Below are positions 1 to 52,985 of a DNA stretch of 52,985 bases, one piece after another. A program made the translations under genes and the position numbers. Position 1 is the first letter of the stretch. Each line of letters begins with the position of its first letter. A model generated the notes under the pieces. That model was not told the DNA's origin, searched no databases, and saw only the letters and a program-made list of their open reading frames with translations. Location: the NCBI GenBank assembly GCA_001799255.1, contig MGTC01000036.1, positions 10,033 through 63,017 on the forward strand, written 5' to 3'. Origin of the DNA: Deltaproteobacteria bacterium RIFOXYD12_FULL_55_16 (lineage in GTDB: Bacteria; Desulfobacterota; Desulfobulbia; Desulfobulbales; Desulfurivibrionaceae).

Positions 1-282
1 CACCCGGTGGCCGATGCCTTTGAGTTCCCCAGGGTCGGCAAGCGCCCCGGTTTCCCTTAAGATCGAGGCGATTAGCTGAAAGCCCTGCCGGTGGTCGGAA
101 ATCGGCAAGGCCCGGAGCATTTTTTCCATCTCACCCTGGGGGGTTCGCAGACGGTGGCTGAGATGGCTGCCCTCTTCGCCGATCTGTTCGAGGCTGCCCG
201 CAGCCAGCACCGCTTCGTCTTGCATGTCGAACAGCTGGTACTTGATGGATGAGCTGCCGGAGTTGAGTACCAGAATTTTCAT
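1..282 (-). CDS. ackA: Acetate kinase, N-terminal part (cut by window edge)
   Basis: The first 94 codons of acetate kinase, which converts acetyl phosphate and ADP to acetate and ATP in the cytosol. The protein begins MKILVLNSGSSSIKYQLFD, the phosphate-binding start typical of AckA and of the ASKHA fold. The ATG at 282 is the only sensible start because the family begins within a few residues of this motif. The gene lies downstream of pta on the same strand, so the two form the usual Pta-AckA pair for substrate-level phosphorylation. About three quarters of the protein lies outside the window. Confidence 0.95.
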   Translation of the reverse strand, partial: MKILVLNSGSSSIKYQLFDMQDEAVLAAGSLEQIGEEGSHLSHRLRTPQGEMEKMLRALPISDHRQGFQLIASILRETGALADPGELKGIGHRV

Positions 283-342
283 GGGTTTTTCCCCTCGTTC
301 ATTATTCAGCTAAGCAAAAACAGGCTTCAACATTTCAACCAA

Positions 343-452
343 CAGTAAATGAGCAGCAGTGCCGCAGATGCGCGAAAGAGGCCGGCGAAGTGTGCTATTG
401 CACACGAGCCGACCGATGACAAAGCAGATGTGGTGCTGCTGTTCATTTACTG
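343..452 (-). repeat. Family A palindromic element, copy A1 (short form)
   Basis: The arms at 425-452 and 343-370 pair with each other. On the minus strand the element begins GTAAATGAACAGCAG, whose TAA is the stop codon of pta, and ends CTGCTGCTCATTTAC. A small GTGC-AATA-GCAC hairpin lies inside. After the first arm comes CTGCTTTGTCATCGG, also seen in copy A4, which fixes the orientation. Against copies A2-A4 the outer stem has changed at several positions on both arms, keeping the pairing. Confidence 0.8.
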
Positions 453-2522
453 AGCCTGGATGGCGGTGATCGCTACGGTATTGACGATATCGGGCACGGT
501 GCAGCCCCGGCTCAGGTCGTTGACCGGTTTGTTCAGGCCCTGGAGGATCGGGCCGATGGCCACGGCGTTGGCCGAGCGCTGCACCGCCTTGTACAGGTTG
601 TTGCCGGTGTTCAGGTCAGGGAAGATAAAGACCGTGGCCTTGCCCGCCACCTGGCTGTCTGGCAGCTTGGTTTTTGCCACCCCGGCGTCCACGGCGGCGT
701 CATACTGGATCGGCCCTTCTATCATGAGGTCGGGCCGGAGTTCCTTGGCGATCCTGGTCGCCTCGCGCACCTTGTCCACGTCGGCGCCCTTGCCCGAGGC
801 GCCGGTGGCGTAGGAACACATGGCGATCAGGGGTTCAATCCCGTAGAGCCTGGCGGTCTGGGCCGAGCTTATGGCGATTTCCGCCAGTTGCTGGGCGTTG
901 GGCTCGGGGTTTACCGCGCAGTCGCCGTAGACCAGCACCCGGTCGGCCAGACACATCAAAAAGACGCTGGAAACAATGGAAACCCCCGGCTGGGTGCGGA
1001 TAATCTGCAGGGCCGGGCGGATGGTGTCGCCGGTGGTGTGTACCGCCCCGGAAACCATGCCGTCGGCCAGGCCCTTGTGGATCATCATGGTGCCGAAGTA
1101 GTTAACGTCGGCCACTGTATCCCAGGCGGCTTTTTCGGTGATCCCCTTGTGCTGGCGAAGCGCGAAGTAGGTCTGGGCAAAGTCCTGCCGCAAGCCGGAG
1201 GTGGCCGGGTCGATAAGGGTGATGCCGGTAAGATCAAGACCAAGATTGCTGGCTGCACTGCGAATCCCGGCGGGGTCGCCCAGCAGGGTGATCTCCGCGA
1301 CTCCGCGCCGGACAAGGATTTCACTGGCCCGCAGCACCCGTTCTTCCGTGCCTTCGGGCAGGACGATGTGTTGCCGGTGCTTCTGGGCCATCTCCACCAG
1401 GTTGTATTCGAACATGATCGGAGTGACCCGGGTGGATTTCACAAAGGAAATGCGGCCTTCCAGCTCGGGCAGGTTGATGTGGGTCTCAAAAAGCCCCAGA
1501 GCGGTGGCGATCTTGCGGTCGTTTTCCGGGGTGAGCATGGGGGGTACGGCGCTGGCGTTGATGGCGGTGGTAAAGGTGTCGGTCTGCACGCTGATGATGG
1601 GGACGGTCATCCGCAAGCCCTGGAGGAGCAGAGAAATCTGGGGGTCAGGCACAAAGCCGCCCGAGAGCAGCAGCCCGGCTATGCTCGGATAGGTGCTGGA
1701 AAAATTGGCGGCCAGCGTGCCGAGGATGATCTCGGAGCGGTCGCCCGGGGCGATGATCAGGTCGCCTTCCACCAGATGGTCGAGAAAATGCGGCAGACTC
1801 ATGGCCGCCACCTTGAAATCGGCTACCCCCCGGTTCATCTCCTCCGGCTCTCCCATGAGGATTTTTGCCTTCAGGGCCTTGGCGATCTCCCCCACCGTTG
1901 GCTTGCCTAAAAACGGTTCCTCCGGCAGGATGTAGACCGGCCCGCATTCCCCGGTGCAGGCAAGTTTTTCCCGCACTGTTGCCATGAGCGTGGGTTCTAC
2001 CCGGTTGACCACGCTGGCCAGGATGGTGCAGCCCTTCTTGAGGAAGGATTCCTGGGCCACATGCAGGGCGTCGAGGATATCCTCCGGGGATTTGTTATGG
2101 CAGTTTAAGAGCAGCAGGATAGGGCAGCCCAGGTTGTTGGCCACCTCGGCGTTGAACTCGAACTCAAAGGGCAGGGAAAGCCCGCTGAAATCGGTGCCCT
2201 CGCAGAGGACAAAATCACACCTGCTTTCCAGGCGCTTGTATTTATCGAGAATGATCTTGATGATCTGGTCGGGACTGCCTTCGGCGGAAAGATGTTGGGC
2301 CTCGTCATGGGAGATGGCGAACAGCTCGTTGTCGTCAAACTCAAGGCGGTAGCGGGCCTTGATCAATTGCAGGTTGTTGTCCGCCAGCGGGTGTAAAGGG
2401 ATGATGGGGCGGAAATAGCCGACCCGGCGCAGCCTGCGGGACAACAGCTCCATGAGGCCAAGGGCGATCACCGATTTGCCGCTCTGAGGGCCGATTGCCA
2501 CGATATACAAGCTCTGCGTCAT
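447..2522 (-). CDS. pta: Phosphate acetyltransferase
   Basis: A 691-residue long-form Pta (E. coli Pta has 714). It swaps acetyl groups between acetyl-CoA and acetyl phosphate. The N-terminal third is a P-loop, dethiobiotin synthetase-like domain with GPQSGKSVIALGL near residues 11-23. A DRTGG-type middle domain follows. The catalytic PTA domain fills about residues 365-690, with MFEYNLVEMAQKHRQHIVLPEG at its start, SGAVHTTGDTIRPALQ, and the C-terminal IQYDAAVDAGVA and FPDLNTGNN motifs. It lies upstream of ackA on the same strand. The TAA stop is the first base triplet of the family A repeat. The start ATG at 2522 directly precedes the MTQSLYIVA strand leading to the P-loop. Confidence 0.96.
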   Translation of the reverse strand: MTQSLYIVAIGPQSGKSVIALGLMELLSRRLRRVGYFRPIIPLHPLADNNLQLIKARYRLEFDDNELFAISHDEAQHLSAEGSPDQIIKIILDKYKRLESRCDFVLCEGTDFSGLSLPFEFEFNAEVANNLGCPILLLLNCHNKSPEDILDALHVAQESFLKKGCTILASVVNRVEPTLMATVREKLACTGECGPVYILPEEPFLGKPTVGEIAKALKAKILMGEPEEMNRGVADFKVAAMSLPHFLDHLVEGDLIIAPGDRSEIILGTLAANFSSTYPSIAGLLLSGGFVPDPQISLLLQGLRMTVPIISVQTDTFTTAINASAVPPMLTPENDRKIATALGLFETHINLPELEGRISFVKSTRVTPIMFEYNLVEMAQKHRQHIVLPEGTEERVLRASEILVRRGVAEITLLGDPAGIRSAASNLGLDLTGITLIDPATSGLRQDFAQTYFALRQHKGITEKAAWDTVADVNYFGTMMIHKGLADGMVSGAVHTTGDTIRPALQIIRTQPGVSIVSSVFLMCLADRVLVYGDCAVNPEPNAQQLAEIAISSAQTARLYGIEPLIAMCSYATGASGKGADVDKVREATRIAKELRPDLMIEGPIQYDAAVDAGVAKTKLPDSQVAGKATVFIFPDLNTGNNLYKAVQRSANAVAIGPILQGLNKPVNDLSRGCTVPDIVNTVAITAIQAQ

Positions 2523-2558
2523 GGTGGGATGTCCTCGTGATGAGTATATTAGACTGAA

Positions 2559-2616
2559 GGCTGAAGACTGAAATATATCAACTGCCCTTTGTCCTGAAAA
2601 CCTTCAGTCTTCAGCC
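2559..2616. repeat. Inverted repeat of degenerate TGAAGnC-type units between rRNA methyltransferase and pta
   Basis: GGCTGAAGACTGAA (2559-2572) and its perfect complement TTCAGTCTTCAGCC (2603-2616) flank a 30-base loop. The right arm covers the last codons and the TGA stop of the upstream methyltransferase gene. Units such as CTGAAG and GACTGAAGG recur, so this is a short-repeat palindrome rather than a terminator; no T-run follows. Confidence 0.6.
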
Positions 2617-4619
2617 CTCAGCCTTTCTAACAAAATCAGGATTTCGAGATTGGCCGAGCCTGGAAACATGTCGAGCGGCACGATGCGCCGCACCTGGTAG
2701 CCGTTGGCCTGCCATTCCCTCAGGGCGGGCGGGATCTGATCCACCCCGCAGAAGATATGGAGCGCCTTTTTCGGCTTCCGCCGGGCCAGGGCTGCGATCA
2801 CCCCTGGTAAGGTGCCCTGGCGGGGCGGATCAAGGAGGATCACCTCGTTGCTCATGGGCGGGGGCAGGGTTTTTTCCAGATAGCCGACCGTGATCCGGTG
2901 GGCTATAAATTTAGGAGCCGTTGCAAGATAACTTGTACCTTTTGGCCATTCTTTACGGCTCCTTATGCCGTTTTCGGGATCACCATTGTTCGCGTTGTTT
3001 GGCAACGACGGCTTAGGAGCCGTGGCAGAATAACTTGTACCTTTTGGCCATTCTTTACGGCTCCTTATGCCGTTTTCGGGATCACCATTGTTCGCGTTGT
3101 TTTGCAACGACGGCTTAGGAGCCGTGGCAGAATAACTTGTATCTTTTGGCCATTCTTTACGGCTCCTTATGCCGTTTTCGGGATCACCATTGTTCGCGTT
3201 GTTTTGCAACGACGGCTTGGCCTGGCCGCCCCGCTTCTGGTTAAGGCGGCTGTTGACTTCGGCGGCCCGGATGGAAGGGCCTTCACCATCAACGGCCAGC
3301 ACCTGCCGGTAGTAGGGGGCGAGATAATGGCTGAACAGGCCGTAGCCGCAGTAGAGATCGAGGAGCGCCTGATCCGGGGCCGGGGCCAGCAGTTCCCTCG
3401 CCCGGGTCAGCATGGTTTCCACCATGGATTCGTTGATTTGGGAAAACGAGGTTGGATGGAATTGATAGCGGCAGTCGTGGTAGGTGGCTCCCAGCTGATC
3501 CGGGCCGTAGAGCTTTTTGAAATTAAGGGTCTCCGCCGGGCGTTTGCTTTCGAGATAATAGTCGGACTGGCTGGGGTCAAGGTAGACAAAGGCGGCAGAG
3601 ACTGCGACGGGAAGTTTCTGGAGATGGGCGCTCAGCAGTTTCATCTTGCGAACCAGCGGCCCGTTCAGCAGATCCACATTGAAGATTACCGCCTGTTCCG
3701 TGTAGCTCCCACGGATGATGAGATAATTGAGATGCCCGGCGATCAGCCGGAAGGCTGGCTCGCTCAGCTTCTGTTGGAGAAAACGGTAGATGACCTCGTG
3801 CTCCTTGGGCTCCAGCGGCGAGGCGGTAAAATACTGCCGGTTTTTGGGCAGGGCGGCCTTGTCTCCCAAGAGCAGATACAGGGTGGAGCCATGGAGGAAG
3901 GCCTTGCGTTTTGAGGTAGTGCGGTAGTTGCGAGCCCTGGGGGAACGGATTACCTGTCCCGGCAGACCGGGCAGCCGGTGCTGTTTCCAGAAGGTCAGCA
4001 GGCCCTGGTCTTTTATCTGCAACTCCACGGAATAATCGAGGTGAGCCAGGGGAGAGCTGTAGAGGATAGCCTGGCCTTCCGGGCCAATGGTTGAGGGGAT
4101 GAGCGGCTTGAGAAAGCTGGCAAAGGAGCGATCAGAGGCCGAGGCCGGTGACCAGAAGTCATCTTCGGATAGTTCTGCCTGCGGTTCGCTGGCCCTGGTG
4201 AAGGCCCGGCCACGAGGGGAAGCAGGGCCCGGGCCACGGGTTTTTGGGCCAAAGGTTTTTTCTGAGGGTGGGTTTCTCTTGCGGCTGGTTGGACGGTCGG
4301 TTGCTGGCGCAGAGGGCCGGAAGGTTTCCTCTTTGGCTTGTTTTGCCCGTGGCTTTCTGCCATCGGTAAATTCACGCCCTGAAGATGAAGCAGCCGCAGG
4401 CTTGCGGGTCTTTTTGGTAAAGGTTCTTTTTGACGAGGATTTAGTATTGTCGCGAGAAGGGCGAGCCTTTATTGTGGCAGCGGTCTGGCTGTCTTGTTTC
4501 GCGCGGGCCGGTTTGGGGGTGGGGCTTTTTTTGCTTACAGACAAGGGATCACCAAGAGGAAAGAAGGAAAAGAAGCCGTTGTTCACAAGGTGTAACGATT
4601 TAAAGATCGTGATCGGCAT
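2604..4619 (-). CDS. RlmD/TrmA-family RNA (uracil-5-)-methyltransferase with in-frame repeat insertion
   Basis: Class I SAM-dependent RNA methyltransferase of the TrmA/RlmD group, likely methylating C5 of a uridine in rRNA or tRNA. Visible motifs are LLDLYCGYGLFSHYLAP (SAM site), VILLDPPRQG, the Cys in HIFCGVDQI and the C-terminal LDMFPGSANLE. The first 150 residues are basic and low in complexity (Lys, Arg, Pro, Ser) and may be a disordered RNA-binding tail. Between the SAM motif and DPPRQG lie three 34-residue repeats (KPSLQNNANNGDPENGIRSR and so on) coded by a triple family B DNA element, making the protein about 100 residues too long there. The ATG at 4619 lies inside another family B copy; a TTG at 4544 is an alternative start. 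Whether the enzyme is active with the insert is unknown. Confidence 0.8.
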   Translation of the reverse strand: MPITIFKSLHLVNNGFFSFFPLGDPLSVSKKSPTPKPARAKQDSQTAATIKARPSRDNTKSSSKRTFTKKTRKPAAASSSGREFTDGRKPRAKQAKEETFRPSAPATDRPTSRKRNPPSEKTFGPKTRGPGPASPRGRAFTRASEPQAELSEDDFWSPASASDRSFASFLKPLIPSTIGPEGQAILYSSPLAHLDYSVELQIKDQGLLTFWKQHRLPGLPGQVIRSPRARNYRTTSKRKAFLHGSTLYLLLGDKAALPKNRQYFTASPLEPKEHEVIYRFLQQKLSEPAFRLIAGHLNYLIIRGSYTEQAVIFNVDLLNGPLVRKMKLLSAHLQKLPVAVSAAFVYLDPSQSDYYLESKRPAETLNFKKLYGPDQLGATYHDCRYQFHPTSFSQINESMVETMLTRARELLAPAPDQALLDLYCGYGLFSHYLAPYYRQVLAVDGEGPSIRAAEVNSRLNQKRGGQAKPSLQNNANNGDPENGIRSRKEWPKDTSYSATAPKPSLQNNANNGDPENGIRSRKEWPKGTSYSATAPKPSLPNNANNGDPENGIRSRKEWPKGTSYLATAPKFIAHRITVGYLEKTLPPPMSNEVILLDPPRQGTLPGVIAALARRKPKKALHIFCGVDQIPPALREWQANGYQVRRIVPLDMFPGSANLEILILLERLRAED
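2911..3216 (-). repeat. Three tandem in-frame 102-bp family B elements inside a coding sequence
   Basis: Units 2911-3012, 3013-3114 and 3115-3216 are nearly identical, each 102 bp (34 codons). Each holds the perfect stem AGGAGCCGT / ACGGCTCCT and a second palindromic part ending AACGACGGC. The same element lies between genes at 32281-32387, 44052-44156 and 4573-4675, so these units entered the gene as DNA elements. Because 102 is a multiple of three and the frame has no stop, the reading frame stays open. Confidence 0.9.
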
Positions 4620-4675
4620 AAGGGGCCGTAACGAAAAGGTCTGAAATGTAGTGCATTGTTAACGGCCCCTAAATA
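4573..4675 (-). repeat. Family B element, copy at the 5' end of the methyltransferase gene
   Basis: Read on the plus strand it runs from AGCCGTTGTTCACAAGG through CGGCATAAGGGGCCGTTA-like sequence to TAACGGCCCCTAA, matching the plan of the other B copies. Its strong stem is AGGGGCCGT / ACGGCCCCT, where the usual A-T pair is replaced by G-C on both sides. It contains the ATG and about the first 15 codons of the methyltransferase reading frame. Confidence 0.7.
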
Positions 4676-4880
4676 AGAAAACTATACACTCCAGCAGAAG
4701 AAGCATAAAGAAAATTCGTTGCTCGGGAAGGTAAAATGGGTAGAGCTGGTCGCCGGATCGGTTGGCGGATCACAAGAAGAGATTTAAAAAGATTGGCTGG
4801 GAAGAAGGGCAACAAATAAGGCCGCCGGATGATATCCGGGAGGTCGACGTGAAGCCTCTGTTTTTCCCTTGGTGTTACTT

Positions 4881-4928
4881 ATCATGCAACGTCCCTGCCC
4901 TCTGTGCGGGTCAGGGACGTTGCATGAT
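4881..4928 (+). repeat. Perfect 17-bp inverted repeat over the mqsA-like start codon
   Basis: ATCATGCAACGTCCCTG (4881-4897) is repeated exactly inverted at 4912-4928 with a 14-base loop. The ATG of the antitoxin-like gene is inside the left arm. In mRNA this would bury the start codon in a strong hairpin; in DNA it could be an operator for a self-repressing HTH protein. Confidence 0.75.
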
Positions 4929-5276
4929 GGCGTCAAAGCCATTACGCAGAATTACAAGGGGCACATCTTTAACTCGGAAACCCATGGGGCGTTCTGTGAC
5001 CACTGCGCTGATGGTTTTGCCGAATTCAATGTGGAGGAAGAAGCCGCTTGGTTAGCCTTTCGTGACGGGGTGGATGCGGCAGAGGCCTCAGAACTGGCCC
5101 GTATTCGCCACAAACTGAAACTCACCCAACTGGAAGCCGCCCAACTGGCAGGAGGGGGCAAAAACGCCTTTTCTCGTTATGAACGTGGGCAGACCAAACC
5201 GCTGGCCGCTGTGATTAACCTCTTCCGCCTACTTGATCGCCACCCGGAATTGTTGAGCGAGTTAAAACGCGGCTGA
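4884..5276 (+). CDS. MqsA/YgiT-type antitoxin or transcription regulator, without a visible toxin
   Basis: A 130-residue protein with an N-terminal zinc finger (Cys5, Cys8, Cys38, Cys41) and a C-terminal XRE helix-turn-helix, about residues 70-125, with LTQLEAAQLAGGGKNAFSRY and ERGQTKPL. This is the MqsA/YgiT plan, in which the zinc domain binds an MqsR-like toxin and the HTH represses the operon. MqsR normally precedes it, but no MqsR-like reading frame is seen in the 200 bases upstream or downstream. It may be an orphan antitoxin or a stand-alone regulator. The ATG at 4884 is chosen because homologues start right before the first CxxC; an upstream in-frame ATG-like start at 4869 would add five residues. 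Confidence 0.8.
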   Translation: MQRPCPLCGSGTLHDGVKAITQNYKGHIFNSETHGAFCDHCADGFAEFNVEEEAAWLAFRDGVDAAEASELARIRHKLKLTQLEAAQLAGGGKNAFSRYERGQTKPLAAVINLFRLLDRHPELLSELKRG

Positions 5277-5484
5277 AATGCCCCTGTTAAGGTGGGCAAA
5301 TGTTTCTCTTTTACCAATCCTCCGCTCTTTGGTTGCACGAACAAAGCAGGGTTCCTTCCCTCGTCCGGGGTTATTGTACGGACAACTCCCAGACGGGACT
5401 TTAACCCGTTAGATTTACTGCTGTTACTGCGAACGGTCAGACCACGTTTATCTGTGCTGGTTTTTCTCTTTTATGGACGAATGT
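5277..5484. other. Intergenic stretch without a recognised gene
   Basis: About 200 bases between the MqsA-like gene and the short tandem repeats. An open frame from 5292 to 5561 exists, but it runs into the simple repeat, has no good ribosome site and resembles nothing known to me. I see no feature here that I can support. Confidence 0.4.
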
Positions 5485-5591
5485 CCGAAACTCTAACCCG
5501 ACCCCAGACTCCCCTAACCCGACCCCAGACTCCCCCGACCCCAGACTCCCCGAAACTCTAACCCGACCCCAGACTCCCGACCCCAGACTCC
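5485..5591. repeat. Short tandem repeats of GACCCCAGACTCC
   Basis: GACCCCAGACTCC occurs five times in about 100 bases, separated by CTAACC or CGAAACTCTAACC. The array lies directly after the stop codon of the cassette gene on the minus strand, where that cassette's own attC site would be expected. Similar GGGGTCTG-type repeats are known as REP sequences linked to RAYT transposases, but no transposase is visible here. Confidence 0.75.
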
Positions 5592-6431
5592 TCAACGCAA
5601 CTCTTGCTCAATGTGATGCAAATAGGCGTAAGCACGAAGGCTCGCTGGTATGTTTGCGCCCTTTCGAATATGCGCCATATCAAACTTCAACGCCCCGGCG
5701 ATTGCACCAGCCCCGGCAGCTACAGCTATTGGCATGCCGAAGCTGGCCGCTGCTGCGCCGCCAGCCAACGCCAAACCGGCAATGTTGGGAATGTTTAGCT
5801 CAACCTTTAGAGAAGACAGAAACCGTCTAGCAAAACTTTCTCCAAAGACATCATTGAGGTCTTGAAGCGCGCGTTGAATACGATCTTGTGCTTGGAGCTT
5901 TGCTCTTGGTATGTCTGCGGCGCTCGCGGCCTCTTGGTAAAGCTCATCCATCGCGGATCTGAAGTGAAGCAGCTCTGAATTTCGGCGCTGCTTGAACTCC
6001 AGAATTTCTTCGAACGAGACATCTGCAGCTGGAACAGGAACGGCTGAATAGATTTCCACTTCAAGAGATCTTGTTTCGACCGTGCCTTCCGGTGAACTCG
6101 CCAGAAGCTTCGAATGCTGCGCGAGTGACCAAGTGCCAGGTTCATTCTTGTCCCGCTCTTCCAGTGCAGAAACTTGCATCTGGAGCATTGCGTAGCCGAC
6201 ATTTCCAGCGAAGGACGTGAATCGGACCATCGTTCGTTCTAGTACACCTGCTGAGCGCAGAAACTCAAGTTCAGGCGCATCGCCAATGGCGATGATGTTG
6301 TTGTTGGGCCAATCCAGCTTGTCCCAATAAAGCAGGTACTGTCGAAGGGAGACTGGATCGAAACCTCCTCCCATGGAGAACCGCTGCCCGTCGAATTCAA
6401 AGCGGGGTGTTATGACGATTCCGCGTGACAT
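5592..6431 (-). CDS. DUF6236-like protein of unknown function, gene cassette
   Basis: A 279-residue protein with no known activity. The N-terminus SRGIVITPRFEF and the segment LRQYLLYWDKLDWPNNNI resemble proteins grouped as DUF6236. Residues about 150-215 are charged and helical, and a Gly/Ala-rich stretch (GLALAGGAAAASFGMP) near residues 230-255 is hydrophobic. The start at 6431 is favoured over 6467 because AAGGAG lies eight bases upstream. The start codon is only 18 bases beyond the end of an attC-like site in the same orientation, the classic layout of an integron gene cassette. Such cassette genes often encode defence or stress proteins, but here that is only context. Confidence 0.7.
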   Translation of the reverse strand: MSRGIVITPRFEFDGQRFSMGGGFDPVSLRQYLLYWDKLDWPNNNIIAIGDAPELEFLRSAGVLERTMVRFTSFAGNVGYAMLQMQVSALEERDKNEPGTWSLAQHSKLLASSPEGTVETRSLEVEIYSAVPVPAADVSFEEILEFKQRRNSELLHFRSAMDELYQEAASAADIPRAKLQAQDRIQRALQDLNDVFGESFARRFLSSLKVELNIPNIAGLALAGGAAAASFGMPIAVAAGAGAIAGALKFDMAHIRKGANIPASLRAYAYLHHIEQELR

Positions 6432-6448
6432 GTATGTAGCTCCTTGAT

Positions 6449-6513
6449 GCCCAACGTTCCAGCTCACCGGACCCGCGCTGTTTGCGGGGTCCGTGTGTAG
6501 CCGGTGGTTAGCC
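6449..6513 (-). mobile_element. attC-like integron recombination site
   Basis: On the minus strand the site runs from GGCTAAC to GTTGGGC, the R'' and R' boxes (GTTRRRY fits exactly, RYYYAAC with one mismatch). Between them, ACGGACCCCGC and GCGCGGGTCCG pair around an AAACA loop, and CCGGCT faces AGCTGG with unpaired bases, as in known attC sites. Length is 65 bp. It follows the TacAT pair and precedes the DUF6236-like cassette. No integron integrase is in the window. Confidence 0.72.
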
Positions 6514-6643
6514 TTTTTTCATGTGCACATAGAAAACAAATACTTTCCGGGGGCACCAGGGTCAGGCTTGACTTTCGGACATTTGGGAATTCCTGGGACA
6601 GTTTATTCAACTATTGTCAACCTCTAATTCCCGATTAACTCCC
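6514..6643. other. Spacer between TacT-like gene and attC
   Basis: A 130-base stretch with no gene. It would be the 3' untranslated part of the cassette carrying the toxin-antitoxin pair if that pair is a cassette ending in the attC site. Confidence 0.35.
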
Positions 6644-7132
6644 TTACAACTTCCAACCGACCAAGCTCAGCATCAGCATCATCGGTTGCAGGGGCGATTC
6701 CTGGAAGCCATGACGGAGGTAGAATCTTTTCGCGTCTTCGGGCAGAGCGTGTACGACGAGGGCACGGATTCCTGCCTGCTTCGAAACGGCCAGAGTCCTG
6801 AGAACCGCATCCTTCAACAGCCCCGCGCCAACCCCTCTCTTCTGCCAGCCGACATCTATCGCCAAACGCCCCAGGACCATGACCGGGATCGGTTCCGGCA
6901 TTTTCCTCCTGATCCCGCCGGTTGCTTCCTCGCGGCTGACGCTGCCGGTGGCCAGGGCGTAGAAACCGACGACCCTGGCGTCCTGGCAAACCACGAAGGT
7001 GCGGGAGGCCCCTGAGGTTTCATTCGGGAGCGCCCGGCGCCGGAGCCAGTCATTCATGTCCGGGACTCCGCAGCTGAATTCCGCCAGGGCGTGGGATGCG
7101 GTAAGTGATGCCGGCGGGGTCAATCCTCCCAT
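6644..7132 (-). CDS. GNAT acetyltransferase toxin, TacT-like
   Basis: A 162-residue GNAT-fold acetyltransferase. Toxins of this family acetylate the amino group of charged tRNAs and stop translation. The acetyl-CoA loop reads RLAIDVGWQKRGVGAGLL (about residues 88-105), with the Q/RxxGxG/A pyrophosphate-binding motif. The N-terminal LAEFSCGVPDMNDWLRRRA and the C-terminal AKRFYLRHGFQESP, holding the usual Tyr, match the TacT group. The gene overlaps the upstream DUF1778-type antitoxin gene by 13 bases, the standard order and coupling in TacAT operons. No truncation is seen, so it is probably functional. Confidence 0.88.
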   Translation of the reverse strand: MGGLTPPASLTASHALAEFSCGVPDMNDWLRRRALPNETSGASRTFVVCQDARVVGFYALATGSVSREEATGGIRRKMPEPIPVMVLGRLAIDVGWQKRGVGAGLLKDAVLRTLAVSKQAGIRALVVHALPEDAKRFYLRHGFQESPLQPMMLMLSLVGWKL

Positions 7133-7392
7133 GGCGCCCTTGTGGTCAGCAGGGTCTTGACCGCTTCGGGAACGGGGGCCTGCAGTGCATCTTCAAAGGC
7201 CTGAAATTGCTCGGCAGTGGCCAGGAACAGCCGCTGGTCCAACAGGACGTTTTCCGCTTCCCGGCAGGCCGCTTCCAACATGAAATCGGAACGGTTCTTG
7301 CGCAGTGCCGCCGCCGCTTTGTCTATCAGGTTACGCTGGGCTGGTAGAGCCCGGATATTTATCGGTGCTTTTCTTGTTTCGGTATGTGCCAT
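7120..7392 (-). CDS. DUF1778 antitoxin, TacA-like
   Basis: A 90-residue protein with a ribbon-helix-helix N-terminus (INIRALPAQRNLIDKAAAAL) that binds DNA, and a C-terminal tail (FLATAEQFQAFEDALQAPVP) that wraps and neutralises the GNAT toxin. The ATG at 7392 starts MAHTETRKAPINIR; the open frame reaches further upstream only through family C repeat sequence and is not needed. Toxin and antitoxin genes overlap, which suggests translational coupling. The RHH domain probably represses its own promoter, which must lie in or next to the tandem C repeats upstream. Confidence 0.88.
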   Translation of the reverse strand: MAHTETRKAPINIRALPAQRNLIDKAAAALRKNRSDFMLEAACREAENVLLDQRLFLATAEQFQAFEDALQAPVPEAVKTLLTTRAPWED

Positions 7393-7461
7393 GATTGAAT
7401 CTCCGTAGTGTATATAAGACGAATATACAATGGTGGGATACAATGTCAAGTTTTGAGTATG

Positions 7462-7634
7462 TCGAAGGGGACGCTGGTGCAAAACAACCTGCCCGTCGCC
7501 GGTATAAGAGTATAATGCCGACCCTCCCCACCCAATCGAAGGGGACGCTGGTGCAAAACAACCTGCCCGTCGCCGGCATAAGAGTATAATGCCGACCCTC
7601 CCCACCCAATTCAAGGATAGATGTCAAAAGAAGA
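7462..7634 (+). repeat. Family C element, two tandem copies
   Basis: Two nearly identical 74-bp units (7462-7535, 7536-7609) begin TCGAAGGGGACGCTGG and hold a small GGCAT / ATGCC hairpin. The second continues with ATTCAAGGATAGATGTC to about 7634. A third, inverted copy with the same tail lies at 29563-29661. The position upstream of tacA may put promoter signals for the toxin-antitoxin operon inside the repeat. Confidence 0.9.
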
Positions 7635-7792
7635 ACCTAAACCACTGGGTAAAAGAATTGCCCAGGTATGCAGGTTTCCGGTATGAGCAATGAAGCCGTG
7701 TAGAAGTTATGGTAAGCGGAACAACCATGCCGAGATGCTAACAAAAAGCAGCTTCGTAAACAAGAGAAACATCAGGAAAACGTCAGTGTCAG

Positions 7793-8489
7793 GTGACAGG
7801 CGCTATTTTACGGCGGCGCAAAACCGCCACCTCCGGGTACTATTTCGGCGATTATCGTTTTTCGGAGGATCTCGATCCTTACTTTGACCAGGGCGGAGCC
7901 CCTGGAAATGATACTTGCAGGTTTGGAAAAAATATTCGCCGACGTCAAGATGGCTTCCGGCATGATTATCCGTTATTCCCGCGAGGACCGAAAATCGCAT
8001 CAGAACAGTCATACCTTTTATCTTGCCTATGAAGGCCCGTTGCCTGGCACCACAGTCAAGGAAGTGAAGGTGGATATCACCATCGATGAACGGCTTGTGT
8101 TGCCCTTGCAAAAAAGACCGGTATTGAAGGGTTACGAGGAGTACGAGGACTTGCCGGAGGTCTATTCCCTGGAAGAAATTATCTCGGAGAAGGTGGTCGC
8201 CCTGGCTGACCGGGCCCGTAATGAGCCGCGTGATCTCTATGATGTCTGGTATCTTACGGAACTGGAGAATATGAACCTGTCCGCGCTTATCCCGGAGATC
8301 ACAGCCAAGCTCGAATTTCGAGGCAGGGGGCTGGAAGGCATGGGTGAGGAATTCGGCAAAAAGGAAGCGCGTTTGAAAAAACTTTGGCAGATGCGGCTGG
8401 CAAACCAGATGGCTGAGTTGCCACATTTCGATGAAGTATATCGCGCCGTGCAGCGCTCCTTTCGTAATGCCGGGCTGATGGGAGCATAG
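7793..8489 (+). pseudogene. AbiEii-type nucleotidyltransferase toxin, frameshifted remnant
   Basis: The nucleotidyltransferase core GDYRFSEDLDPYF is read in one frame up to about 7885. The rest (from PLEMILAGLEKIF through LEEIISEKVVALADRARN and EPRDLYDVWYL to NAGLMGA) is read in another frame up to the stop at 8489. Together these are the parts of an AbiEii/DUF1814 protein, the toxin of type IV AbiE systems and a nucleotidyltransferase acting on tRNA. The N-terminal part, with the usual GGTAL motif, is poorly preserved, and no AbiEi antitoxin gene is next to it. I read it as decayed by a frameshift and 5' loss. Expression of the 3' frame alone would lack the active site. Confidence 0.75.
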
Positions 8490-8823
8490 CCTTGATGCTT
8501 ACGGCACCCTGTTCTTGACCTGCATAAGGGAGGAGACGTCATGGTTCAAGGCTTGTGATCCCAGCCGGATTGTCTCCCCTCCCTCTCCCATTTTTTGATC
8601 GTCTGTGCGGTTTGCCGCAGTTTTTTATTTACCCTTCCTTTCTCGTTTTCTTCTGTATTTTTCCCCCATCTTGCCCCACAAAAAAATATTTTTACGGGTG
8701 TATTATAGCCAATTACCCCTATTGATACTTTATGTGGTGGTCTTATTGTTTATGCTGTCTATATATGGTGTTTTTTGCTGTTTTGGAGAGGTGAGGAGGT
8801 AAGTGGTTCCGCTTGTTTTTTCC
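8490..8823. other. Gene-free stretch before the dcw cluster
   Basis: About 330 bases, T- and A-rich from 8630 on. The reading frames here are short and of odd composition. No terminator with a T-run is clear. The dcw promoter begins at 8824. Confidence 0.5.
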
Positions 8824-8853
8824 TTGACACTGCACCCTCGTTTTCACTATAAG
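8824..8853 (+). promoter_or_regulatory. Sigma-70 type promoter of the dcw cluster
   Basis: TTGACA (8824-8829), an 18-base spacer and TATAAG (8848-8853) make a near-consensus housekeeping promoter. Transcription would start near 8860, just upstream of the MraZ boxes. Confidence 0.8.
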
Positions 8854-8864
8854 ACAACATAAAG

Positions 8865-8889
8865 TGGTGCAAAGTGGGTAAAAAGGGAG
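8865..8889 (+). promoter_or_regulatory. MraZ operator: three boxes with 10-bp spacing
   Basis: TGGTG (8865), TGGGT (8875) and GGGAG (8885) are each separated by five bases. E. coli MraZ binds TGGGN repeats with five-base spacers in this position. The boxes follow the -10 element and precede mraZ, so MraZ probably represses its own operon by blocking early elongation or initiation. Confidence 0.75.
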
Positions 8890-8905
8890 CAAGAAGGAGC
8901 TGCGT

Positions 8906-9382
8906 GTGCCTGAGGGGAGTGTGCAAAATCCAGTCTGCCGTTTTCGCAGTCGCTCCGAGCATCTCCTCGATGCTAAAGGCCGGCTGAATATCGCGACCAG
9001 ATTTCGTGAGGCCTTGCGCAATCAGGGGGAGGAAAGGCTTATGCTCACCCCCTGGCATAACTGCATCCGGGCCTATTCGCTGCCGGAGTGGGAAGAGCTG
9101 GAAATAGCCCTGACCGCACAAGGGCAGAAAAGCCCGGAAAAGCTCAAACTGATCCGCTACATGATCGGCGGGGCCGAGGAATGCGTGCTGGACAAGCAGG
9201 GGAGAATCCTGCTTCCTGCAAATTTGCGGGAGGATTGCCGCATCAGGAAGGAAGTCGTGGTCAGCGGCATGATCGCCTATTTTGAAATCTGGGACAAGGA
9301 AGTCTGGGAGGCTGAGAGCAAACCGACCGTCGATGATTTTCATAATTTTGAACAGGTGCTTCTGGAAACAGGGCGGTTCTGA
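8906..9382 (+). CDS. mraZ: Transcription regulator MraZ
   Basis: A 158-residue protein with two AbrB/SpoVT-like DNA-binding halves: LDAKGRLNIATRFREAL near residues 20-37 and LDKQGRILLPANLRE near 95-110. MraZ forms rings that bind direct repeats ahead of the dcw operon and represses it. The start is GTG at 8906, six bases after AAGGAG. The family is usually 140-155 residues, so a start further downstream is unlikely to be needed. It is the first gene of the division cluster, with rsmH six bases downstream. Confidence 0.95.
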   Translation: MPEGSVQNPVCRFRSRSEHLLDAKGRLNIATRFREALRNQGEERLMLTPWHNCIRAYSLPEWEELEIALTAQGQKSPEKLKLIRYMIGGAEECVLDKQGRILLPANLREDCRIRKEVVVSGMIAYFEIWDKEVWEAESKPTVDDFHNFEQVLLETGRF

Positions 9383-9388
9383 TCCGCT

Positions 9389-10276
9389 ATGCAGCCCGCT
9401 CATCTTCCGGTCATGCTCGAGGAAGTGGTCGCCTGTCTGGCCCCGAAAGATGGTGGTCTTTATGTTGACGGCAACCTTGGTCTTGGCGGCCATACGGAAA
9501 AAATTCTTGAGACCTGCGGCCCCACCGGTCAGGTGGTGGGCTTTGACTGGGATGCGGCGGCTCTGACCCTGGCGCAGGAACGGCTGGCCCGGTTTGCAGG
9601 CCGGGTTCATTTTGTGCATGAGAATTTCACCTCGATAAAGGAGACCCTGATGGAGCTTGGCATCGGCACAATTGACGGCCTGCTGCTCGATCTGGGTCTT
9701 TCTTCTTTGCAGCTCGACGTAAGCGGCCGGGGGTTCAGCTTTAAGGGCAGCGAGCCGCTTGACATGCGGATGGATCAGCGCCAGACCACCACGGCTGCCC
9801 AGTTGGTTAACGAAGCAACCGAGGAAGAGCTGGCGGATATTTTTTTCTTCTATGGCGAAGAGCGCCAGGCGAGAAGGATTGCCGAGGAGATAGTCGAGGC
9901 CCGGCGGAAAGAGAAGATTGTTTCCACCGCTCAGCTTGTCGCCTTGGTTGATCAGGCCATTCCCAAACGTTTTCATCCCAAGAAAATCCATGTGGCCACC
10001 AAGGTTTTTCAGGCCTTGCGCATCGCCGTTAACCGCGAACTTGACAGTCTTGAGCAGGTTCTAGCCGATGGCGCCAGCCTGCTTGCGCCCGGCGCCAGAT
10101 TTTGTGTCCTCTCCTTCCATTCCCTGGAAGATCGCCTGGTGAAGCAGGCCTTCCGGGAAAATCCCCTGCTGGAGGCAGTTACCCAGAAGCCGCTTACCCC
10201 TGGCCGCGCGGAATGTCTGCGCAACCCCAGAGCCAGAAGCGCCAAGCTGAGGGTTGCGACGCGAGGATTAAATTAG
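9389..10276 (+). CDS. rsmH: 16S rRNA (cytosine-1402-N4)-methyltransferase RsmH
   Basis: A 295-residue SAM-dependent enzyme that methylates N4 of C1402 in the decoding centre of 16S rRNA. It begins QPAHLPVMLEEVVACL, with GNLGLGGHTEKIL as SAM motif I, VVGFDWDAAAL as motif II and LLLDLGLSSLQLD. The C-terminal end has FCVLSFHSLEDRLVK and LRNPRARSAKLRV, family hallmarks. Length is normal (about 310). It is the second gene of the dcw cluster and probably translated from the mraZ transcript. Confidence 0.96.
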   Translation: MQPAHLPVMLEEVVACLAPKDGGLYVDGNLGLGGHTEKILETCGPTGQVVGFDWDAAALTLAQERLARFAGRVHFVHENFTSIKETLMELGIGTIDGLLLDLGLSSLQLDVSGRGFSFKGSEPLDMRMDQRQTTTAAQLVNEATEEELADIFFFYGEERQARRIAEEIVEARRKEKIVSTAQLVALVDQAIPKRFHPKKIHVATKVFQALRIAVNRELDSLEQVLADGASLLAPGARFCVLSFHSLEDRLVKQAFRENPLLEAVTQKPLTPGRAECLRNPRARSAKLRVATRGLN

Positions 10277-10277
10277 G

Positions 10278-10622
10278 ATGCGGGATTACGCGAAAAAATA
10301 CTCCGGCACGGTCGTCAACCGGCAGCAAATCCAGGGCAAACGATCGGGTGGCGCGGAACAAGAACAGCCTTCCAGGATCATCGGGGCGGTGATGGTTGTC
10401 GCCATGCTGCTGGGGGCAGGCAGCAGCCTCTGGTTCGGCGTTGCTTTACAGGACGGGCTTGGCAGGCTTGCTACAGGCCGGCAGGAAAAAATTGAACTTG
10501 GCACAGCCAATGTGGCGCTTTTAGCAGAAAAGGAAGCGCTGCTGCAACAGAAAAGAATCGAAGCTGCGGCAGGGGGGCTGGGGCTGTTTCCGCCTTCTGA
10601 AAAGCAGTTGAGAAAACCGTAG
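10278..10622 (+). CDS. ftsL: Cell division protein FtsL-like
   Basis: A 114-residue bitopic protein. A basic cytoplasmic part of about 33 residues leads into one membrane span (IGAVMVVAMLLGAGSSLWF, residues 35-55). A short coiled-coil follows, ending in GLGLFPPSEKQLRKP, like the FtsL end motif. FtsL joins FtsB and FtsQ and passes the activation signal to FtsW-FtsI at the septum. Sequence similarity within this family is weak, so the call rests on size, topology and place between rsmH and ftsI. It starts one base after the rsmH stop. Confidence 0.8.
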   Translation: MRDYAKKYSGTVVNRQQIQGKRSGGAEQEQPSRIIGAVMVVAMLLGAGSSLWFGVALQDGLGRLATGRQEKIELGTANVALLAEKEALLQQKRIEAAAGGLGLFPPSEKQLRKP

Positions 10623-10631
10623 GCGCCCGGC

Positions 10632-12662
10632 ATGAAAAAGCGGGCCATTGAGAGGAGAAGCCGACGTCCGGTCATGGTGGGCGCTGTTATTTTGCTGCTG
10701 CTGGTATTTGCGGGGGTAGTAATCAGAAATCAGTTTTTTGACGGCAACGGGCAGCTGGAGCAAGGCGACGGGCAAAAGGAAGAACAGGCCCGCGCCGTAA
10801 GAGGCGGAGGCCGAAAAAATATTTATGACCGGAACTTCATGGAGCTGGCCGTGAGTTTTCAGCGAAGTTCCCTGTACGCCAGGCCGTTGGAGCTTGATTC
10901 GCCTGAGAAAACTGCCCGTGAGGTTGCCCTGATTCTCGGAGTTGAGGAAAAAAATATTCTTTCGGCCTTGAAGGGCGAAAGAAGTTTTGCCTGGCTTGGC
11001 AGGGATCTTTCTCGCGAGAAAGCGGTAAAAATCGCGGATCTGAATCTGAAGGGGGTTTACCGCATCAATCAGGTGCAGAGATTTTACCCGGGAAACCAGC
11101 TGGGCGCCCATGTGCTTGGTTTTATCAAGGACGAACAGGGCCTGGCCGGGGTTGAATTTTATTATGACAGCGTCCTGCGGGGTGGCGGGGCGCACAACAC
11201 CAGACTGGCAGAGGCCGGAGCCAGCAGAAAGAAAGTTGAAGGAAGCGACAGCGCCAGCCTTGTTTTGACCCTTGATATTCATCTGCAGAATATCCTGGAG
11301 CAAAAGCTGAAAGGCCTTGTTGAAAGCACGGGAGCCAAGGCAGGAGTGGCTGTACTCATGACCCCGGACACCGGGGAGATCCTCGGCCTGGCCAGCCTGC
11401 CGGATTATGACCCCAACCGGTTCTGGGAATTCAGCGATGAGGCGCGCAGGAACCGGGCTATTGAGTCCACCCTTGATCTTGGCGCAATGGAGCGTCTTTT
11501 TCAGACGGCAATAGAAATGGAGAAAAGCCTTGTCCTGGGAAGCAGGGGGGCAGAAGGCGAGGCAGGGCTGCTTCCTGTTCCGGCTCCGGAAGCGATTCCG
11601 AAGACAGCCTGGAATCTGACCACGGAGGGCCGCTATGTTTCTCCCGAGGGGGTCGGTTTTGCTCAGATCGTGGCGAGACGTGACGAATTAAACGCCTTTG
11701 CAGACAAGATCGGCCTGACCGTCAAGGGCGAGGTGGATTTGCCTGAGGCCTTGTTTGTCTTGAAGGAGGAAAATGCCCCTGGCCCTCCAGACAAGCTGGC
11801 GGCCGTGATTAAGGCGGGAAATCCTCCCGGGCCGCCAAAGGCCATGCCGCCGTCCCCTGATCAGGATTCTGTCTTGAAAGCAACCCCTTTGGCGTTGCTT
11901 TCGGCATTTTGCCGACTGATCAACGGCGGCCAGGTGATGACACCTCATGTACTCCGGGCTGTTTGGCAGAATGAGCAGGTGCGGGCTGTGCCGGTTCGAC
12001 AGAGGATCGTGGAATTTGCCCTGCGGCCTGAGGTAAGCGCGGGCCTGCGCCAGGAGATGAAGAAGGTTACCGGGGCCGGGCGGGGTAATTTCATCATGGA
12101 ATCGTTGCGGGTACAAGATCTCGTCCCGGCAGGCCAGATGAAAAAGGAGGTCGCGGGCAAGGCGCAGGCGGCAAAAGAGGGCGGAGAGAAAGCGACCCCA
12201 GTCCAGCCGGGAATGGAGAGCATCCTGCTGGGAATGGCCCCGCTGGAACATCCTGAAGTCGCCCTGGTCGTCGTGCTTGATGGCGCCAGGATCGATTCGC
12301 AGGCCAATTCTCCGATCCGGATTTTTGGCGAAGAGATGCTGGCGCAGGGCGGAACCGCGCTGCGCAAAACGGCGCGCCCCCCCACGGCCCTGGATTTAGC
12401 GGTGCGGGAAATCGTCTATCACAAAAAAATGGAGCAGCTTCAAGGCAAGTCTTCTCTGCCTGCCGCCCTGGCTCAAGGGGCGCAGGAGCTTGTTATGCCG
12501 GAGGTGCTGGGGATGAGCGGCAGAAAGGCCATGCAGACCTTGCAGCCTTATGGCCTGAGATTGCAGCTCGCCGGTTCAGGGAGGGTGGCCAGCCAGTCTC
12601 CCCAGGCCGGGGCAGCCTTGAAGGGCGTGGAAAAGGGCGTGTTGCACCTGAAAACTATGTAG
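10632..12662 (+). CDS. ftsI: FtsI/PBP3-like protein with lost transpeptidase active site, PASTA domain
   Basis: A 676-residue class B penicillin-binding protein. It has one membrane span (residues 15-31), a pedestal starting RKNIYDRNFMELAVSF, a transpeptidase-fold domain (about 230-580) and a C-terminal PASTA domain (about 615-676). All three catalytic motifs are gone. SxxK is replaced by Ala-Met-Glu-Arg (residues 285-288) in the context NRAIESTLDLGAMERLF. SxN is Ser-Pro-Glu (337-339). KTG is missing near residues 497-501 (LVPAG). The surrounding fold landmarks, such as SVLKATPLALLSAF and VALVVVLD, remain and the frame is open, so this is a pseudoenzyme and not a decayed gene. It may serve as a scaffold for the divisome. 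A working FtsI would have to be coded elsewhere. Confidence 0.9.
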   Translation: MKKRAIERRSRRPVMVGAVILLLLVFAGVVIRNQFFDGNGQLEQGDGQKEEQARAVRGGGRKNIYDRNFMELAVSFQRSSLYARPLELDSPEKTAREVALILGVEEKNILSALKGERSFAWLGRDLSREKAVKIADLNLKGVYRINQVQRFYPGNQLGAHVLGFIKDEQGLAGVEFYYDSVLRGGGAHNTRLAEAGASRKKVEGSDSASLVLTLDIHLQNILEQKLKGLVESTGAKAGVAVLMTPDTGEILGLASLPDYDPNRFWEFSDEARRNRAIESTLDLGAMERLFQTAIEMEKSLVLGSRGAEGEAGLLPVPAPEAIPKTAWNLTTEGRYVSPEGVGFAQIVARRDELNAFADKIGLTVKGEVDLPEALFVLKEENAPGPPDKLAAVIKAGNPPGPPKAMPPSPDQDSVLKATPLALLSAFCRLINGGQVMTPHVLRAVWQNEQVRAVPVRQRIVEFALRPEVSAGLRQEMKKVTGAGRGNFIMESLRVQDLVPAGQMKKEVAGKAQAAKEGGEKATPVQPGMESILLGMAPLEHPEVALVVVLDGARIDSQANSPIRIFGEEMLAQGGTALRKTARPPTALDLAVREIVYHKKMEQLQGKSSLPAALAQGAQELVMPEVLGMSGRKAMQTLQPYGLRLQLAGSGRVASQSPQAGAALKGVEKGVLHLKTM

Positions 12663-12686
12663 TAACGGGTAAGCAGGGTTCTGCTC

Positions 12687-14282
12687 ATGGGGAAAAACAA
12701 CAGCCTTGCCGCAGTATCCTTACGGAAATTGGCCGAGGAGATGGAGCTCGTGAACCTGGACAGATTACAGGATAAAACGATACGCAGCCTCACCGCCGAT
12801 TCCCGTCAGGCTGGGCCTGGGGCGTTGTTTGTCGCGATCCCTGGGCTGACCGTGGATGGCCATAACTATCTGGAGGCGGCGGTAAAAAGAGGCTGCGCCG
12901 CCGTGCTGGTCGGCAAGGGACGTTGCCGGGGATGGACGCATGCCAAGGTCGCCTGTCTGGAGACTGCCGATACGGCAAAGGCTCTGGGCCAGGCGGCGGC
13001 CGGTTTTTATGGCCATCCGGCCCGGCGGATGCTGATGCTCGGGATCACCGGCACTAATGGCAAGACCACGACCACCTATCTGCTGGAGTCGATCATCCGT
13101 CAGGCCGGGGGCAATCCCGGGGTGATCGGCACCGTGAATTATCGCTATAACACGGTGGAAATTCCCGCGCCCTTTACCACGCCTGAGCCGGTAAGCCTGC
13201 AGCGGATTCTGGCGGAAATGGCGGATAACGGCGTGACCCATGTCGTTATGGAAATCTCTTCCCATGCCCTTGCACAAAAAAGGGTGGCCGGGATCAGGTT
13301 TGATGTGGTGCTTTTTACCAATCTGAGCCGGGATCACCTGGATTTTCATGGGGACATGGGCAGCTACTTCGCGAGCAAGAAGCTGCTCTTTAGCGAGTAT
13401 CTGAAAGAAAACGGCAAGGCGGTGGTCATCTGTGATGACAGGGATGCTGGCAACCCTGACTGGGGCCGACGCCTGCTGGAAGAACTGCGGGCCGATAAGA
13501 ACCTGGGCTATACAGGGAAAAAAGGCCGAACTCTGCTGGATTGCGGCCTTGCCGGAACCACGGTGGCCGTGCGGGAGACCAGGGAGAGTCTGACCGGAAC
13601 AGTGGCCAGCCTGACAACCCCGAGCGGAGAACTGCAACTTCGTTCCGATCTGGTTGGCGACTTCAATCTGAAAAATATTCTCGGCGCGGTTGGCGTAGCG
13701 CTGGCCTTGGGGATTACCGGGTCTGAGGTTGTTGCCGGTCTGGCGCAAGCCAGGCCCGCGCCCGGAAGATTGGAAAGGGTGCCTGCCCCGGCCGGGGTCA
13801 GCGTTTTTGTGGATTTTGCCCATTCCCCGGACGCGCTGGCCAATGTGTTGCAGACCATGCGCCGTCTCACCGCTGGCCGTCTGATCGTGATTTTTGGTTG
13901 CGGCGGCGACCGCGACCGGGGGAAACGGCCTTTGATGGGCAAGGCCGCTGGTGCGCTGGCCGAGGTGGTGGTGCTTACCTCCGATAATCCCCGGAGTGAA
14001 AGCCCTGCCGCCATTCTCCGGGAGATCGAGGCGGGGATTCAGGAAACCTCCCTGCCACGGCTGCGCCTTGAGGCCATTTTGAATCAGGAAGCAGGGCGGG
14101 GCTATGATCTCGTTCTTTCCCGCCGGGAGGCGATCCGGGAAACCCTCCGCCACGCCAGACCAGGTGATGTGGTGCTGTTGTGCGGCAAGGGACACGAGAC
14201 CTGTCAGATAACCCCGGAAGGGAGTTTCTTCTTCGATGACCGGCTTGAGGCCGCAGCGCAGGCAACGGTAATTAAATGGTAA
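12687..14282 (+). CDS. murE: UDP-MurNAc-tripeptide synthetase MurE (meso-DAP type)
   Basis: A 531-residue Mur ligase that adds the third amino acid to UDP-MurNAc-dipeptide. It shows the ATP loop LGITGTNGKTTTTYLLE (about residues 110-126), the middle-domain HVVMEISSHALAQKRV, and the C-terminal IVIFGCGGDRDRGKRPLM and VVLLCGKGHE. The sequence TSDNPRSE holds the DNPR motif of enzymes that use meso-diaminopimelate, which predicts a Gram-negative type wall. The gene runs into murF with a seven-base overlap. The ATG at 12687 has no strong ribosome site, but the domain begins soon after. Confidence 0.96.
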   Translation: MGKNNSLAAVSLRKLAEEMELVNLDRLQDKTIRSLTADSRQAGPGALFVAIPGLTVDGHNYLEAAVKRGCAAVLVGKGRCRGWTHAKVACLETADTAKALGQAAAGFYGHPARRMLMLGITGTNGKTTTTYLLESIIRQAGGNPGVIGTVNYRYNTVEIPAPFTTPEPVSLQRILAEMADNGVTHVVMEISSHALAQKRVAGIRFDVVLFTNLSRDHLDFHGDMGSYFASKKLLFSEYLKENGKAVVICDDRDAGNPDWGRRLLEELRADKNLGYTGKKGRTLLDCGLAGTTVAVRETRESLTGTVASLTTPSGELQLRSDLVGDFNLKNILGAVGVALALGITGSEVVAGLAQARPAPGRLERVPAPAGVSVFVDFAHSPDALANVLQTMRRLTAGRLIVIFGCGGDRDRGKRPLMGKAAGALAEVVVLTSDNPRSESPAAILREIEAGIQETSLPRLRLEAILNQEAGRGYDLVLSRREAIRETLRHARPGDVVLLCGKGHETCQITPEGSFFFDDRLEAAAQATVIKW

Positions 14283-15760
14283 GGCCGATCACGATGGGTG
14301 CTGGCGACAGGAAAAATTTGAAAACGGAGCAGAAATCCGGCTCCTGTGCCAGGCCTAATCCCGACTGGACGCTGGCCCAGGTTCTCCAGGCCACGGGGGG
14401 GAAATTGCTTTCCACCGGGGCCGAAACGGGGTTCCGACGGGTCTGCACGGACAGCCGGGCCATCGAGCCGGGGGATCTGTTCGTGGCTCTGCGCGGGGAA
14501 AACTTTGATGGCCATGCCTATCTCACCCAAGCCGTGGCAAAAGGGGCCGTCGGCCTGGTGGTAGAGACGAGGCCGGAAAAGATGTTGCCGGTGCCGGTGG
14601 TGCTGGTGGCGGATACCCTCCGCGCCCTCGGGGATTTGGCGGCCTGCCGGAGATCGTTGCTCCCGGGGTTGCAGGTGCTGGCGATCACCGGCAGCTGCGG
14701 CAAGACCACGGTCAAGGAGATGCTGGCCGCGATTCTGGACATAAAATACAAGGTGCTGAAAACCAAAGGTAATTTTAACAATCTCGTCGGCCTGCCGCTT
14801 TCCTTGCTGCCGGTTGAGCGCGCCCACGATTTCGCGGTGCTGGAAATGGGCATGAATCAGCCCGGCGAGATTGCCCGGCTTACCGAGATCGCCAACCCGG
14901 ATATCGCCTGCATCACCAATGTTCAGGATGCCCATCTGGCCGGACTAGGCGATATCTCCGGGGTCGCCAGGGCCAAGGGCGAGCTTTTTGCCGGGCTCAA
15001 GGCCAGTGGCAGGCTGGTGGTCAATGTCGATGATAAAAGGGTGCTGGCTATCGCCCGGCAGTGCGGGCAGAAAAAAATAACCTTTGGCCGCCACCCGCAG
15101 GCGGAGGTTCGCGGCCTTCGTCTGCGTGGCCTGGGCGAGCGCGGCATGGCTTTCACCCTGCGGTTCGGCGGCAATGAGGCCCGGGTGAGAATCAGCGCTC
15201 TTGGGGCGCATAACGTGCAGAACGCCCTGGCTGCGGCAGGCATGGCCTGGGCGGCCAGGGTGAGGTTCGGGGATATCGTGGCCGGGCTGGAAAGCTTTGT
15301 CCCCTTTGAAAAACGGCTTCAGGTGCAGAGGCTCAGCGGCGGGGTCAGGCTGATCAACGACGCCTATAACGCCAATCCCTCTTCGATGCAGGCCGCACTT
15401 GAGACCCTGCGCCAGATGGAGCAGGGCCGGCAAAAAGTGGTTATCCTGGGCGACATGCTTGAGCTTGGCCAAGAGAGTGTTGCTGCCCATCAGGCGCTTG
15501 GTGAGCAGGTGGCCAGACTGGGCTTTGCGGCCCTGCTGGCGGTCGGGGATTTTGCCGGGGTTCTGGTTGCCGCCGCCTGGCAGGCCGGGATGAGCAGGGA
15601 GAAGGCCCTGGCTTTCAGCAAAAAAGAACAGATCAGCACCTGGCTGCGCGAGGGCATCGCCACAGGCGCCCTGCAACCAGGGGCTTGGGTGCTGCTCAAA
15701 GGCTCGCGCGGGATGCGGATGGAAACCATTACTAACGATCTGCTTGAGAAGCAAGGATAA
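14276..15760 (+). CDS. murF: UDP-MurNAc-tripeptide:D-Ala-D-Ala ligase MurF
   Basis: A 494-residue Mur ligase that joins D-Ala-D-Ala to the tripeptide and finishes the cytoplasmic peptide stem. It has the ATP loop AITGSCGKTTVKEMLAAIL, the FAVLEMGMNQPGEIARLTEI motif, and INDAYNANPSSMQAAL followed by VVILGDMLELG near the C-terminus. The ATG at 14276 overlaps the end of murE; an ATG at 14294 is also possible. The D-Ala-D-Ala ligase that makes its substrate (ddl) is not in this cluster. Confidence 0.96.
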   Translation: MVRPITMGAGDRKNLKTEQKSGSCARPNPDWTLAQVLQATGGKLLSTGAETGFRRVCTDSRAIEPGDLFVALRGENFDGHAYLTQAVAKGAVGLVVETRPEKMLPVPVVLVADTLRALGDLAACRRSLLPGLQVLAITGSCGKTTVKEMLAAILDIKYKVLKTKGNFNNLVGLPLSLLPVERAHDFAVLEMGMNQPGEIARLTEIANPDIACITNVQDAHLAGLGDISGVARAKGELFAGLKASGRLVVNVDDKRVLAIARQCGQKKITFGRHPQAEVRGLRLRGLGERGMAFTLRFGGNEARVRISALGAHNVQNALAAAGMAWAARVRFGDIVAGLESFVPFEKRLQVQRLSGGVRLINDAYNANPSSMQAALETLRQMEQGRQKVVILGDMLELGQESVAAHQALGEQVARLGFAALLAVGDFAGVLVAAAWQAGMSREKALAFSKKEQISTWLREGIATGALQPGAWVLLKGSRGMRMETITNDLLEKQG

Positions 15761-15769
15761 CTAACCGGC

Positions 15770-16849
15770 ATGCTCTATCATCTTCTCTATCCGCTGCACA
15801 ATTATTTCAGCGCGCTGAATGTTTTTCGCTATATCACCTTTCGCACCATCGGGGCCACGCTGACCGCCTTTCTAGTTCTGCTGCTGGTCGGCGACAGGTT
15901 TATCCGAATGATGCAGGAAAACCAGATCGGCCAGGTAGTGCGTGATGACGGCCCGGCCAGCCATTTCAGCAAGCGGGGGGTTCCCACCATGGGAGGCCTG
16001 CTCATCCTTTTTGCGGTAACGGTGACCACCCTGCTCTGGGTCGATCTGACAAATTCCTTTGTCTGGATCATTCTCGGGGTGACCCTCTGGTTTGGCGCCA
16101 TCGGCGCTTATGATGACTACCGCAAGATAAAAAAGCAGAACAGCAAGGGCCTGAGCGCCAGGGGCAAGATCTTCTGGCAGCTTCTCGGCGCTTTGGCAGC
16201 AGGATTGCTTATTTATAACAACCCGAATTTTGACGGACATCTGAGCTTTCCGTTTTTGAAGAATATCCAGCCAGACCTTGGCGTCTATTATGTGATTTTC
16301 GCCATTCTGGTGGTGGTCGGCGCTTCCAATGCCGTCAATCTCACCGACGGCCTTGACGGCCTGGCCACCGGCCCCACGGTGGTGACGAGCAGTGTCTATC
16401 TGCTTTTCTCCTACCTGGCCGGACATGCCGGGCTGGCGGCCTATCTGCAGATCCCCTATGTGCCGGGGGCCGGGGAGGTTGCCGTTTTCTGCGGCGCCCT
16501 GGTGGGGGCCAGCCTTGGTTTCCTCTGGTTCAATGCCTATCCAGCCCAGATCTTCATGGGCGATGTGGGCTCTCTGGCCATGGGCGCCGCCCTTGGCCAG
16601 GTGGCGATCATCATCAAGCAGGAGATGCTGCTGGCTATTGTCGGGGGGATTTTTGTCATGGAGGCGCTTTCGGTCATCCTGCAGGTGGGGTTTTTCAAGA
16701 TGACCGGCGGAAAAAGGATTTTCCTCATGGCCCCGTTTCATCACCATTTTGAAAAGAAGGGCTGGACAGAGCCAAAGGTGGTGATTCGCTTCTGGATCAT
16801 CTCCATTGTTCTGGGCTTAAGCGCCCTGGCGACCTTGAAACTGCGGTAA
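15770..16849 (+). CDS. mraY: Phospho-MurNAc-pentapeptide translocase MraY
   Basis: A 359-residue integral membrane enzyme with about ten spans. It transfers phospho-MurNAc-pentapeptide to undecaprenyl phosphate and makes lipid I. Hallmarks are GVPTMGGLLILFA, the Asp pair in GAYDDYRKIKKQNSKGLSAR, AVNLTDGLDGLATGP, WFNAYPAQIFMGDVGSLAMG and APFHHHFEKKGWTEPKVV. Length equals the family norm (360). Its TAA stop is the start of the family A element that separates it from murD. Confidence 0.97.
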   Translation: MLYHLLYPLHNYFSALNVFRYITFRTIGATLTAFLVLLLVGDRFIRMMQENQIGQVVRDDGPASHFSKRGVPTMGGLLILFAVTVTTLLWVDLTNSFVWIILGVTLWFGAIGAYDDYRKIKKQNSKGLSARGKIFWQLLGALAAGLLIYNNPNFDGHLSFPFLKNIQPDLGVYYVIFAILVVVGASNAVNLTDGLDGLATGPTVVTSSVYLLFSYLAGHAGLAAYLQIPYVPGAGEVAVFCGALVGASLGFLWFNAYPAQIFMGDVGSLAMGAALGQVAIIIKQEMLLAIVGGIFVMEALSVILQVGFFKMTGGKRIFLMAPFHHHFEKKGWTEPKVVIRFWIISIVLGLSALATLKLR

Positions 16850-17059
16850 CTGTCCAGCAGCACCGCAGCTGCTTTGTTATCGGCCTGTTCGCATACCGTA
16901 TGTTTAGAGTCCCTGTCCGGGAACCGGACTAGGGACTCTTATCCAGCTCTGCTGGGATAGCTCTCAGGCCTCTGTGTCGGCACTGCTGCCGACGATTATC
17001 GGGCGCTACCGCCGATGATTGACAGACACGCTGCATCTGCGGCACTGCTGAACAGTTAC
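16846..17059 (+). repeat. Family A palindromic element, copy A2 (long form, 214 bp)
   Basis: The outer stem GTAACTGTCCAGCAG / CTGCTGAACAGTTAC contains the mraY stop. Inside are an AGAGTCCCT-GTCCGG hairpin with its exact partners, TATCCAGC / GCTGGGATA, GTCGGCA / TGCCGAC, and an ATCGG-type hairpin. Copy A4 has the same order of stems with paired base changes. No T-run follows, so it is not a standard terminator. Confidence 0.88.
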
Positions 17060-17141
17060 GTTTCGTGGGTTTGCTTAATTTTCGGCTACAAGCTGGATAG
17101 CTCTAAATTGCGTTAGAAAAAAACAGACGGAAGATGAAAGA

Positions 17142-18563
17142 ATGAGCAGAAATCTCAAGGAAATACTTCAGCCTGGCGCCCATGTCGTAGTGGTGGGCCT
17201 TGGCAAGTCTGGTGTTTCCGCAGTGCGCTTCCTGCTCAAGCTTGGCGTGAAAATATCGGTTTCAGAGGGTGGGCGCGCGGAGAGTCTTGAGGGAGATCTG
17301 GGCTGCTGGCTGGCGGAGAAAGGCGTTTTTGTAGAAACTGGCGGGCATACCGCTGAGCTTTTAACCTCGGCGGATTGTCTTCTGGTAAGTCCGGGTGTGC
17401 CACTGGGGATAGCGCCTCTTGTGGCGGCCCGGCAAAAAGGCATCCCGGTGATAGGCGAGCTGGCCCTGGCAAAAGATTTCCTTAAAGCCCCGGTAGTGGC
17501 GGTGACCGGCACCAACGGCAAAAGCACGGTGACCACCCTGATCGGCGATCTGCTTCGCGGCAGCGGCAGGAAGGCCTTTGTGGGCGGGAATATTGGGATC
17601 CCTCTGGCTGAGTACCTGGCCGGGCCGCAAGATTGTGAGGTGGTGGTTCTTGAGGTGAGCAGTTTTCAGCTGGACAGCGCCGGGGAGTTTCGGCCCCAGG
17701 TGGGGGTGCTGCTCAATATCACCCCGGATCATCTGGATCGCTATGCCTCTTATGAGGCCTATGTCGAGGCAAAGATATCGCTTTTTAAAAACCAGCAGCC
17801 AGGCGACGTGGCGGTGCTTAACGGTGACGATCCTGCCATTGCCGGGTGGCTGGCTGGAGGGGCGGAGCGGAAAAGCCCCTGGCCGGTGCGGGCTGAAATC
17901 CGCCAGTACAGCTCCTGCGGCAGGAGTGGGGTAACGGCATCTGTCAGTGGAACTAGGGTTCGCCTTGCCACACAAGATGCGCCGGGGAAAATGGCGGAGG
18001 AATACGAACTGGCTGGAACCCCGCTGGCCCAGGCGCCAAACAGCGAAAATGCCATGGCGGCGATTCTGGCGGTGCGGGCCATGGGGTGCAGCCCGGCAGA
18101 CATCCGGAAAAGTCTGGCCGCTTTCACCCCGTTGCCGCACAGGCTGGCCCTGGTGGCTGAGATTGATGGCATCTCCTATTATGATGATTCCAAAGCCACC
18201 AATGTCGGGGCCGTCTATTCGGCGCTGGGTGGCATGCAGCAGCCGGTGGTGCTTATTGCCGGGGGCCGGGATAAGGGCGGCGGCTACGAGATGCTGCTGC
18301 CCCTGGTGCGGGAAAAGGTTCGGGGTATGGTTCTGATTGGCGAGGCCAAAGAGGAAATGGCTAAGGCCTTTGCTGGCCTCACTCGGATAGCCTTTGCCGG
18401 GGAAATGCCCGAAGCGGTGCAACTGGCCGGAACCATGGCGCAGAAGGGCGACGCGGTGCTGTTGTCCCCGGCCTGCGCCAGTTTTGACATGTTTAGCAGT
18501 TACAGTCATCGGGGAGAGGTGTTCACCCAGGCGGTTAGCAGGATAAAACAACAAGAAGGTTGA
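17142..18563 (+). CDS. murD: UDP-MurNAc-alanine:D-glutamate ligase MurD
   Basis: A 473-residue Mur ligase adding D-Glu to UDP-MurNAc-L-Ala. The N-terminal Rossmann-type domain has VVVGLGKSGVSAVRFLL, the ATP loop is VAVTGTNGKSTVTTLIGDLL, and further motifs are LEVSSFQLD, NITPDHLDRY, YYDDSKATNVGAVY and LIAGGRDKGGGY near the C-terminus. It follows the A2 repeat after about 80 bases. In most clusters ftsW comes directly after murD; here it does not. Confidence 0.96.
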   Translation: MSRNLKEILQPGAHVVVVGLGKSGVSAVRFLLKLGVKISVSEGGRAESLEGDLGCWLAEKGVFVETGGHTAELLTSADCLLVSPGVPLGIAPLVAARQKGIPVIGELALAKDFLKAPVVAVTGTNGKSTVTTLIGDLLRGSGRKAFVGGNIGIPLAEYLAGPQDCEVVVLEVSSFQLDSAGEFRPQVGVLLNITPDHLDRYASYEAYVEAKISLFKNQQPGDVAVLNGDDPAIAGWLAGGAERKSPWPVRAEIRQYSSCGRSGVTASVSGTRVRLATQDAPGKMAEEYELAGTPLAQAPNSENAMAAILAVRAMGCSPADIRKSLAAFTPLPHRLALVAEIDGISYYDDSKATNVGAVYSALGGMQQPVVLIAGGRDKGGGYEMLLPLVREKVRGMVLIGEAKEEMAKAFAGLTRIAFAGEMPEAVQLAGTMAQKGDAVLLSPACASFDMFSSYSHRGEVFTQAVSRIKQQEG

Positions 18564-18647
18564 CAGTACCCAGGAACAAAAAAGAAAGGCCCGGATTGGC
18601 GCCTGAGAAGGCAAGCCTTGAGACGGGAAAAAGGCGGGGACAGGGAA

Positions 18648-18836
18648 ATGCAAACAGTGTGCTGCGTGTGCCGGAAAACAAAAACTCAGACTGGCTGGAA
18701 ACAAAGACAGGCCAGCAAGGAAGGCCAGTTTTCCCACGGATACTGCCCGGATTGTTTTCATCGCACCATGGAACTGGCGCAAGGCTGGCTGCTGGCAAGA
18801 ACTGCCGGGAACCAGGGCCTGTCTCTCAGTCGCTAA
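18648..18836 (+). CDS. Small CxxC/CxxC zinc-ribbon-like protein in the usual place of ftsW
   Basis: A 62-residue protein with Cys5-x2-Cys8 (plus Cys6) and Cys33-x2-Cys36 in FSHGYCPDCFHRTMEL. The pattern of a first CxxC, a Trp and then SHGxCPxC resembles the small zinc-binding tails often found next to PAS or receiver domains of signalling proteins. No function is known for the free domain. The ATG at 18648 follows a GGGGACAGGGAA purine stretch; an in-frame ATG at 18618 would add ten residues. It lies alone between murD and murG on the same strand, where FtsW is coded in most bacteria. It has no membrane span and cannot replace FtsW. Confidence 0.6.
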   Translation: MQTVCCVCRKTKTQTGWKQRQASKEGQFSHGYCPDCFHRTMELAQGWLLARTAGNQGLSLSR

Positions 18837-18852
18837 AGATCAGGGGCTGCTC

Positions 18853-19929
18853 ATGCGGATGATCGTAACCGGCGGCGGAACAGGCGGGCATCTTTTCCCC
18901 GGTATCGCCGTGGCCGAAGAGATACAGCGGCGGTTTCCCCAGGGCAGGATCCTCTTTGTCAGTACGGATCGTACCATTGACAATAAGATGCTGGCTGCGC
19001 GCTCCTTCGAGAAGAAGGCCATTACCTGCCTGCCCTTGAAAGGAAAGTCTGTTTGGGGGACGCTGAAAAGTGTGAGCCAGCTCCCCCTCAGCCTGTGGCA
19101 GGCGTTGCGGATTGTTCGCGCCTTCAGGCCGCAGCTGGTTTTGGGGGTAGGCGGCTATGTGACCGGGCCGGTGGTGCTGGCGGCAAGGTTGATGGGGGTG
19201 AAGACCTGCATTCATGAGCAGAATTCAGTTCCGGGAATGGCGAACAGGATGTTGGGGAAAATTGTTGACCAGATATATGTTTCCATCCCTGGCTCCGAGG
19301 ATTTTTTCCCCAGGGGCAAGGCCGTGCTGACTGGCAATCCGGTGCGGGCGGAGCTTCTTCTTACGGCTGGCAGGCAGAAGGGCCAGGCGGCAAGCAAGAC
19401 TGTTTTGGTGCTGGGGGGCAGTCAGGGGGCGCACCGGGTTAATACCCTGCTGGTGGAGGCCTTTACTCCGGCCCTGTCTGCCGACCTGATTCAGGTCAGG
19501 CACCAGACAGGGAGCAAGGATGAAGCGTGGGTGCGCAAGGCTTACGCTGAGGCAGGGGTTGCGGCTCAGGTCTCTTCCTTTATCAGCGATATGGCGGCGG
19601 CTTACCGGGAAGCTGATCTGGTGGTTTCCCGGGCCGGGGCAACCACCCTGGCGGAGTTGGCGGTGCTTGGCCTTCCGGCTATTCTCATCCCCTTTCCGTA
19701 TGCGGCGGATGACCATCAGACGACCAATGCGGCTTTTCTGGCGCGAGGCGGCGCGGCCCTGATGTTTCAGGAGCAGGATCTTGATGGCGCGAAGCTCCGG
19801 GGCGAGATCCTTGGGCTTTTAAACGATACCCCCCGTTTGCGGAACATGGCGGCCCGGATGAAAGAATACGCCAGGCTTGAGGCGACCACCGCCATTGTGG
19901 AAAAGAGTCTGGAACTGCTGGCAGCCTGA
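18853..19929 (+). CDS. murG: UDP-GlcNAc transferase MurG (lipid II synthase)
   Basis: A 358-residue GT28 glycosyltransferase at the inner face of the membrane that adds GlcNAc to lipid I. It begins MRMIVTGGGTGGHLFPGIAV, with the two glycine loops, then GVGGYVTGPVVLAA, IHEQNSVPGMANRML, VLVLGGSQGAHRVN, and the UDP-sugar motif VVSRAGATTLAELAVLGLP with IPFPYAADDHQTTNA. Length is normal (355). It is followed 12 bases later by murC. Confidence 0.97.
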   Translation: MRMIVTGGGTGGHLFPGIAVAEEIQRRFPQGRILFVSTDRTIDNKMLAARSFEKKAITCLPLKGKSVWGTLKSVSQLPLSLWQALRIVRAFRPQLVLGVGGYVTGPVVLAARLMGVKTCIHEQNSVPGMANRMLGKIVDQIYVSIPGSEDFFPRGKAVLTGNPVRAELLLTAGRQKGQAASKTVLVLGGSQGAHRVNTLLVEAFTPALSADLIQVRHQTGSKDEAWVRKAYAEAGVAAQVSSFISDMAAAYREADLVVSRAGATTLAELAVLGLPAILIPFPYAADDHQTTNAAFLARGGAALMFQEQDLDGAKLRGEILGLLNDTPRLRNMAARMKEYARLEATTAIVEKSLELLAA

Positions 19930-19941
19930 GGACAGGATTGT

Positions 19942-21333
19942 ATGTACAAAAAAACACAACATATCCATTTCGTGGGCATCGGCGGCATCGGCATGAGCGG
20001 CATAGCCGAGCTGCTTTTAAACCTGGGCTACACCGTGAGCGGCTCTGACCTGCGGGAGACCCAGATCACCAGGCGCCTGGCCGATTTGGGCGGCAGAGTT
20101 CACACCGGGCATCAGGGCCAGTGGATTGCCGGGGCCGATGTGGTGGTGACTTCCTCGGCGGTGCGGGAAGATAATCCGGAAGTGGAGGCGGCCCGTGCTG
20201 CGCATATCCCGGTGATCCCCAGGGCGGAGATGCTGGCTGAGCTCATGCGCCTCAAGAAGTACGGCATTGCCGTGGCTGGCAGTCACGGAAAAACCACCAC
20301 CACCTCCATGGTTGCCTGGCTGATGGCCGAGGCGGAGCTTGATCCCACCGTGGTGATCGGCGGCAAGGTGAACAGCCTGGGCACCAACGCCAAACTGGGT
20401 GAGGGTGAATTCCTGGTTGCTGAGGCGGACGAGTCAGACGGCTCTTTTTTGAAATTGTCGCCGGTTCTCGAAATCGTCACCAATATCGATCTGGAACATC
20501 TGGATCATTACCGGGATATCGAGGAGATCAAGGCCGCTTTCCTGGAATTCATCGAAAAGCTCCCCTTTTATGGGGCGGCAGTTGTATGTCTGGATGATCC
20601 GCATATTGCCTCGATCCTGCCCCGAATCAAAAAAAGGGTTATCACCTACGGCCTGACCAGTCAGGCGGATGTTCACGCCAGGGCCGTGGCGGCCCAGGGA
20701 CTGGTCTCGATTTTTGAGGTCTGCCGGGACAATGAGGTTCTGGGGAAAATAACCCTTAATATTCCTGGGCAGCATAATGTCTATAACGCCCTGGCCGCGA
20801 TCACTGTGGCCCTGGAGCTGGATATCCCCTTTGCCGTCATCCGCGCAGCCCTGAAAACATTCAGCGGCGTCCAGCGACGCCTGCAGATCAAAGGAGAGGT
20901 TGCAGGGATTATGGTTATTGATGATTATGGCCATCATCCCACCGAGATCAGGGCGACCCTGGCGGCAGTCCGTTCTGCCTGGCCGAGGAAAAGGCTGATC
21001 GTCATGTTTCAGCCCCATCGCTACACGCGGACGGCGGGCTTGTTCATGGAATTCAGCACTGCTTTTCACGAGGCGGATATTCTGCTGCTTACCGAGATCT
21101 ACGCGGCGAGTGAGACCCCCATCGAGGGGGTAAGCGGGGCCGCACTTTTGCAGGAGATCAAGCGGCACGGCCAGAAAAACGCCCATTTTGTCGCGGAGGC
21201 TGGCTTTCTGGCGCAAACGGCGCTGGGCATGGCGCAGCCGGACGATATCGTTCTGACCCTGGGCGCTGGGAATATCTACCGGGTGGGCGAGGAACTCTTG
21301 CAGAAATTGGCGCAGGGACTTGCGGTCAGTTAA
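19942..21333 (+). CDS. murC: UDP-MurNAc:L-alanine ligase MurC
   Basis: A 463-residue Mur ligase that adds the first amino acid of the peptide stem. It has the N-terminal [19 protein letters not shown], the ATP loop [34 protein letters not shown], and [16 protein letters not shown] with [10 protein letters not shown] in the C-terminal domain. Length and motifs are complete. murB starts 11 bases after the stop, or overlaps it if a TTG at 21320 is used. Confidence 0.97.
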
Positions 21334-21343
21334 GGTTGTTTGG

Positions 21344-22264
21344 ATGAAAAAAAGGGTGGAAAACTGGCCGGAGCAACTGCGTGATCTCTGGCCCGGCGAG
21401 ATCGAATGGAACAGCGGCATGGCCAGCTGGTGTACCCTGCGGGTAGGCGGCCCGGCCAGGGCCATCGCCACCCCGGCAAGCCGGGCGGAGTTACAGAGTC
21501 TTCTTGCCCTGCTGGCAAGACTGGGTGTCTGCTGGCGGGTTATTGGCCGGGGCAGCAACCTGCTGGTTTCCGACGCGGGGTATGAAGGGGTCATTATCAT
21601 GCTGGGCCGGAAGTTTTCGGCCATCGAAAAGCTGGCCAGGGAAAAGGCAGGAGAGGTCAAGGTGCAGGTTGAGGCCGGATGCAGCCTGATGAAGCTGGTT
21701 AACTGGTGCGCCGGGCAAGGGTTGGCGGGGTTGGAATTTGCCGCAGGCATCCCCGGTTCGGTGGGCGGGGCAGTGGTCATGAATGCCGGGGCCTGGGGTA
21801 AGGAGATGAGCGAGGCGCTGTCTGCGGTGACGTTTTCAGGCAGGTCGGGAGAATTGCTGGAAAAGAAAAGAGACGAGCTGGCCTTTTCGTATCGGCATCT
21901 GGAAACAGAGGGCCTGATTGTAACGGGCGCGGAGTTTTTGCTCCAGGATGGCGAGCAGCAGGCTATCGAGGAAAAAATCTCCCGTTTTCTGTGTACGCGG
22001 AAAGAAAAGCAGCCACAAGGGGTTGCCAGCGCCGGGTCTTTTTTTAAAAACCCGCCGGGCCTGCCCGCCGGAAAGCTCATTCAGGATGCGGGCTTAAAGG
22101 GACTTCGCCTTGGCGGGGCTCAGGTTTCCGAGGTGCATGCCAATTTTTTCGTGAATACCGGATCGGCCACGGCCCAGGATTTTCTTGATCTGATGCGGCT
22201 GGTGCAGGAAAAGGTTGGCGAGCGGTTCGGGGTATGGCTGGAGCCGGAAGTTCATCTTCTGTAA
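21344..22264 (+). CDS. murB: UDP-N-acetylenolpyruvoylglucosamine reductase MurB
   Basis: A 306-residue FAD enzyme that reduces the enolpyruvyl group to make UDP-MurNAc. It shows WCTLRVGGPARAIATP, VIGRGSNLLVSDAGYEG, GIPGSVGGAVVMNAGAWG, the SAGSFFKNPPG motif with its catalytic Ser, and LEPEVHLL at the end with the catalytic Glu. FSYRHLE, with a short loop, fits the type II forms better than the E. coli form. The ATG at 21344 has AAGG eight bases upstream; a TTG at 21320 would overlap murC. The TAA stop is the first triplet of repeat A3. Confidence 0.95.
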   Translation: MKKRVENWPEQLRDLWPGEIEWNSGMASWCTLRVGGPARAIATPASRAELQSLLALLARLGVCWRVIGRGSNLLVSDAGYEGVIIMLGRKFSAIEKLAREKAGEVKVQVEAGCSLMKLVNWCAGQGLAGLEFAAGIPGSVGGAVVMNAGAWGKEMSEALSAVTFSGRSGELLEKKRDELAFSYRHLETEGLIVTGAEFLLQDGEQQAIEEKISRFLCTRKEKQPQGVASAGSFFKNPPGLPAGKLIQDAGLKGLRLGGAQVSEVHANFFVNTGSATAQDFLDLMRLVQEKVGERFGVWLEPEVHLL

Positions 22265-22366
22265 CCGTTCAGCAGCACCGCATCTGCGTTGTTATCAGCC
22301 TGCTGATGTGCAATAGCACTCAGCGCAGACTTCTGCCTGGCAGCTACGGCACTGCTGAATGTTTAC
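22261..22366 (+). repeat. Family A palindromic element, copy A3 (short form)
   Basis: Starts GTAACCGTTCAGCAG, with the TAA being the murB stop, and closes with CTGCTGAATGTTTAC. One pair of the outer stem is broken and one is G-U. The middle has a GTGC-AATA-GCAC hairpin as in copy A1. It lies between murB and ftsQ, where ddl is often found in other dcw clusters. Confidence 0.85.
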
Positions 22367-22401
22367 CAGCAGTGGCATATTTTTAAGGGGCAAAGACGAT
22401 T

Positions 22402-23229
22402 TTGCAAAAAGGAAAGCCCATCCAGCAGCGCTACGGGAGCGGCAGAAAAAGCCAGAACCTGAATCTGCAGAAGAAGCTGGTCATTATCGGAGCCGGATTT
22501 CTGCTGCTGGTGGCAAGCCTTGCCGGGGTTGGCTTTATTGTGTACAAGGCCCTGGGCCACTCAGATTTTTTCCAGATAACCTCTACCAGTATTCAGGGCT
22601 GCCGCCGGACGACCAAAAACCTTATTCTTGAAATGAGCGGGGTTGATGTGTACAGCAATCTGCTGGCTCTTGATCCCGGAAGGGTCAGGGCCGGAATCGC
22701 GGCCAACGAGTGGGTCGAATCGGTGGAGATTGTCAAGGACTGGCCGAACCGCTTGACCATTGTGGTCAAGGAACGTCTGCCGGTGGCCATTGCCAGCCTC
22801 GATGACGGGCTGTTCTATCTTGACCAGAACGGGGTGGCCTTTACCCGGGTGCTGCCGCCGGAGGATATGGATTATCCCCTTATTACCGGGCTGAAAAGGG
22901 AAGACTGGCCGCGCACCCTCAAGGATTCGCAACTGGGCGAGGCCTTGCAGTTTCTTAAATACGCAGGCCAGGGAAGTTCTATCCTGCCAAAGCAGAATAT
23001 CTCGGAACTCCATCTGGACGGGGCTGAAAATATCACCCTGTATCTGGTGGATCGGCCTTTTCCCATCCATCTGGGGTCTGGCCGGGTCGGGGGCAAATAC
23101 AACTGGCTGACCAAGGTGCTGTACAAGTTATACAAGAGCAAGGAATTTGAAAAAACAGCCTATGTCAGAATGGATTATGGGCGCAATCAGGTGCTGATAG
23201 GTTTTGACGAGATGGTGCAGGACAGATGA
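22402..23229 (+). CDS. ftsQ: Cell division protein FtsQ
   Basis: A 275-residue bitopic protein: a basic cytoplasmic tail, one span (LVIIGAGFLLLVASLAGVGF, about residues 30-50), a POTRA domain (FFQITSTSIQGCRRTTKNLI to PNRLTIVVKERLPVA) and the FtsQ beta domain with WLTKVLYKLYKSKEFEKTAY near the end. FtsQ links FtsA/FtsZ-dependent early parts to FtsL-FtsB. The start is TTG at 22402; no better start codon precedes the basic tail. The next gene, ftsA, could begin at an ATG overlapping its stop. Confidence 0.92.
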   Translation: MQKGKPIQQRYGSGRKSQNLNLQKKLVIIGAGFLLLVASLAGVGFIVYKALGHSDFFQITSTSIQGCRRTTKNLILEMSGVDVYSNLLALDPGRVRAGIAANEWVESVEIVKDWPNRLTIVVKERLPVAIASLDDGLFYLDQNGVAFTRVLPPEDMDYPLITGLKREDWPRTLKDSQLGEALQFLKYAGQGSSILPKQNISELHLDGAENITLYLVDRPFPIHLGSGRVGGKYNWLTKVLYKLYKSKEFEKTAYVRMDYGRNQVLIGFDEMVQDR

Positions 23230-23282
23230 CCGTTTCGGACGGACGGCGCCGTCTTCGCAGCAAAGAAGCAAAGGGTGAGCAA

Positions 23283-24515
23283 ATGGCACAAGAAGAACGC
23301 GGCGACCTGATTGTCGGGCTGGATATCGGCACCACCAAGATCTGCGTGGTGGTGGGCGAGGTGCATGATGGCCGGATTGACATCATCGGCACAGGCAGGC
23401 ATCCTTCGGTGGGGCTGCGCCGGGGGGTGGTGGTCAATATCGAGAGTACCGTCCACTCGATCCGGCAGGCGGTGGAAGAAGCGGAACGCATGGCCGGATG
23501 TGAGATCAATGCCGTTTATGTGGGCATTGCTGGCAGCCATATCAAGAGCTTCAACAGCCACGGCCTGGTCGCCATCAAACACAACGAGATCAAGCAGGAC
23601 GACATTGAGCGGGTAGTGGATGCGGCCAGGGCTGTGCCCATTCCAATGGATCAGGAGGTTATCCATGTGCTGCCGCAGGAGTTCATGGTGGACGGTCAGG
23701 CCGACATTCAGGATCCGCTCGGCATGGCCGGCGTCCGCCTTGAGGCTGATGTGCATATTGTAACCGGCTCGGCAACCGCAGTGCATAACATCATTAAATG
23801 CTGCAACCGGGCTGGCCTTCAGGTGACAGATGTAGTGCTTGAACCTTTGGCCTCGGCCTGCGCGGTGCTGACCAGGGAAGAGATGGAACTGGGGGTCGGC
23901 CTGCTGGATATCGGCGGCGGCACTGCCGATCTGGCAATTTTTGCAGATGGCACCATCAAGCACACCTTTGTTCTTGGTCTGGGCGGCCAGAACCTCACCA
24001 ACGACCTGGCCATCGGGCTGCGCACCCCGCAGAAGGAGGCGGAAAGACTCAAGGAAGAGTTTGGCAGCGCTCTGGCCTCTCTCATTGACAAGGATCAGAT
24101 CATAGAGGTTCCCAGCGTAGGGGGGAGAAAGAACAGAAGGCTTACCCGCCGGGTCATGGGAGAGATCCTTGAGCCCCGGGTTGAGGAGATGTTCACCCTT
24201 ATCAATCAGGAGTTGCTGGATTCCAGGTACAAGGAACTGGTCACCGCCGGCCTGGTGCTGACCGGAGGCTCATGCCTTCTCGACAATATGGAGGAATTGG
24301 CGGAACAGATCTTTGATCTGCCGGTTCGCACCGGTCGCCCGGAAAATATCGGCGGGATGGTGGAGGTGATTGGCACACCGCAGTGGGCAACCGGGGTTGG
24401 TCTGGTTATCTACGGCATGAAGAATGGGCCAGGGGAGAGATTCAAGCGGCCCAAGGGGGGAGTGATAGGGAGATTCACCGGTCGGATTAAGGACTGGTTT
24501 AAAGGAATAATATAA
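23283..24515 (+). CDS. ftsA: Cell division protein FtsA
   Basis: A 410-residue actin-like ATPase that ties FtsZ to the membrane. It has LIVGLDIGTTKICVVVGEV (phosphate 1), the 1C domain around residues 80-160, GLLDIGGGTADLAIF (phosphate 2) and VLTGGSCLLDNMEELAE (adenosine motif). The end, GRFTGRIKDWFKGII, is the amphipathic membrane-targeting helix. The ATG at 23283 has AAGGG seven bases upstream and gives the family length (420 in E. coli). An ATG at 23226 overlapping the ftsQ stop is the alternative and would add 19 residues. Confidence 0.95.
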   Translation: MAQEERGDLIVGLDIGTTKICVVVGEVHDGRIDIIGTGRHPSVGLRRGVVVNIESTVHSIRQAVEEAERMAGCEINAVYVGIAGSHIKSFNSHGLVAIKHNEIKQDDIERVVDAARAVPIPMDQEVIHVLPQEFMVDGQADIQDPLGMAGVRLEADVHIVTGSATAVHNIIKCCNRAGLQVTDVVLEPLASACAVLTREEMELGVGLLDIGGGTADLAIFADGTIKHTFVLGLGGQNLTNDLAIGLRTPQKEAERLKEEFGSALASLIDKDQIIEVPSVGGRKNRRLTRRVMGEILEPRVEEMFTLINQELLDSRYKELVTAGLVLTGGSCLLDNMEELAEQIFDLPVRTGRPENIGGMVEVIGTPQWATGVGLVIYGMKNGPGERFKRPKGGVIGRFTGRIKDWFKGII

Positions 24516-24583
24516 TAGACGCTCATCAAGCGCCAGGCGATGTCGGGAGAAGGGCAAGGATCTTGAACAGGGGAGAGCAGGAT

Positions 24584-25756
24584 ATGACTTTTAAATTTGC
24601 GGAAACAGAGTCTCGGGCAAAGATCAGGGTGTTTGGGGTTGGCGGCGGCGGGGGGAATGCAGTCAATACCATGGTAGACAGCAAGATCCTCGGGGTGGAG
24701 TTCATTGCCGGGAACACGGACAGTCATGCCCTGGAGCATTCCCGGGCTGATATCCGCCTGCAGCTGGGCAAGTCTCTGGCCAAGGGGCTGGGCGCTGGCG
24801 CCAACCCTGAGGTGGGCAGGGCCGCAGCCGAGGAGTCCATCGATGACATCCGCAAGGTGCTGAAGGACTCGGACATGGTCTTTGTCACCGCCGGGTTGGG
24901 CGGAGGAACTGGCACCGGGGCCGCGCCGGTTGTGGCCCGGATTGCCAAGGAGCTGGGAGCGCTGACCGTGGGTGTGGTGACCAAGCCTTTCGCCTTTGAG
25001 GGCCGCCCCAGAAGCAAGAACGCCGATTCGGGCTGGAAGCAGCTCAAGGAGCATGTAGACGCCATTATTACCATCCCCAACGACCGCTTGCTCTCCATGA
25101 CGCAAAAGGGAACCCGTTTCATCGACGGAATGAAGATGGCAGATGATGTTCTGGTGCAGGCAGTGAAAGGCATCACCGACCTGATCAACCTTCCCGGCTA
25201 TATCAATCCCGACTTCGCCGATGTTAAGACCATCATGACCGAGATGGGCCCGGCCCTTATGGGTTCAGGCTACGGGGTAGGCGAGAACCGGGCCGTGGAA
25301 GCGGTGAACATGGCGATCAACAGCCCGCTTCTGCAGGATATCAGCATCGCTGGCGCCAAGGGGGTTCTGGTAAATATCTCCTCCAGCAGAGATAGCTTGA
25401 GGATGCCAGAAGTTAGCGATGTAACTACAAAAATTTATCAGGAAGTGCATGAAGACGCCAACATTATCTTGGGCGTCATCTTTGATGAGAACCTGGGCGA
25501 TGAATTGCAGGTGACGGTTATTGCCACTGGCATCCGTGAGACAATGGACGAAGTGGAAGAGTTTACCGGCAGGATTCCGGTCATACGTAAAACCCATGAA
25601 CCCGTTACGCCGCCGGTGCAATTAAGAAAGGTGGAACAGGGCATGGGCCGCGGCCGCGCTGTGGCCAACGGCATAACGAGAACCTTCAGCGATTACAATA
25701 TGCGCAACGAGCAGAAATACGATCGGCCAACCTTTCTGCGCAGGAATGAAAGTTGA
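24584..25756 (+). CDS. ftsZ: Cell division protein FtsZ
   Basis: A 390-residue tubulin-like GTPase that forms the division ring. It has VFGVGGGGGNAVNTMV, the tubulin signature GLGGGTGTGAAPVVARIAKE and the T7 loop region PGYINPDFADVKTIM. A short linker leads to the conserved tail DRPTFLRRN, which binds FtsA. The ATG at 24584 follows GGGGAGAGCAGGAT; a TTG at 24563 is possible but less likely. It is the last dcw gene. The sequence is intact, so the Z ring is probably normal although the FtsI beside it is not. Confidence 0.98.
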   Translation: MTFKFAETESRAKIRVFGVGGGGGNAVNTMVDSKILGVEFIAGNTDSHALEHSRADIRLQLGKSLAKGLGAGANPEVGRAAAEESIDDIRKVLKDSDMVFVTAGLGGGTGTGAAPVVARIAKELGALTVGVVTKPFAFEGRPRSKNADSGWKQLKEHVDAIITIPNDRLLSMTQKGTRFIDGMKMADDVLVQAVKGITDLINLPGYINPDFADVKTIMTEMGPALMGSGYGVGENRAVEAVNMAINSPLLQDISIAGAKGVLVNISSSRDSLRMPEVSDVTTKIYQEVHEDANIILGVIFDENLGDELQVTVIATGIRETMDEVEEFTGRIPVIRKTHEPVTPPVQLRKVEQGMGRGRAVANGITRTFSDYNMRNEQKYDRPTFLRRNES

Positions 25757-25763
25757 TGGTCTG

Positions 25764-25878
25764 GTAACAACTCGTCACCCCGGCGAAGGCCGGGGTCTAG
25801 CTTTGATGCAACTATCAGAAAAGACTGGATTCCGGCCTTCGCCGGAATGACGGAATATGGCTTTTTTTGAGTTGTTAC
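25764..25878. repeat. Family D nested palindrome after ftsZ (REP-like)
   Basis: An outer perfect inverted repeat, GTAACAACTC (25764-25773) and GAGTTGTTAC (25869-25878), encloses CGTCACCCCGGCGAAGGCCGG and CCGGCCTTCGCCGGAATGACG, each a small palindrome. The inner part belongs to a repeat type common between genes in many proteobacteria. It lies eight bases after the ftsZ stop. Confidence 0.85.
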
Positions 25879-25988
25879 ACGTTCATCATCGTTGGCAGGC
25901 CAATAAAACGGGTGTGCAGTGACTGTCCGTCCTCAACCACTGCCGGGGGCGGTTTGCTCCTCTTCTGGCAGGTTCGCTATGGATTCCC

Positions 25989-27713
25989 ATGCGTCAGCGT
26001 CAGCCCGCCATTGATTTACTTGCCAGCGAAAAAGGTACCCAGCGAAAGAAATGGAAGGGGTTGCTGCCGGTTGCCCTGATTTTTCCCAACAGGTATGGCC
26101 TGGGCAATTCCAACCTGGGCTTCCAGCTTGTTTATGCCCTGGTGAACAGCCTGCCGGGCTTTGTTTGCGAGCGGTTCTTTTATCATGACCACCAGCCCCC
26201 GGTTTCCCTGGAATCTGGTCGGCCACTGCGCGATTTCCCGATTCTTCTTTGCTCCTTGAGTTTTGAACAGGATTTTTTTAATCTGCTGGCCCTGTTTCTT
26301 GCCGGCGGTATTGAGCCACTGGCTGAAAAGCGCAGCGCTGACGCCAGCAGGTTCCGGCCCGGCCAGCCTCTGATCATTGGCGGTGGGGTGGCCACCTTTA
26401 TCAACCCGGAGCCTCTGGCGCCCTTTGTGGATCTTTTTGTCGTTGGGGAAGCAGAGCCGATTCTCCCGCAACTCATGGAGCATCTTGCCGACCACCTGAC
26501 GCTTGAAGAGCCGGAAGCGTTGCTAAGGGGGATCGTGCGGGAGTTCAGCGGTTGTTATGTCCCGCGCTTTTACAGCATGCATTACGGGGAAGGCGGTGTC
26601 CTGACTCGCATTGAGGCTGACTCGGAAGCGCCTGCCCGGGTGCGGCGCCTGGCGCTGGAAAAATCACCAGTGGCCGGACACTCGCAGCTGCTCTCGCCCG
26701 AGGCGGAGTTCGCCAACCTTTTCCTGACCGAGCTTGGCCGTGGGTGCAGCCGTGGGTGCAGGTTCTGCGCCGCCGGCTTTGTTTATCGTCCTCCCCGCCT
26801 CTGGTCGGCGGAAAGCATCCTGGCCGCCCTGGCTGAGCGGCCCGAGGAGATAAACCGGGTGGGCCTTTTGGGGATGGAGATGGCGCGGGGTGAGGATCTT
26901 ACCCGGATCGCCGCCTATCTGCTGGGCCAGGGTTGCGCCTTGTCTTTTTCTTCCCTGCGGGCTGACGCCATCAGCGACGAACTCTGTCAGCTGCTGGGAC
27001 AAAGTCGGCTGAAAAGTGCGGCCATCGCCCCGGACGGCGGCTCGGAAAGGCTGCGGCGGGTAATCAATAAAGGAATCACGGAGCAGGACGTGTTGTCGGC
27101 GGCAGAGGCGCTGGCCCGAGCCGGAATCAATCATCTCAAGCTGTATTTCATGATCGGTCTGCCTACGGAAACAGAGGCTGATCTGGCGGAACTTCTGCTG
27201 TTGACGGACAAGGTTCGCCAGACCCTGTTGGGGGTAGGTCGGGAAACGGGACGCCTGGGCAACATAACCCTCAGTGTCAACAGCTTTGTGCCCAAGGCCT
27301 GGACTCCTTTTCAGTTTCATGGCTTCGCCCCATTGACAGTGCTTAAGAACAGCATAAAATTCCTGCGCCAGGGGGTGGCCGGCATGGCGAACACCCGCCT
27401 GATGGTTGATCAGCCAGGCAATGCGTTTTATCAGGCGGTGCTGGCCCGTGGGGATCGCAGGGTCGGCCTGGTCCTGTACGCCATGCTGCACAGTGGGCAG
27501 AACTGGAGGCAGGCCATGCAGGGCTGCGGCATAAACCCGGAAGACTATGCCATGCGCCAGCGAGGCCAGGAGGAGCTTTTTCCCTGGGAGATCATTGACC
27601 ACGGGCTCGACCGGCGGTATCTTTGGCAGGAATACCGGAAGGCCTTGGCAGAAAAATCAACGATTGCCTGCGATACTTCGCAATGCAGGCGATGCGGGGT
27701 ATGTAATGATTGA
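25989..27713 (+). CDS. B12-binding domain-type radical SAM protein (TIGR03960-like)
   Basis: A 574-residue protein. The N-terminal part (about 20-180) is cobalamin-binding-like with PLIIGGGVATFINPEPLAPF and DLFVVGEAE. The radical SAM core begins with Cys253-x3-Cys257-x2-Cys260 in LGRGCSRGCRFCAAG, which binds the 4Fe-4S cluster. The core continues through IAPDGGSERLRRVINKG and KLYFMIGLPTETEAD. The C-terminus has a further Cys group, CDTSQCRRCGVC, probably a second Fe-S site. Proteins of this type are widespread in anaerobes and their substrate is unknown. The sensor kinase gene begins inside its last codons. Confidence 0.88.
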   Translation: MRQRQPAIDLLASEKGTQRKKWKGLLPVALIFPNRYGLGNSNLGFQLVYALVNSLPGFVCERFFYHDHQPPVSLESGRPLRDFPILLCSLSFEQDFFNLLALFLAGGIEPLAEKRSADASRFRPGQPLIIGGGVATFINPEPLAPFVDLFVVGEAEPILPQLMEHLADHLTLEEPEALLRGIVREFSGCYVPRFYSMHYGEGGVLTRIEADSEAPARVRRLALEKSPVAGHSQLLSPEAEFANLFLTELGRGCSRGCRFCAAGFVYRPPRLWSAESILAALAERPEEINRVGLLGMEMARGEDLTRIAAYLLGQGCALSFSSLRADAISDELCQLLGQSRLKSAAIAPDGGSERLRRVINKGITEQDVLSAAEALARAGINHLKLYFMIGLPTETEADLAELLLLTDKVRQTLLGVGRETGRLGNITLSVNSFVPKAWTPFQFHGFAPLTVLKNSIKFLRQGVAGMANTRLMVDQPGNAFYQAVLARGDRRVGLVLYAMLHSGQNWRQAMQGCGINPEDYAMRQRGQEELFPWEIIDHGLDRRYLWQEYRKALAEKSTIACDTSQCRRCGVCND

Positions 27714-29157
27714 AAGAAAAAAAAAGACGCAGGATGAGGCGGCCAGTCTCGCCAGCCTGAAGCCTTTCCGGCTGATCAAATTTTTTTCCTACAGTGGCCT
27801 TGCGGTTTTTCTCCTTTTTACCCTGGTTCTTTCCTGGATTATCTCGAACCATGCCAAAAAGGTTCTCCTTGAACGGAGTGAGGCCTACGCCTTCGTTGTC
27901 GCCGAAAATCTCAGCCATCAGGTGTTCCAGCAATTTGTCCTGCCCACGGTGATGCGCTACGGGAAGATCGCCCTGCGCAAGCCCGAGCAGTTCGCCCGCC
28001 TTGACGCCGTTGTCCGTAACGCCACACACGGGATGCGGATCCAGGCGGTGACCATTTTTGATTCCTCGGAAAACATCATCTCTTACAGCACGGTGGCCCG
28101 CCGTATTGGCCGCTCCGGCGAGGGCGGGATTGAATACCGCAAGGCTCTGGCGGGTGAGAACAACTCCGTGGTTCGCTCAACCGGCACCTTGCTGAACCTG
28201 CTTCCCGGAGGGCGGCCAATCTCCTCGCAGTTGAGTACCTTCATCCCCTTTCGCCAGTATCAGGCCAACAGCCAGGGAACAGGTATCATCCTGGGGGTTA
28301 TCGAGGTGGTGCAGGATCTGTCTGAGGATATCGTGGCGATTACCAGATTGCAGGGAACCATCATCCTCACCTCCATGCTGATCATGGCAGCTCTTTTTGT
28401 GGTACTTGGTTTTATCGTGGCAAGGGCGGATCGGATTATTGAGGCCCGCGCCGAGGAACGCCGCCGCCTTGAACAGCAGCTGGATCAAAGCCAGAGGCTG
28501 GCGACCCTGGGCAAGATGGTGGCCTCGGTTTCCCATGAAATCAAGAATCCGCTGGGCATTGTCCGCAGCACGGCGGATATCCTCGGGAAACGTCTTAAAA
28601 GCGTGGCTCCGGGCAATGAACATCTGGCTGAGATTATCGTGGAGGAAACAGGCCGACTGGATGGAATCGTGCGGGAGTTTCTGGATTTTGCCCGGCCCCA
28701 GGAGCCGAAGATGACGCCGACCTCGGTAAATGATATCTTCAGCAAGATTCTCACCTTCATGGAGCCGGAGCTGGAGAGAAAGAAGATTGTGCTTGAGGTC
28801 TCGCTCTCCCAGGAAATGCCAAAGTTAGCCCTTGATCAGGGGTTGATGCACAGAGCCTGTCTCAATATTCTGGTCAACAGTGTGCAGGCCATGCCGGAAG
28901 GAGGAACGCTCAGCGTGGCAACCAGATATGAGAAAGCAACAGGCCTGGTCCTGCTTGTCGTCAGTGATACCGGGCTGGGAATGTCCCCGGAAAAACAGAG
29001 ACATATCTTTACCCCGTTTTATACCGATAAAAACCGGGGAACCGGGCTGGGTCTGGCCATCGTTAAAAACATAATTGACAGCCATCAGGGGACAATCTCT
29101 GTGGACAGCAAGGAAGGAGACGGCGCCACCTTCATGATTGCCCTCCCCGCTGGGTGA
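27706..29157 (+). CDS. Membrane sensor histidine kinase (NtrB/ZraS-like)
   Basis: A 483-residue kinase. Two membrane spans (about 28-47 and 217-238) flank a 170-residue periplasmic sensor region. A linker with a short coiled coil leads to HisKA, with phospho-acceptor His277 in SVSHEIKNPLGIVRS, and to HATPase_c with CLNILVNSVQAMP (N box), SDTGLGMSPE (G1) and GTGLGLAIVKNI (G2). The H-box form is that of NtrB, ZraS and AtoS kinases, which usually pair with sigma-54 activators; none is next to it. The ATG at 27706 overlaps the end of the radical SAM gene by eight bases. The signal sensed cannot be read from the sequence. Confidence 0.92.
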   Translation: MIERKKKTQDEAASLASLKPFRLIKFFSYSGLAVFLLFTLVLSWIISNHAKKVLLERSEAYAFVVAENLSHQVFQQFVLPTVMRYGKIALRKPEQFARLDAVVRNATHGMRIQAVTIFDSSENIISYSTVARRIGRSGEGGIEYRKALAGENNSVVRSTGTLLNLLPGGRPISSQLSTFIPFRQYQANSQGTGIILGVIEVVQDLSEDIVAITRLQGTIILTSMLIMAALFVVLGFIVARADRIIEARAEERRRLEQQLDQSQRLATLGKMVASVSHEIKNPLGIVRSTADILGKRLKSVAPGNEHLAEIIVEETGRLDGIVREFLDFARPQEPKMTPTSVNDIFSKILTFMEPELERKKIVLEVSLSQEMPKLALDQGLMHRACLNILVNSVQAMPEGGTLSVATRYEKATGLVLLVVSDTGLGMSPEKQRHIFTPFYTDKNRGTGLGLAIVKNIIDSHQGTISVDSKEGDGATFMIALPAG

Positions 29158-29301
29158 TCAGGGTTTTGGCTCGGCCTGTTTCTCTTGTTTTGCAAGAAGC
29201 TCCTGGGTGAGATTTTTTACCTGCCTGGGGCTTGCCGTTTTTCTTCAGTTTGCCGGGGAATAAACAACTTGTCCCCTGGAATATATAATCGAGGTCAAAA
29301 C

Positions 29302-29534
29302 ATGACCACCATCACCTTTGACATATCCAGAAACTCAAAGATTCTGGCATAACCGAACCGCAAGCAAAGGCGATCCTGGAGACAGTTCAGGAGGCGCACG
29401 AGACCGCCGACCTTGTCACCAAACAATACCTGGCCGCCTCTCTGGCAAAAAACAAGCTCGACATTATCAGGTGGGTGGCTGGCCTGCTGATCGCCCAGGC
29501 CGCGATTGTTGCCGCTCTGGTCAAGTTGCTGTAA
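29302..29534 (+). pseudogene. DUF1640/CCDC90-like coiled-coil protein, frameshifted
   Basis: The frame from ATG 29302 gives MTTITFD and stops after 16 codons. The frame from 29331 gives KLKDSGITEPQAKAILETV and so on, ending in IIRWVAGLLIAQAAIVAAL followed by VKLL and stop. Together these are the two ends of the small membrane-anchored coiled-coil family DUF1640. A small deletion between about 29322 and 29331 has shifted the frame, and the coiled-coil middle is shorter than usual. A family C repeat begins 30 bases after the stop. Function of the family in bacteria is unknown. Confidence 0.72.
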
Positions 29535-30385
29535 TAACAAACAGCATTGGCCTCCCTTTTGCTCTTCTTTTGACATCTACCCTTGAATTGGGCAGGGAGG
29601 ATCGTCATTACACTCTTACACAGGCGACGGGCAGGTTGTTTTGCACCAGCGTCCCCTTCGATCCAGCGCTTGCTTCCCGGGTAATCTATCATCAGTTTCC
29701 CCGCCTCCGCAGGTTCAAGGCCAAGCTGATGGGCAATCTCACTCCAGCTTTTTCCTTCCTGTGCGTGCTGTCTTGCGCCCTCGTGCGGAGGCAGTTTTTT
29801 GGCATGCTCCAAGATCAGTAGTAAGGCGAGCTCTTTTTCATTGAGGCCGGAGGCCCGCAAGTCAAAAACGACTTTTGGGGGGACATGGAAGAATTCAACC
29901 AGCAGGCGATCGGCATTTTTTTGAGCGGCCTCAGTGTCCGGGCTTCCGGCCAAGAGTCCTTTTAAGACCGGGTCGTTTTTGAAATTTTTTGCAGGGAGCA
30001 GCTCGGAGAGAATTTTTTGCCAGGAGAATTTTTTCTCGCGGAAACCGAGGAAGTGTTTCAGTTCCGTTCCGCTGACTTTTGCGGCCTGCAGGGCGAGCAA
30101 CAGGTCATTTTGCCCTGCCCCGCCTTGCATCTTCAGCATGACAATCTCGCGTTTAGGGAGATTAAACGCCCGGGAGAGCAAGCTGTTGAAAGTGGTGGCC
30201 AGGAGATACTCATCCGCCGCGAATTTGTCGGCGGGATTGAAGGTGCGCTCTTGAAAACAGTGACAAGCGGAGGTGGTCTCGGCCGCTGCGCTTTGGCAGA
30301 AAGCGACACAGGACAACAGGCAGAAAACGATCAAGACAGGAATCTTCACTCTCATGAAGCCCATGGCCAACAATCCCTTTTTCAT
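29387..30385 (-). CDS. Secreted protein of unknown function with repeat-derived C-terminus
   Basis: A 332-residue open frame. It starts with a signal peptide (VKIPVLIVFCLLSCVAFC, cleavage likely after SAAA, or a lipoprotein Cys in LLSC), so it is exported. Residues about 45-240 are helical, with repeated hydrophobic patterns and KSWSEIAHQLGLEPAEAGKL near the end, a motif seen in unknown exported proteins. From about residue 245 (EGDAGAKQPARR) the protein is coded by family C repeat sequence and then by the opposite strand of the broken DUF1640 gene. The last 85 residues are therefore not native. I do not recognise the family. A second start at 30355 is possible. Confidence 0.6.
   Translation of the reverse strand: MKKGLLAMGFMRVKIPVLIVFCLLSCVAFCQSAAAETTSACHCFQERTFNPADKFAADEYLLATTFNSLLSRAFNLPKREIVMLKMQGGAGQNDLLLALQAAKVSGTELKHFLGFREKKFSWQKILSELLPAKNFKNDPVLKGLLAGSPDTEAAQKNADRLLVEFFHVPPKVVFDLRASGLNEKELALLLILEHAKKLPPHEGARQHAQEGKSWSEIAHQLGLEPAEAGKLMIDYPGSKRWIEGDAGAKQPARRLCKSVMTILPAQFKGRCQKKSKREANAVCYYSNLTRAATIAAWAISRPATHLIMSSLFFAREAARYCLVTRSAVSCAS
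29563..29661 (-). repeat. Family C element, third copy
   Basis: About 85 percent identical by eye to 7536-7634 in inverted orientation, including the TTCTTTTGACATCTA tail, the GACGGGCAGGTTGTTTTG core and the GTCCCCTTCGA end. It lies inside the 3' part of the exported protein gene and replaces its natural end. Confidence 0.88.
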
Positions 30386-30437
30386 AATTCCATGCCCTGT
30401 TTGACAACCTCAACCCTCAGCACTTCGCACTACGCCC

Positions 30438-32276
30438 TCAGCCGCGATAAAACCACTTCTTGAGCTCATGGGCTGCAAAGCTCCTGGCCACTGGTCGGCC
30501 ATGGGGACAATGGGAAAAAACCTCGGCCCGCTGCATCTCGGCAAGCAGGGCTTCGGCTTCCCTGGGACTCAGACTCTGGCCTGCCTTGATTGCGGCCTTG
30601 CAGGCCATATCGGACAGCACTTCCTCCGCGCGCACCCCGCCTTTGCCGGAACCTGTCTCGGCAAAACGGGCAAAGATCCCGGCCAGCACCTCCTCAACCG
30701 GAGAGCGGCCAAGCACTGCGGGCACGGCCTTCACCACCTGGCTGCCCCCACCGAAATCCTCGATCTCAACCCCGAGGGCGGCAATCTCCTCCGCATACTG
30801 GCGAAGAATCTGCACCTCCTCCAGGCTGCATTCCATGACCTTTGGAAACAGCAGGGCCTGGCGGACGATCTTTTTTCTGGCGAACTGCCTTTTCAGTGTT
30901 TCAAACAGCAGTCTTTCATGGGCGGCATGCTGGTCAATGACCAGCATGCCGGTTTCTGTGGCGCAGACAAGATAGGTGTTCAGCAGCTGCCCGAGATACC
31001 GCAGGCCGCCTGCCGGAGAAACCCCCTCTTCTTCCGCCACCTCCGGGGCCGTGGGCTGCTCTGTCGCAAAAGCGACCTCCGCCTCATCTTTATTGAAGGT
31101 TGCCTCGGGGTGACAAGAAGGGCCCGCCGCAACAGCGGCGGTCTTAAAGAGCGGCAGCGCTTCCCGCGCCGCAGGCGCCGGAAGCGCTGCCGAGGTATAT
31201 GCGGCTGGAATGGCAGAGGACAAAGACAAGAACGTGTCCGAGACAACGGGGGCGGGCTTGAAGATCTCCTGCTTCAAGGCCTGCTGATAATTCGTCATGG
31301 CGGCCTGAACTGCGGCGACCACGGCCTGATGCACCACAGTCGGCTTGTGAAACCTGACCTCCTGCTTGGTGGGGTGGACATTCACATCAACGCTTGCCAG
31401 CGGCAGATCCAGAAAAATCACCCCGCCCGGTCCCCGGCCTTTCATGAGATAATTCTGGAGACCTTCGCTCACCGCATGGGCGATCAGCCGATCATGAATC
31501 GTCCGGCCATTGACAAAGAGCCTGAGCCGGGCGGCAACCGGGGCGTCCGGCGGCAGGAGAAAGCCGGAAACTCCGGGCTCGTTCTCGTCCTGGGCCTGTC
31601 GCGCCACTTCCACCAGAAGCCCGGCCCCTTTGCCAAAAATCCGCTCCGCCCTGCTTCGCGGCGTATCAAGCCCGGCGGGCAGCCGGAGAACCTCGCGGGA
31701 GTCCACCGTAAAACTAAAGCCCAGTTCCGGGCGGGCCAGGGCATAATTTTTCACCACCTCTTCGATGTGGGCCAGTTCCGTTCGGGTGGATTTGAGAAAT
31801 TTTTTCCGGGCCGGAACATTGCCAAAAAGATCCGTAACCTCAAAGGAGGTCCCCGGGCTGCTCCCCATCTCGTGTATCTTGAGGATTCGCCCGAAACGGA
31901 GATCAACCTGGGTTCCCAGGGCCTGGGCCGCAGGGCGCGAGGTGATCCGCAGCCGGGCTACCGAGGCAATGCTGGGCACGGCCTCACCCCGGAAACCGAG
32001 GGAACGGATGGAGCCAAGCTCGGCTAAGCTGGCAATCTTGCTTGTGGCATGGCGCTCCAGACAGAGAAGCACATCATCGGCATCCATGCCGGAGCCGTCG
32101 TCAAGCACCCGGATCAGACGGGCGCCGTCCCCTTCCACCTGAATGCCGACCTGATTGGCCCCGGCATCAATGGCATTCTCCAGCAGCTCCTTGACCACCG
32201 AGGCAGGCCGTTCGACCACCTCGCCAGCCGCGATCTGGTTGGCCAGATTCTCCGGAAGTATCCTGATTCTGGACAA
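30438..32276 (-). CDS. mutL: DNA mismatch repair protein MutL
   Basis: A 612-residue GHKL ATPase that links MutS mismatch recognition to strand cutting. The N-terminal ATPase has IAAGEVVERPASVVKELLEN, DDGSGMDADDV and SLGFRGEAVPSI. The transducer domain has VDVNVHPTKQEVRF. After a variable linker (about 340-420) the MutL_C dimer domain has LLVIDQHAAHERLLFE-like sequence and SHCPHGRPVARSF at the end. The endonuclease motif DQHAAHER, with its metal-binding Asp and Glu pattern, is visible, so it may cut DNA itself, as in bacteria without MutH. The gene begins five bases from a family B element. Confidence 0.95.
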   Translation of the reverse strand: MSRIRILPENLANQIAAGEVVERPASVVKELLENAIDAGANQVGIQVEGDGARLIRVLDDGSGMDADDVLLCLERHATSKIASLAELGSIRSLGFRGEAVPSIASVARLRITSRPAAQALGTQVDLRFGRILKIHEMGSSPGTSFEVTDLFGNVPARKKFLKSTRTELAHIEEVVKNYALARPELGFSFTVDSREVLRLPAGLDTPRSRAERIFGKGAGLLVEVARQAQDENEPGVSGFLLPPDAPVAARLRLFVNGRTIHDRLIAHAVSEGLQNYLMKGRGPGGVIFLDLPLASVDVNVHPTKQEVRFHKPTVVHQAVVAAVQAAMTNYQQALKQEIFKPAPVVSDTFLSLSSAIPAAYTSAALPAPAAREALPLFKTAAVAAGPSCHPEATFNKDEAEVAFATEQPTAPEVAEEEGVSPAGGLRYLGQLLNTYLVCATETGMLVIDQHAAHERLLFETLKRQFARKKIVRQALLFPKVMECSLEEVQILRQYAEEIAALGVEIEDFGGGSQVVKAVPAVLGRSPVEEVLAGIFARFAETGSGKGGVRAEEVLSDMACKAAIKAGQSLSPREAEALLAEMQRAEVFSHCPHGRPVARSFAAHELKKWFYRG

Positions 32277-32280
32277 GGTC

Positions 32281-32387
32281 TTAGGAGCCGTTACAAAATA
32301 ATTTAGACAATTCCGCTCATCCCTTTACGGCTCCTTATGCCGTTTTGGCCACACAAAATGACCAGGTTATTTTGCAACAACGGCTTA
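32281..32387 (-). repeat. Family B element between the M23 peptidase gene and mutL
   Basis: Full-length single copy. The hairpin AGGAGCCGT / ACGGCTCCT and the part TATGCCGTTTT through AACAACGGCTTA align along the whole length with the in-gene units at 2911-3216. Its last triplet, read on the minus strand, is the TAA stop of the upstream M23 peptidase gene. Confidence 0.9.
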
Positions 32388-33755
32388 AAGCACACTCAAC
32401 ATGTGAAGCTTCAGCCACTCTTCGTCCCACCACTCTCGCGGGTCGACAAAGATGCCGTTGACCAGGATGCTGAAGTGGAGATGATCTCCACCCGCCATGC
32501 CGGTAGTGCCGGTAAGGCCCAGCACCGCATCCTTGTCGAGCATGGTGCCCACCGCTGTCTCGATCTGACTCAGATGGGAATACAGGCTGAAGATACCCTG
32601 GCCGTGATCGAGGATGACGGTATTCCCGTAAATCCCCAGATACTCGGCGAAAACCACCAGCCCCCGGTTGGCGGCCCCGACCCTGGCATGCTCAAGTGAG
32701 GCAATGTCAACCCCCAGATGAACCTGGGCGTCAATCTTCTCGCCGCTGTACATATAGGTGCGGTGGTCGGCGTATCCAGCCTTCGGGCTCCCCTCCATCC
32801 GCCCGAAACGGCCATCCCAGAGGCGCTCGGGCCTGGATTTCGCGCAGACCTCCTGGATCTTCTGGTAATTGGCCTGGCGGATATCGTTGTTCACCTTGAC
32901 AAACTGCTCAACCTGCGTGCCGGTAAGCTCCGGATAATGGCTGGCAAATTCCGGCAGCTTGGCGGAGAGGAAGCCATCGCCGATGCTGAGCTTATCTGTA
33001 ACAAGCTTGCGCACATGCAGATTCATGGTTAGCGTGGCCTTGGCCTCGTTGCCGGCCTGATCCGTCGCCAGGACAAAGGCCTTTTCTATGGCGGCGATAT
33101 CGTGCGGCAAGCCCAGGCAGGCGCCATAGACTCCCTCGCCCCGCTTGGGCAGCGGGAACCCCGGATAAAAGATCTCGTTGACCTGCACCCCATGCCTGCC
33201 CACGGGCTCGCTGACCCGATAAACTATCACCCCGGCCCCGCCGCCCTTGATATACTGGGGCGAATCCGTCACTGTGATCGCTGGCGGCTTGGTGTCAACC
33301 ACCATGGCGAAGGTGCGGGCCGTTATATTGCCCCGCAGCCAGTTCCAACAGGAAAAATCAGCCACAGTCACCACCAGTTCAGCTGCGCCATCCTTAAGGC
33401 CAAGGGCCTTGGGCGTTATCTCGATGGCCTCCTCGATTTTCTGCGGCCCGGCGCCGGAGAGATACCCCGCTCGTGGATAGGCCCGTTTCAGCAGCAGCGT
33501 CTTCTTGCCCTCCTGCGCCAGGACAACCTCGATGGAACGCAGACCACTCCTGGCGTCACTGGCCACCAGGGAAATCTGCCTGCTCAGACCGAGATGGGCG
33601 CTGCCCCCATTGATCACCACCTGCGGCTTTTCCATCTCTCCCGCCAGCCAGAAAAAAGCCGCCAGAGCCAGAACAAGCAAGCCAATTCCTCCAAGCAGCA
33701 ATCTGGGCAGGGCGCTGCTTTTTTTCACCACCTTGGCAAACGGGTCAAGATTCAT
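32385..33755 (-). CDS. M23 family metallopeptidase (LytM domain), membrane anchored
   Basis: A 456-residue protein with an N-terminal membrane anchor (LLLGGIGLLVLALAAFFWLA, about 18-37), a long beta-rich middle region of Ig-like character (about 40-290) and a C-terminal LytM domain (about 330-445). The zinc ligands are in place: HLGVDIA (HxxxD) and DHLHFSI (HxH), plus HGQGIFSLYSHL. It is therefore probably an active peptidoglycan endopeptidase working in the periplasm. The ATG at 33755 has AAGGA seven bases upstream, better than the longer frame from 33824. Its stop codon is supplied by the family B element. Confidence 0.9.
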   Translation of the reverse strand: MNLDPFAKVVKKSSALPRLLLGGIGLLVLALAAFFWLAGEMEKPQVVINGGSAHLGLSRQISLVASDARSGLRSIEVVLAQEGKKTLLLKRAYPRAGYLSGAGPQKIEEAIEITPKALGLKDGAAELVVTVADFSCWNWLRGNITARTFAMVVDTKPPAITVTDSPQYIKGGGAGVIVYRVSEPVGRHGVQVNEIFYPGFPLPKRGEGVYGACLGLPHDIAAIEKAFVLATDQAGNEAKATLTMNLHVRKLVTDKLSIGDGFLSAKLPEFASHYPELTGTQVEQFVKVNNDIRQANYQKIQEVCAKSRPERLWDGRFGRMEGSPKAGYADHRTYMYSGEKIDAQVHLGVDIASLEHARVGAANRGLVVFAEYLGIYGNTVILDHGQGIFSLYSHLSQIETAVGTMLDKDAVLGLTGTTGMAGGDHLHFSILVNGIFVDPREWWDEEWLKLHMLSVL

Positions 33756-33988
33756 GCTGTAATCCTTTTGTCCATGCGTCTCCAGACCAGAGACTTGTTT
33801 TAAGATGAGACGAGGGCCTCGCAAAATATCCCCAAGGCTCTCTCACATTGTAATCTCAGCTTTACAAATTTTCGCGATAATACCATGAACCGGAGCATGA
33901 TTCCATAGCTGTTAAGCTGAGACAAAAAAACAGCCACCCCGTCTGAAGGGTAATGGCGGCATAAAGATCCGTGACGCCCCCTAATATC
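33756..33988. other. Divergent intergenic region
   Basis: About 230 bases between the divergently transcribed M23 peptidase and flavoprotein genes. Apart from the promoter at 33989, I see no gene. A GC-rich short palindrome near 33945 (CACCCCGTCTGAAGGGTAATGG) has no clear partner or T-run. Confidence 0.35.
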
Positions 33989-34016
33989 TTGACAGAAAAA
34001 GCAATCCTCATATAGT
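33989..34016 (+). promoter_or_regulatory. Sigma-70 type promoter of the reductase-cytochrome-tsaE operon
   Basis: TTGACA (33989-33994), a 16-base spacer and TATAGT (34011-34016), 41 bases before the start codon of the flavoprotein gene. Confidence 0.75.
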
Positions 34017-34057
34017 GTGCGAGGTGTTTTTGCTGAAGGATTCCGGGGACAACGACC

Positions 34058-35089
34058 ATGAAAAAATTTCATACCGTCATCGTGGGCGGTGGCCCTGGAG
34101 GCCTGGCCTGCGCCACCCTTCTTGCCCAGCAGGGCAAAGAGGTGCTGGTTCTTGAGCGCAACAGCGTCATCGGCCCCAAGGTCTGCGCTGGCGGCATTCC
34201 CGCCGCTGGCCTGGGTCTCGGTTTTCCGGAGGCCCTGTGGGAAAGATCCTTCGCCTCTCAGCACATCAGCAGCAACTGGCAACAGACAGTAATTCAGGAT
34301 GCCAAACCCATTATCCGCACCGTTGACCGTGGCCGGCTCGGACGTTGGATGGCGGAAAGGGCCGTGGCAGCCGGGGTCAGTATCGCCACCAGCTCTCTGG
34401 TGCGGAAAATCACCCAGGATCGGGTGATTAGCAAAGCAGGAGAAGAGTTTGGCTTTTGTTTTCTGGTGGGCGCCGACGGCAGCAGCTCCCTGGTGCGGCG
34501 TCATCTGGGGATTCCCACCGCAGAGATGGGGATTGGCATCAATTACCAGATGCCGGGCAACTTTTCCGAGATGCAGTGGCACCTTAACCCCGACCTTTTT
34601 GGCAATGGCTACGCCTGGATTTTCCCCCACCAGGGGACAGCCTCCATCGGCGTTTATGCAAGACGCAGCGCCAGCAGACCCGGCCTCTTGCTGAACAGCC
34701 TGCACCACTGGGCCGCAGGCCACGGTCATGAACTCAAGTCCCGTCAGCCGCAGGCCGCTCTGATCAACGCCGATTTTCGCGGCTGGCGTTTTGACAACTA
34801 CTTTCTGATTGGCGACGCGGCAGGCCTTGCCTCGGGACTGACCGGCGAGGGCATCTATTCCGCCATCATTTCCGGGGAAGAGGCCGCCCGCACCATCCTG
34901 GATGCGAGGTATGAAAGCGAAAGAATGGCCCAAATCATCAAAAAACACCGCCAGCATGCCCGTATTCTCGAGCTGACTTCCGGCGGCAAACTATCTGGCA
35001 AACTTGTTCTGGAGGCCCTGGTTTTTTGCCTGCGCATCGGCCTCATTCCTTTCAACGCCCTGGAAATGGGAGTTGACCAACCCTCATGA
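34058..35089 (+). CDS. Geranylgeranyl reductase-family FAD-dependent oxidoreductase
   Basis: A 343-residue flavoprotein. It has the FAD-binding fold VIVGGGPGGLACATLLAQQG at residues 6-25, the KVCAGGIPAAGL segment typical of the geranylgeranyl reductase group, FLVGADGSSSLVRR, and the second FAD motif FLIGDAAGLASGLTGEGIY. Members reduce isoprenoid double bonds (menaquinone tails, archaeal or bacterial lipids) or act on related substrates. Which substrate is used here cannot be told. It is the first gene of a short operon with a diheme mini-cytochrome, which might serve as electron partner, although heme c would lie outside the membrane. Confidence 0.87.
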   Translation: MKKFHTVIVGGGPGGLACATLLAQQGKEVLVLERNSVIGPKVCAGGIPAAGLGLGFPEALWERSFASQHISSNWQQTVIQDAKPIIRTVDRGRLGRWMAERAVAAGVSIATSSLVRKITQDRVISKAGEEFGFCFLVGADGSSSLVRRHLGIPTAEMGIGINYQMPGNFSEMQWHLNPDLFGNGYAWIFPHQGTASIGVYARRSASRPGLLLNSLHHWAAGHGHELKSRQPQAALINADFRGWRFDNYFLIGDAAGLASGLTGEGIYSAIISGEEAARTILDARYESERMAQIIKKHRQHARILELTSGGKLSGKLVLEALVFCLRIGLIPFNALEMGVDQPS

Positions 35090-35100
35090 AGGATTTATCC

Positions 35101-35373
35101 ATGAACCCCAACGCAAAAAAAATCAGAATCTGGCTGTTCAATCTCCTGTTTATCGCGGTCTGTGCCGGAATCCTTGTTTTTTTACTCAAGGCGCCACCCG
35201 AATCAACCCACAAGCTGCCCCAGGATGAAACCCATCGGAAATTCTACGCCATGGACAAAAAAGAGGCGGAAAAGCACTGCGGCGCCTGCCATGCCCCAGA
35301 AGGCCAGGCCCCTCTGCCCGAGAATCATCCCCCCAAATACCGCTGTCTTTTTTGCCACAAGAAACACAAGTAA
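35101..35373 (+). CDS. Small membrane-anchored diheme cytochrome c-like protein
   Basis: A 90-residue protein. An N-terminal uncleaved anchor or signal (IWLFNLLFIAVCAGILVFLL, about 10-29) is followed by a short periplasmic part with two heme c sites: CGACH and CLFCHKKHK. The extra His residues (ETHRK, ENH, KKH) could be distal ligands, as in the NapB or split-Soret style of small multiheme proteins. Likely role is electron transfer at the outer face of the inner membrane. The ATG at 35101 has AAGGA seven bases upstream; an ATG at 35086 that overlaps the reductase stop is the alternative. tsaE begins right after it. Confidence 0.82.
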   Translation: MNPNAKKIRIWLFNLLFIAVCAGILVFLLKAPPESTHKLPQDETHRKFYAMDKKEAEKHCGACHAPEGQAPLPENHPPKYRCLFCHKKHK

Positions 35374-35374
35374 G

Positions 35375-35875
35375 ATGATTGCGCTAACTCTCCCCCTGCC
35401 AAGCCTGCGCCTCACCTGCGCCCTGGGTCGCTGTCTTGGAGAAGCCGCCCGCCCTGGGGAAATCATCACCCTGGCTGGCTCTCTGGGGGCCGGGAAAACC
35501 ACCCTTACCCAGGCCATCGGCCAGGGCTTGGAGGTGCCCCCCTCCTGCTATATAACCAGTCCCACCTTCAGCATCCTGCACGAATATCCGGGGCGGCTGC
35601 CCCTTTATCATCTGGATCTCTACCGGTTGAGCGAGGAAACGGAAATCGAGGAGCTTGGCCTGCTGGAATATCTCTACGGAACAGGGCTGTCCGTAATCGA
35701 ATGGCCGGAGCGGCTTTGCAGCCTTATGCCAGAAGAGCGGCTGCATATCGAGCTGAAGATGCTGGACGAAACAGCCCGGCTGGCGGAGATCACTGCCTAT
35801 GGCGAGGCGTGGGCGGTAAAAATCGCCGCCATGCAGGCCAGCCGGGAATGGCAGAGACTCGGCAGCAACGGTTGA
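35375..35875 (+). CDS. tsaE: tRNA threonylcarbamoyladenosine ATPase TsaE
   Basis: A 166-residue P-loop ATPase that drives the TsaB-TsaD-TsaE complex making t6A37 in tRNAs. It has the Walker A motif LAGSLGAGKTTLTQAIGQGL (about 30-49), TSPTFSILHEY, LYHLDLYRL and VIEWPERL. Length is normal (150-165). The ATG at 35375 follows one base after the cytochrome stop. The other t6A enzyme in this window, TsaC, is coded 3.5 kb away on the other strand. Confidence 0.95.
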   Translation: MIALTLPLPSLRLTCALGRCLGEAARPGEIITLAGSLGAGKTTLTQAIGQGLEVPPSCYITSPTFSILHEYPGRLPLYHLDLYRLSEETEIEELGLLEYLYGTGLSVIEWPERLCSLMPEERLHIELKMLDETARLAEITAYGEAWAVKIAAMQASREWQRLGSNG

Positions 35876-35910
35876 AAAAAGGGGGATCGCCAACAAATCA
35901 AGAAGGTTGG

Positions 35911-37662
35911 TTACGCAGGCATCCTCTCGCTTAAGATCAGAGCCAGCTTCGCCTTGACAATGGGCTTGGTAAGAAAGCCGTTCATCCCCGCCTCGTAACA
36001 GGCGTCCTCATCCTCTTTTCTGGCATGGGCCGTGAGCCCGACGATAGCCAGCGGCTGTTGCCGCGCGCGGAGGCCGACATAGTCTTGCCGCAGGGCCGGG
36101 TCAGCCTCAATCGCCCTGATTCTTCTCGTGGCCTCCATGCCGTCCATATTGGGCATCTGGACATCCATCAGCACCAGATCAAAGGCCTGATTCCGGAGAT
36201 GCTCCAGTGATTCGGCTCCGTCCGAGGCCACCTCGACCTCATATCCCTGCCGGGTGATCAGGATACTGGCCAGCCGCTGGTTGACCGCATTATCCTCGAC
36301 CAGAAGAATCCTCCCTCCGCCCGTCTTTTCATGACAGGCGTCCCTGGGTTCTTTTACGGAGATGATTTCCGCCGGGGCCTCTGCCAGAGGGATCACGAAA
36401 GAAAAGGTGCTGCCCCTGCCCACCTCGCTGGCCACCATGAGACGACCGCCCATGAGTTCCACGAGCTGAAGGCAGATGGCCAGACCCAGGCCAGTGCCGC
36501 CATACTTTCTGGTGGTCGAGCCGTCGGCCTGGATAAACTTTTCAAAAATCGCCTCAACCCGGTCGGCGGGAATGCCTATGCCGCTGTCACGCACGGCAAA
36601 ACGGCTGACAATCTGACCGGCAGCTTCACGGTCATAGTCAATCAGAATATCAATTCCGCCCTGTTCGGTAAATTTCATGGCGTTTCCGGCCAGATTTATC
36701 AAGATCTGCCGCAGCCGGTTGCTGTCCCCCATTATTCTTTTCGGGATACGGCTGTCAATCTGGCAGCTGACGGCAACCCCCTTTTCCCTGGCCGGGATCT
36801 TGAACATGGCGGCCACGTTGCCGACCAGTTCGGCAAGATCAAAGGGCAGGTACTCAAGCTCAAGTTTCCCGGCCTCGATTTTTGCCAGATCAAGGATGTC
36901 GTTAATCAGGGTCAGCAGGCTTGCTGCGGACTGGGAGATGGTTCGGGCATAATCGAGCTGCTCCTCAGTAAGGGAGGCCTCAGACAGGAGTTCGCTGAAG
37001 CCGATGATGGCGTTCATGGGGGTGCGCAGTTCGTGGCTCATATTGGCCAGAAAATCACTCTTCAGCCGGCTGATCTCTTCAAGCCGCGCGTTGGCCTCCC
37101 GCAACTCGGCGGTTTGTTTGGCTATTTCACTTTCCAGTTTCCGGGCATACTCTTTTTCCCGATCCTGATTGAGCCGATACTGACGGTAGTTGTCCTTAAT
37201 GAGTTTGTCGTGCTGCTGCTGCAGAAGGTTGATCTGCCGGACTGACTGTTCATGATCGGCAACCAGCATCTCCCGTTCCTGCCGGTACAGGGCAAGATCA
37301 AGGGTGTTGCGCAACAGGGAGACGCTTGCCGCCCCTGACAGCCAGTCATCTTCCGGAGCAACGGCAGAGGAAATGATCAGCACCGCCGACAATTTGGCAA
37401 GATACACCGCCTGGCAACAGGCGCCGTTATCTGCCTTTCCCGCGACAAAGCCGGAGGCCTTCCTGGCCTCGCCTGCCAGCCGCTCCCGCGCCACCGGAGA
37501 AAGCGCCAGGGGATGCGCCCCGGCAAGCAGGACATCGGCCTCGCTTAGCAAAAGCGTTGAGGCTTCAGGCAACAACGAGTCAAGAGTTGCTAGAAAACCT
37601 TGCAATTCCTCGTTGACGTCGATCAGCTCATCGAAGATGTCGTCAAAAGTGGGCTCGCTCAT
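35911..37662 (-). CDS. Cytoplasmic hybrid histidine kinase with receiver domain
   Basis: A 583-residue kinase without membrane spans. The N-terminal part (1-130) is of unknown type. A long coiled coil (about 120-205) leads to HisKA, with acceptor His210 in NMSHELRTPMNAIIGFSELL. The HATPase_c follows with LAGNAMKFTEQGG, DSGIGIPADRVEAIFEKF and GGTGLGLAICLQLVELMGG. The receiver (about 450-580) has LLVEDNAVNQRLA and acceptor Asp500 in VLMDVQMPNMDG. This is the BarA/ArcB-like order, but the Hpt part is separate (38581-38907). The ATG at 37662 is used; a GTG two codons upstream is possible. It is the last gene of the phosphorelay operon. Confidence 0.92.
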   Translation of the reverse strand: MSEPTFDDIFDELIDVNEELQGFLATLDSLLPEASTLLLSEADVLLAGAHPLALSPVARERLAGEARKASGFVAGKADNGACCQAVYLAKLSAVLIISSAVAPEDDWLSGAASVSLLRNTLDLALYRQEREMLVADHEQSVRQINLLQQQHDKLIKDNYRQYRLNQDREKEYARKLESEIAKQTAELREANARLEEISRLKSDFLANMSHELRTPMNAIIGFSELLSEASLTEEQLDYARTISQSAASLLTLINDILDLAKIEAGKLELEYLPFDLAELVGNVAAMFKIPAREKGVAVSCQIDSRIPKRIMGDSNRLRQILINLAGNAMKFTEQGGIDILIDYDREAAGQIVSRFAVRDSGIGIPADRVEAIFEKFIQADGSTTRKYGGTGLGLAICLQLVELMGGRLMVASEVGRGSTFSFVIPLAEAPAEIISVKEPRDACHEKTGGGRILLVEDNAVNQRLASILITRQGYEVEVASDGAESLEHLRNQAFDLVLMDVQMPNMDGMEATRRIRAIEADPALRQDYVGLRARQQPLAIVGLTAHARKEDEDACYEAGMNGFLTKPIVKAKLALILSERMPA

Positions 37663-37669
37663 CAGCACT

Positions 37670-38512
37670 TTACTCGTCAGATTCGTACAGTTCCTTGGCC
37701 TTGGTCATTTCGCCAGGCAGATCCCTGATAATAATCTTGTAATCCGCCATCTTACCCTTCACATGCTCCGTCAGTTCCGAAGGCAGCGCCTCAAGGGGGC
37801 CGGCAATGGGCCAGTACTGCATCTTTCCCGCCATAAATTCAGCCAGTTGCAGAATACTGCCGGTACTGGAAATATCTTTAATCTGCCGGGAAAGATGATG
37901 CGATTTGATGGAGTCGAGTACTTCCTGGGGCAGCCCCCAATCCTTGGCAAGAAGATAGCCCACCTCGGCATGATCGGTGCCAATGGCCTTGCGCTCACAC
38001 TCGACCAGGGGCCCCTGGCCCTCCCGGAAGGCCTTGCAGGCTTCACGCAGCGGCTCTCCTGCCACCTGATTTTCCACGATCAGGCCGATGTCGTGAATGA
38101 TCCCAGCCAGAAAAACATCCTCGCTGTCCTTGCCAAAAATACGCTTGGCGATCATTCCGGAGAGGATGGCCACGGTGGCGGAATGCAGCCAGAGTTTCTG
38201 GGCCGAGAAATCGGCGTCGTCGCCCTTGAACATCCCGCGCAGGGATTCAACCGCCACCAGATTGCGAAGCTGCGTCATGCCGGTAAAAACCACAGCCTTG
38301 GCAATGGAGCCAACCTTCTGGGAGAGGCCGAAATAAGGGCTGTTGACCAGACGCAACAGCCGGGTAACCAGAACGGGATCGAGCTTGATGATCTCTTCGA
38401 AATCATGCATGGTGCTGCGCTCATCATTGACCAGCTGGGTCACCTTGATCGCTACATGCGGGAGAGTTTTAAGCTCGGTAAATTTTTTCAGTATGTCTTT
38501 GGCGCTGGACAT
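37670..38512 (-). CDS. HDOD domain protein
   Basis: A 280-residue protein whose HDOD domain spans about residues 15-210. It starts LKTLPHVAIKVTQLVNDE, followed by IIKLDPVLVTRLLRLVNSPYFG and FLAGIIHDIGLIVEN, which keeps the HD-like pair. HDOD proteins usually have no phosphodiesterase activity and pass signals in chemotaxis, motility or c-di-GMP circuits. It sits seven bases upstream of the hybrid kinase on the same transcript and follows the Hpt gene, so it may be a partner or output of this phosphorelay. No receiver domain is fused to it. Confidence 0.9.
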   Translation of the reverse strand: MSSAKDILKKFTELKTLPHVAIKVTQLVNDERSTMHDFEEIIKLDPVLVTRLLRLVNSPYFGLSQKVGSIAKAVVFTGMTQLRNLVAVESLRGMFKGDDADFSAQKLWLHSATVAILSGMIAKRIFGKDSEDVFLAGIIHDIGLIVENQVAGEPLREACKAFREGQGPLVECERKAIGTDHAEVGYLLAKDWGLPQEVLDSIKSHHLSRQIKDISSTGSILQLAEFMAGKMQYWPIAGPLEALPSELTEHVKGKMADYKIIIRDLPGEMTKAKELYESDE

Positions 38513-38580
38513 GGCTCAATCACGCAAATTCGCAGGATATTTTGGGTAAGCAAGGGGCGGGGGATTTTTGCCCAGGGCAG

Positions 38581-38907
38581 TCATGGCAGGCCAGCAAAGG
38601 CCTTGAGAAGCACGGCCAACCGGGCTGCAAGCTCATCTGTCTGGGAAAGGTCGCTGGCGCGGCCTTTTTTTTCAAGTTCGCTGGCGATTCTGCGTACCCC
38701 CTCCACCCCGAGGCTGGCCGAGGCGCCCTTGATGCTGTGCGCGGCGTCAGCCACCGCCACGGCGTCTTTCGCGGCAAGACCAGCCTTGATCCGCGCCAGA
38801 TCCGAGGCGGAAGAATCGTGAAACAGCAGGAGAAGCTCCGCCAGCATCTCCTCGTCATCCCCAGCCTGCTCAAGAGCAAAATTCCTGTCCCACTCAAGGT
38901 CTGCCAT
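38581..38907 (-). CDS. Histidine phosphotransfer (Hpt) protein
   Basis: A 108-residue four-helix protein with the phospho-acceptor His in AAHSIKGASASLGVEGVRRI (about residue 57) and the following AHSIKG motif of Hpt domains. It shuttles phosphate between a hybrid kinase receiver and a response regulator. It is first in the order Hpt, HDOD, hybrid kinase on the minus strand, so it likely takes phosphate from the receiver of the kinase at 35911-37662. A longer frame on the same strand in another phase is only a shadow. Confidence 0.9.
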   Translation of the reverse strand: MADLEWDRNFALEQAGDDEEMLAELLLLFHDSSASDLARIKAGLAAKDAVAVADAAHSIKGASASLGVEGVRRIASELEKKGRASDLSQTDELAARLAVLLKAFAGLP

Positions 38908-39129
38908 CTCTGTTCCTTATCTTGAATTTGACGGTCGCCACAGGCAAAAAACCACGAGGCGGCAACTGCGGCAAGCAAACCGGTTTTCGGATCAACAAAA
39001 TTACACCCAAAGGGCATAAGTTTCGTTTGAATAGACAAGCTACTCAACTCAGCTTTATCATACCGAAAGCGTTACAAATCGGTAAAGTTATAAATAGAAA
39101 AAGGAACAAGACATATTTTTTTGCATCTT
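38908..39129. other. Intergenic region between Hpt gene and tsaC
   Basis: About 220 AT-rich bases between two minus-strand genes. It should hold the promoter of the phosphorelay operon, but I cannot fix a clear -35/-10 pair. No RNA gene is evident. Confidence 0.3.
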
Positions 39130-39768
39130 TCACTTTGCCTCTTGCGCCTTTACCCCGGCCAGTGCCGCCTCTATCCCGGCAAAAGGAATAACTCCTGCCC
39201 TGAGCAGACAAACCTTGCCCTCCTGACAACCCAGAAGGGTAGAGCCCTGGCCGCCTGGAGTTTCTCCGCCCTCAAGCACAACGTCCACCTCCAGACCCAG
39301 CTGGGCACGCACCCCGCTGGCCGTCACTGCTGGTAACTGGCCGGAAAGATTGGCACTGGTTGCGGTCAGCGGCTGGCCAAAGACCCGAACCAGTTGCCGG
39401 GCCACGGGATGGGAGGAAACCCGGACCCCGATGGTGCCACGGCCCCCGGTAAGCATCCCCGGCAAGGAAGCGGCCCCCGGAAAAACCAGGGTCAAGGGCC
39501 CGGGCCAGAACCTCTGCATAAGAATAGTGAAGGGGAGGGGGATTTCCGCGACCAGGCTTGCAAGCTGGGACGGATGGTCAATAATCAGCAGAACCGGCTT
39601 GTCGAAAGAGCGTCTTTTCAAGGCGAAAAGACGGGAGAGGGCCGCCTGGTTGAAAGGATCAACCGCCAGCCCGTAATATGTTTCCGTGGGAAAAGCGACA
39701 ACCCCGCCAGCCCGGAGAACCGCGCAGGCATGGGCTACAGCCTCATCTGTCAAGGTTGGGCCGGTCAC
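39130..39768 (-). CDS. tsaC: L-threonylcarbamoyladenylate synthase TsaC (YrdC/Sua5 family)
   Basis: A 212-residue YrdC-fold enzyme that makes threonylcarbamoyl-AMP from threonine, bicarbonate and ATP, the first step of t6A synthesis. It has AGGVVAFPTETYYGLAVDP, KRRSFDKPVLLIIDH, WPGPLTLVFPG, TIGVRVSSHPVARQL and LTATSANLSGQ. It lacks the Sua5 C-terminal domain, so it is the short TsaC/YciO-size form. The gene overlaps purE by four bases; both are read from the minus strand. Confidence 0.93.
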   Translation of the reverse strand: MTGPTLTDEAVAHACAVLRAGGVVAFPTETYYGLAVDPFNQAALSRLFALKRRSFDKPVLLIIDHPSQLASLVAEIPLPFTILMQRFWPGPLTLVFPGAASLPGMLTGGRGTIGVRVSSHPVARQLVRVFGQPLTATSANLSGQLPAVTASGVRAQLGLEVDVVLEGGETPGGQGSTLLGCQEGKVCLLRAGVIPFAGIEAALAGVKAQEAK

Positions 39769-40253
39769 AGGCTCCCGACTAGCCGCTGCGCCTTTTCCTC
39801 AACCTCACGGGCCATCTCTTCTTTAAAGGCGACCAGCCTTGCCGCCAGTTGTGTATCGGCAAGGGCCAGAATCTGCGCCGCAAGAATGGCGGCATTTTTC
39901 GCCCCGGCCTTGCCAATGCCCATGGTGGCCACCGGCACCCCCGGCGGCATCTGCACCGTGGCAAGCAGCGCGTCCAAGCCGTTTAAGGAGGAGGAATCCA
40001 CCGGCACGCCGATAACGGGCAGGGTGGTGTGGGCCGCGAGAACCCCGGCCAGATGGGCCGCCATTCCGGCTGCGGCGATGATTATTTTCAGGCCGCGCTC
40101 CTTGGCGCTGCTTGCATACGCCATGGCCCGCGCCGGGCTGCGATGGGCCGAGGCCACCGTTATTTCGCAAGGGATATCCATCTTCTTTAAAAAATCCAGG
40201 CAACCCTGCATAACCGGCAGATCCGAATCACTGCCCATGACAATACCGACCAT
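39765..40253 (-). CDS. purE: N5-carboxyaminoimidazole ribonucleotide mutase PurE
   Basis: A 162-residue class I PurE that moves the carboxyl group from N5-CAIR to CAIR in purine synthesis. It has GIVMGSDSDLPVMQGCLDFL, VASAHRSPARAMAYA with the catalytic His, IIAAAGMAAHLAGVLAAHT and LPVIGVPV. Length is typical (about 165). It lies after purD on the same strand, 120 bases away, and is translationally coupled to tsaC by overlap. No purK is seen in the window. Confidence 0.95.
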   Translation of the reverse strand: MVGIVMGSDSDLPVMQGCLDFLKKMDIPCEITVASAHRSPARAMAYASSAKERGLKIIIAAAGMAAHLAGVLAAHTTLPVIGVPVDSSSLNGLDALLATVQMPPGVPVATMGIGKAGAKNAAILAAQILALADTQLAARLVAFKEEMAREVEEKAQRLVGSL

Positions 40254-40280
40254 GATGTCATCCCTCGCAAAAAAAAGTTA

Positions 40281-40316
40281 AAATTCAGAAGACAGAATTC
40301 AGAATTCAGAATTCAG
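40281..40316. repeat. Short tandem repeat of GAATTCA-type units
   Basis: AATTCAGAA-like units repeat four to five times here. Related units (GACTACTGA, CTGAATTCTGA) at 40419-40455 lie in the 3' end of purD. They resemble heptamer-type short repeats between genes. Confidence 0.6.
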
Positions 40317-40373
40317 AAAAAAACGCCCTGATCAAGCAGTGTTCATGGTGCCAGGTCAGTTTCTGGCCAACAT

Positions 40374-41720
40374 CTACAGGGGAGGTACTCTTCCTATCGT
40401 AGTTGACATCAAAGATTCTGAATCCTGACTACTGACTACTGAATTCTGATTTCTATCCAAAGCTTTACGCCCGATATCCTTACGATAATAGCAACCCTCC
40501 CAGCTGATCTCCGCCGCAGCCTGGTAGGCCTTGGTAATGGCCTCCTGCACCGTGTCGCCGATGGCGGTCACTCCCAAAACCCGCCCGCCATTGGTGACCA
40601 CCGTCTCGCCCTGCAAGGCTGTCCCGGCATGAAAGACCACCACATCCTGATGCTGGCCCGCCCTGGCCAAACCATGAATGGCTTGGCCATTTTCATACTT
40701 GCCGGGATAGCCCCCGGCCGCCATGACCACACAGACTGTGGGCCGAGGGTCAATTTCCAGGGAGATCTCCGCCAGGCGGCCATCAACCACCGCCTCCATG
40801 ATCTCCAGCAGATCGGTTTTAAGCCGCATCAGCAGAGGCTGGGCCTCGGGATCGCCAAAGCGGCAATTAAACTCCAGCACCTTGATCACCCCCTGGTCAA
40901 TCATCAGACCCGCGTAAAGCACACCTTTGTACGGACAGCCTTCCGCCGCCAGGGCCTTGACCGTGGGCAGCATCACCGTTTCCATCACCTGCCGGTGCAG
41001 GGCTTCGGTCACCACCGGGGCCGGAGAATAGGCGCCCATGCCGCCGGTGTTCGGGCCCTGATCGCCATCAAAGATCGCCTTGTGATCCTGGGAAGTGGGC
41101 AGAGGCAAAACCGTCTCGCCATCGGTGAAGGCCAGAAAAGAGGCCTCCTCTCCCCGGAGAAATTCCTCAACCACCACCCGGTTGCCGGCCTCGCCAAAGG
41201 CCTTCTCCTGCATGAACAGATCCACCGCCGCCCTGGCCTCGGCAAGGGTCTGAGCCACCACCACCCCCTTGCCCGCAGCCAGGCCGTCGGTCTTGACCAC
41301 CAGCGGCGCGGCCTGCCTGTCAATATAACGAAGGGCCTCCTCCCGATCCGTAAAGGTCGCGTAAAAAGCAGAGGGGATATGATATTTTTCCAGCAGATCC
41401 TTCATGAAGACCTTGCTGCCTTCAAGGGTGGCGGCGTTGCCACGGGGGCCAAAGACCCGCAGACCTTTTTCTTCAAAATAATCGACGATCCCTAAGGCAA
41501 GAGGAACTTCCGGCCCAACCACGGTAAGATCAATCCTTTCCTGCCGGGCAAAATCAGCCAGCGCCTCAATCTCGGTGGCGCTGATCTTGACGCAGGTCGC
41601 CAGGGCGCTGATCCCGGCATTGCCAGGCGCGCAAAAAATATCCGTTACCCTGGGGCTTTGCCGCAATTTCCAAACCAGGGCATGCTCCCTGCCCCCTGAA
41701 CCAACAACCATAATCTTCAT
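40374..41720 (-). CDS. purD: Phosphoribosylamine-glycine ligase PurD
   Basis: A 448-residue ATP-grasp enzyme joining glycine to phosphoribosylamine in purine synthesis. It begins MKIMVVGSGGREHALVWKL, with VVGPEVPLALGIVDYF, VVKTDGLAAGKGVVVA, GPNTGGMGAYSPAP and VLEFNCRFGDPEAQPLL. The ATG at 41720 has AGGAG eight bases upstream; the longer frame to 41801 is not needed. The normal end is near residue 423 (CYYRKDIGRKAL). The last 25 residues (NQNSVVSSQDSESL and so on) come from short-repeat DNA and are probably not native. Confidence 0.95.
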   Translation of the reverse strand: MKIMVVGSGGREHALVWKLRQSPRVTDIFCAPGNAGISALATCVKISATEIEALADFARQERIDLTVVGPEVPLALGIVDYFEEKGLRVFGPRGNAATLEGSKVFMKDLLEKYHIPSAFYATFTDREEALRYIDRQAAPLVVKTDGLAAGKGVVVAQTLAEARAAVDLFMQEKAFGEAGNRVVVEEFLRGEEASFLAFTDGETVLPLPTSQDHKAIFDGDQGPNTGGMGAYSPAPVVTEALHRQVMETVMLPTVKALAAEGCPYKGVLYAGLMIDQGVIKVLEFNCRFGDPEAQPLLMRLKTDLLEIMEAVVDGRLAEISLEIDPRPTVCVVMAAGGYPGKYENGQAIHGLARAGQHQDVVVFHAGTALQGETVVTNGGRVLGVTAIGDTVQEAITKAYQAAAEISWEGCYYRKDIGRKALDRNQNSVVSSQDSESLMSTTIGRVPPL

Positions 41721-41915
41721 CAAAAATCTCCTGGGCTTTTCTCGGAAATTACCGGTTATATCCTTGGAGTCATTGAAAAATAACGCCAAAGAGTAAGGCA
41801 TCTTACCTCAAAACCGCCGGGCAAGAAAGCATAAAATCCAACCGCAACCACCAGCGCCAGACAACTTCCTGCCGCAGCCCCAGAGGCAGTCCGTTTTTTT
41901 GTCCTTGAAAGAATT

Positions 41916-41944
41916 TTGACAGTATGACGGCAGCCTGTTATATT
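41916..41944 (+). promoter_or_regulatory. Sigma-70 type promoter of hemL
   Basis: TTGACA (41916-41921), a 17-base spacer and TATATT (41939-41944). Spacing and both boxes are near consensus. It lies about 100 bases before the hemL start. Confidence 0.82.
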
Positions 41945-42047
41945 TTCCGCTCGCCGGAGACAGACAGCGCAGGTTGCAGGCGTTTACCGCTGGTTCCGTT
42001 TTTTGGCGCGGGGCCACCACCATTGAGAAGTCAAGGAGACCATGAGC

Positions 42048-43340
42048 ATGAAGACCGATATTTCGCATACCCTGTTTGTCAAGGCGCAGCAGCTTATCCC
42101 CGGCGGAGTGAATAGCCCGGTGCGGGCCTGTAAAGCCGTGGGCTGCGAGCCGCTTTTTGTCAAAAGAGCCGCTGGTTCGAAAATCCAGGATGTGGATGGC
42201 AACGAGTTCCTCGATTTTGTCTGCTCCTGGGGGCCGATGATCCTTGGCCATAATCATCCGGCTGTGGTCGAGGCCATTGAAAAAACCCTGCGGGATGGCA
42301 CCAGCTTCGGCGCGCCCTGCCCTCTGGAGATTGAACTGGCCGAGCTGGTGATCGCGGCCCTGCCTTCGGTGGAAAAGGTGCGTTTCGTCAGCTCGGGCAC
42401 CGAGGCGACCATGAGCGCCATCCGGCTGGCCAGAGGCTATACCGGGCGCAACATGGTGGTCAAGTTCGACGGCTGTTATCACGGCCATGCCGACAGCTTT
42501 CTAGTCAAGGCGGGATCCGGGGTGATCACCCTTGGTATTCCCGGCAGCCCGGGGGTGCCTGAGGATATTGTCAGAAACACGGTGTCTATTCCTTATAATA
42601 ACCAGGAGATTCTGGAGCAGACCCTGCGTGATGAAAAACTGGACATCGCCTGCGTGATCATCGAGGCGGTGGCCGGAAACATGGGGGTTGTCGCGCCGCA
42701 GCCCGGATTTCTGCAAAAGCTGCGCGCCCTGACCGCCGAACTGGGCATCGTCCTGATCTTCGACGAGGTGATCACTGGTCTGCGTCTGGCCCTGGGCGGA
42801 GCCCAGGAATACTTCGGGGTCATGCCGGATCTCACCTGTCTGGGCAAGATCATCGGCGGCGGCCTGCCGGTCGGGGCCTATGGCGGCAAAAAGGAACTCA
42901 TGGACACCATCTCTCCGGTGGGCCCGGTGTATCAAGCCGGAACCCTGTCCGGCAATCCTCTGGCCATGGCCGCGGGCGCAGCCACCATGCGGCAGCTGGC
43001 CCAGCCCGGCTTTTATGCCGCGCTGGAGGACAAATCGGCCCGCTTTGCCCAAAGCCTGACCGGGCTTGCGGAAAAATACCTGCCTGGCCAGACCACCCTG
43101 AATCGGGTGGGCTCGATGATGACCGCCTTTTTCACCCCTGGGCCGGTGGTTGATTTCGACTCCGCCATGCAGGCGGATACGGCCAGATACGGCCAGCATT
43201 TCCGGCAGATGCAGGCTCAGGGCATCTGGCTGGCGCCCTCCCAGTTCGAGGCCCTTTTCATCTCCGCCGCCCAGAGCGAAGCCGAGCTGGCCATGGCCCT
43301 CGAGAAAACTGAATGCTCATTCAAAAAGTTGGCTGGCTGA
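42048..43340 (+). CDS. hemL: Glutamate-1-semialdehyde 2,1-aminomutase HemL
   Basis: A 430-residue PLP enzyme that forms 5-aminolevulinate for heme, siroheme and cobalamin. It begins KAQQLIPGGVNSPVRACKAVG and has FVSSGTEATMSAIRLARGYTG, KFDGCYHGHADSFLVKAG, LIFDEVITGLRLALGGAQEYFGV and LGKIIGGGLPVGAYGGKKE with the PLP lysine. This shows use of the C5 pathway. AAGGAG (42033-42038) fits the ATG at 42048 better than the one at 42042, which is only three bases away. Confidence 0.96.
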   Translation: MKTDISHTLFVKAQQLIPGGVNSPVRACKAVGCEPLFVKRAAGSKIQDVDGNEFLDFVCSWGPMILGHNHPAVVEAIEKTLRDGTSFGAPCPLEIELAELVIAALPSVEKVRFVSSGTEATMSAIRLARGYTGRNMVVKFDGCYHGHADSFLVKAGSGVITLGIPGSPGVPEDIVRNTVSIPYNNQEILEQTLRDEKLDIACVIIEAVAGNMGVVAPQPGFLQKLRALTAELGIVLIFDEVITGLRLALGGAQEYFGVMPDLTCLGKIIGGGLPVGAYGGKKELMDTISPVGPVYQAGTLSGNPLAMAAGAATMRQLAQPGFYAALEDKSARFAQSLTGLAEKYLPGQTTLNRVGSMMTAFFTPGPVVDFDSAMQADTARYGQHFRQMQAQGIWLAPSQFEALFISAAQSEAELAMALEKTECSFKKLAG

Positions 43341-43351
43341 GAAAAAAGCCG

Positions 43352-43387
43352 TTGACTTTGGGGGGATGCCATGATAGGAATCCTATC
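43352..43387 (+). promoter_or_regulatory. Possible promoter and small palindrome before the F0 genes
   Basis: TTGACT (43352-43357), a 17-base spacer and TAGGAA (43375-43380). The -10 region overlaps the palindrome GATAGG-AAT-CCTATC (43373-43387), which might be an operator. The -10 box is weak. Confidence 0.4.
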
Positions 43388-43437
43388 GGTCGTAAATCAA
43401 GGGATTTTTTGCCCGAACAGCGAGCCAGGGGTTGAAG

Positions 43438-43662
43438 ATGTCCACTAACCGTAAGGATACTTTGCGGTTGCTGGCCCAGTTCAGCAATGTTGGCATGACC
43501 ATGGCCTTCTCCATCTTTATCGGGGTCGGCATCGGCTACTATCTGGATCATAAGGTGTTTGCCGGCAGAACCTCGCCCTGGTTGACCCTGATTTTTCTCG
43601 GCTTCGGGGTGGCGGCGGCTTTCAGAAACCTCTATGCCATGGCCAGCAGAAAGGATCTCTGA
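43438..43662 (+). CDS. atpZ: AtpZ/AtpI-family ATP synthase accessory protein
   Basis: A 74-residue protein with two membrane helices (FSIFIGVGIGYYLDHKVF and LTLIFLGFGVAAAFRNLY). It matches the small AtpZ/AtpI-like proteins (AtpI_F0F1, gene 1 subunit type) that precede F0 genes and are thought to help c-ring assembly or Mg uptake. The ATG at 43438 has AGGGG seven bases upstream; a TTG two codons earlier is possible. The stop overlaps the next start by one base. Confidence 0.82.
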   Translation: MSTNRKDTLRLLAQFSNVGMTMAFSIFIGVGIGYYLDHKVFAGRTSPWLTLIFLGFGVAAAFRNLYAMASRKDL

Positions 43663-44072
43663 TGGTGGCCAGCAACTCGAATCCCTTGCCTGGCGAGGTG
43701 TCGCTCAACAAGGTTGCAATCTTTAACTGGTTGTTGCTGGCGGCGCTCTCCGGCTTGGCCTGGCTTGGTTATTCCGGCTTTCAGGCCCTCTCCGTTTTTA
43801 TCGGCGGAGCGATTGCAAGCTTAAGTTTTATGTTTTTGAAAAGGGATCTAACCAGACTGCTCGCTGGGCCTCTTGAAGCTGGCAAGCCGTTGTTTTTTTT
43901 ACGATATTATCTGCGCCTGTCCCTGGTCGCTGGTGTTCTCTTCCTTCTGGTCAAGTATCAGCTGGTGCACACCGTCGCTCTTCTGATTGGCCTGTCCACC
44001 GTGCTTTTTGGTATCGGACTTGCGGTCATGGTCGCAGCAAAGGGGATTTATTTAGGGGCCGTCAAGAAATAA
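43662..44072 (+). CDS. atpI: ATP synthase subunit I-like protein
   Basis: A 136-residue membrane protein with four predicted helices (FNWLLLAALSGLAWLGYSGF, LSVFIGGAIASLSFMFL, YLRLSLVAGVLFLLVKY, LIGLSTVLFGIGLAVMV). It fits the ATP synthase I chain family, which aids assembly of the c-ring. It starts one base inside the atpZ stop. The last six codons and the TAA stop (LGAVKK) are inside a family B element, so the native C-terminus may be different. Confidence 0.8.
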   Translation: MVASNSNPLPGEVSLNKVAIFNWLLLAALSGLAWLGYSGFQALSVFIGGAIASLSFMFLKRDLTRLLAGPLEAGKPLFFLRYYLRLSLVAGVLFLLVKYQLVHTVALLIGLSTVLFGIGLAVMVAAKGIYLGAVKK

Positions 44073-44156
44073 TCATTCAAGTTCAGATTATTTCGTTATG
44101 GCTCCTTTATGCCGTTTCCGGGATCACAATTGTTCAACATTTCAAACGACGGCTCG
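44052..44156 (+). repeat. Family B element between atpI and atpB
   Basis: Aligns over its whole length with 32281-32387: TTAGGGGCCGT, TTATGGCTCCTTTATGCCG, and a CGACGGCT end. It contains the atpI stop codon and ends about 40 bases before atpB. The stem AGGGGCC / GGCTCCT has one G-U pair. Confidence 0.82.
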
Positions 44157-44192
44157 ACAAAGTTATAAATACAGGGGAGGCTTCGCACATCC

Positions 44193-44915
44193 ATGGAACA
44201 TCCAATACTGTTTATTTCGCTTATTTTGCAGAATCTGGGCTTGCCTGTACCCCACGGCCCGATTGGGGATACACTGCTGGCCAAGCTGGTTTCTCCGCAC
44301 ATGACCTACACCTGGCTGGTCATGCTCTTTTTGATCATTGTCCCGAAACTTACCCTGGGCAAGATGTCCCTGGTGCCTGGCAAAGGGCAGAATTTCTGGG
44401 AGGTCATCATTGGCGGCCTTGAGGAATTCATGGCGGACAACATGGGCAAGGAAGGGGCAAAAATGATGTTCCCCATGCTGGCCACCTTTGCCATCTATAT
44501 CCTGGTGGCGAACATGATCGGCCTCATGCCGGGCTTCATGTCCCCGACTTCCAACATCAACATCACCGTGGCCTGCACCCTGATCATCTTCTGCACCACC
44601 CACATTCTGGGGGTAAAGTTCCATGGCTTCGGTTACATCAAGCATTTTCTCGGCCCCATCCCCTGGCTGATTCCCCTGATGTTCCCCATCGAGCTCATCA
44701 GTCATTTCGCCAGGCTTCTTTCTCTCTCCATCCGTCTTTTCGGCAATATCATGGCCAAAGAAACCCTGCTGGGCCTTTTGTTCATGCTGGCTGGCGCCTA
44801 CTTTGCCCCGCTGCCCATCCTTTGCCTGGGCGTTTTTGTTTCCATCGTGCAGGCGGTAGTTTTTCTGCTGCTGTCGATTCTCTATTTTTCCGCCGCCATG
44901 GAGCATGCCCATTAA
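44193..44915 (+). CDS. atpB: F0F1 ATP synthase subunit a
   Basis: A 240-residue membrane protein forming the proton half-channels of F0. It has SPTSNINITVACTLIIF and ELISHFARLLSLSIRLFGNI, with the essential Arg in SIRLFGN. The last helix ends in VVFLLLSILYFSAAMEHAH. Length is normal. It comes after atpZ-atpI and before atpE. The F1 genes and the b subunits are not in this window. Confidence 0.97.
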   Translation: MEHPILFISLILQNLGLPVPHGPIGDTLLAKLVSPHMTYTWLVMLFLIIVPKLTLGKMSLVPGKGQNFWEVIIGGLEEFMADNMGKEGAKMMFPMLATFAIYILVANMIGLMPGFMSPTSNINITVACTLIIFCTTHILGVKFHGFGYIKHFLGPIPWLIPLMFPIELISHFARLLSLSIRLFGNIMAKETLLGLLFMLAGAYFAPLPILCLGVFVSIVQAVVFLLLSILYFSAAMEHAH

Positions 44916-44948
44916 GCTCTTGTATTGAGTGTATCCCCGGTTCCTTGA

Positions 44949-45353
<405 letters not shown>

Positions 45354-45380
45354 GCCAGTTAAAACTGGATCTGGTTTTGT

Positions 45381-45412
45381 AAGGCCGCAGGGGAAACCCT
45401 TGCGGCCTTTTT
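45381..45412 (+). terminator. Rho-independent terminator after atpE
   Basis: AAGGCCGCA-GGGG / CCCTTGCGGCCTT stem with an AAA loop and a T-run (TTTTT) after it. Ends the F0 operon 28 bases after atpE. A near copy follows the next gene. Confidence 0.9.
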
Positions 45413-45434
45413 CGTTTTCCGGGGTTCTCCGCTG

Positions 45435-46160
45435 ATGAGCGAAGTCGTTGTCCCTCCCTGTCGCGGCAAAAACGAGCCGCAGCTTCCGGCCTGTGGCCTT
45501 CTCCTGGTTAATCCTGCCGAGGCCCGGCAGGCGACGCAGATTTCCAGCCAGGAAGGCTGGAGCCGACATTTCCTTTTTCACAGCAATCTCTATCTTGCTC
45601 AATCCCCGCCCAGGTTCTGGGCAGGCCCGGCCATGGGCGCGCCCATGGCGGTAATCTGCCTGGAAAAGCTCATTGCCCTTGGCGCTAAACGAATCATCGT
45701 CTGCGGCTGGTGCGGTTCGCTCCTGCCGGATCTGGGCTTAGGCGAGCTGGTGCTGCCAACCTGGGCCATCAGTGAGGAAGGCACCTCCGCCCATTACCCG
45801 CTGGCGGGCAGGAGCGAATCTTCTCCTAAGCTGCGTAAATCCCTGAAGGATTTTTTTGCCGACAAGGGTCAAGAACCTTGGGAAGGGCCGGTCTGGACGA
45901 CCGACGCCCTGTACCGCGAAACCAGAGAAAAGGTTGTCCGCTACGGCGCAGAGGGTATTCTCGCCGTGGACATGGAATCTTCCGCGCTCATGCAGGTCGC
46001 GGCTTTTCGCCAGGTTGAACTGGCCGTGGTGATGATGGTTTCGGATCTGTTATGGCAGGAACCTTGGCGACCTGCTTTTCAGAGCAAGGAATTCCGCAGA
46101 CGCTCACAGGGCCTGGTGGAGGATTTGCTGCGCTGGATCGGCGAACTTGCGCTGGCGTAA
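45435..46160 (+). CDS. Nucleoside phosphorylase-family protein
   Basis: A 241-residue protein of the PNP/UDP phosphorylase fold, which cleaves nucleosides with phosphate. It has AGPAMGAPMAVICLEKLIALG and IIVCGWCGSL (phosphate-binding region), WTTDALYRET and the MESSALMQVAAFR signature near residue 180. Which nucleoside is used is unclear; the MES motif is typical of uridine or purine phosphorylases and of MTA nucleosidases. It lies alone between two similar terminators, so it has its own transcript, but I see no clear promoter because it starts only 22 bases after the first one. Confidence 0.87.
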   Translation: MSEVVVPPCRGKNEPQLPACGLLLVNPAEARQATQISSQEGWSRHFLFHSNLYLAQSPPRFWAGPAMGAPMAVICLEKLIALGAKRIIVCGWCGSLLPDLGLGELVLPTWAISEEGTSAHYPLAGRSESSPKLRKSLKDFFADKGQEPWEGPVWTTDALYRETREKVVRYGAEGILAVDMESSALMQVAAFRQVELAVVMMVSDLLWQEPWRPAFQSKEFRRRSQGLVEDLLRWIGELALA

Positions 46161-46226
46161 GAAAAAATGGAGCGTCGTCGTTATTTTGCCCCCCAGGGCA
46201 TGGTTTGTCCCAGTCAGGGTGTTTGT

Positions 46227-46257
46227 AAGGCCGCAGAGGTTTTCCCTTGCGGCCTTT
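46227..46257 (+). terminator. Rho-independent terminator after the phosphorylase gene
   Basis: AAGGCCGCA / TGCGGCCTT stem with a TTTT tail. About 55 bases around it, from TTTGTAAGG to GGGTTCTCCG, are nearly the same as around the terminator at 45381. Confidence 0.85.
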
Positions 46258-46650
46258 TCTGCTTTTTTGGGTTCTCCGGTGGTGGAAACCAGATAGGAAA
46301 TAATGGAGAAAATCGGGATAACCCCAGATTTTGTCGCGTTTAAATTGTCCAATCTTCGACATTCAGGGCGGCGACCTGCCAGTTCCGTACGGACGCCTTA
46401 TCTATTACCCGTCGACCGGAGACAGTTTACGAAACTATTCCGCCTGCAGTATTCCAGCTCGTCTTCTTCAGATAAAAACAAAAACTCCCGCCAGTGACCA
46501 AAGACGGAGAATTTCTTGGCCGAATGCATTCCGCCCCTTGTATTTATTTCACTCTTCGCTTATTTTGTGGCCACCTTCCGGGTGACAGATCTGCTGCGGG
46601 ACGGCTTTTGTCTTACTTTGAAGGCACAGTTTATAAAACGAGGCTCAAAC
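46258..46650. other. Intergenic stretch before lepB
   Basis: Nearly 400 bases without a gene I can support. Short overlapping frames (46303-46497, 46331-46585) lack family resemblance. An open frame in the lepB phase begins at 46516 with TTG and looks untranslated. It should contain the lepB promoter; none is clear enough to list. Confidence 0.4.
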
Positions 46651-47271
46651 GTGTTCAAGAAAAACCCTGACATAAATAAATCTGTTCTGCGGGAATATGC
46701 CGAGGCAATCATTATTGCCCTGCTCCTGGCGCTTTTCATCAGAACTTTCGTGGTGCAGGCTTTCAAAATTCCTTCCGGCTCCATGATCCCCACCTTGCTG
46801 ATTGGCGATCATATTCTGGTCAATAAATTCGGCTATGGCATAAAAAACCCTCTGAATGGAGCCACCTGGGTCGCGGTGGCCGATCCCCAGCGACACGATG
46901 TCATTGTCTTTAAGTATCCGCAAAATCCCGACCAGGATTTTATCAAACGGGTGGTGGGGGTGGCCGGGGATCAGATTGAAATTGTGCGTAAAAAAGTATT
47001 TGTCAACGGAGAGCCTTTTATTGAGCCAAACGCCGAGAACCTGGACGAGGAAACTTCCTCGCGGTCTCCCAGAGACAATATGGAGCCAACAACCGTGCCG
47101 CCCGGCGCCGTTTTTGTCCTGGGGGATAACCGGGACAACAGCCACGATAGTCGATTCTGGGGCTTTGTTGATCTTGCGGCTATCAGGGGCAAGGCCTTTA
47201 TGCTCTACTGGTCATGGGACAGTGAGAATTTCAGGGTGCGCTGGGAGCGAATTCTCAATCTGATCCCTTGA
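46651..47271 (+). CDS. lepB: Signal peptidase I
   Basis: A 206-residue membrane protease that removes signal peptides from exported proteins. One N-terminal span (AIIIALLLALFIRTFVVQAF) precedes the catalytic Ser in IPSGSMIPTLLIGD. The catalytic Lys is in FIKRVVGVAGDQIEI, and box E is GDNRDNSHDSRFWGFV. GTG at 46651 with GAGG seven bases upstream gives the normal length. A TTG at 46516 would add 45 residues with an extra hydrophobic stretch and is less likely. Confidence 0.93.
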   Translation: MFKKNPDINKSVLREYAEAIIIALLLALFIRTFVVQAFKIPSGSMIPTLLIGDHILVNKFGYGIKNPLNGATWVAVADPQRHDVIVFKYPQNPDQDFIKRVVGVAGDQIEIVRKKVFVNGEPFIEPNAENLDEETSSRSPRDNMEPTTVPPGAVFVLGDNRDNSHDSRFWGFVDLAAIRGKAFMLYWSWDSENFRVRWERILNLIP

Positions 47272-47422
47272 GCCGTTGGGCAAGGGCTGCGCCCCTCGCG
47301 GCAGTTAACGAATCGTTCTTTCGTAACGGCTGCTAAAAAACTTCTAGACCAAAGGCGAGAGTTTTTTCTATTCTGATATTGATGCGGCGTTAACCCCCTC
47401 ATATTTTCACGGAAAGAATCGT
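47272..47422 (+). other. Leader region of pyrB
   Basis: About 150 bases. It holds a hairpin (GCAG-TTAACGAA / TTTCGTAA-CGGCTGC) near 47301-47336 that resembles one half of a family B element. A role as attenuator for pyrBC is possible, but no T-run or leader peptide is clear. Confidence 0.35.
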
Positions 47423-48355
47423 ATGGATCCCGAGTACCGATTCAGCCATAAACATCTCCTGGGGCTTGCCGATTTCTCTGTGACAGATATTCAGGCCGTT
47501 CTGCAGACGGCGGAATCGTTCAAGGAAATTTCTTCCCGCTCCATAAAAAAAGTCCCGACCCTTCGCGGCAAAACCATTATCAATTTTTTCTTTGAGCCAA
47601 GCACCCGGACCCGCCTGTCTTTTGAGGTTGCCGCAAAGCGCATGAGCGCGGACACCTTTAATATCTCCAACTCCGGCAGCAGCACGGTGAAGGGGGAGAC
47701 CCTCATTGACACCGCGAAGAACCTCGCCGCCATGAATCCGGACTGCATCATCCTCCGGCATCCCTGCTCAGGCGCAGCTCGCCTGCTGGCCGGGCATATC
47801 AACGCCTCGGTGCTTAATGCCGGGGACGGAACCCACGAACATCCCAGCCAGGGCCTCCTCGATCTGATGACGGTCAGGGAAGCCAAGGGCCGAATCGCCG
47901 GCCTGAAAATCGCCATTATTGGCGATATCGCCCACAGTCGGGTGGCACATTCAAATATCATCGGCTTTTCCAAGATGGGTGCCTCCGTAGTGGTAAGCGG
48001 CCCGGCGACCCTGATCCCTCCCGGCGTCGAGGAGTTGGGCGCCAAGGTCAGCAAAACGGTGCTGAAGGCGGTTGAGGGGGCGGATGTAATCATGGCTCTG
48101 CGCATCCAGCAAGAGCGGCAGCAGGATCCTCTCTTTCCCTCCCTGCGGGAATATGCGAATTTTTTTGGCGTTACCCAGAAGGTGGTGGCGGTCGCCAGTC
48201 CTGAGGCGATCATCATGCACCCTGGCCCGATAAACCGGGGGGTTGAGCTTGATCCTAAGCTTGCCGATGGCAGCCGTTCGGTGATTCTGGAGCAGGTTGC
48301 CAACGGTGTGGCGGTGAGGATGGCCTTGCTTTATTTGATCATGGGAGGCGATTAG
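47423..48355 (+). CDS. pyrB: Aspartate carbamoyltransferase catalytic chain
   Basis: A 310-residue enzyme that joins carbamoyl phosphate and aspartate in pyrimidine synthesis. It has the carbamoyl-phosphate motif FFEPSTRTRLSFEVAAKRM, DCIILRHPCSG, HPSQGLLDLMTVREAKG and MHPGPINRGVEL. No pyrI regulatory chain follows; pyrC begins one base after the stop. The ATG at 47423 follows GGAAAG. Confidence 0.97.
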   Translation: MDPEYRFSHKHLLGLADFSVTDIQAVLQTAESFKEISSRSIKKVPTLRGKTIINFFFEPSTRTRLSFEVAAKRMSADTFNISNSGSSTVKGETLIDTAKNLAAMNPDCIILRHPCSGAARLLAGHINASVLNAGDGTHEHPSQGLLDLMTVREAKGRIAGLKIAIIGDIAHSRVAHSNIIGFSKMGASVVVSGPATLIPPGVEELGAKVSKTVLKAVEGADVIMALRIQQERQQDPLFPSLREYANFFGVTQKVVAVASPEAIIMHPGPINRGVELDPKLADGSRSVILEQVANGVAVRMALLYLIMGGD

Positions 48356-48356
48356 C

Positions 48357-49649
48357 ATGCCCGGACTTATCCTTTTAAAGAATGGGCGGGTGATTGATCC
48401 GGCAAACGGCATTGATCAGCTTCTTGATCTGTTGATCGCCGGTGGCAGAATAAGCGCGGTGGCTCAGCCAGGCTCTCTTGCCGAGCAGTCAGGGTGCCTG
48501 GTTTATGACCTGGCAGGCAAGTGGGTGGTGCCTGGTTTGATCGACATGCATGTGCATCTGCGGGAGCCAGGTCAGGAGGACAAGGAAACCATCGCCACAG
48601 GAACCCGCGCCGCAGCGGCCGGGGGTTTTACCGCTGTGGCCGCCATGCCGAACACCAACCCGGTCAATGACAATCAGACTGTGACCCTGTTCATTCTGGC
48701 CAAGGCGGCGGAAGCTGGTTTTGCCAGGGTCTACCCGGTGGGCGCGATCAGCCGTGGGAGCAAGGGGGAGCATCTGGCGGAATTTGGCGAACTGCGTCAG
48801 GCCGGGGCGGTTGCCGTAACCGATGATGGCTTGCCGGTGGGCAATAGTCAGCTCATGCGCCGCGCCCTGGAATATGCGGGCAACCATGATCTGCTGGTCA
48901 TTTCCCATGCCGAGGAGCTGTCGCTCAGTCACAGCGGGACGATGAACCATGGGGCCCTGGCCACCAGGCTCGGCCTGGGGGGAATCCCCTCTGTCGCCGA
49001 AGAAATCATGGTGTATCGCGATCTGGCCCTGGCGGAATTTACCCGGCGGCCCATCCATATCGCCCATGTCAGCACGAAAGAATCCCTGTCTCTGATCAGA
49101 AGGGCCAAGGAGAAGGGGGTGGCTGTTACCGCAGAAACAGCGCCGCATTATTTCACCCTTACGGAAACGGCGGTGGATGGCTATAACACCCTGGCGAAAA
49201 TGAATCCTCCCCTGCGCACCGAGGCGGATGTGGCCGCAGTCCGGGAAGCCTTGCGGGACGGAACCCTTGACGCTATTGCCACGGATCATGCGCCGCACAG
49301 CGAGCTGGACAAGGAGAGGGAATTTGCTCTGGCGGCCAATGGCATCATCGGCCTGGAAACCGCGGTGCCGTTAACCTTACGGCTGGTGCGGGAAAATCAG
49401 CTTGAGGCCCGGAGGATGGTGGAGCTGCTGTCGGTGAATCCGGCCCGGATTCTTGGGGTGGAAGGCGGCGCCCTTTCCGTGGGGGCAGCGGCGGATGTAA
49501 CGGTTATTGATCCGGAGAAGAAGTTTATTTTCAGCGAAGAGAGCATTCAGTCCAAGAGCAGGAATTCACCGTTTCTTGGCTGGGAGTTGCAGGGCAAGGC
49601 GGTGCTGACCATCATGGCTGGCAAAATAACCTGGCAGGAAACCTTGTAA
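48357..49649 (+). CDS. pyrC: Dihydroorotase
   Basis: A 430-residue amidohydrolase (type I dihydroorotase) that closes carbamoyl aspartate to dihydroorotate. It has the metal-binding HxH in GLIDMHVHLREPGQEDKET, AMPNTNPVNDN, VTAETAPHYFTLTE and DAIATDHAPHSELDKE with the catalytic Asp. Type I forms may pair with PyrB in one complex, which fits the gene order. The TAA stop is the first triplet of repeat A4. Confidence 0.97.
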   Translation: MPGLILLKNGRVIDPANGIDQLLDLLIAGGRISAVAQPGSLAEQSGCLVYDLAGKWVVPGLIDMHVHLREPGQEDKETIATGTRAAAAGGFTAVAAMPNTNPVNDNQTVTLFILAKAAEAGFARVYPVGAISRGSKGEHLAEFGELRQAGAVAVTDDGLPVGNSQLMRRALEYAGNHDLLVISHAEELSLSHSGTMNHGALATRLGLGGIPSVAEEIMVYRDLALAEFTRRPIHIAHVSTKESLSLIRRAKEKGVAVTAETAPHYFTLTETAVDGYNTLAKMNPPLRTEADVAAVREALRDGTLDAIATDHAPHSELDKEREFALAANGIIGLETAVPLTLRLVRENQLEARRMVELLSVNPARILGVEGGALSVGAAADVTVIDPEKKFIFSEESIQSKSRNSPFLGWELQGKAVLTIMAGKITWQETL

Positions 49650-49823
49650 CCGTTCAGCAGCACCGCATCTGCTTTGTCATCGGCCTGGTCCGCATACCTT
49701 ATGTTTAGAGCCCCTCGGGGATAGGGGCTTTTATCCAGCTTTGCTGGGATAGCGTACAGGCCTCTTTGTCGGCACTTCTGCCGACGATTGACACGCGCAT
49801 CTACGGCACTGCTGAACGGTTAC
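49646..49823 (+). repeat. Family A palindromic element, copy A4 (long form, 178 bp)
   Basis: The perfect 15-bp outer stem GTAACCGTTCAGCAG / CTGCTGAACGGTTAC includes the pyrC stop codon. Inside are AGAGCCCCT / AGGGGCTTT, TATCCAGC / GCTGGGATA and GTCGGCA / TGCCGAC in the same order as in copy A2, with T-A changed to C-G in the first stem. Confidence 0.9.
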
Positions 49824-49904
49824 AGAACTTTCAACTCTTGACGTTGTTCAGCAGTCTTCCGACGATTGGCAAACAAATATCCTCCCTTGCGAGAAATTAT
49901 ACCC

Positions 49905-51008
49905 ATGAAACTCCCTGTTCGCGACAATATCGCCAGCCTCATCCCCTATCCGCCGGGCAAGCCTTTAGAAGAGCTGGAACGTGAGTACGGCCTCACCGGC
50001 TCCATCAAGCTGGCCTCCAACGAAAACGCCCTGGGGCCGTCGCCCAAGGCCGTGGCTGCCGTTACCGACAGCCTGAAAAACCTGCACCGCTATCCCGACG
50101 GCAGCTGTTATTATCTGGCCCAGGCGCTGGCTAAAAAGATCGGCGTGGCTCCAAACCAGCTGGTTTTCGGCAACGGCTCCAACGAGATCATCCAGCTGTT
50201 GATCGCGGCCTTTCTCGCTCCGGGCGAAGAGGTGATCACCAGCCAGCCCACCTTTCTTGTCTACCAGAAGGCGGTTCAGGCCCAAGGCGGCGTCAACCGG
50301 GTGGTGCCGCTGGTCGGCATGCACCACGATCTGGAGGCCATCACCCGCCAGATCACGAAAAAAACCCGGCTGATCTTTCTTGACAACCCCAACAACCCCT
50401 GCGGCACGGTGTTCAGCAAGGAGGCCTTTGTCGCCTTTCTCGACCGGGTGCCGGATCAGGTGATTGTTGCTCTTGATGAGGCCTATGTGGATTTTGTCGA
50501 GCCGGGCCTGCGCCTTGACGCCCGGGATTATCTCAAGCACCGGGTGCCGGTGGTGGCTCTGCGCACCTTTTCCAAGGCTTACGGTCTGGCGGGCTTAAGG
50601 GTGGGCTACGGCCTGATGCACGCCGATATTGCCGACTATCTGCACCGGGTCCGGCAGCCGTTCAACGTCAGTCTGCCAGCCCAGGCAGGGGCTCTTGCCG
50701 CCCTGGCCGATGATGAGCATTACGAAAAAACCATCGCCTTCACCCGCGAGGGCATCACCTGGCTGAGCCACGAGGTGGAAAGACTCGGCTGCCGGGCTTT
50801 TCCTACCCAGACCAACTTTTTCCTCATCGATGTCAAGACCGACGGCAAAAAGCTGTACGAGGCCCTGCTCTATCAAGGGGTCATCGTCCGGCCCATGAAC
50901 GCCTATGGCTACCCGGCCTATATCCGGATCACCGTGGGTCTGCCCGCAGAAAACCAGCGCTTCATTAAGGCTCTGGCCAAGGCGCTGGTTGAGGTGGAGC
51001 ATGCTTGA
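49905..51008 (+). CDS. hisC: Histidinol-phosphate aminotransferase
   Basis: A 367-residue class II-type PLP aminotransferase that makes histidinol phosphate. It begins VRDNIASLIPYPPGKPLEEL, with IKLASNENALGPSPKA, FGNGSNEIIQLLIAAF, FLDNPNNPCGTVFSK, VALDEAYVDFV and the PLP lysine in LRTFSKAYGLAGLRVGYG. The ATG at 49905 is preferred over 49866, since the family begins at this point. It overlaps cmk by eight bases; other his genes are not nearby. Confidence 0.95.
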   Translation: MKLPVRDNIASLIPYPPGKPLEELEREYGLTGSIKLASNENALGPSPKAVAAVTDSLKNLHRYPDGSCYYLAQALAKKIGVAPNQLVFGNGSNEIIQLLIAAFLAPGEEVITSQPTFLVYQKAVQAQGGVNRVVPLVGMHHDLEAITRQITKKTRLIFLDNPNNPCGTVFSKEAFVAFLDRVPDQVIVALDEAYVDFVEPGLRLDARDYLKHRVPVVALRTFSKAYGLAGLRVGYGLMHADIADYLHRVRQPFNVSLPAQAGALAALADDEHYEKTIAFTREGITWLSHEVERLGCRAFPTQTNFFLIDVKTDGKKLYEALLYQGVIVRPMNAYGYPAYIRITVGLPAENQRFIKALAKALVEVEHA

Positions 51009-51702
51009 CCCCAAAGCCATTGTTACCATCGATGGCCCTTCAGGTTCTGGAAAAAGCACCATCAGCCGGGGGCTGGCGGCGAAACTTCACTTTACCTATC
51101 TGGACACCGGCGCCATGTACCGGGCGGTAGGACTCGCCCTGGAAAGGCAGGCCATTGACCTGGCCGACCCGGAATCGCTGGCGAAATGCCTGGCCACCAT
51201 TGAGCTGGCCTTCAGCCCCAACGGCGACGACGATGTGCTGGTGCTGCTTAACGGCGAGGATATTTCCCAGGCCATCCGCACCTCGGAGATGGGCCTGGTG
51301 GCCTCGCGGGTTTCCGCCCAGCCGCTGGTGCGGGAAAAGCTCACCGCCCTGCAGCGGCAGTTGGGGGAAAAAGGCGGCCTGGTCGCTGAGGGCCGTGACA
51401 TGGGCACCGTGGTTTTCCCCAAGGCGGCCTGCAAGTTTTTCCTCAGCGCCTCGGCTGAGGAACGAGCCCGCCGCCGCCAGAAGCAACTGGCGGAAAAAGG
51501 GCAGCTCGTGAATTATCAGGAAATTCTGGCGCAGATCAGCAAACGCGACCATGATGACGCCAATCGCGCGCTTGCCCCGCTAAAACCTGCGGCTGACGCC
51601 ATTATGGTCGATTCTTCCAGCATGGATCCTGACGCAGTGCTTGCCTTCATGCTGGACAGTATTGCCAAAAAACAGGCAAAAGGAGGACGGCATGGCGAAT
51701 AA
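51001..51702 (+). CDS. cmk: Cytidylate kinase
   Basis: A 233-residue kinase that phosphorylates CMP and dCMP. It has the P-loop IDGPSGSGKSTISRGLA at residues 9-25, FTYLDTGAMYRAVGLA, VAEGRDMGTVVFPKA and SKRDHDDANRALAPLKPA. Length and motifs are those of bacterial Cmk. It begins inside the end of hisC and overlaps the PilZ gene by 11 bases. Confidence 0.97.
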   Translation: MLDPKAIVTIDGPSGSGKSTISRGLAAKLHFTYLDTGAMYRAVGLALERQAIDLADPESLAKCLATIELAFSPNGDDDVLVLLNGEDISQAIRTSEMGLVASRVSAQPLVREKLTALQRQLGEKGGLVAEGRDMGTVVFPKAACKFFLSASAEERARRRQKQLAEKGQLVNYQEILAQISKRDHDDANRALAPLKPAADAIMVDSSSMDPDAVLAFMLDSIAKKQAKGGRHGE

Positions 51703-52039
51703 ACCCCGGGCCTTGAAGCGCAGACACCTGGTGTATTACCTTGAAGTCTATGATGATGCCGCCAACGAACTCCTGGGGCATCTCGTCGACCTGACCACCA
51801 CCGGCTTCAAGCTGGTGAGTAAGCAACGGATTCCCACGAACCGGAACTACAGACTGCGGATGATGCTGCCTGCTGGGTATTTTTCGCAAAAAGATTTCTA
51901 TTTCGAAGCAAAAAGCCTGTGGAGCGCTAACGATATCAACCCTGATTTTTACGACACAGGGTTTGCCACGTCAAAGCTGGAACTGAAAACCCAAAATATC
52001 ATCCGCGATCTGGTGGATCGGATAAGTTTCAATGACTGA
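51692..52039 (+). CDS. PilZ domain protein
   Basis: A 115-residue single-domain PilZ protein. PilZ domains bind c-di-GMP through RxxxR and D/NxSxxG; here PRALKRR gives R-x3-R and DLTTTGFKLVS gives D-x-T-x-x-G, so the second motif has Thr for Ser and binding is plausible but not certain. A role in motility, adhesion or polysaccharide control is typical of the family. The ATG at 51692 lies after AGGAGG (51680s), and the gene overlaps yedF by eight bases. Confidence 0.8.
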   Translation: MANKPRALKRRHLVYYLEVYDDAANELLGHLVDLTTTGFKLVSKQRIPTNRNYRLRMMLPAGYFSQKDFYFEAKSLWSANDINPDFYDTGFATSKLELKTQNIIRDLVDRISFND

Positions 52040-52652
52040 GCCCAAAATAGTCCTCGACTGCCGGGGGCTGACCTGCCCCCAGCCCGTACTCAGGGCCAAG
52101 GAATTGCTCGACTCCATGGCGCAAGGCGCGGTAGAGGTGCTGGTTGATAACGAGGCCGCCCGGAGCAATCTGGAGCGTTTCGGCAAAAGCCAGGGCCTTG
52201 CCGTGGCCAGCCATTCCGCCGGGGAGACTCATCAGGTAACAATCAGCAAAAGTACGGGCGAGGAGGCTTCCAAGGCGCCAGCCTCTGAGGACTACCGCTG
52301 TAACCTTCCCGGCACCGGGTTGATTATCGTCATCCCTGCCGAGACCATGGGGCGGGGCAACGAGGCGCTCGGGGCGGTACTCATGCGGGCCTATATCAAG
52401 ACGATCAAGAGCCTCAGCCCCCTGCCCGCCAGGATCTTCTTTTACAATACCGGGATAAAAATCACCGCCAGCGAATCCGATCTGGTGGCCCCTCTTCAGG
52501 AGCTGGAAGGTCTGGGGGTAGAGATTTACTCCTGCGGCACCTGCCTGGATTTTTTCAATCTTAAGGACGATCTGCTGGTAGGCAAGACAACCAATATGTT
52601 CGAGATCATGGACGCCATGGCCCAGGCGGCCAGGGTAGTCAGTCCCTACTGA
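52032..52652 (+). CDS. yedF: YedF-type sulfurtransferase-like selenium metabolism protein
   Basis: A 206-residue protein with two parts. The first 75 residues are a TusA-like domain with LDCRGLTCPQPVLRAKELL, containing the CPxP motif. The rest (about 95-200) is a DsrE-like domain with GLIIVIPAETMGRGNEALG and YSCGTCLDFFNLKDDLLVG. This fusion is the YedF family, found mostly in genomes with selenium use (SelD); its exact reaction is unknown. It is the last gene before the tRNA fragment, in one tightly overlapping run with hisC, cmk and pilZ. Confidence 0.9.
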   Translation: MTEPKIVLDCRGLTCPQPVLRAKELLDSMAQGAVEVLVDNEAARSNLERFGKSQGLAVASHSAGETHQVTISKSTGEEASKAPASEDYRCNLPGTGLIIVIPAETMGRGNEALGAVLMRAYIKTIKSLSPLPARIFFYNTGIKITASESDLVAPLQELEGLGVEIYSCGTCLDFFNLKDDLLVGKTTNMFEIMDAMAQAARVVSPY

Positions 52653-52699
52653 AGGCGGTTCTGCCTTCCTTCTTGATTTGCAGAGACAAGGTGTTTTAT

Positions 52700-52748
52700 T
52701 GGTGCGCCCGGAGGGATTCGAACCCCCGACTCACGGCTTCGAAGGCCG
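52700..52748 (-). tRNA. 3' fragment of tRNA-Arg (TCG), attachment site of an integrated element
   Basis: On the minus strand CGGCCTTCGAAGCCG (anticodon loop CTTCGAA, anticodon TCG) is followed by the variable loop, the T arm GGGGGTTCGAATCCCTC, the acceptor strand CGGGCGC, A and CCA. The D arm and 5' acceptor strand are missing; sequence beyond 52748 is unrelated. The break at the anticodon stem is typical of a tyrosine-integrase att site. Confidence 0.85.
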
Positions 52749-52917
52749 GACATGGTTATGCGCGTTAACTCTTTGCAAGGCCAACATTTTCTGTAACTCT
52801 CTCGTAATTACAGGCAGTTGACTGTTTGTCTTTATTGATATTGTTTTTCCTCTTTTTTCATTCTATTATCCCCTGGAGGTTGGATATAGGGTTGGATAAA
52901 AAAAGCAGGGAGACAAA
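52749..52917. other. Element end between att site and integrase gene
   Basis: About 170 AT-rich bases, first part of the presumed integrated element. Arm-type binding repeats for the integrase might lie here, but I can't define them. Confidence 0.4.
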
Positions 52918-52985
52918 ATGGGCAACGAACGTCATTCCACCAATTATCCCGGGGTCTTCTACCGAATGCGCCATCGGCTCGGTGG
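52918..52985 (+). CDS. Tyrosine integrase, N-terminal fragment (cut by window edge)
   Basis: Only 22 codons are visible: MGNERHSTNYPGVFYRMRHR and two Gly. The YPGVFYR pattern is typical of the arm-binding N-terminus of phage-type tyrosine integrases (compare FPGVYYRE-like starts). AGGGAG lies five bases before the ATG. It begins 170 bases from a tRNA-Arg 3' fragment, which is the usual position for the integrase of an island or prophage. The catalytic domain is outside the window, so the call rests on this short start and the context. Confidence 0.65.
   Translation, partial: MGNERHSTNYPGVFYRMRHRLG

Follow-up and report, generated by a model that had tools for sequence, protein, structure and literature searches.

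The ftsI gene of the dcw cluster in the window, by which we mean the whole 52,985-nucleotide stretch of DNA analyzed here (from Deltaproteobacteria bacterium RIFOXYD12_FULL_55_16), encodes a strongly conserved protein that, judging by its sequence, is catalytically dead. We call this protein pseudo-FtsI. The loss of its motifs is fixed across the order Desulfobulbales and is not peculiar to the window genome, and the order has lost FtsW as well. The general view has been that septal wall synthesis universally falls to FtsW–FtsI. The gene and its parts are the following:

10632..12662, plus strand: pseudo-FtsI, class B PBP predicted to be dead, 676 aa (ORF, Pfam, model and alignment)
10665..10739, plus strand: membrane anchor helix, residues 12–36 (DSSP of the model; hydrophobic segment)
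10812..11231, plus strand: pedestal or PBP_dimer region, residues 61–200 (dN/dS 0.053)
11484..11495, plus strand: SxxK site, residues 285–288, reading AMER (alignment)
11640..11648, plus strand: SxN site, residues 337–339, reading SPE (alignment)
12159..12167, plus strand: KTG site, residues 510–512, reading KAQ (alignment; low-confidence model loop 498–521)
12486..12659, plus strand: PASTA domain, residues 619–676 (dN/dS 0.096)

The reading frame is uninterrupted over 676 codons, as the preliminary description had stated, and the gene is an FtsI orthologue by descent, occupying the dcw slot between ftsL and murE. The anchor helix, the PBP dimerization (pedestal) domain and the transpeptidase fold are all present. 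Pfam places PBP_dimer at residues 61–184 and PASTA at 621–664, and the match to the Transpeptidase family is weak, with its best stretch at 415–556 (49.6 bits). Together with the structural model, these domains agree with the FtsI-like layout of anchor, pedestal, transpeptidase fold and PASTA domain that had been described. The motif columns were set by alignment with 19 FtsI proteins with intact motifs from the same phylum. SxxK was found replaced by AMER and SxN by SPE, at exactly the positions given in the preliminary description. The loss of KTG that it reported also held, but not its location at 497–501, since the KTG columns lie ten-odd residues further on and read KAQ. With all three motifs replaced and no cognate FtsW, pseudo-FtsI is predicted not to be a DD-transpeptidase; the missing catalytic residues, the purifying selection and the retained fold mark it as a pseudoenzyme.

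A homologue was found in 55 of the 58 relatives searched, and upon alignment none of the 55 had the motifs. The full alignment comprised 93 sequences from the order: 55 from as many genomes in 15 families, and 38 from named records, the genomes of the two sets partly overlapping. Not one of the 93 had Ser and Lys at the ends of the SxxK site or KT or KS at the KTG site, compared with 19/19 of the intact controls. Ser337 of the SxN site was kept in many members (SPE in 36/93, SLE in 7/93). A sequencing error, frameshift or local misalignment is ruled out by the same loss in 93 orthologues. A profile of pseudo-FtsI matched 148 of 149 order genomes that were ≥90% complete and ≤5% contaminated, the motifs being read in the 93 aligned sequences. 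Across the 15 families, the orthologues were about 610–790 aa long, except for fragments at contig edges, and those sampled had no internal stops. The group was identified as Desulfobulbales from record titles (Desulfurivibrio sp. AMeS2, Desulfocapsa, Desulfobulbaceae, Desulfobulbales) and the NCBI lineage; cable bacteria are counted in it through the literature placement of Electrothrix in Desulfobulbaceae.

Pseudo-FtsI had a median dN/dS of 0.18 across 14 genomes from the genus, and the neighboring proteins gave 0.135 (MurE), 0.161 (MurG) and 0.190 (FtsQ). By region, the values were 0.053 for the pedestal, 0.096 for PASTA and 0.304 for the middle of the transpeptidase domain. The gene is under purifying selection, concentrated in the pedestal and PASTA, and shows no decay. 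Mean identity between families was 40.7% in the pedestal of pseudo-FtsI vs. 40.1% in the active FtsI set, 45.8% vs. 34.4% in PASTA, and 11.1% vs. 57.5% in the KTG loop; since the comparison is of an order with a phylum, of unequal depth, the evidence lies in the shape of these profiles and not in their level. Sixteen diverse members shared invariant residues in the pedestal and PASTA, and also W327, E490 and S491. The preliminary description had argued for a retained role rather than decay and proposed dN/dS as a check. The outcome was in its favor: selection is purifying, the pedestal matches active FtsI in conservation, PASTA exceeds it, and neutral decay is not borne out.

The structure prediction that had also been proposed yielded an AlphaFold2 model (pLDDT 78.5, pTM 0.72) in which the FtsI fold is kept, with low confidence in the KTG loop region (498–521) and in an insert at 373–412. 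The top structural match was C. difficile SpoVD (7rcz; Z 37.5 and rmsd 4.0 over 419 residues; Foldseek 2e-32). P. aeruginosa PBP3 also matched, as did the FtsI chain of FtsWIQBL (8bh1).

The dcw cluster of the window runs mraZ-rsmH-ftsL-ftsI-murE-murF-mraY-murD-murG-murC-murB-ftsQ-ftsA-ftsZ, and its sole missing member is ftsW. Apart from pseudo-FtsI, it consists of:

8906..9382, plus strand: mraZ
9389..10276, plus strand: rsmH (mraW)
10278..10622, plus strand: ftsL-like gene, 114 aa (by position and size only)
12687..14282, plus strand: murE
14276..15760, plus strand: murF, Mur ligase (domains and gene order)
15770..16849, plus strand: mraY
17142..18563, plus strand: murD
18564..18852, plus strand: murD–murG gap of 289 bp, the expected place of ftsW, with no SEDS gene
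18853..19929, plus strand: murG
19942..21333, plus strand: murC
21320..22264, plus strand: murB
22402..23229, plus strand: ftsQ, with POTRA_1 (1.6e-14) and FtsQ_DivIB_C
23226..24515, plus strand: ftsA
24563..25756, plus strand: ftsZ

The ftsL-like protein had no Pfam or NCBIfam match; it has a hydrophobic segment followed by a coiled-coil-like stretch. DivIC/FtsB was present in 56 of 58 genomes. FtsQ, FtsB, FtsA and FtsZ are retained, and FtsL by position. Outside the cluster, the window carries an M23 peptidase at 32385–33824 on the minus strand, which comes closest to the Pgp6 peptidoglycan metallopeptidase family but, at 254 bits, falls short of its cut-off (600), and a match to a TacA1-like antitoxin at 7120–7614, also on the minus strand.

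Besides the empty murD–murG gap, a search of the window genome for SEDS genes returned rodA only. With a score of 421, this single SEDS protein clears the RodA cut-off (336.7), and with 299.9 it misses that of FtsW (337.5); its gene sits inside mreB-mreC-mreD-mrdA-rodA. Exactly one SEDS protein (PF01098) was found in 153 of 161 order genomes, a set made up of the window genome and those of ≥90% completeness; two is the usual number elsewhere in the phylum. Two or three matches occurred in five of the 161, and were accounted for by a split rodA (G036) or by genomes with 5–8% contamination (G065, G099, G105, G169), so that a hidden second SEDS gene was rejected. In G036, a single-contig genome, rodA lies in two frames (C1:137697–138757). 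No SEDS protein was found in three genomes (G076, G085 and G158, all ≥90% complete).

The PBP2 adjoining rodA in the window genome passed its cut-off (703 vs. 455) and has intact motifs (GSTFK, SCD and KTGT). In this genome, which is 85% complete, transpeptidase domains were found only in pseudo-FtsI, PBP2 and a PBP1A-type class A PBP, and no class B PBP with intact motifs was found besides PBP2. The second class B PBP that the preliminary description suggested searching for thus exists, yet it is only the elongasome PBP2. In relatives, too, the strong full-domain class B matches turned out to be PBP2 beside rodA, so the presence of a second active FtsI elsewhere was rejected. PBP2–RodA is the only SEDS–class B pair. 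The window genome also encodes two short GT51 proteins whose size fits monofunctional glycosyltransferases. Nearly all genomes sampled had a class A PBP of the PBP1A type. Most Desulfobulbales families have a class A PBP of ≈1100 aa whose transpeptidase region carries a long insert, and the window's genus has a different one of 950 aa; both are candidate septal synthases. Class A PBP loci were located at:

L267, 809–4135, minus strand
L270, 3414–6722, plus strand
L271, 2729–6001, plus strand
L272, 2–3226, minus strand
L268, 1362–4211, plus strand

In the phylum at large, FtsW and a catalytic FtsI occurred together: a catalytic FtsI was present at every one of the 23 dcw loci that have ftsW and at no locus that lacks it. 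In families outside the order with one SEDS protein that keep PBP2 and have no ftsW in the dcw cluster, the slot before murE held a motif-less relative of FtsI, with lengths of 643 aa (f26), 526–569 aa (f58, f64, f70, f81, f85) and 412–457 aa (f36, f69), down to a pedestal-only form of 334–340 aa in f35 and one of 248–335 aa with only TM segment and PASTA in f32 and f57. The remnants keep different parts, so no one domain is essential to every FtsW-less lineage, which speaks against the explanation favored below. The family f72 (L281), suspected of having no KTG, proved to have intact motifs (SIIK, SSN and KTS). The reciprocal single-SEDS case was seen in f27, f31 and f40 (L256–L259), which keep FtsW and a catalytic FtsI in the dcw cluster; no second SEDS protein or second class B dimerization domain was found in them. 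In a tree of concatenated dcw proteins, f43 (L293), with intact FtsW and FtsI, nested within the loss region together with f69 and f35 (SH-aLRT 98–100), and f32/f57 were placed elsewhere. A single loss for all FtsW-less families is therefore not supported. The FtsW/FtsI changes number roughly three to five, a rough figure because the tree search ended before the bootstraps finished, and FtsW may have been lost repeatedly, or lost and then regained.

Very probably, FtsW, the septal polymerase, disappeared in the ancestors of Desulfobulbales and the transpeptidase site of FtsI degenerated along with it, but the FtsI body stayed on as a non-catalytic divisome subunit. The pedestal would still dock on FtsL within FtsQLB, as the FtsWIQBL structure, in which FtsL touches the FtsI pedestal (PMC7614612), suggests, and the TM segment and PASTA might hold or regulate the present makers of septal peptidoglycan. 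Held by FtsQLB in this way, pseudo-FtsI could act as scaffold or regulator of another synthase and, as the preliminary description suggested, might scaffold FtsL–FtsQ. The preliminary description had likewise proposed a non-catalytic divisome PBP, with cross-linking done by another PBP, and the selection, the fold, the conservation of pedestal and PASTA and the retention of FtsQ and FtsB all support that core; it had missed the spread through the order, the loss of FtsW and the shorter remnants in other FtsW-less families. Because FtsW is lost as well as the FtsI motifs, both glycan polymerization and cross-linking need replacing, and the division wall of Desulfobulbales must come from other enzymes. 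Both candidate synthases, class A PBPs and RodA–PBP2, are present in nearly all genomes. By analogy with C. difficile, we put the chances at about even that the septal synthase is formed by class A PBPs, the PBP1A type above all. They are our first choice because the PBP1A type occurs nearly everywhere, because E. coli FtsBLQ inhibits PBP1b polymerization in vitro (PMC6325244), and because of the precedent of C. difficile, which divides using the class A PBP1 with the help of a class B PBP that need not be catalytic (PMC10693644, PMC12539705).

Alternatively, the elongasome may lend RodA–PBP2 to the septum: the Z ring would recruit the pair via pseudo-FtsI and FtsQLB, it would make both septal and lateral wall, and class A PBPs would only carry out repair. 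We regard this as a real possibility, if somewhat short of an even chance, and both kinds of enzyme might also act. The pair is found in nearly every genome, with intact motifs in that of the window, and GT51 proteins are few in some FtsW-less genomes (two each in G022, G027 and G054). However, this would require FtsQLB and pseudo-FtsI to work with a non-cognate pair, and knock-down in C. difficile assigned RodA–PBP2 to elongation and PBP1 to division (PMC10693644). It is improbable that pseudo-FtsI works outside the divisome, as a PASTA-based wall sensor or regulator. PASTA is the domain best conserved between families, and the shortest forms (f32, f57) consist of TM segment and PASTA, but within the genus the strongest purifying selection falls on the pedestal, the FtsL-binding part of known divisomes, and the gene stays between ftsL and murE. 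That the gene is a relic in decay, preserved solely by its place between essential operon genes, is very unlikely and, as stated, refuted by dN/dS and conservation: the slot gene has shrunk to about 250–340 aa in other FtsW-less lineages, so erosion does happen over long times, but here it is full length across 15 families, free of internal stops, with dN/dS of 0.05–0.10 in two domains and invariant residues in both. Least credible of all is a catalytic enzyme whose nucleophile has moved or is unconventional, an idea for which Ser337 and the invariant W327, E490 and S491 might be cited, since there is no conserved Ser–Lys pair at SxxK and the KTG loop (11% identical) and the mid-domain insert are modeled with low confidence.

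On the reading that we prefer, in which pseudo-FtsI is a non-catalytic partner of FtsQLB that directs class A PBPs, the divisome would belong to a class in which the SEDS–class B septal synthase was dropped in several lineages of one phylum, and FtsZ/FtsA/FtsQLB division proceeds without a division-specific SEDS polymerase or transpeptidase; for this broader proposal, the case for and against seems to us finely balanced. It would concern a Gram-negative order of many genera, with sulfate reducers and sulfur disproportionators as well as the cable bacteria that the literature places there, with neither activity and with FtsZ, FtsA, FtsQ and FtsB kept. Desulfobulbales would represent a case in which the structural role of FtsI is naturally separated from its catalytic one, and the series from 676 to about 250 aa shows which parts of FtsI may be dispensed with after FtsW loss. 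We predict that division in this order is insensitive to FtsI-directed beta-lactams.

The absence of ftsW has been noted before in a few species: in two cable bacteria and two Desulfobulbus, where ftsN and zipA are listed as absent too (PMC7873302), and in dcw clusters of Thermodesulfobacteria (PMC8871954). The first paper, following the E. coli model, attributes septal peptidoglycan to the activity of FtsI and counts FtsI among the recruited proteins. The available portions of the two papers mention neither a dead site nor co-loss of FtsW and FtsI. In the open-access literature covered by the search, we found no report of a dead FtsI, its order-wide spread or its link with FtsW loss; the dead FtsI and the co-loss appear to be new.

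Pseudo-FtsI resembles FtsI/PBP3 of E. coli and P. aeruginosa in its dcw slot between ftsL and murE and in its anchor–pedestal–transpeptidase fold (Foldseek about 1e-30, Z about 35), but differs from the FtsI of an FtsWI synthase in having none of the three motifs, no FtsW and a conserved C-terminal PASTA domain. Its best match in both structure and sequence, C. difficile SpoVD, is an FtsI with PASTA, but unlike pseudo-FtsI it is an active, ampicillin-binding enzyme and a SEDS partner. B. subtilis division is supported by catalytically inactive PBP2B (S309A), a division class B PBP that likewise has a structural role apart from catalysis (PMC5656894); that variant, however, is engineered and its activity is covered by PBP3, whereas pseudo-FtsI is natural and without FtsW. 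A further parallel is the C. difficile divisome of class A PBP1 and a class B PBP3 acting non-catalytically, reported in 2023 to have no canonical FtsW–FtsI pair (PMC10693644). C. difficile has no FtsA (PMC10693644) and the SxxK of its PBP3 is intact, whereas Desulfobulbales keep FtsA, FtsQ and FtsB, and their class B PBP is, as predicted here, naturally dead across the whole order.
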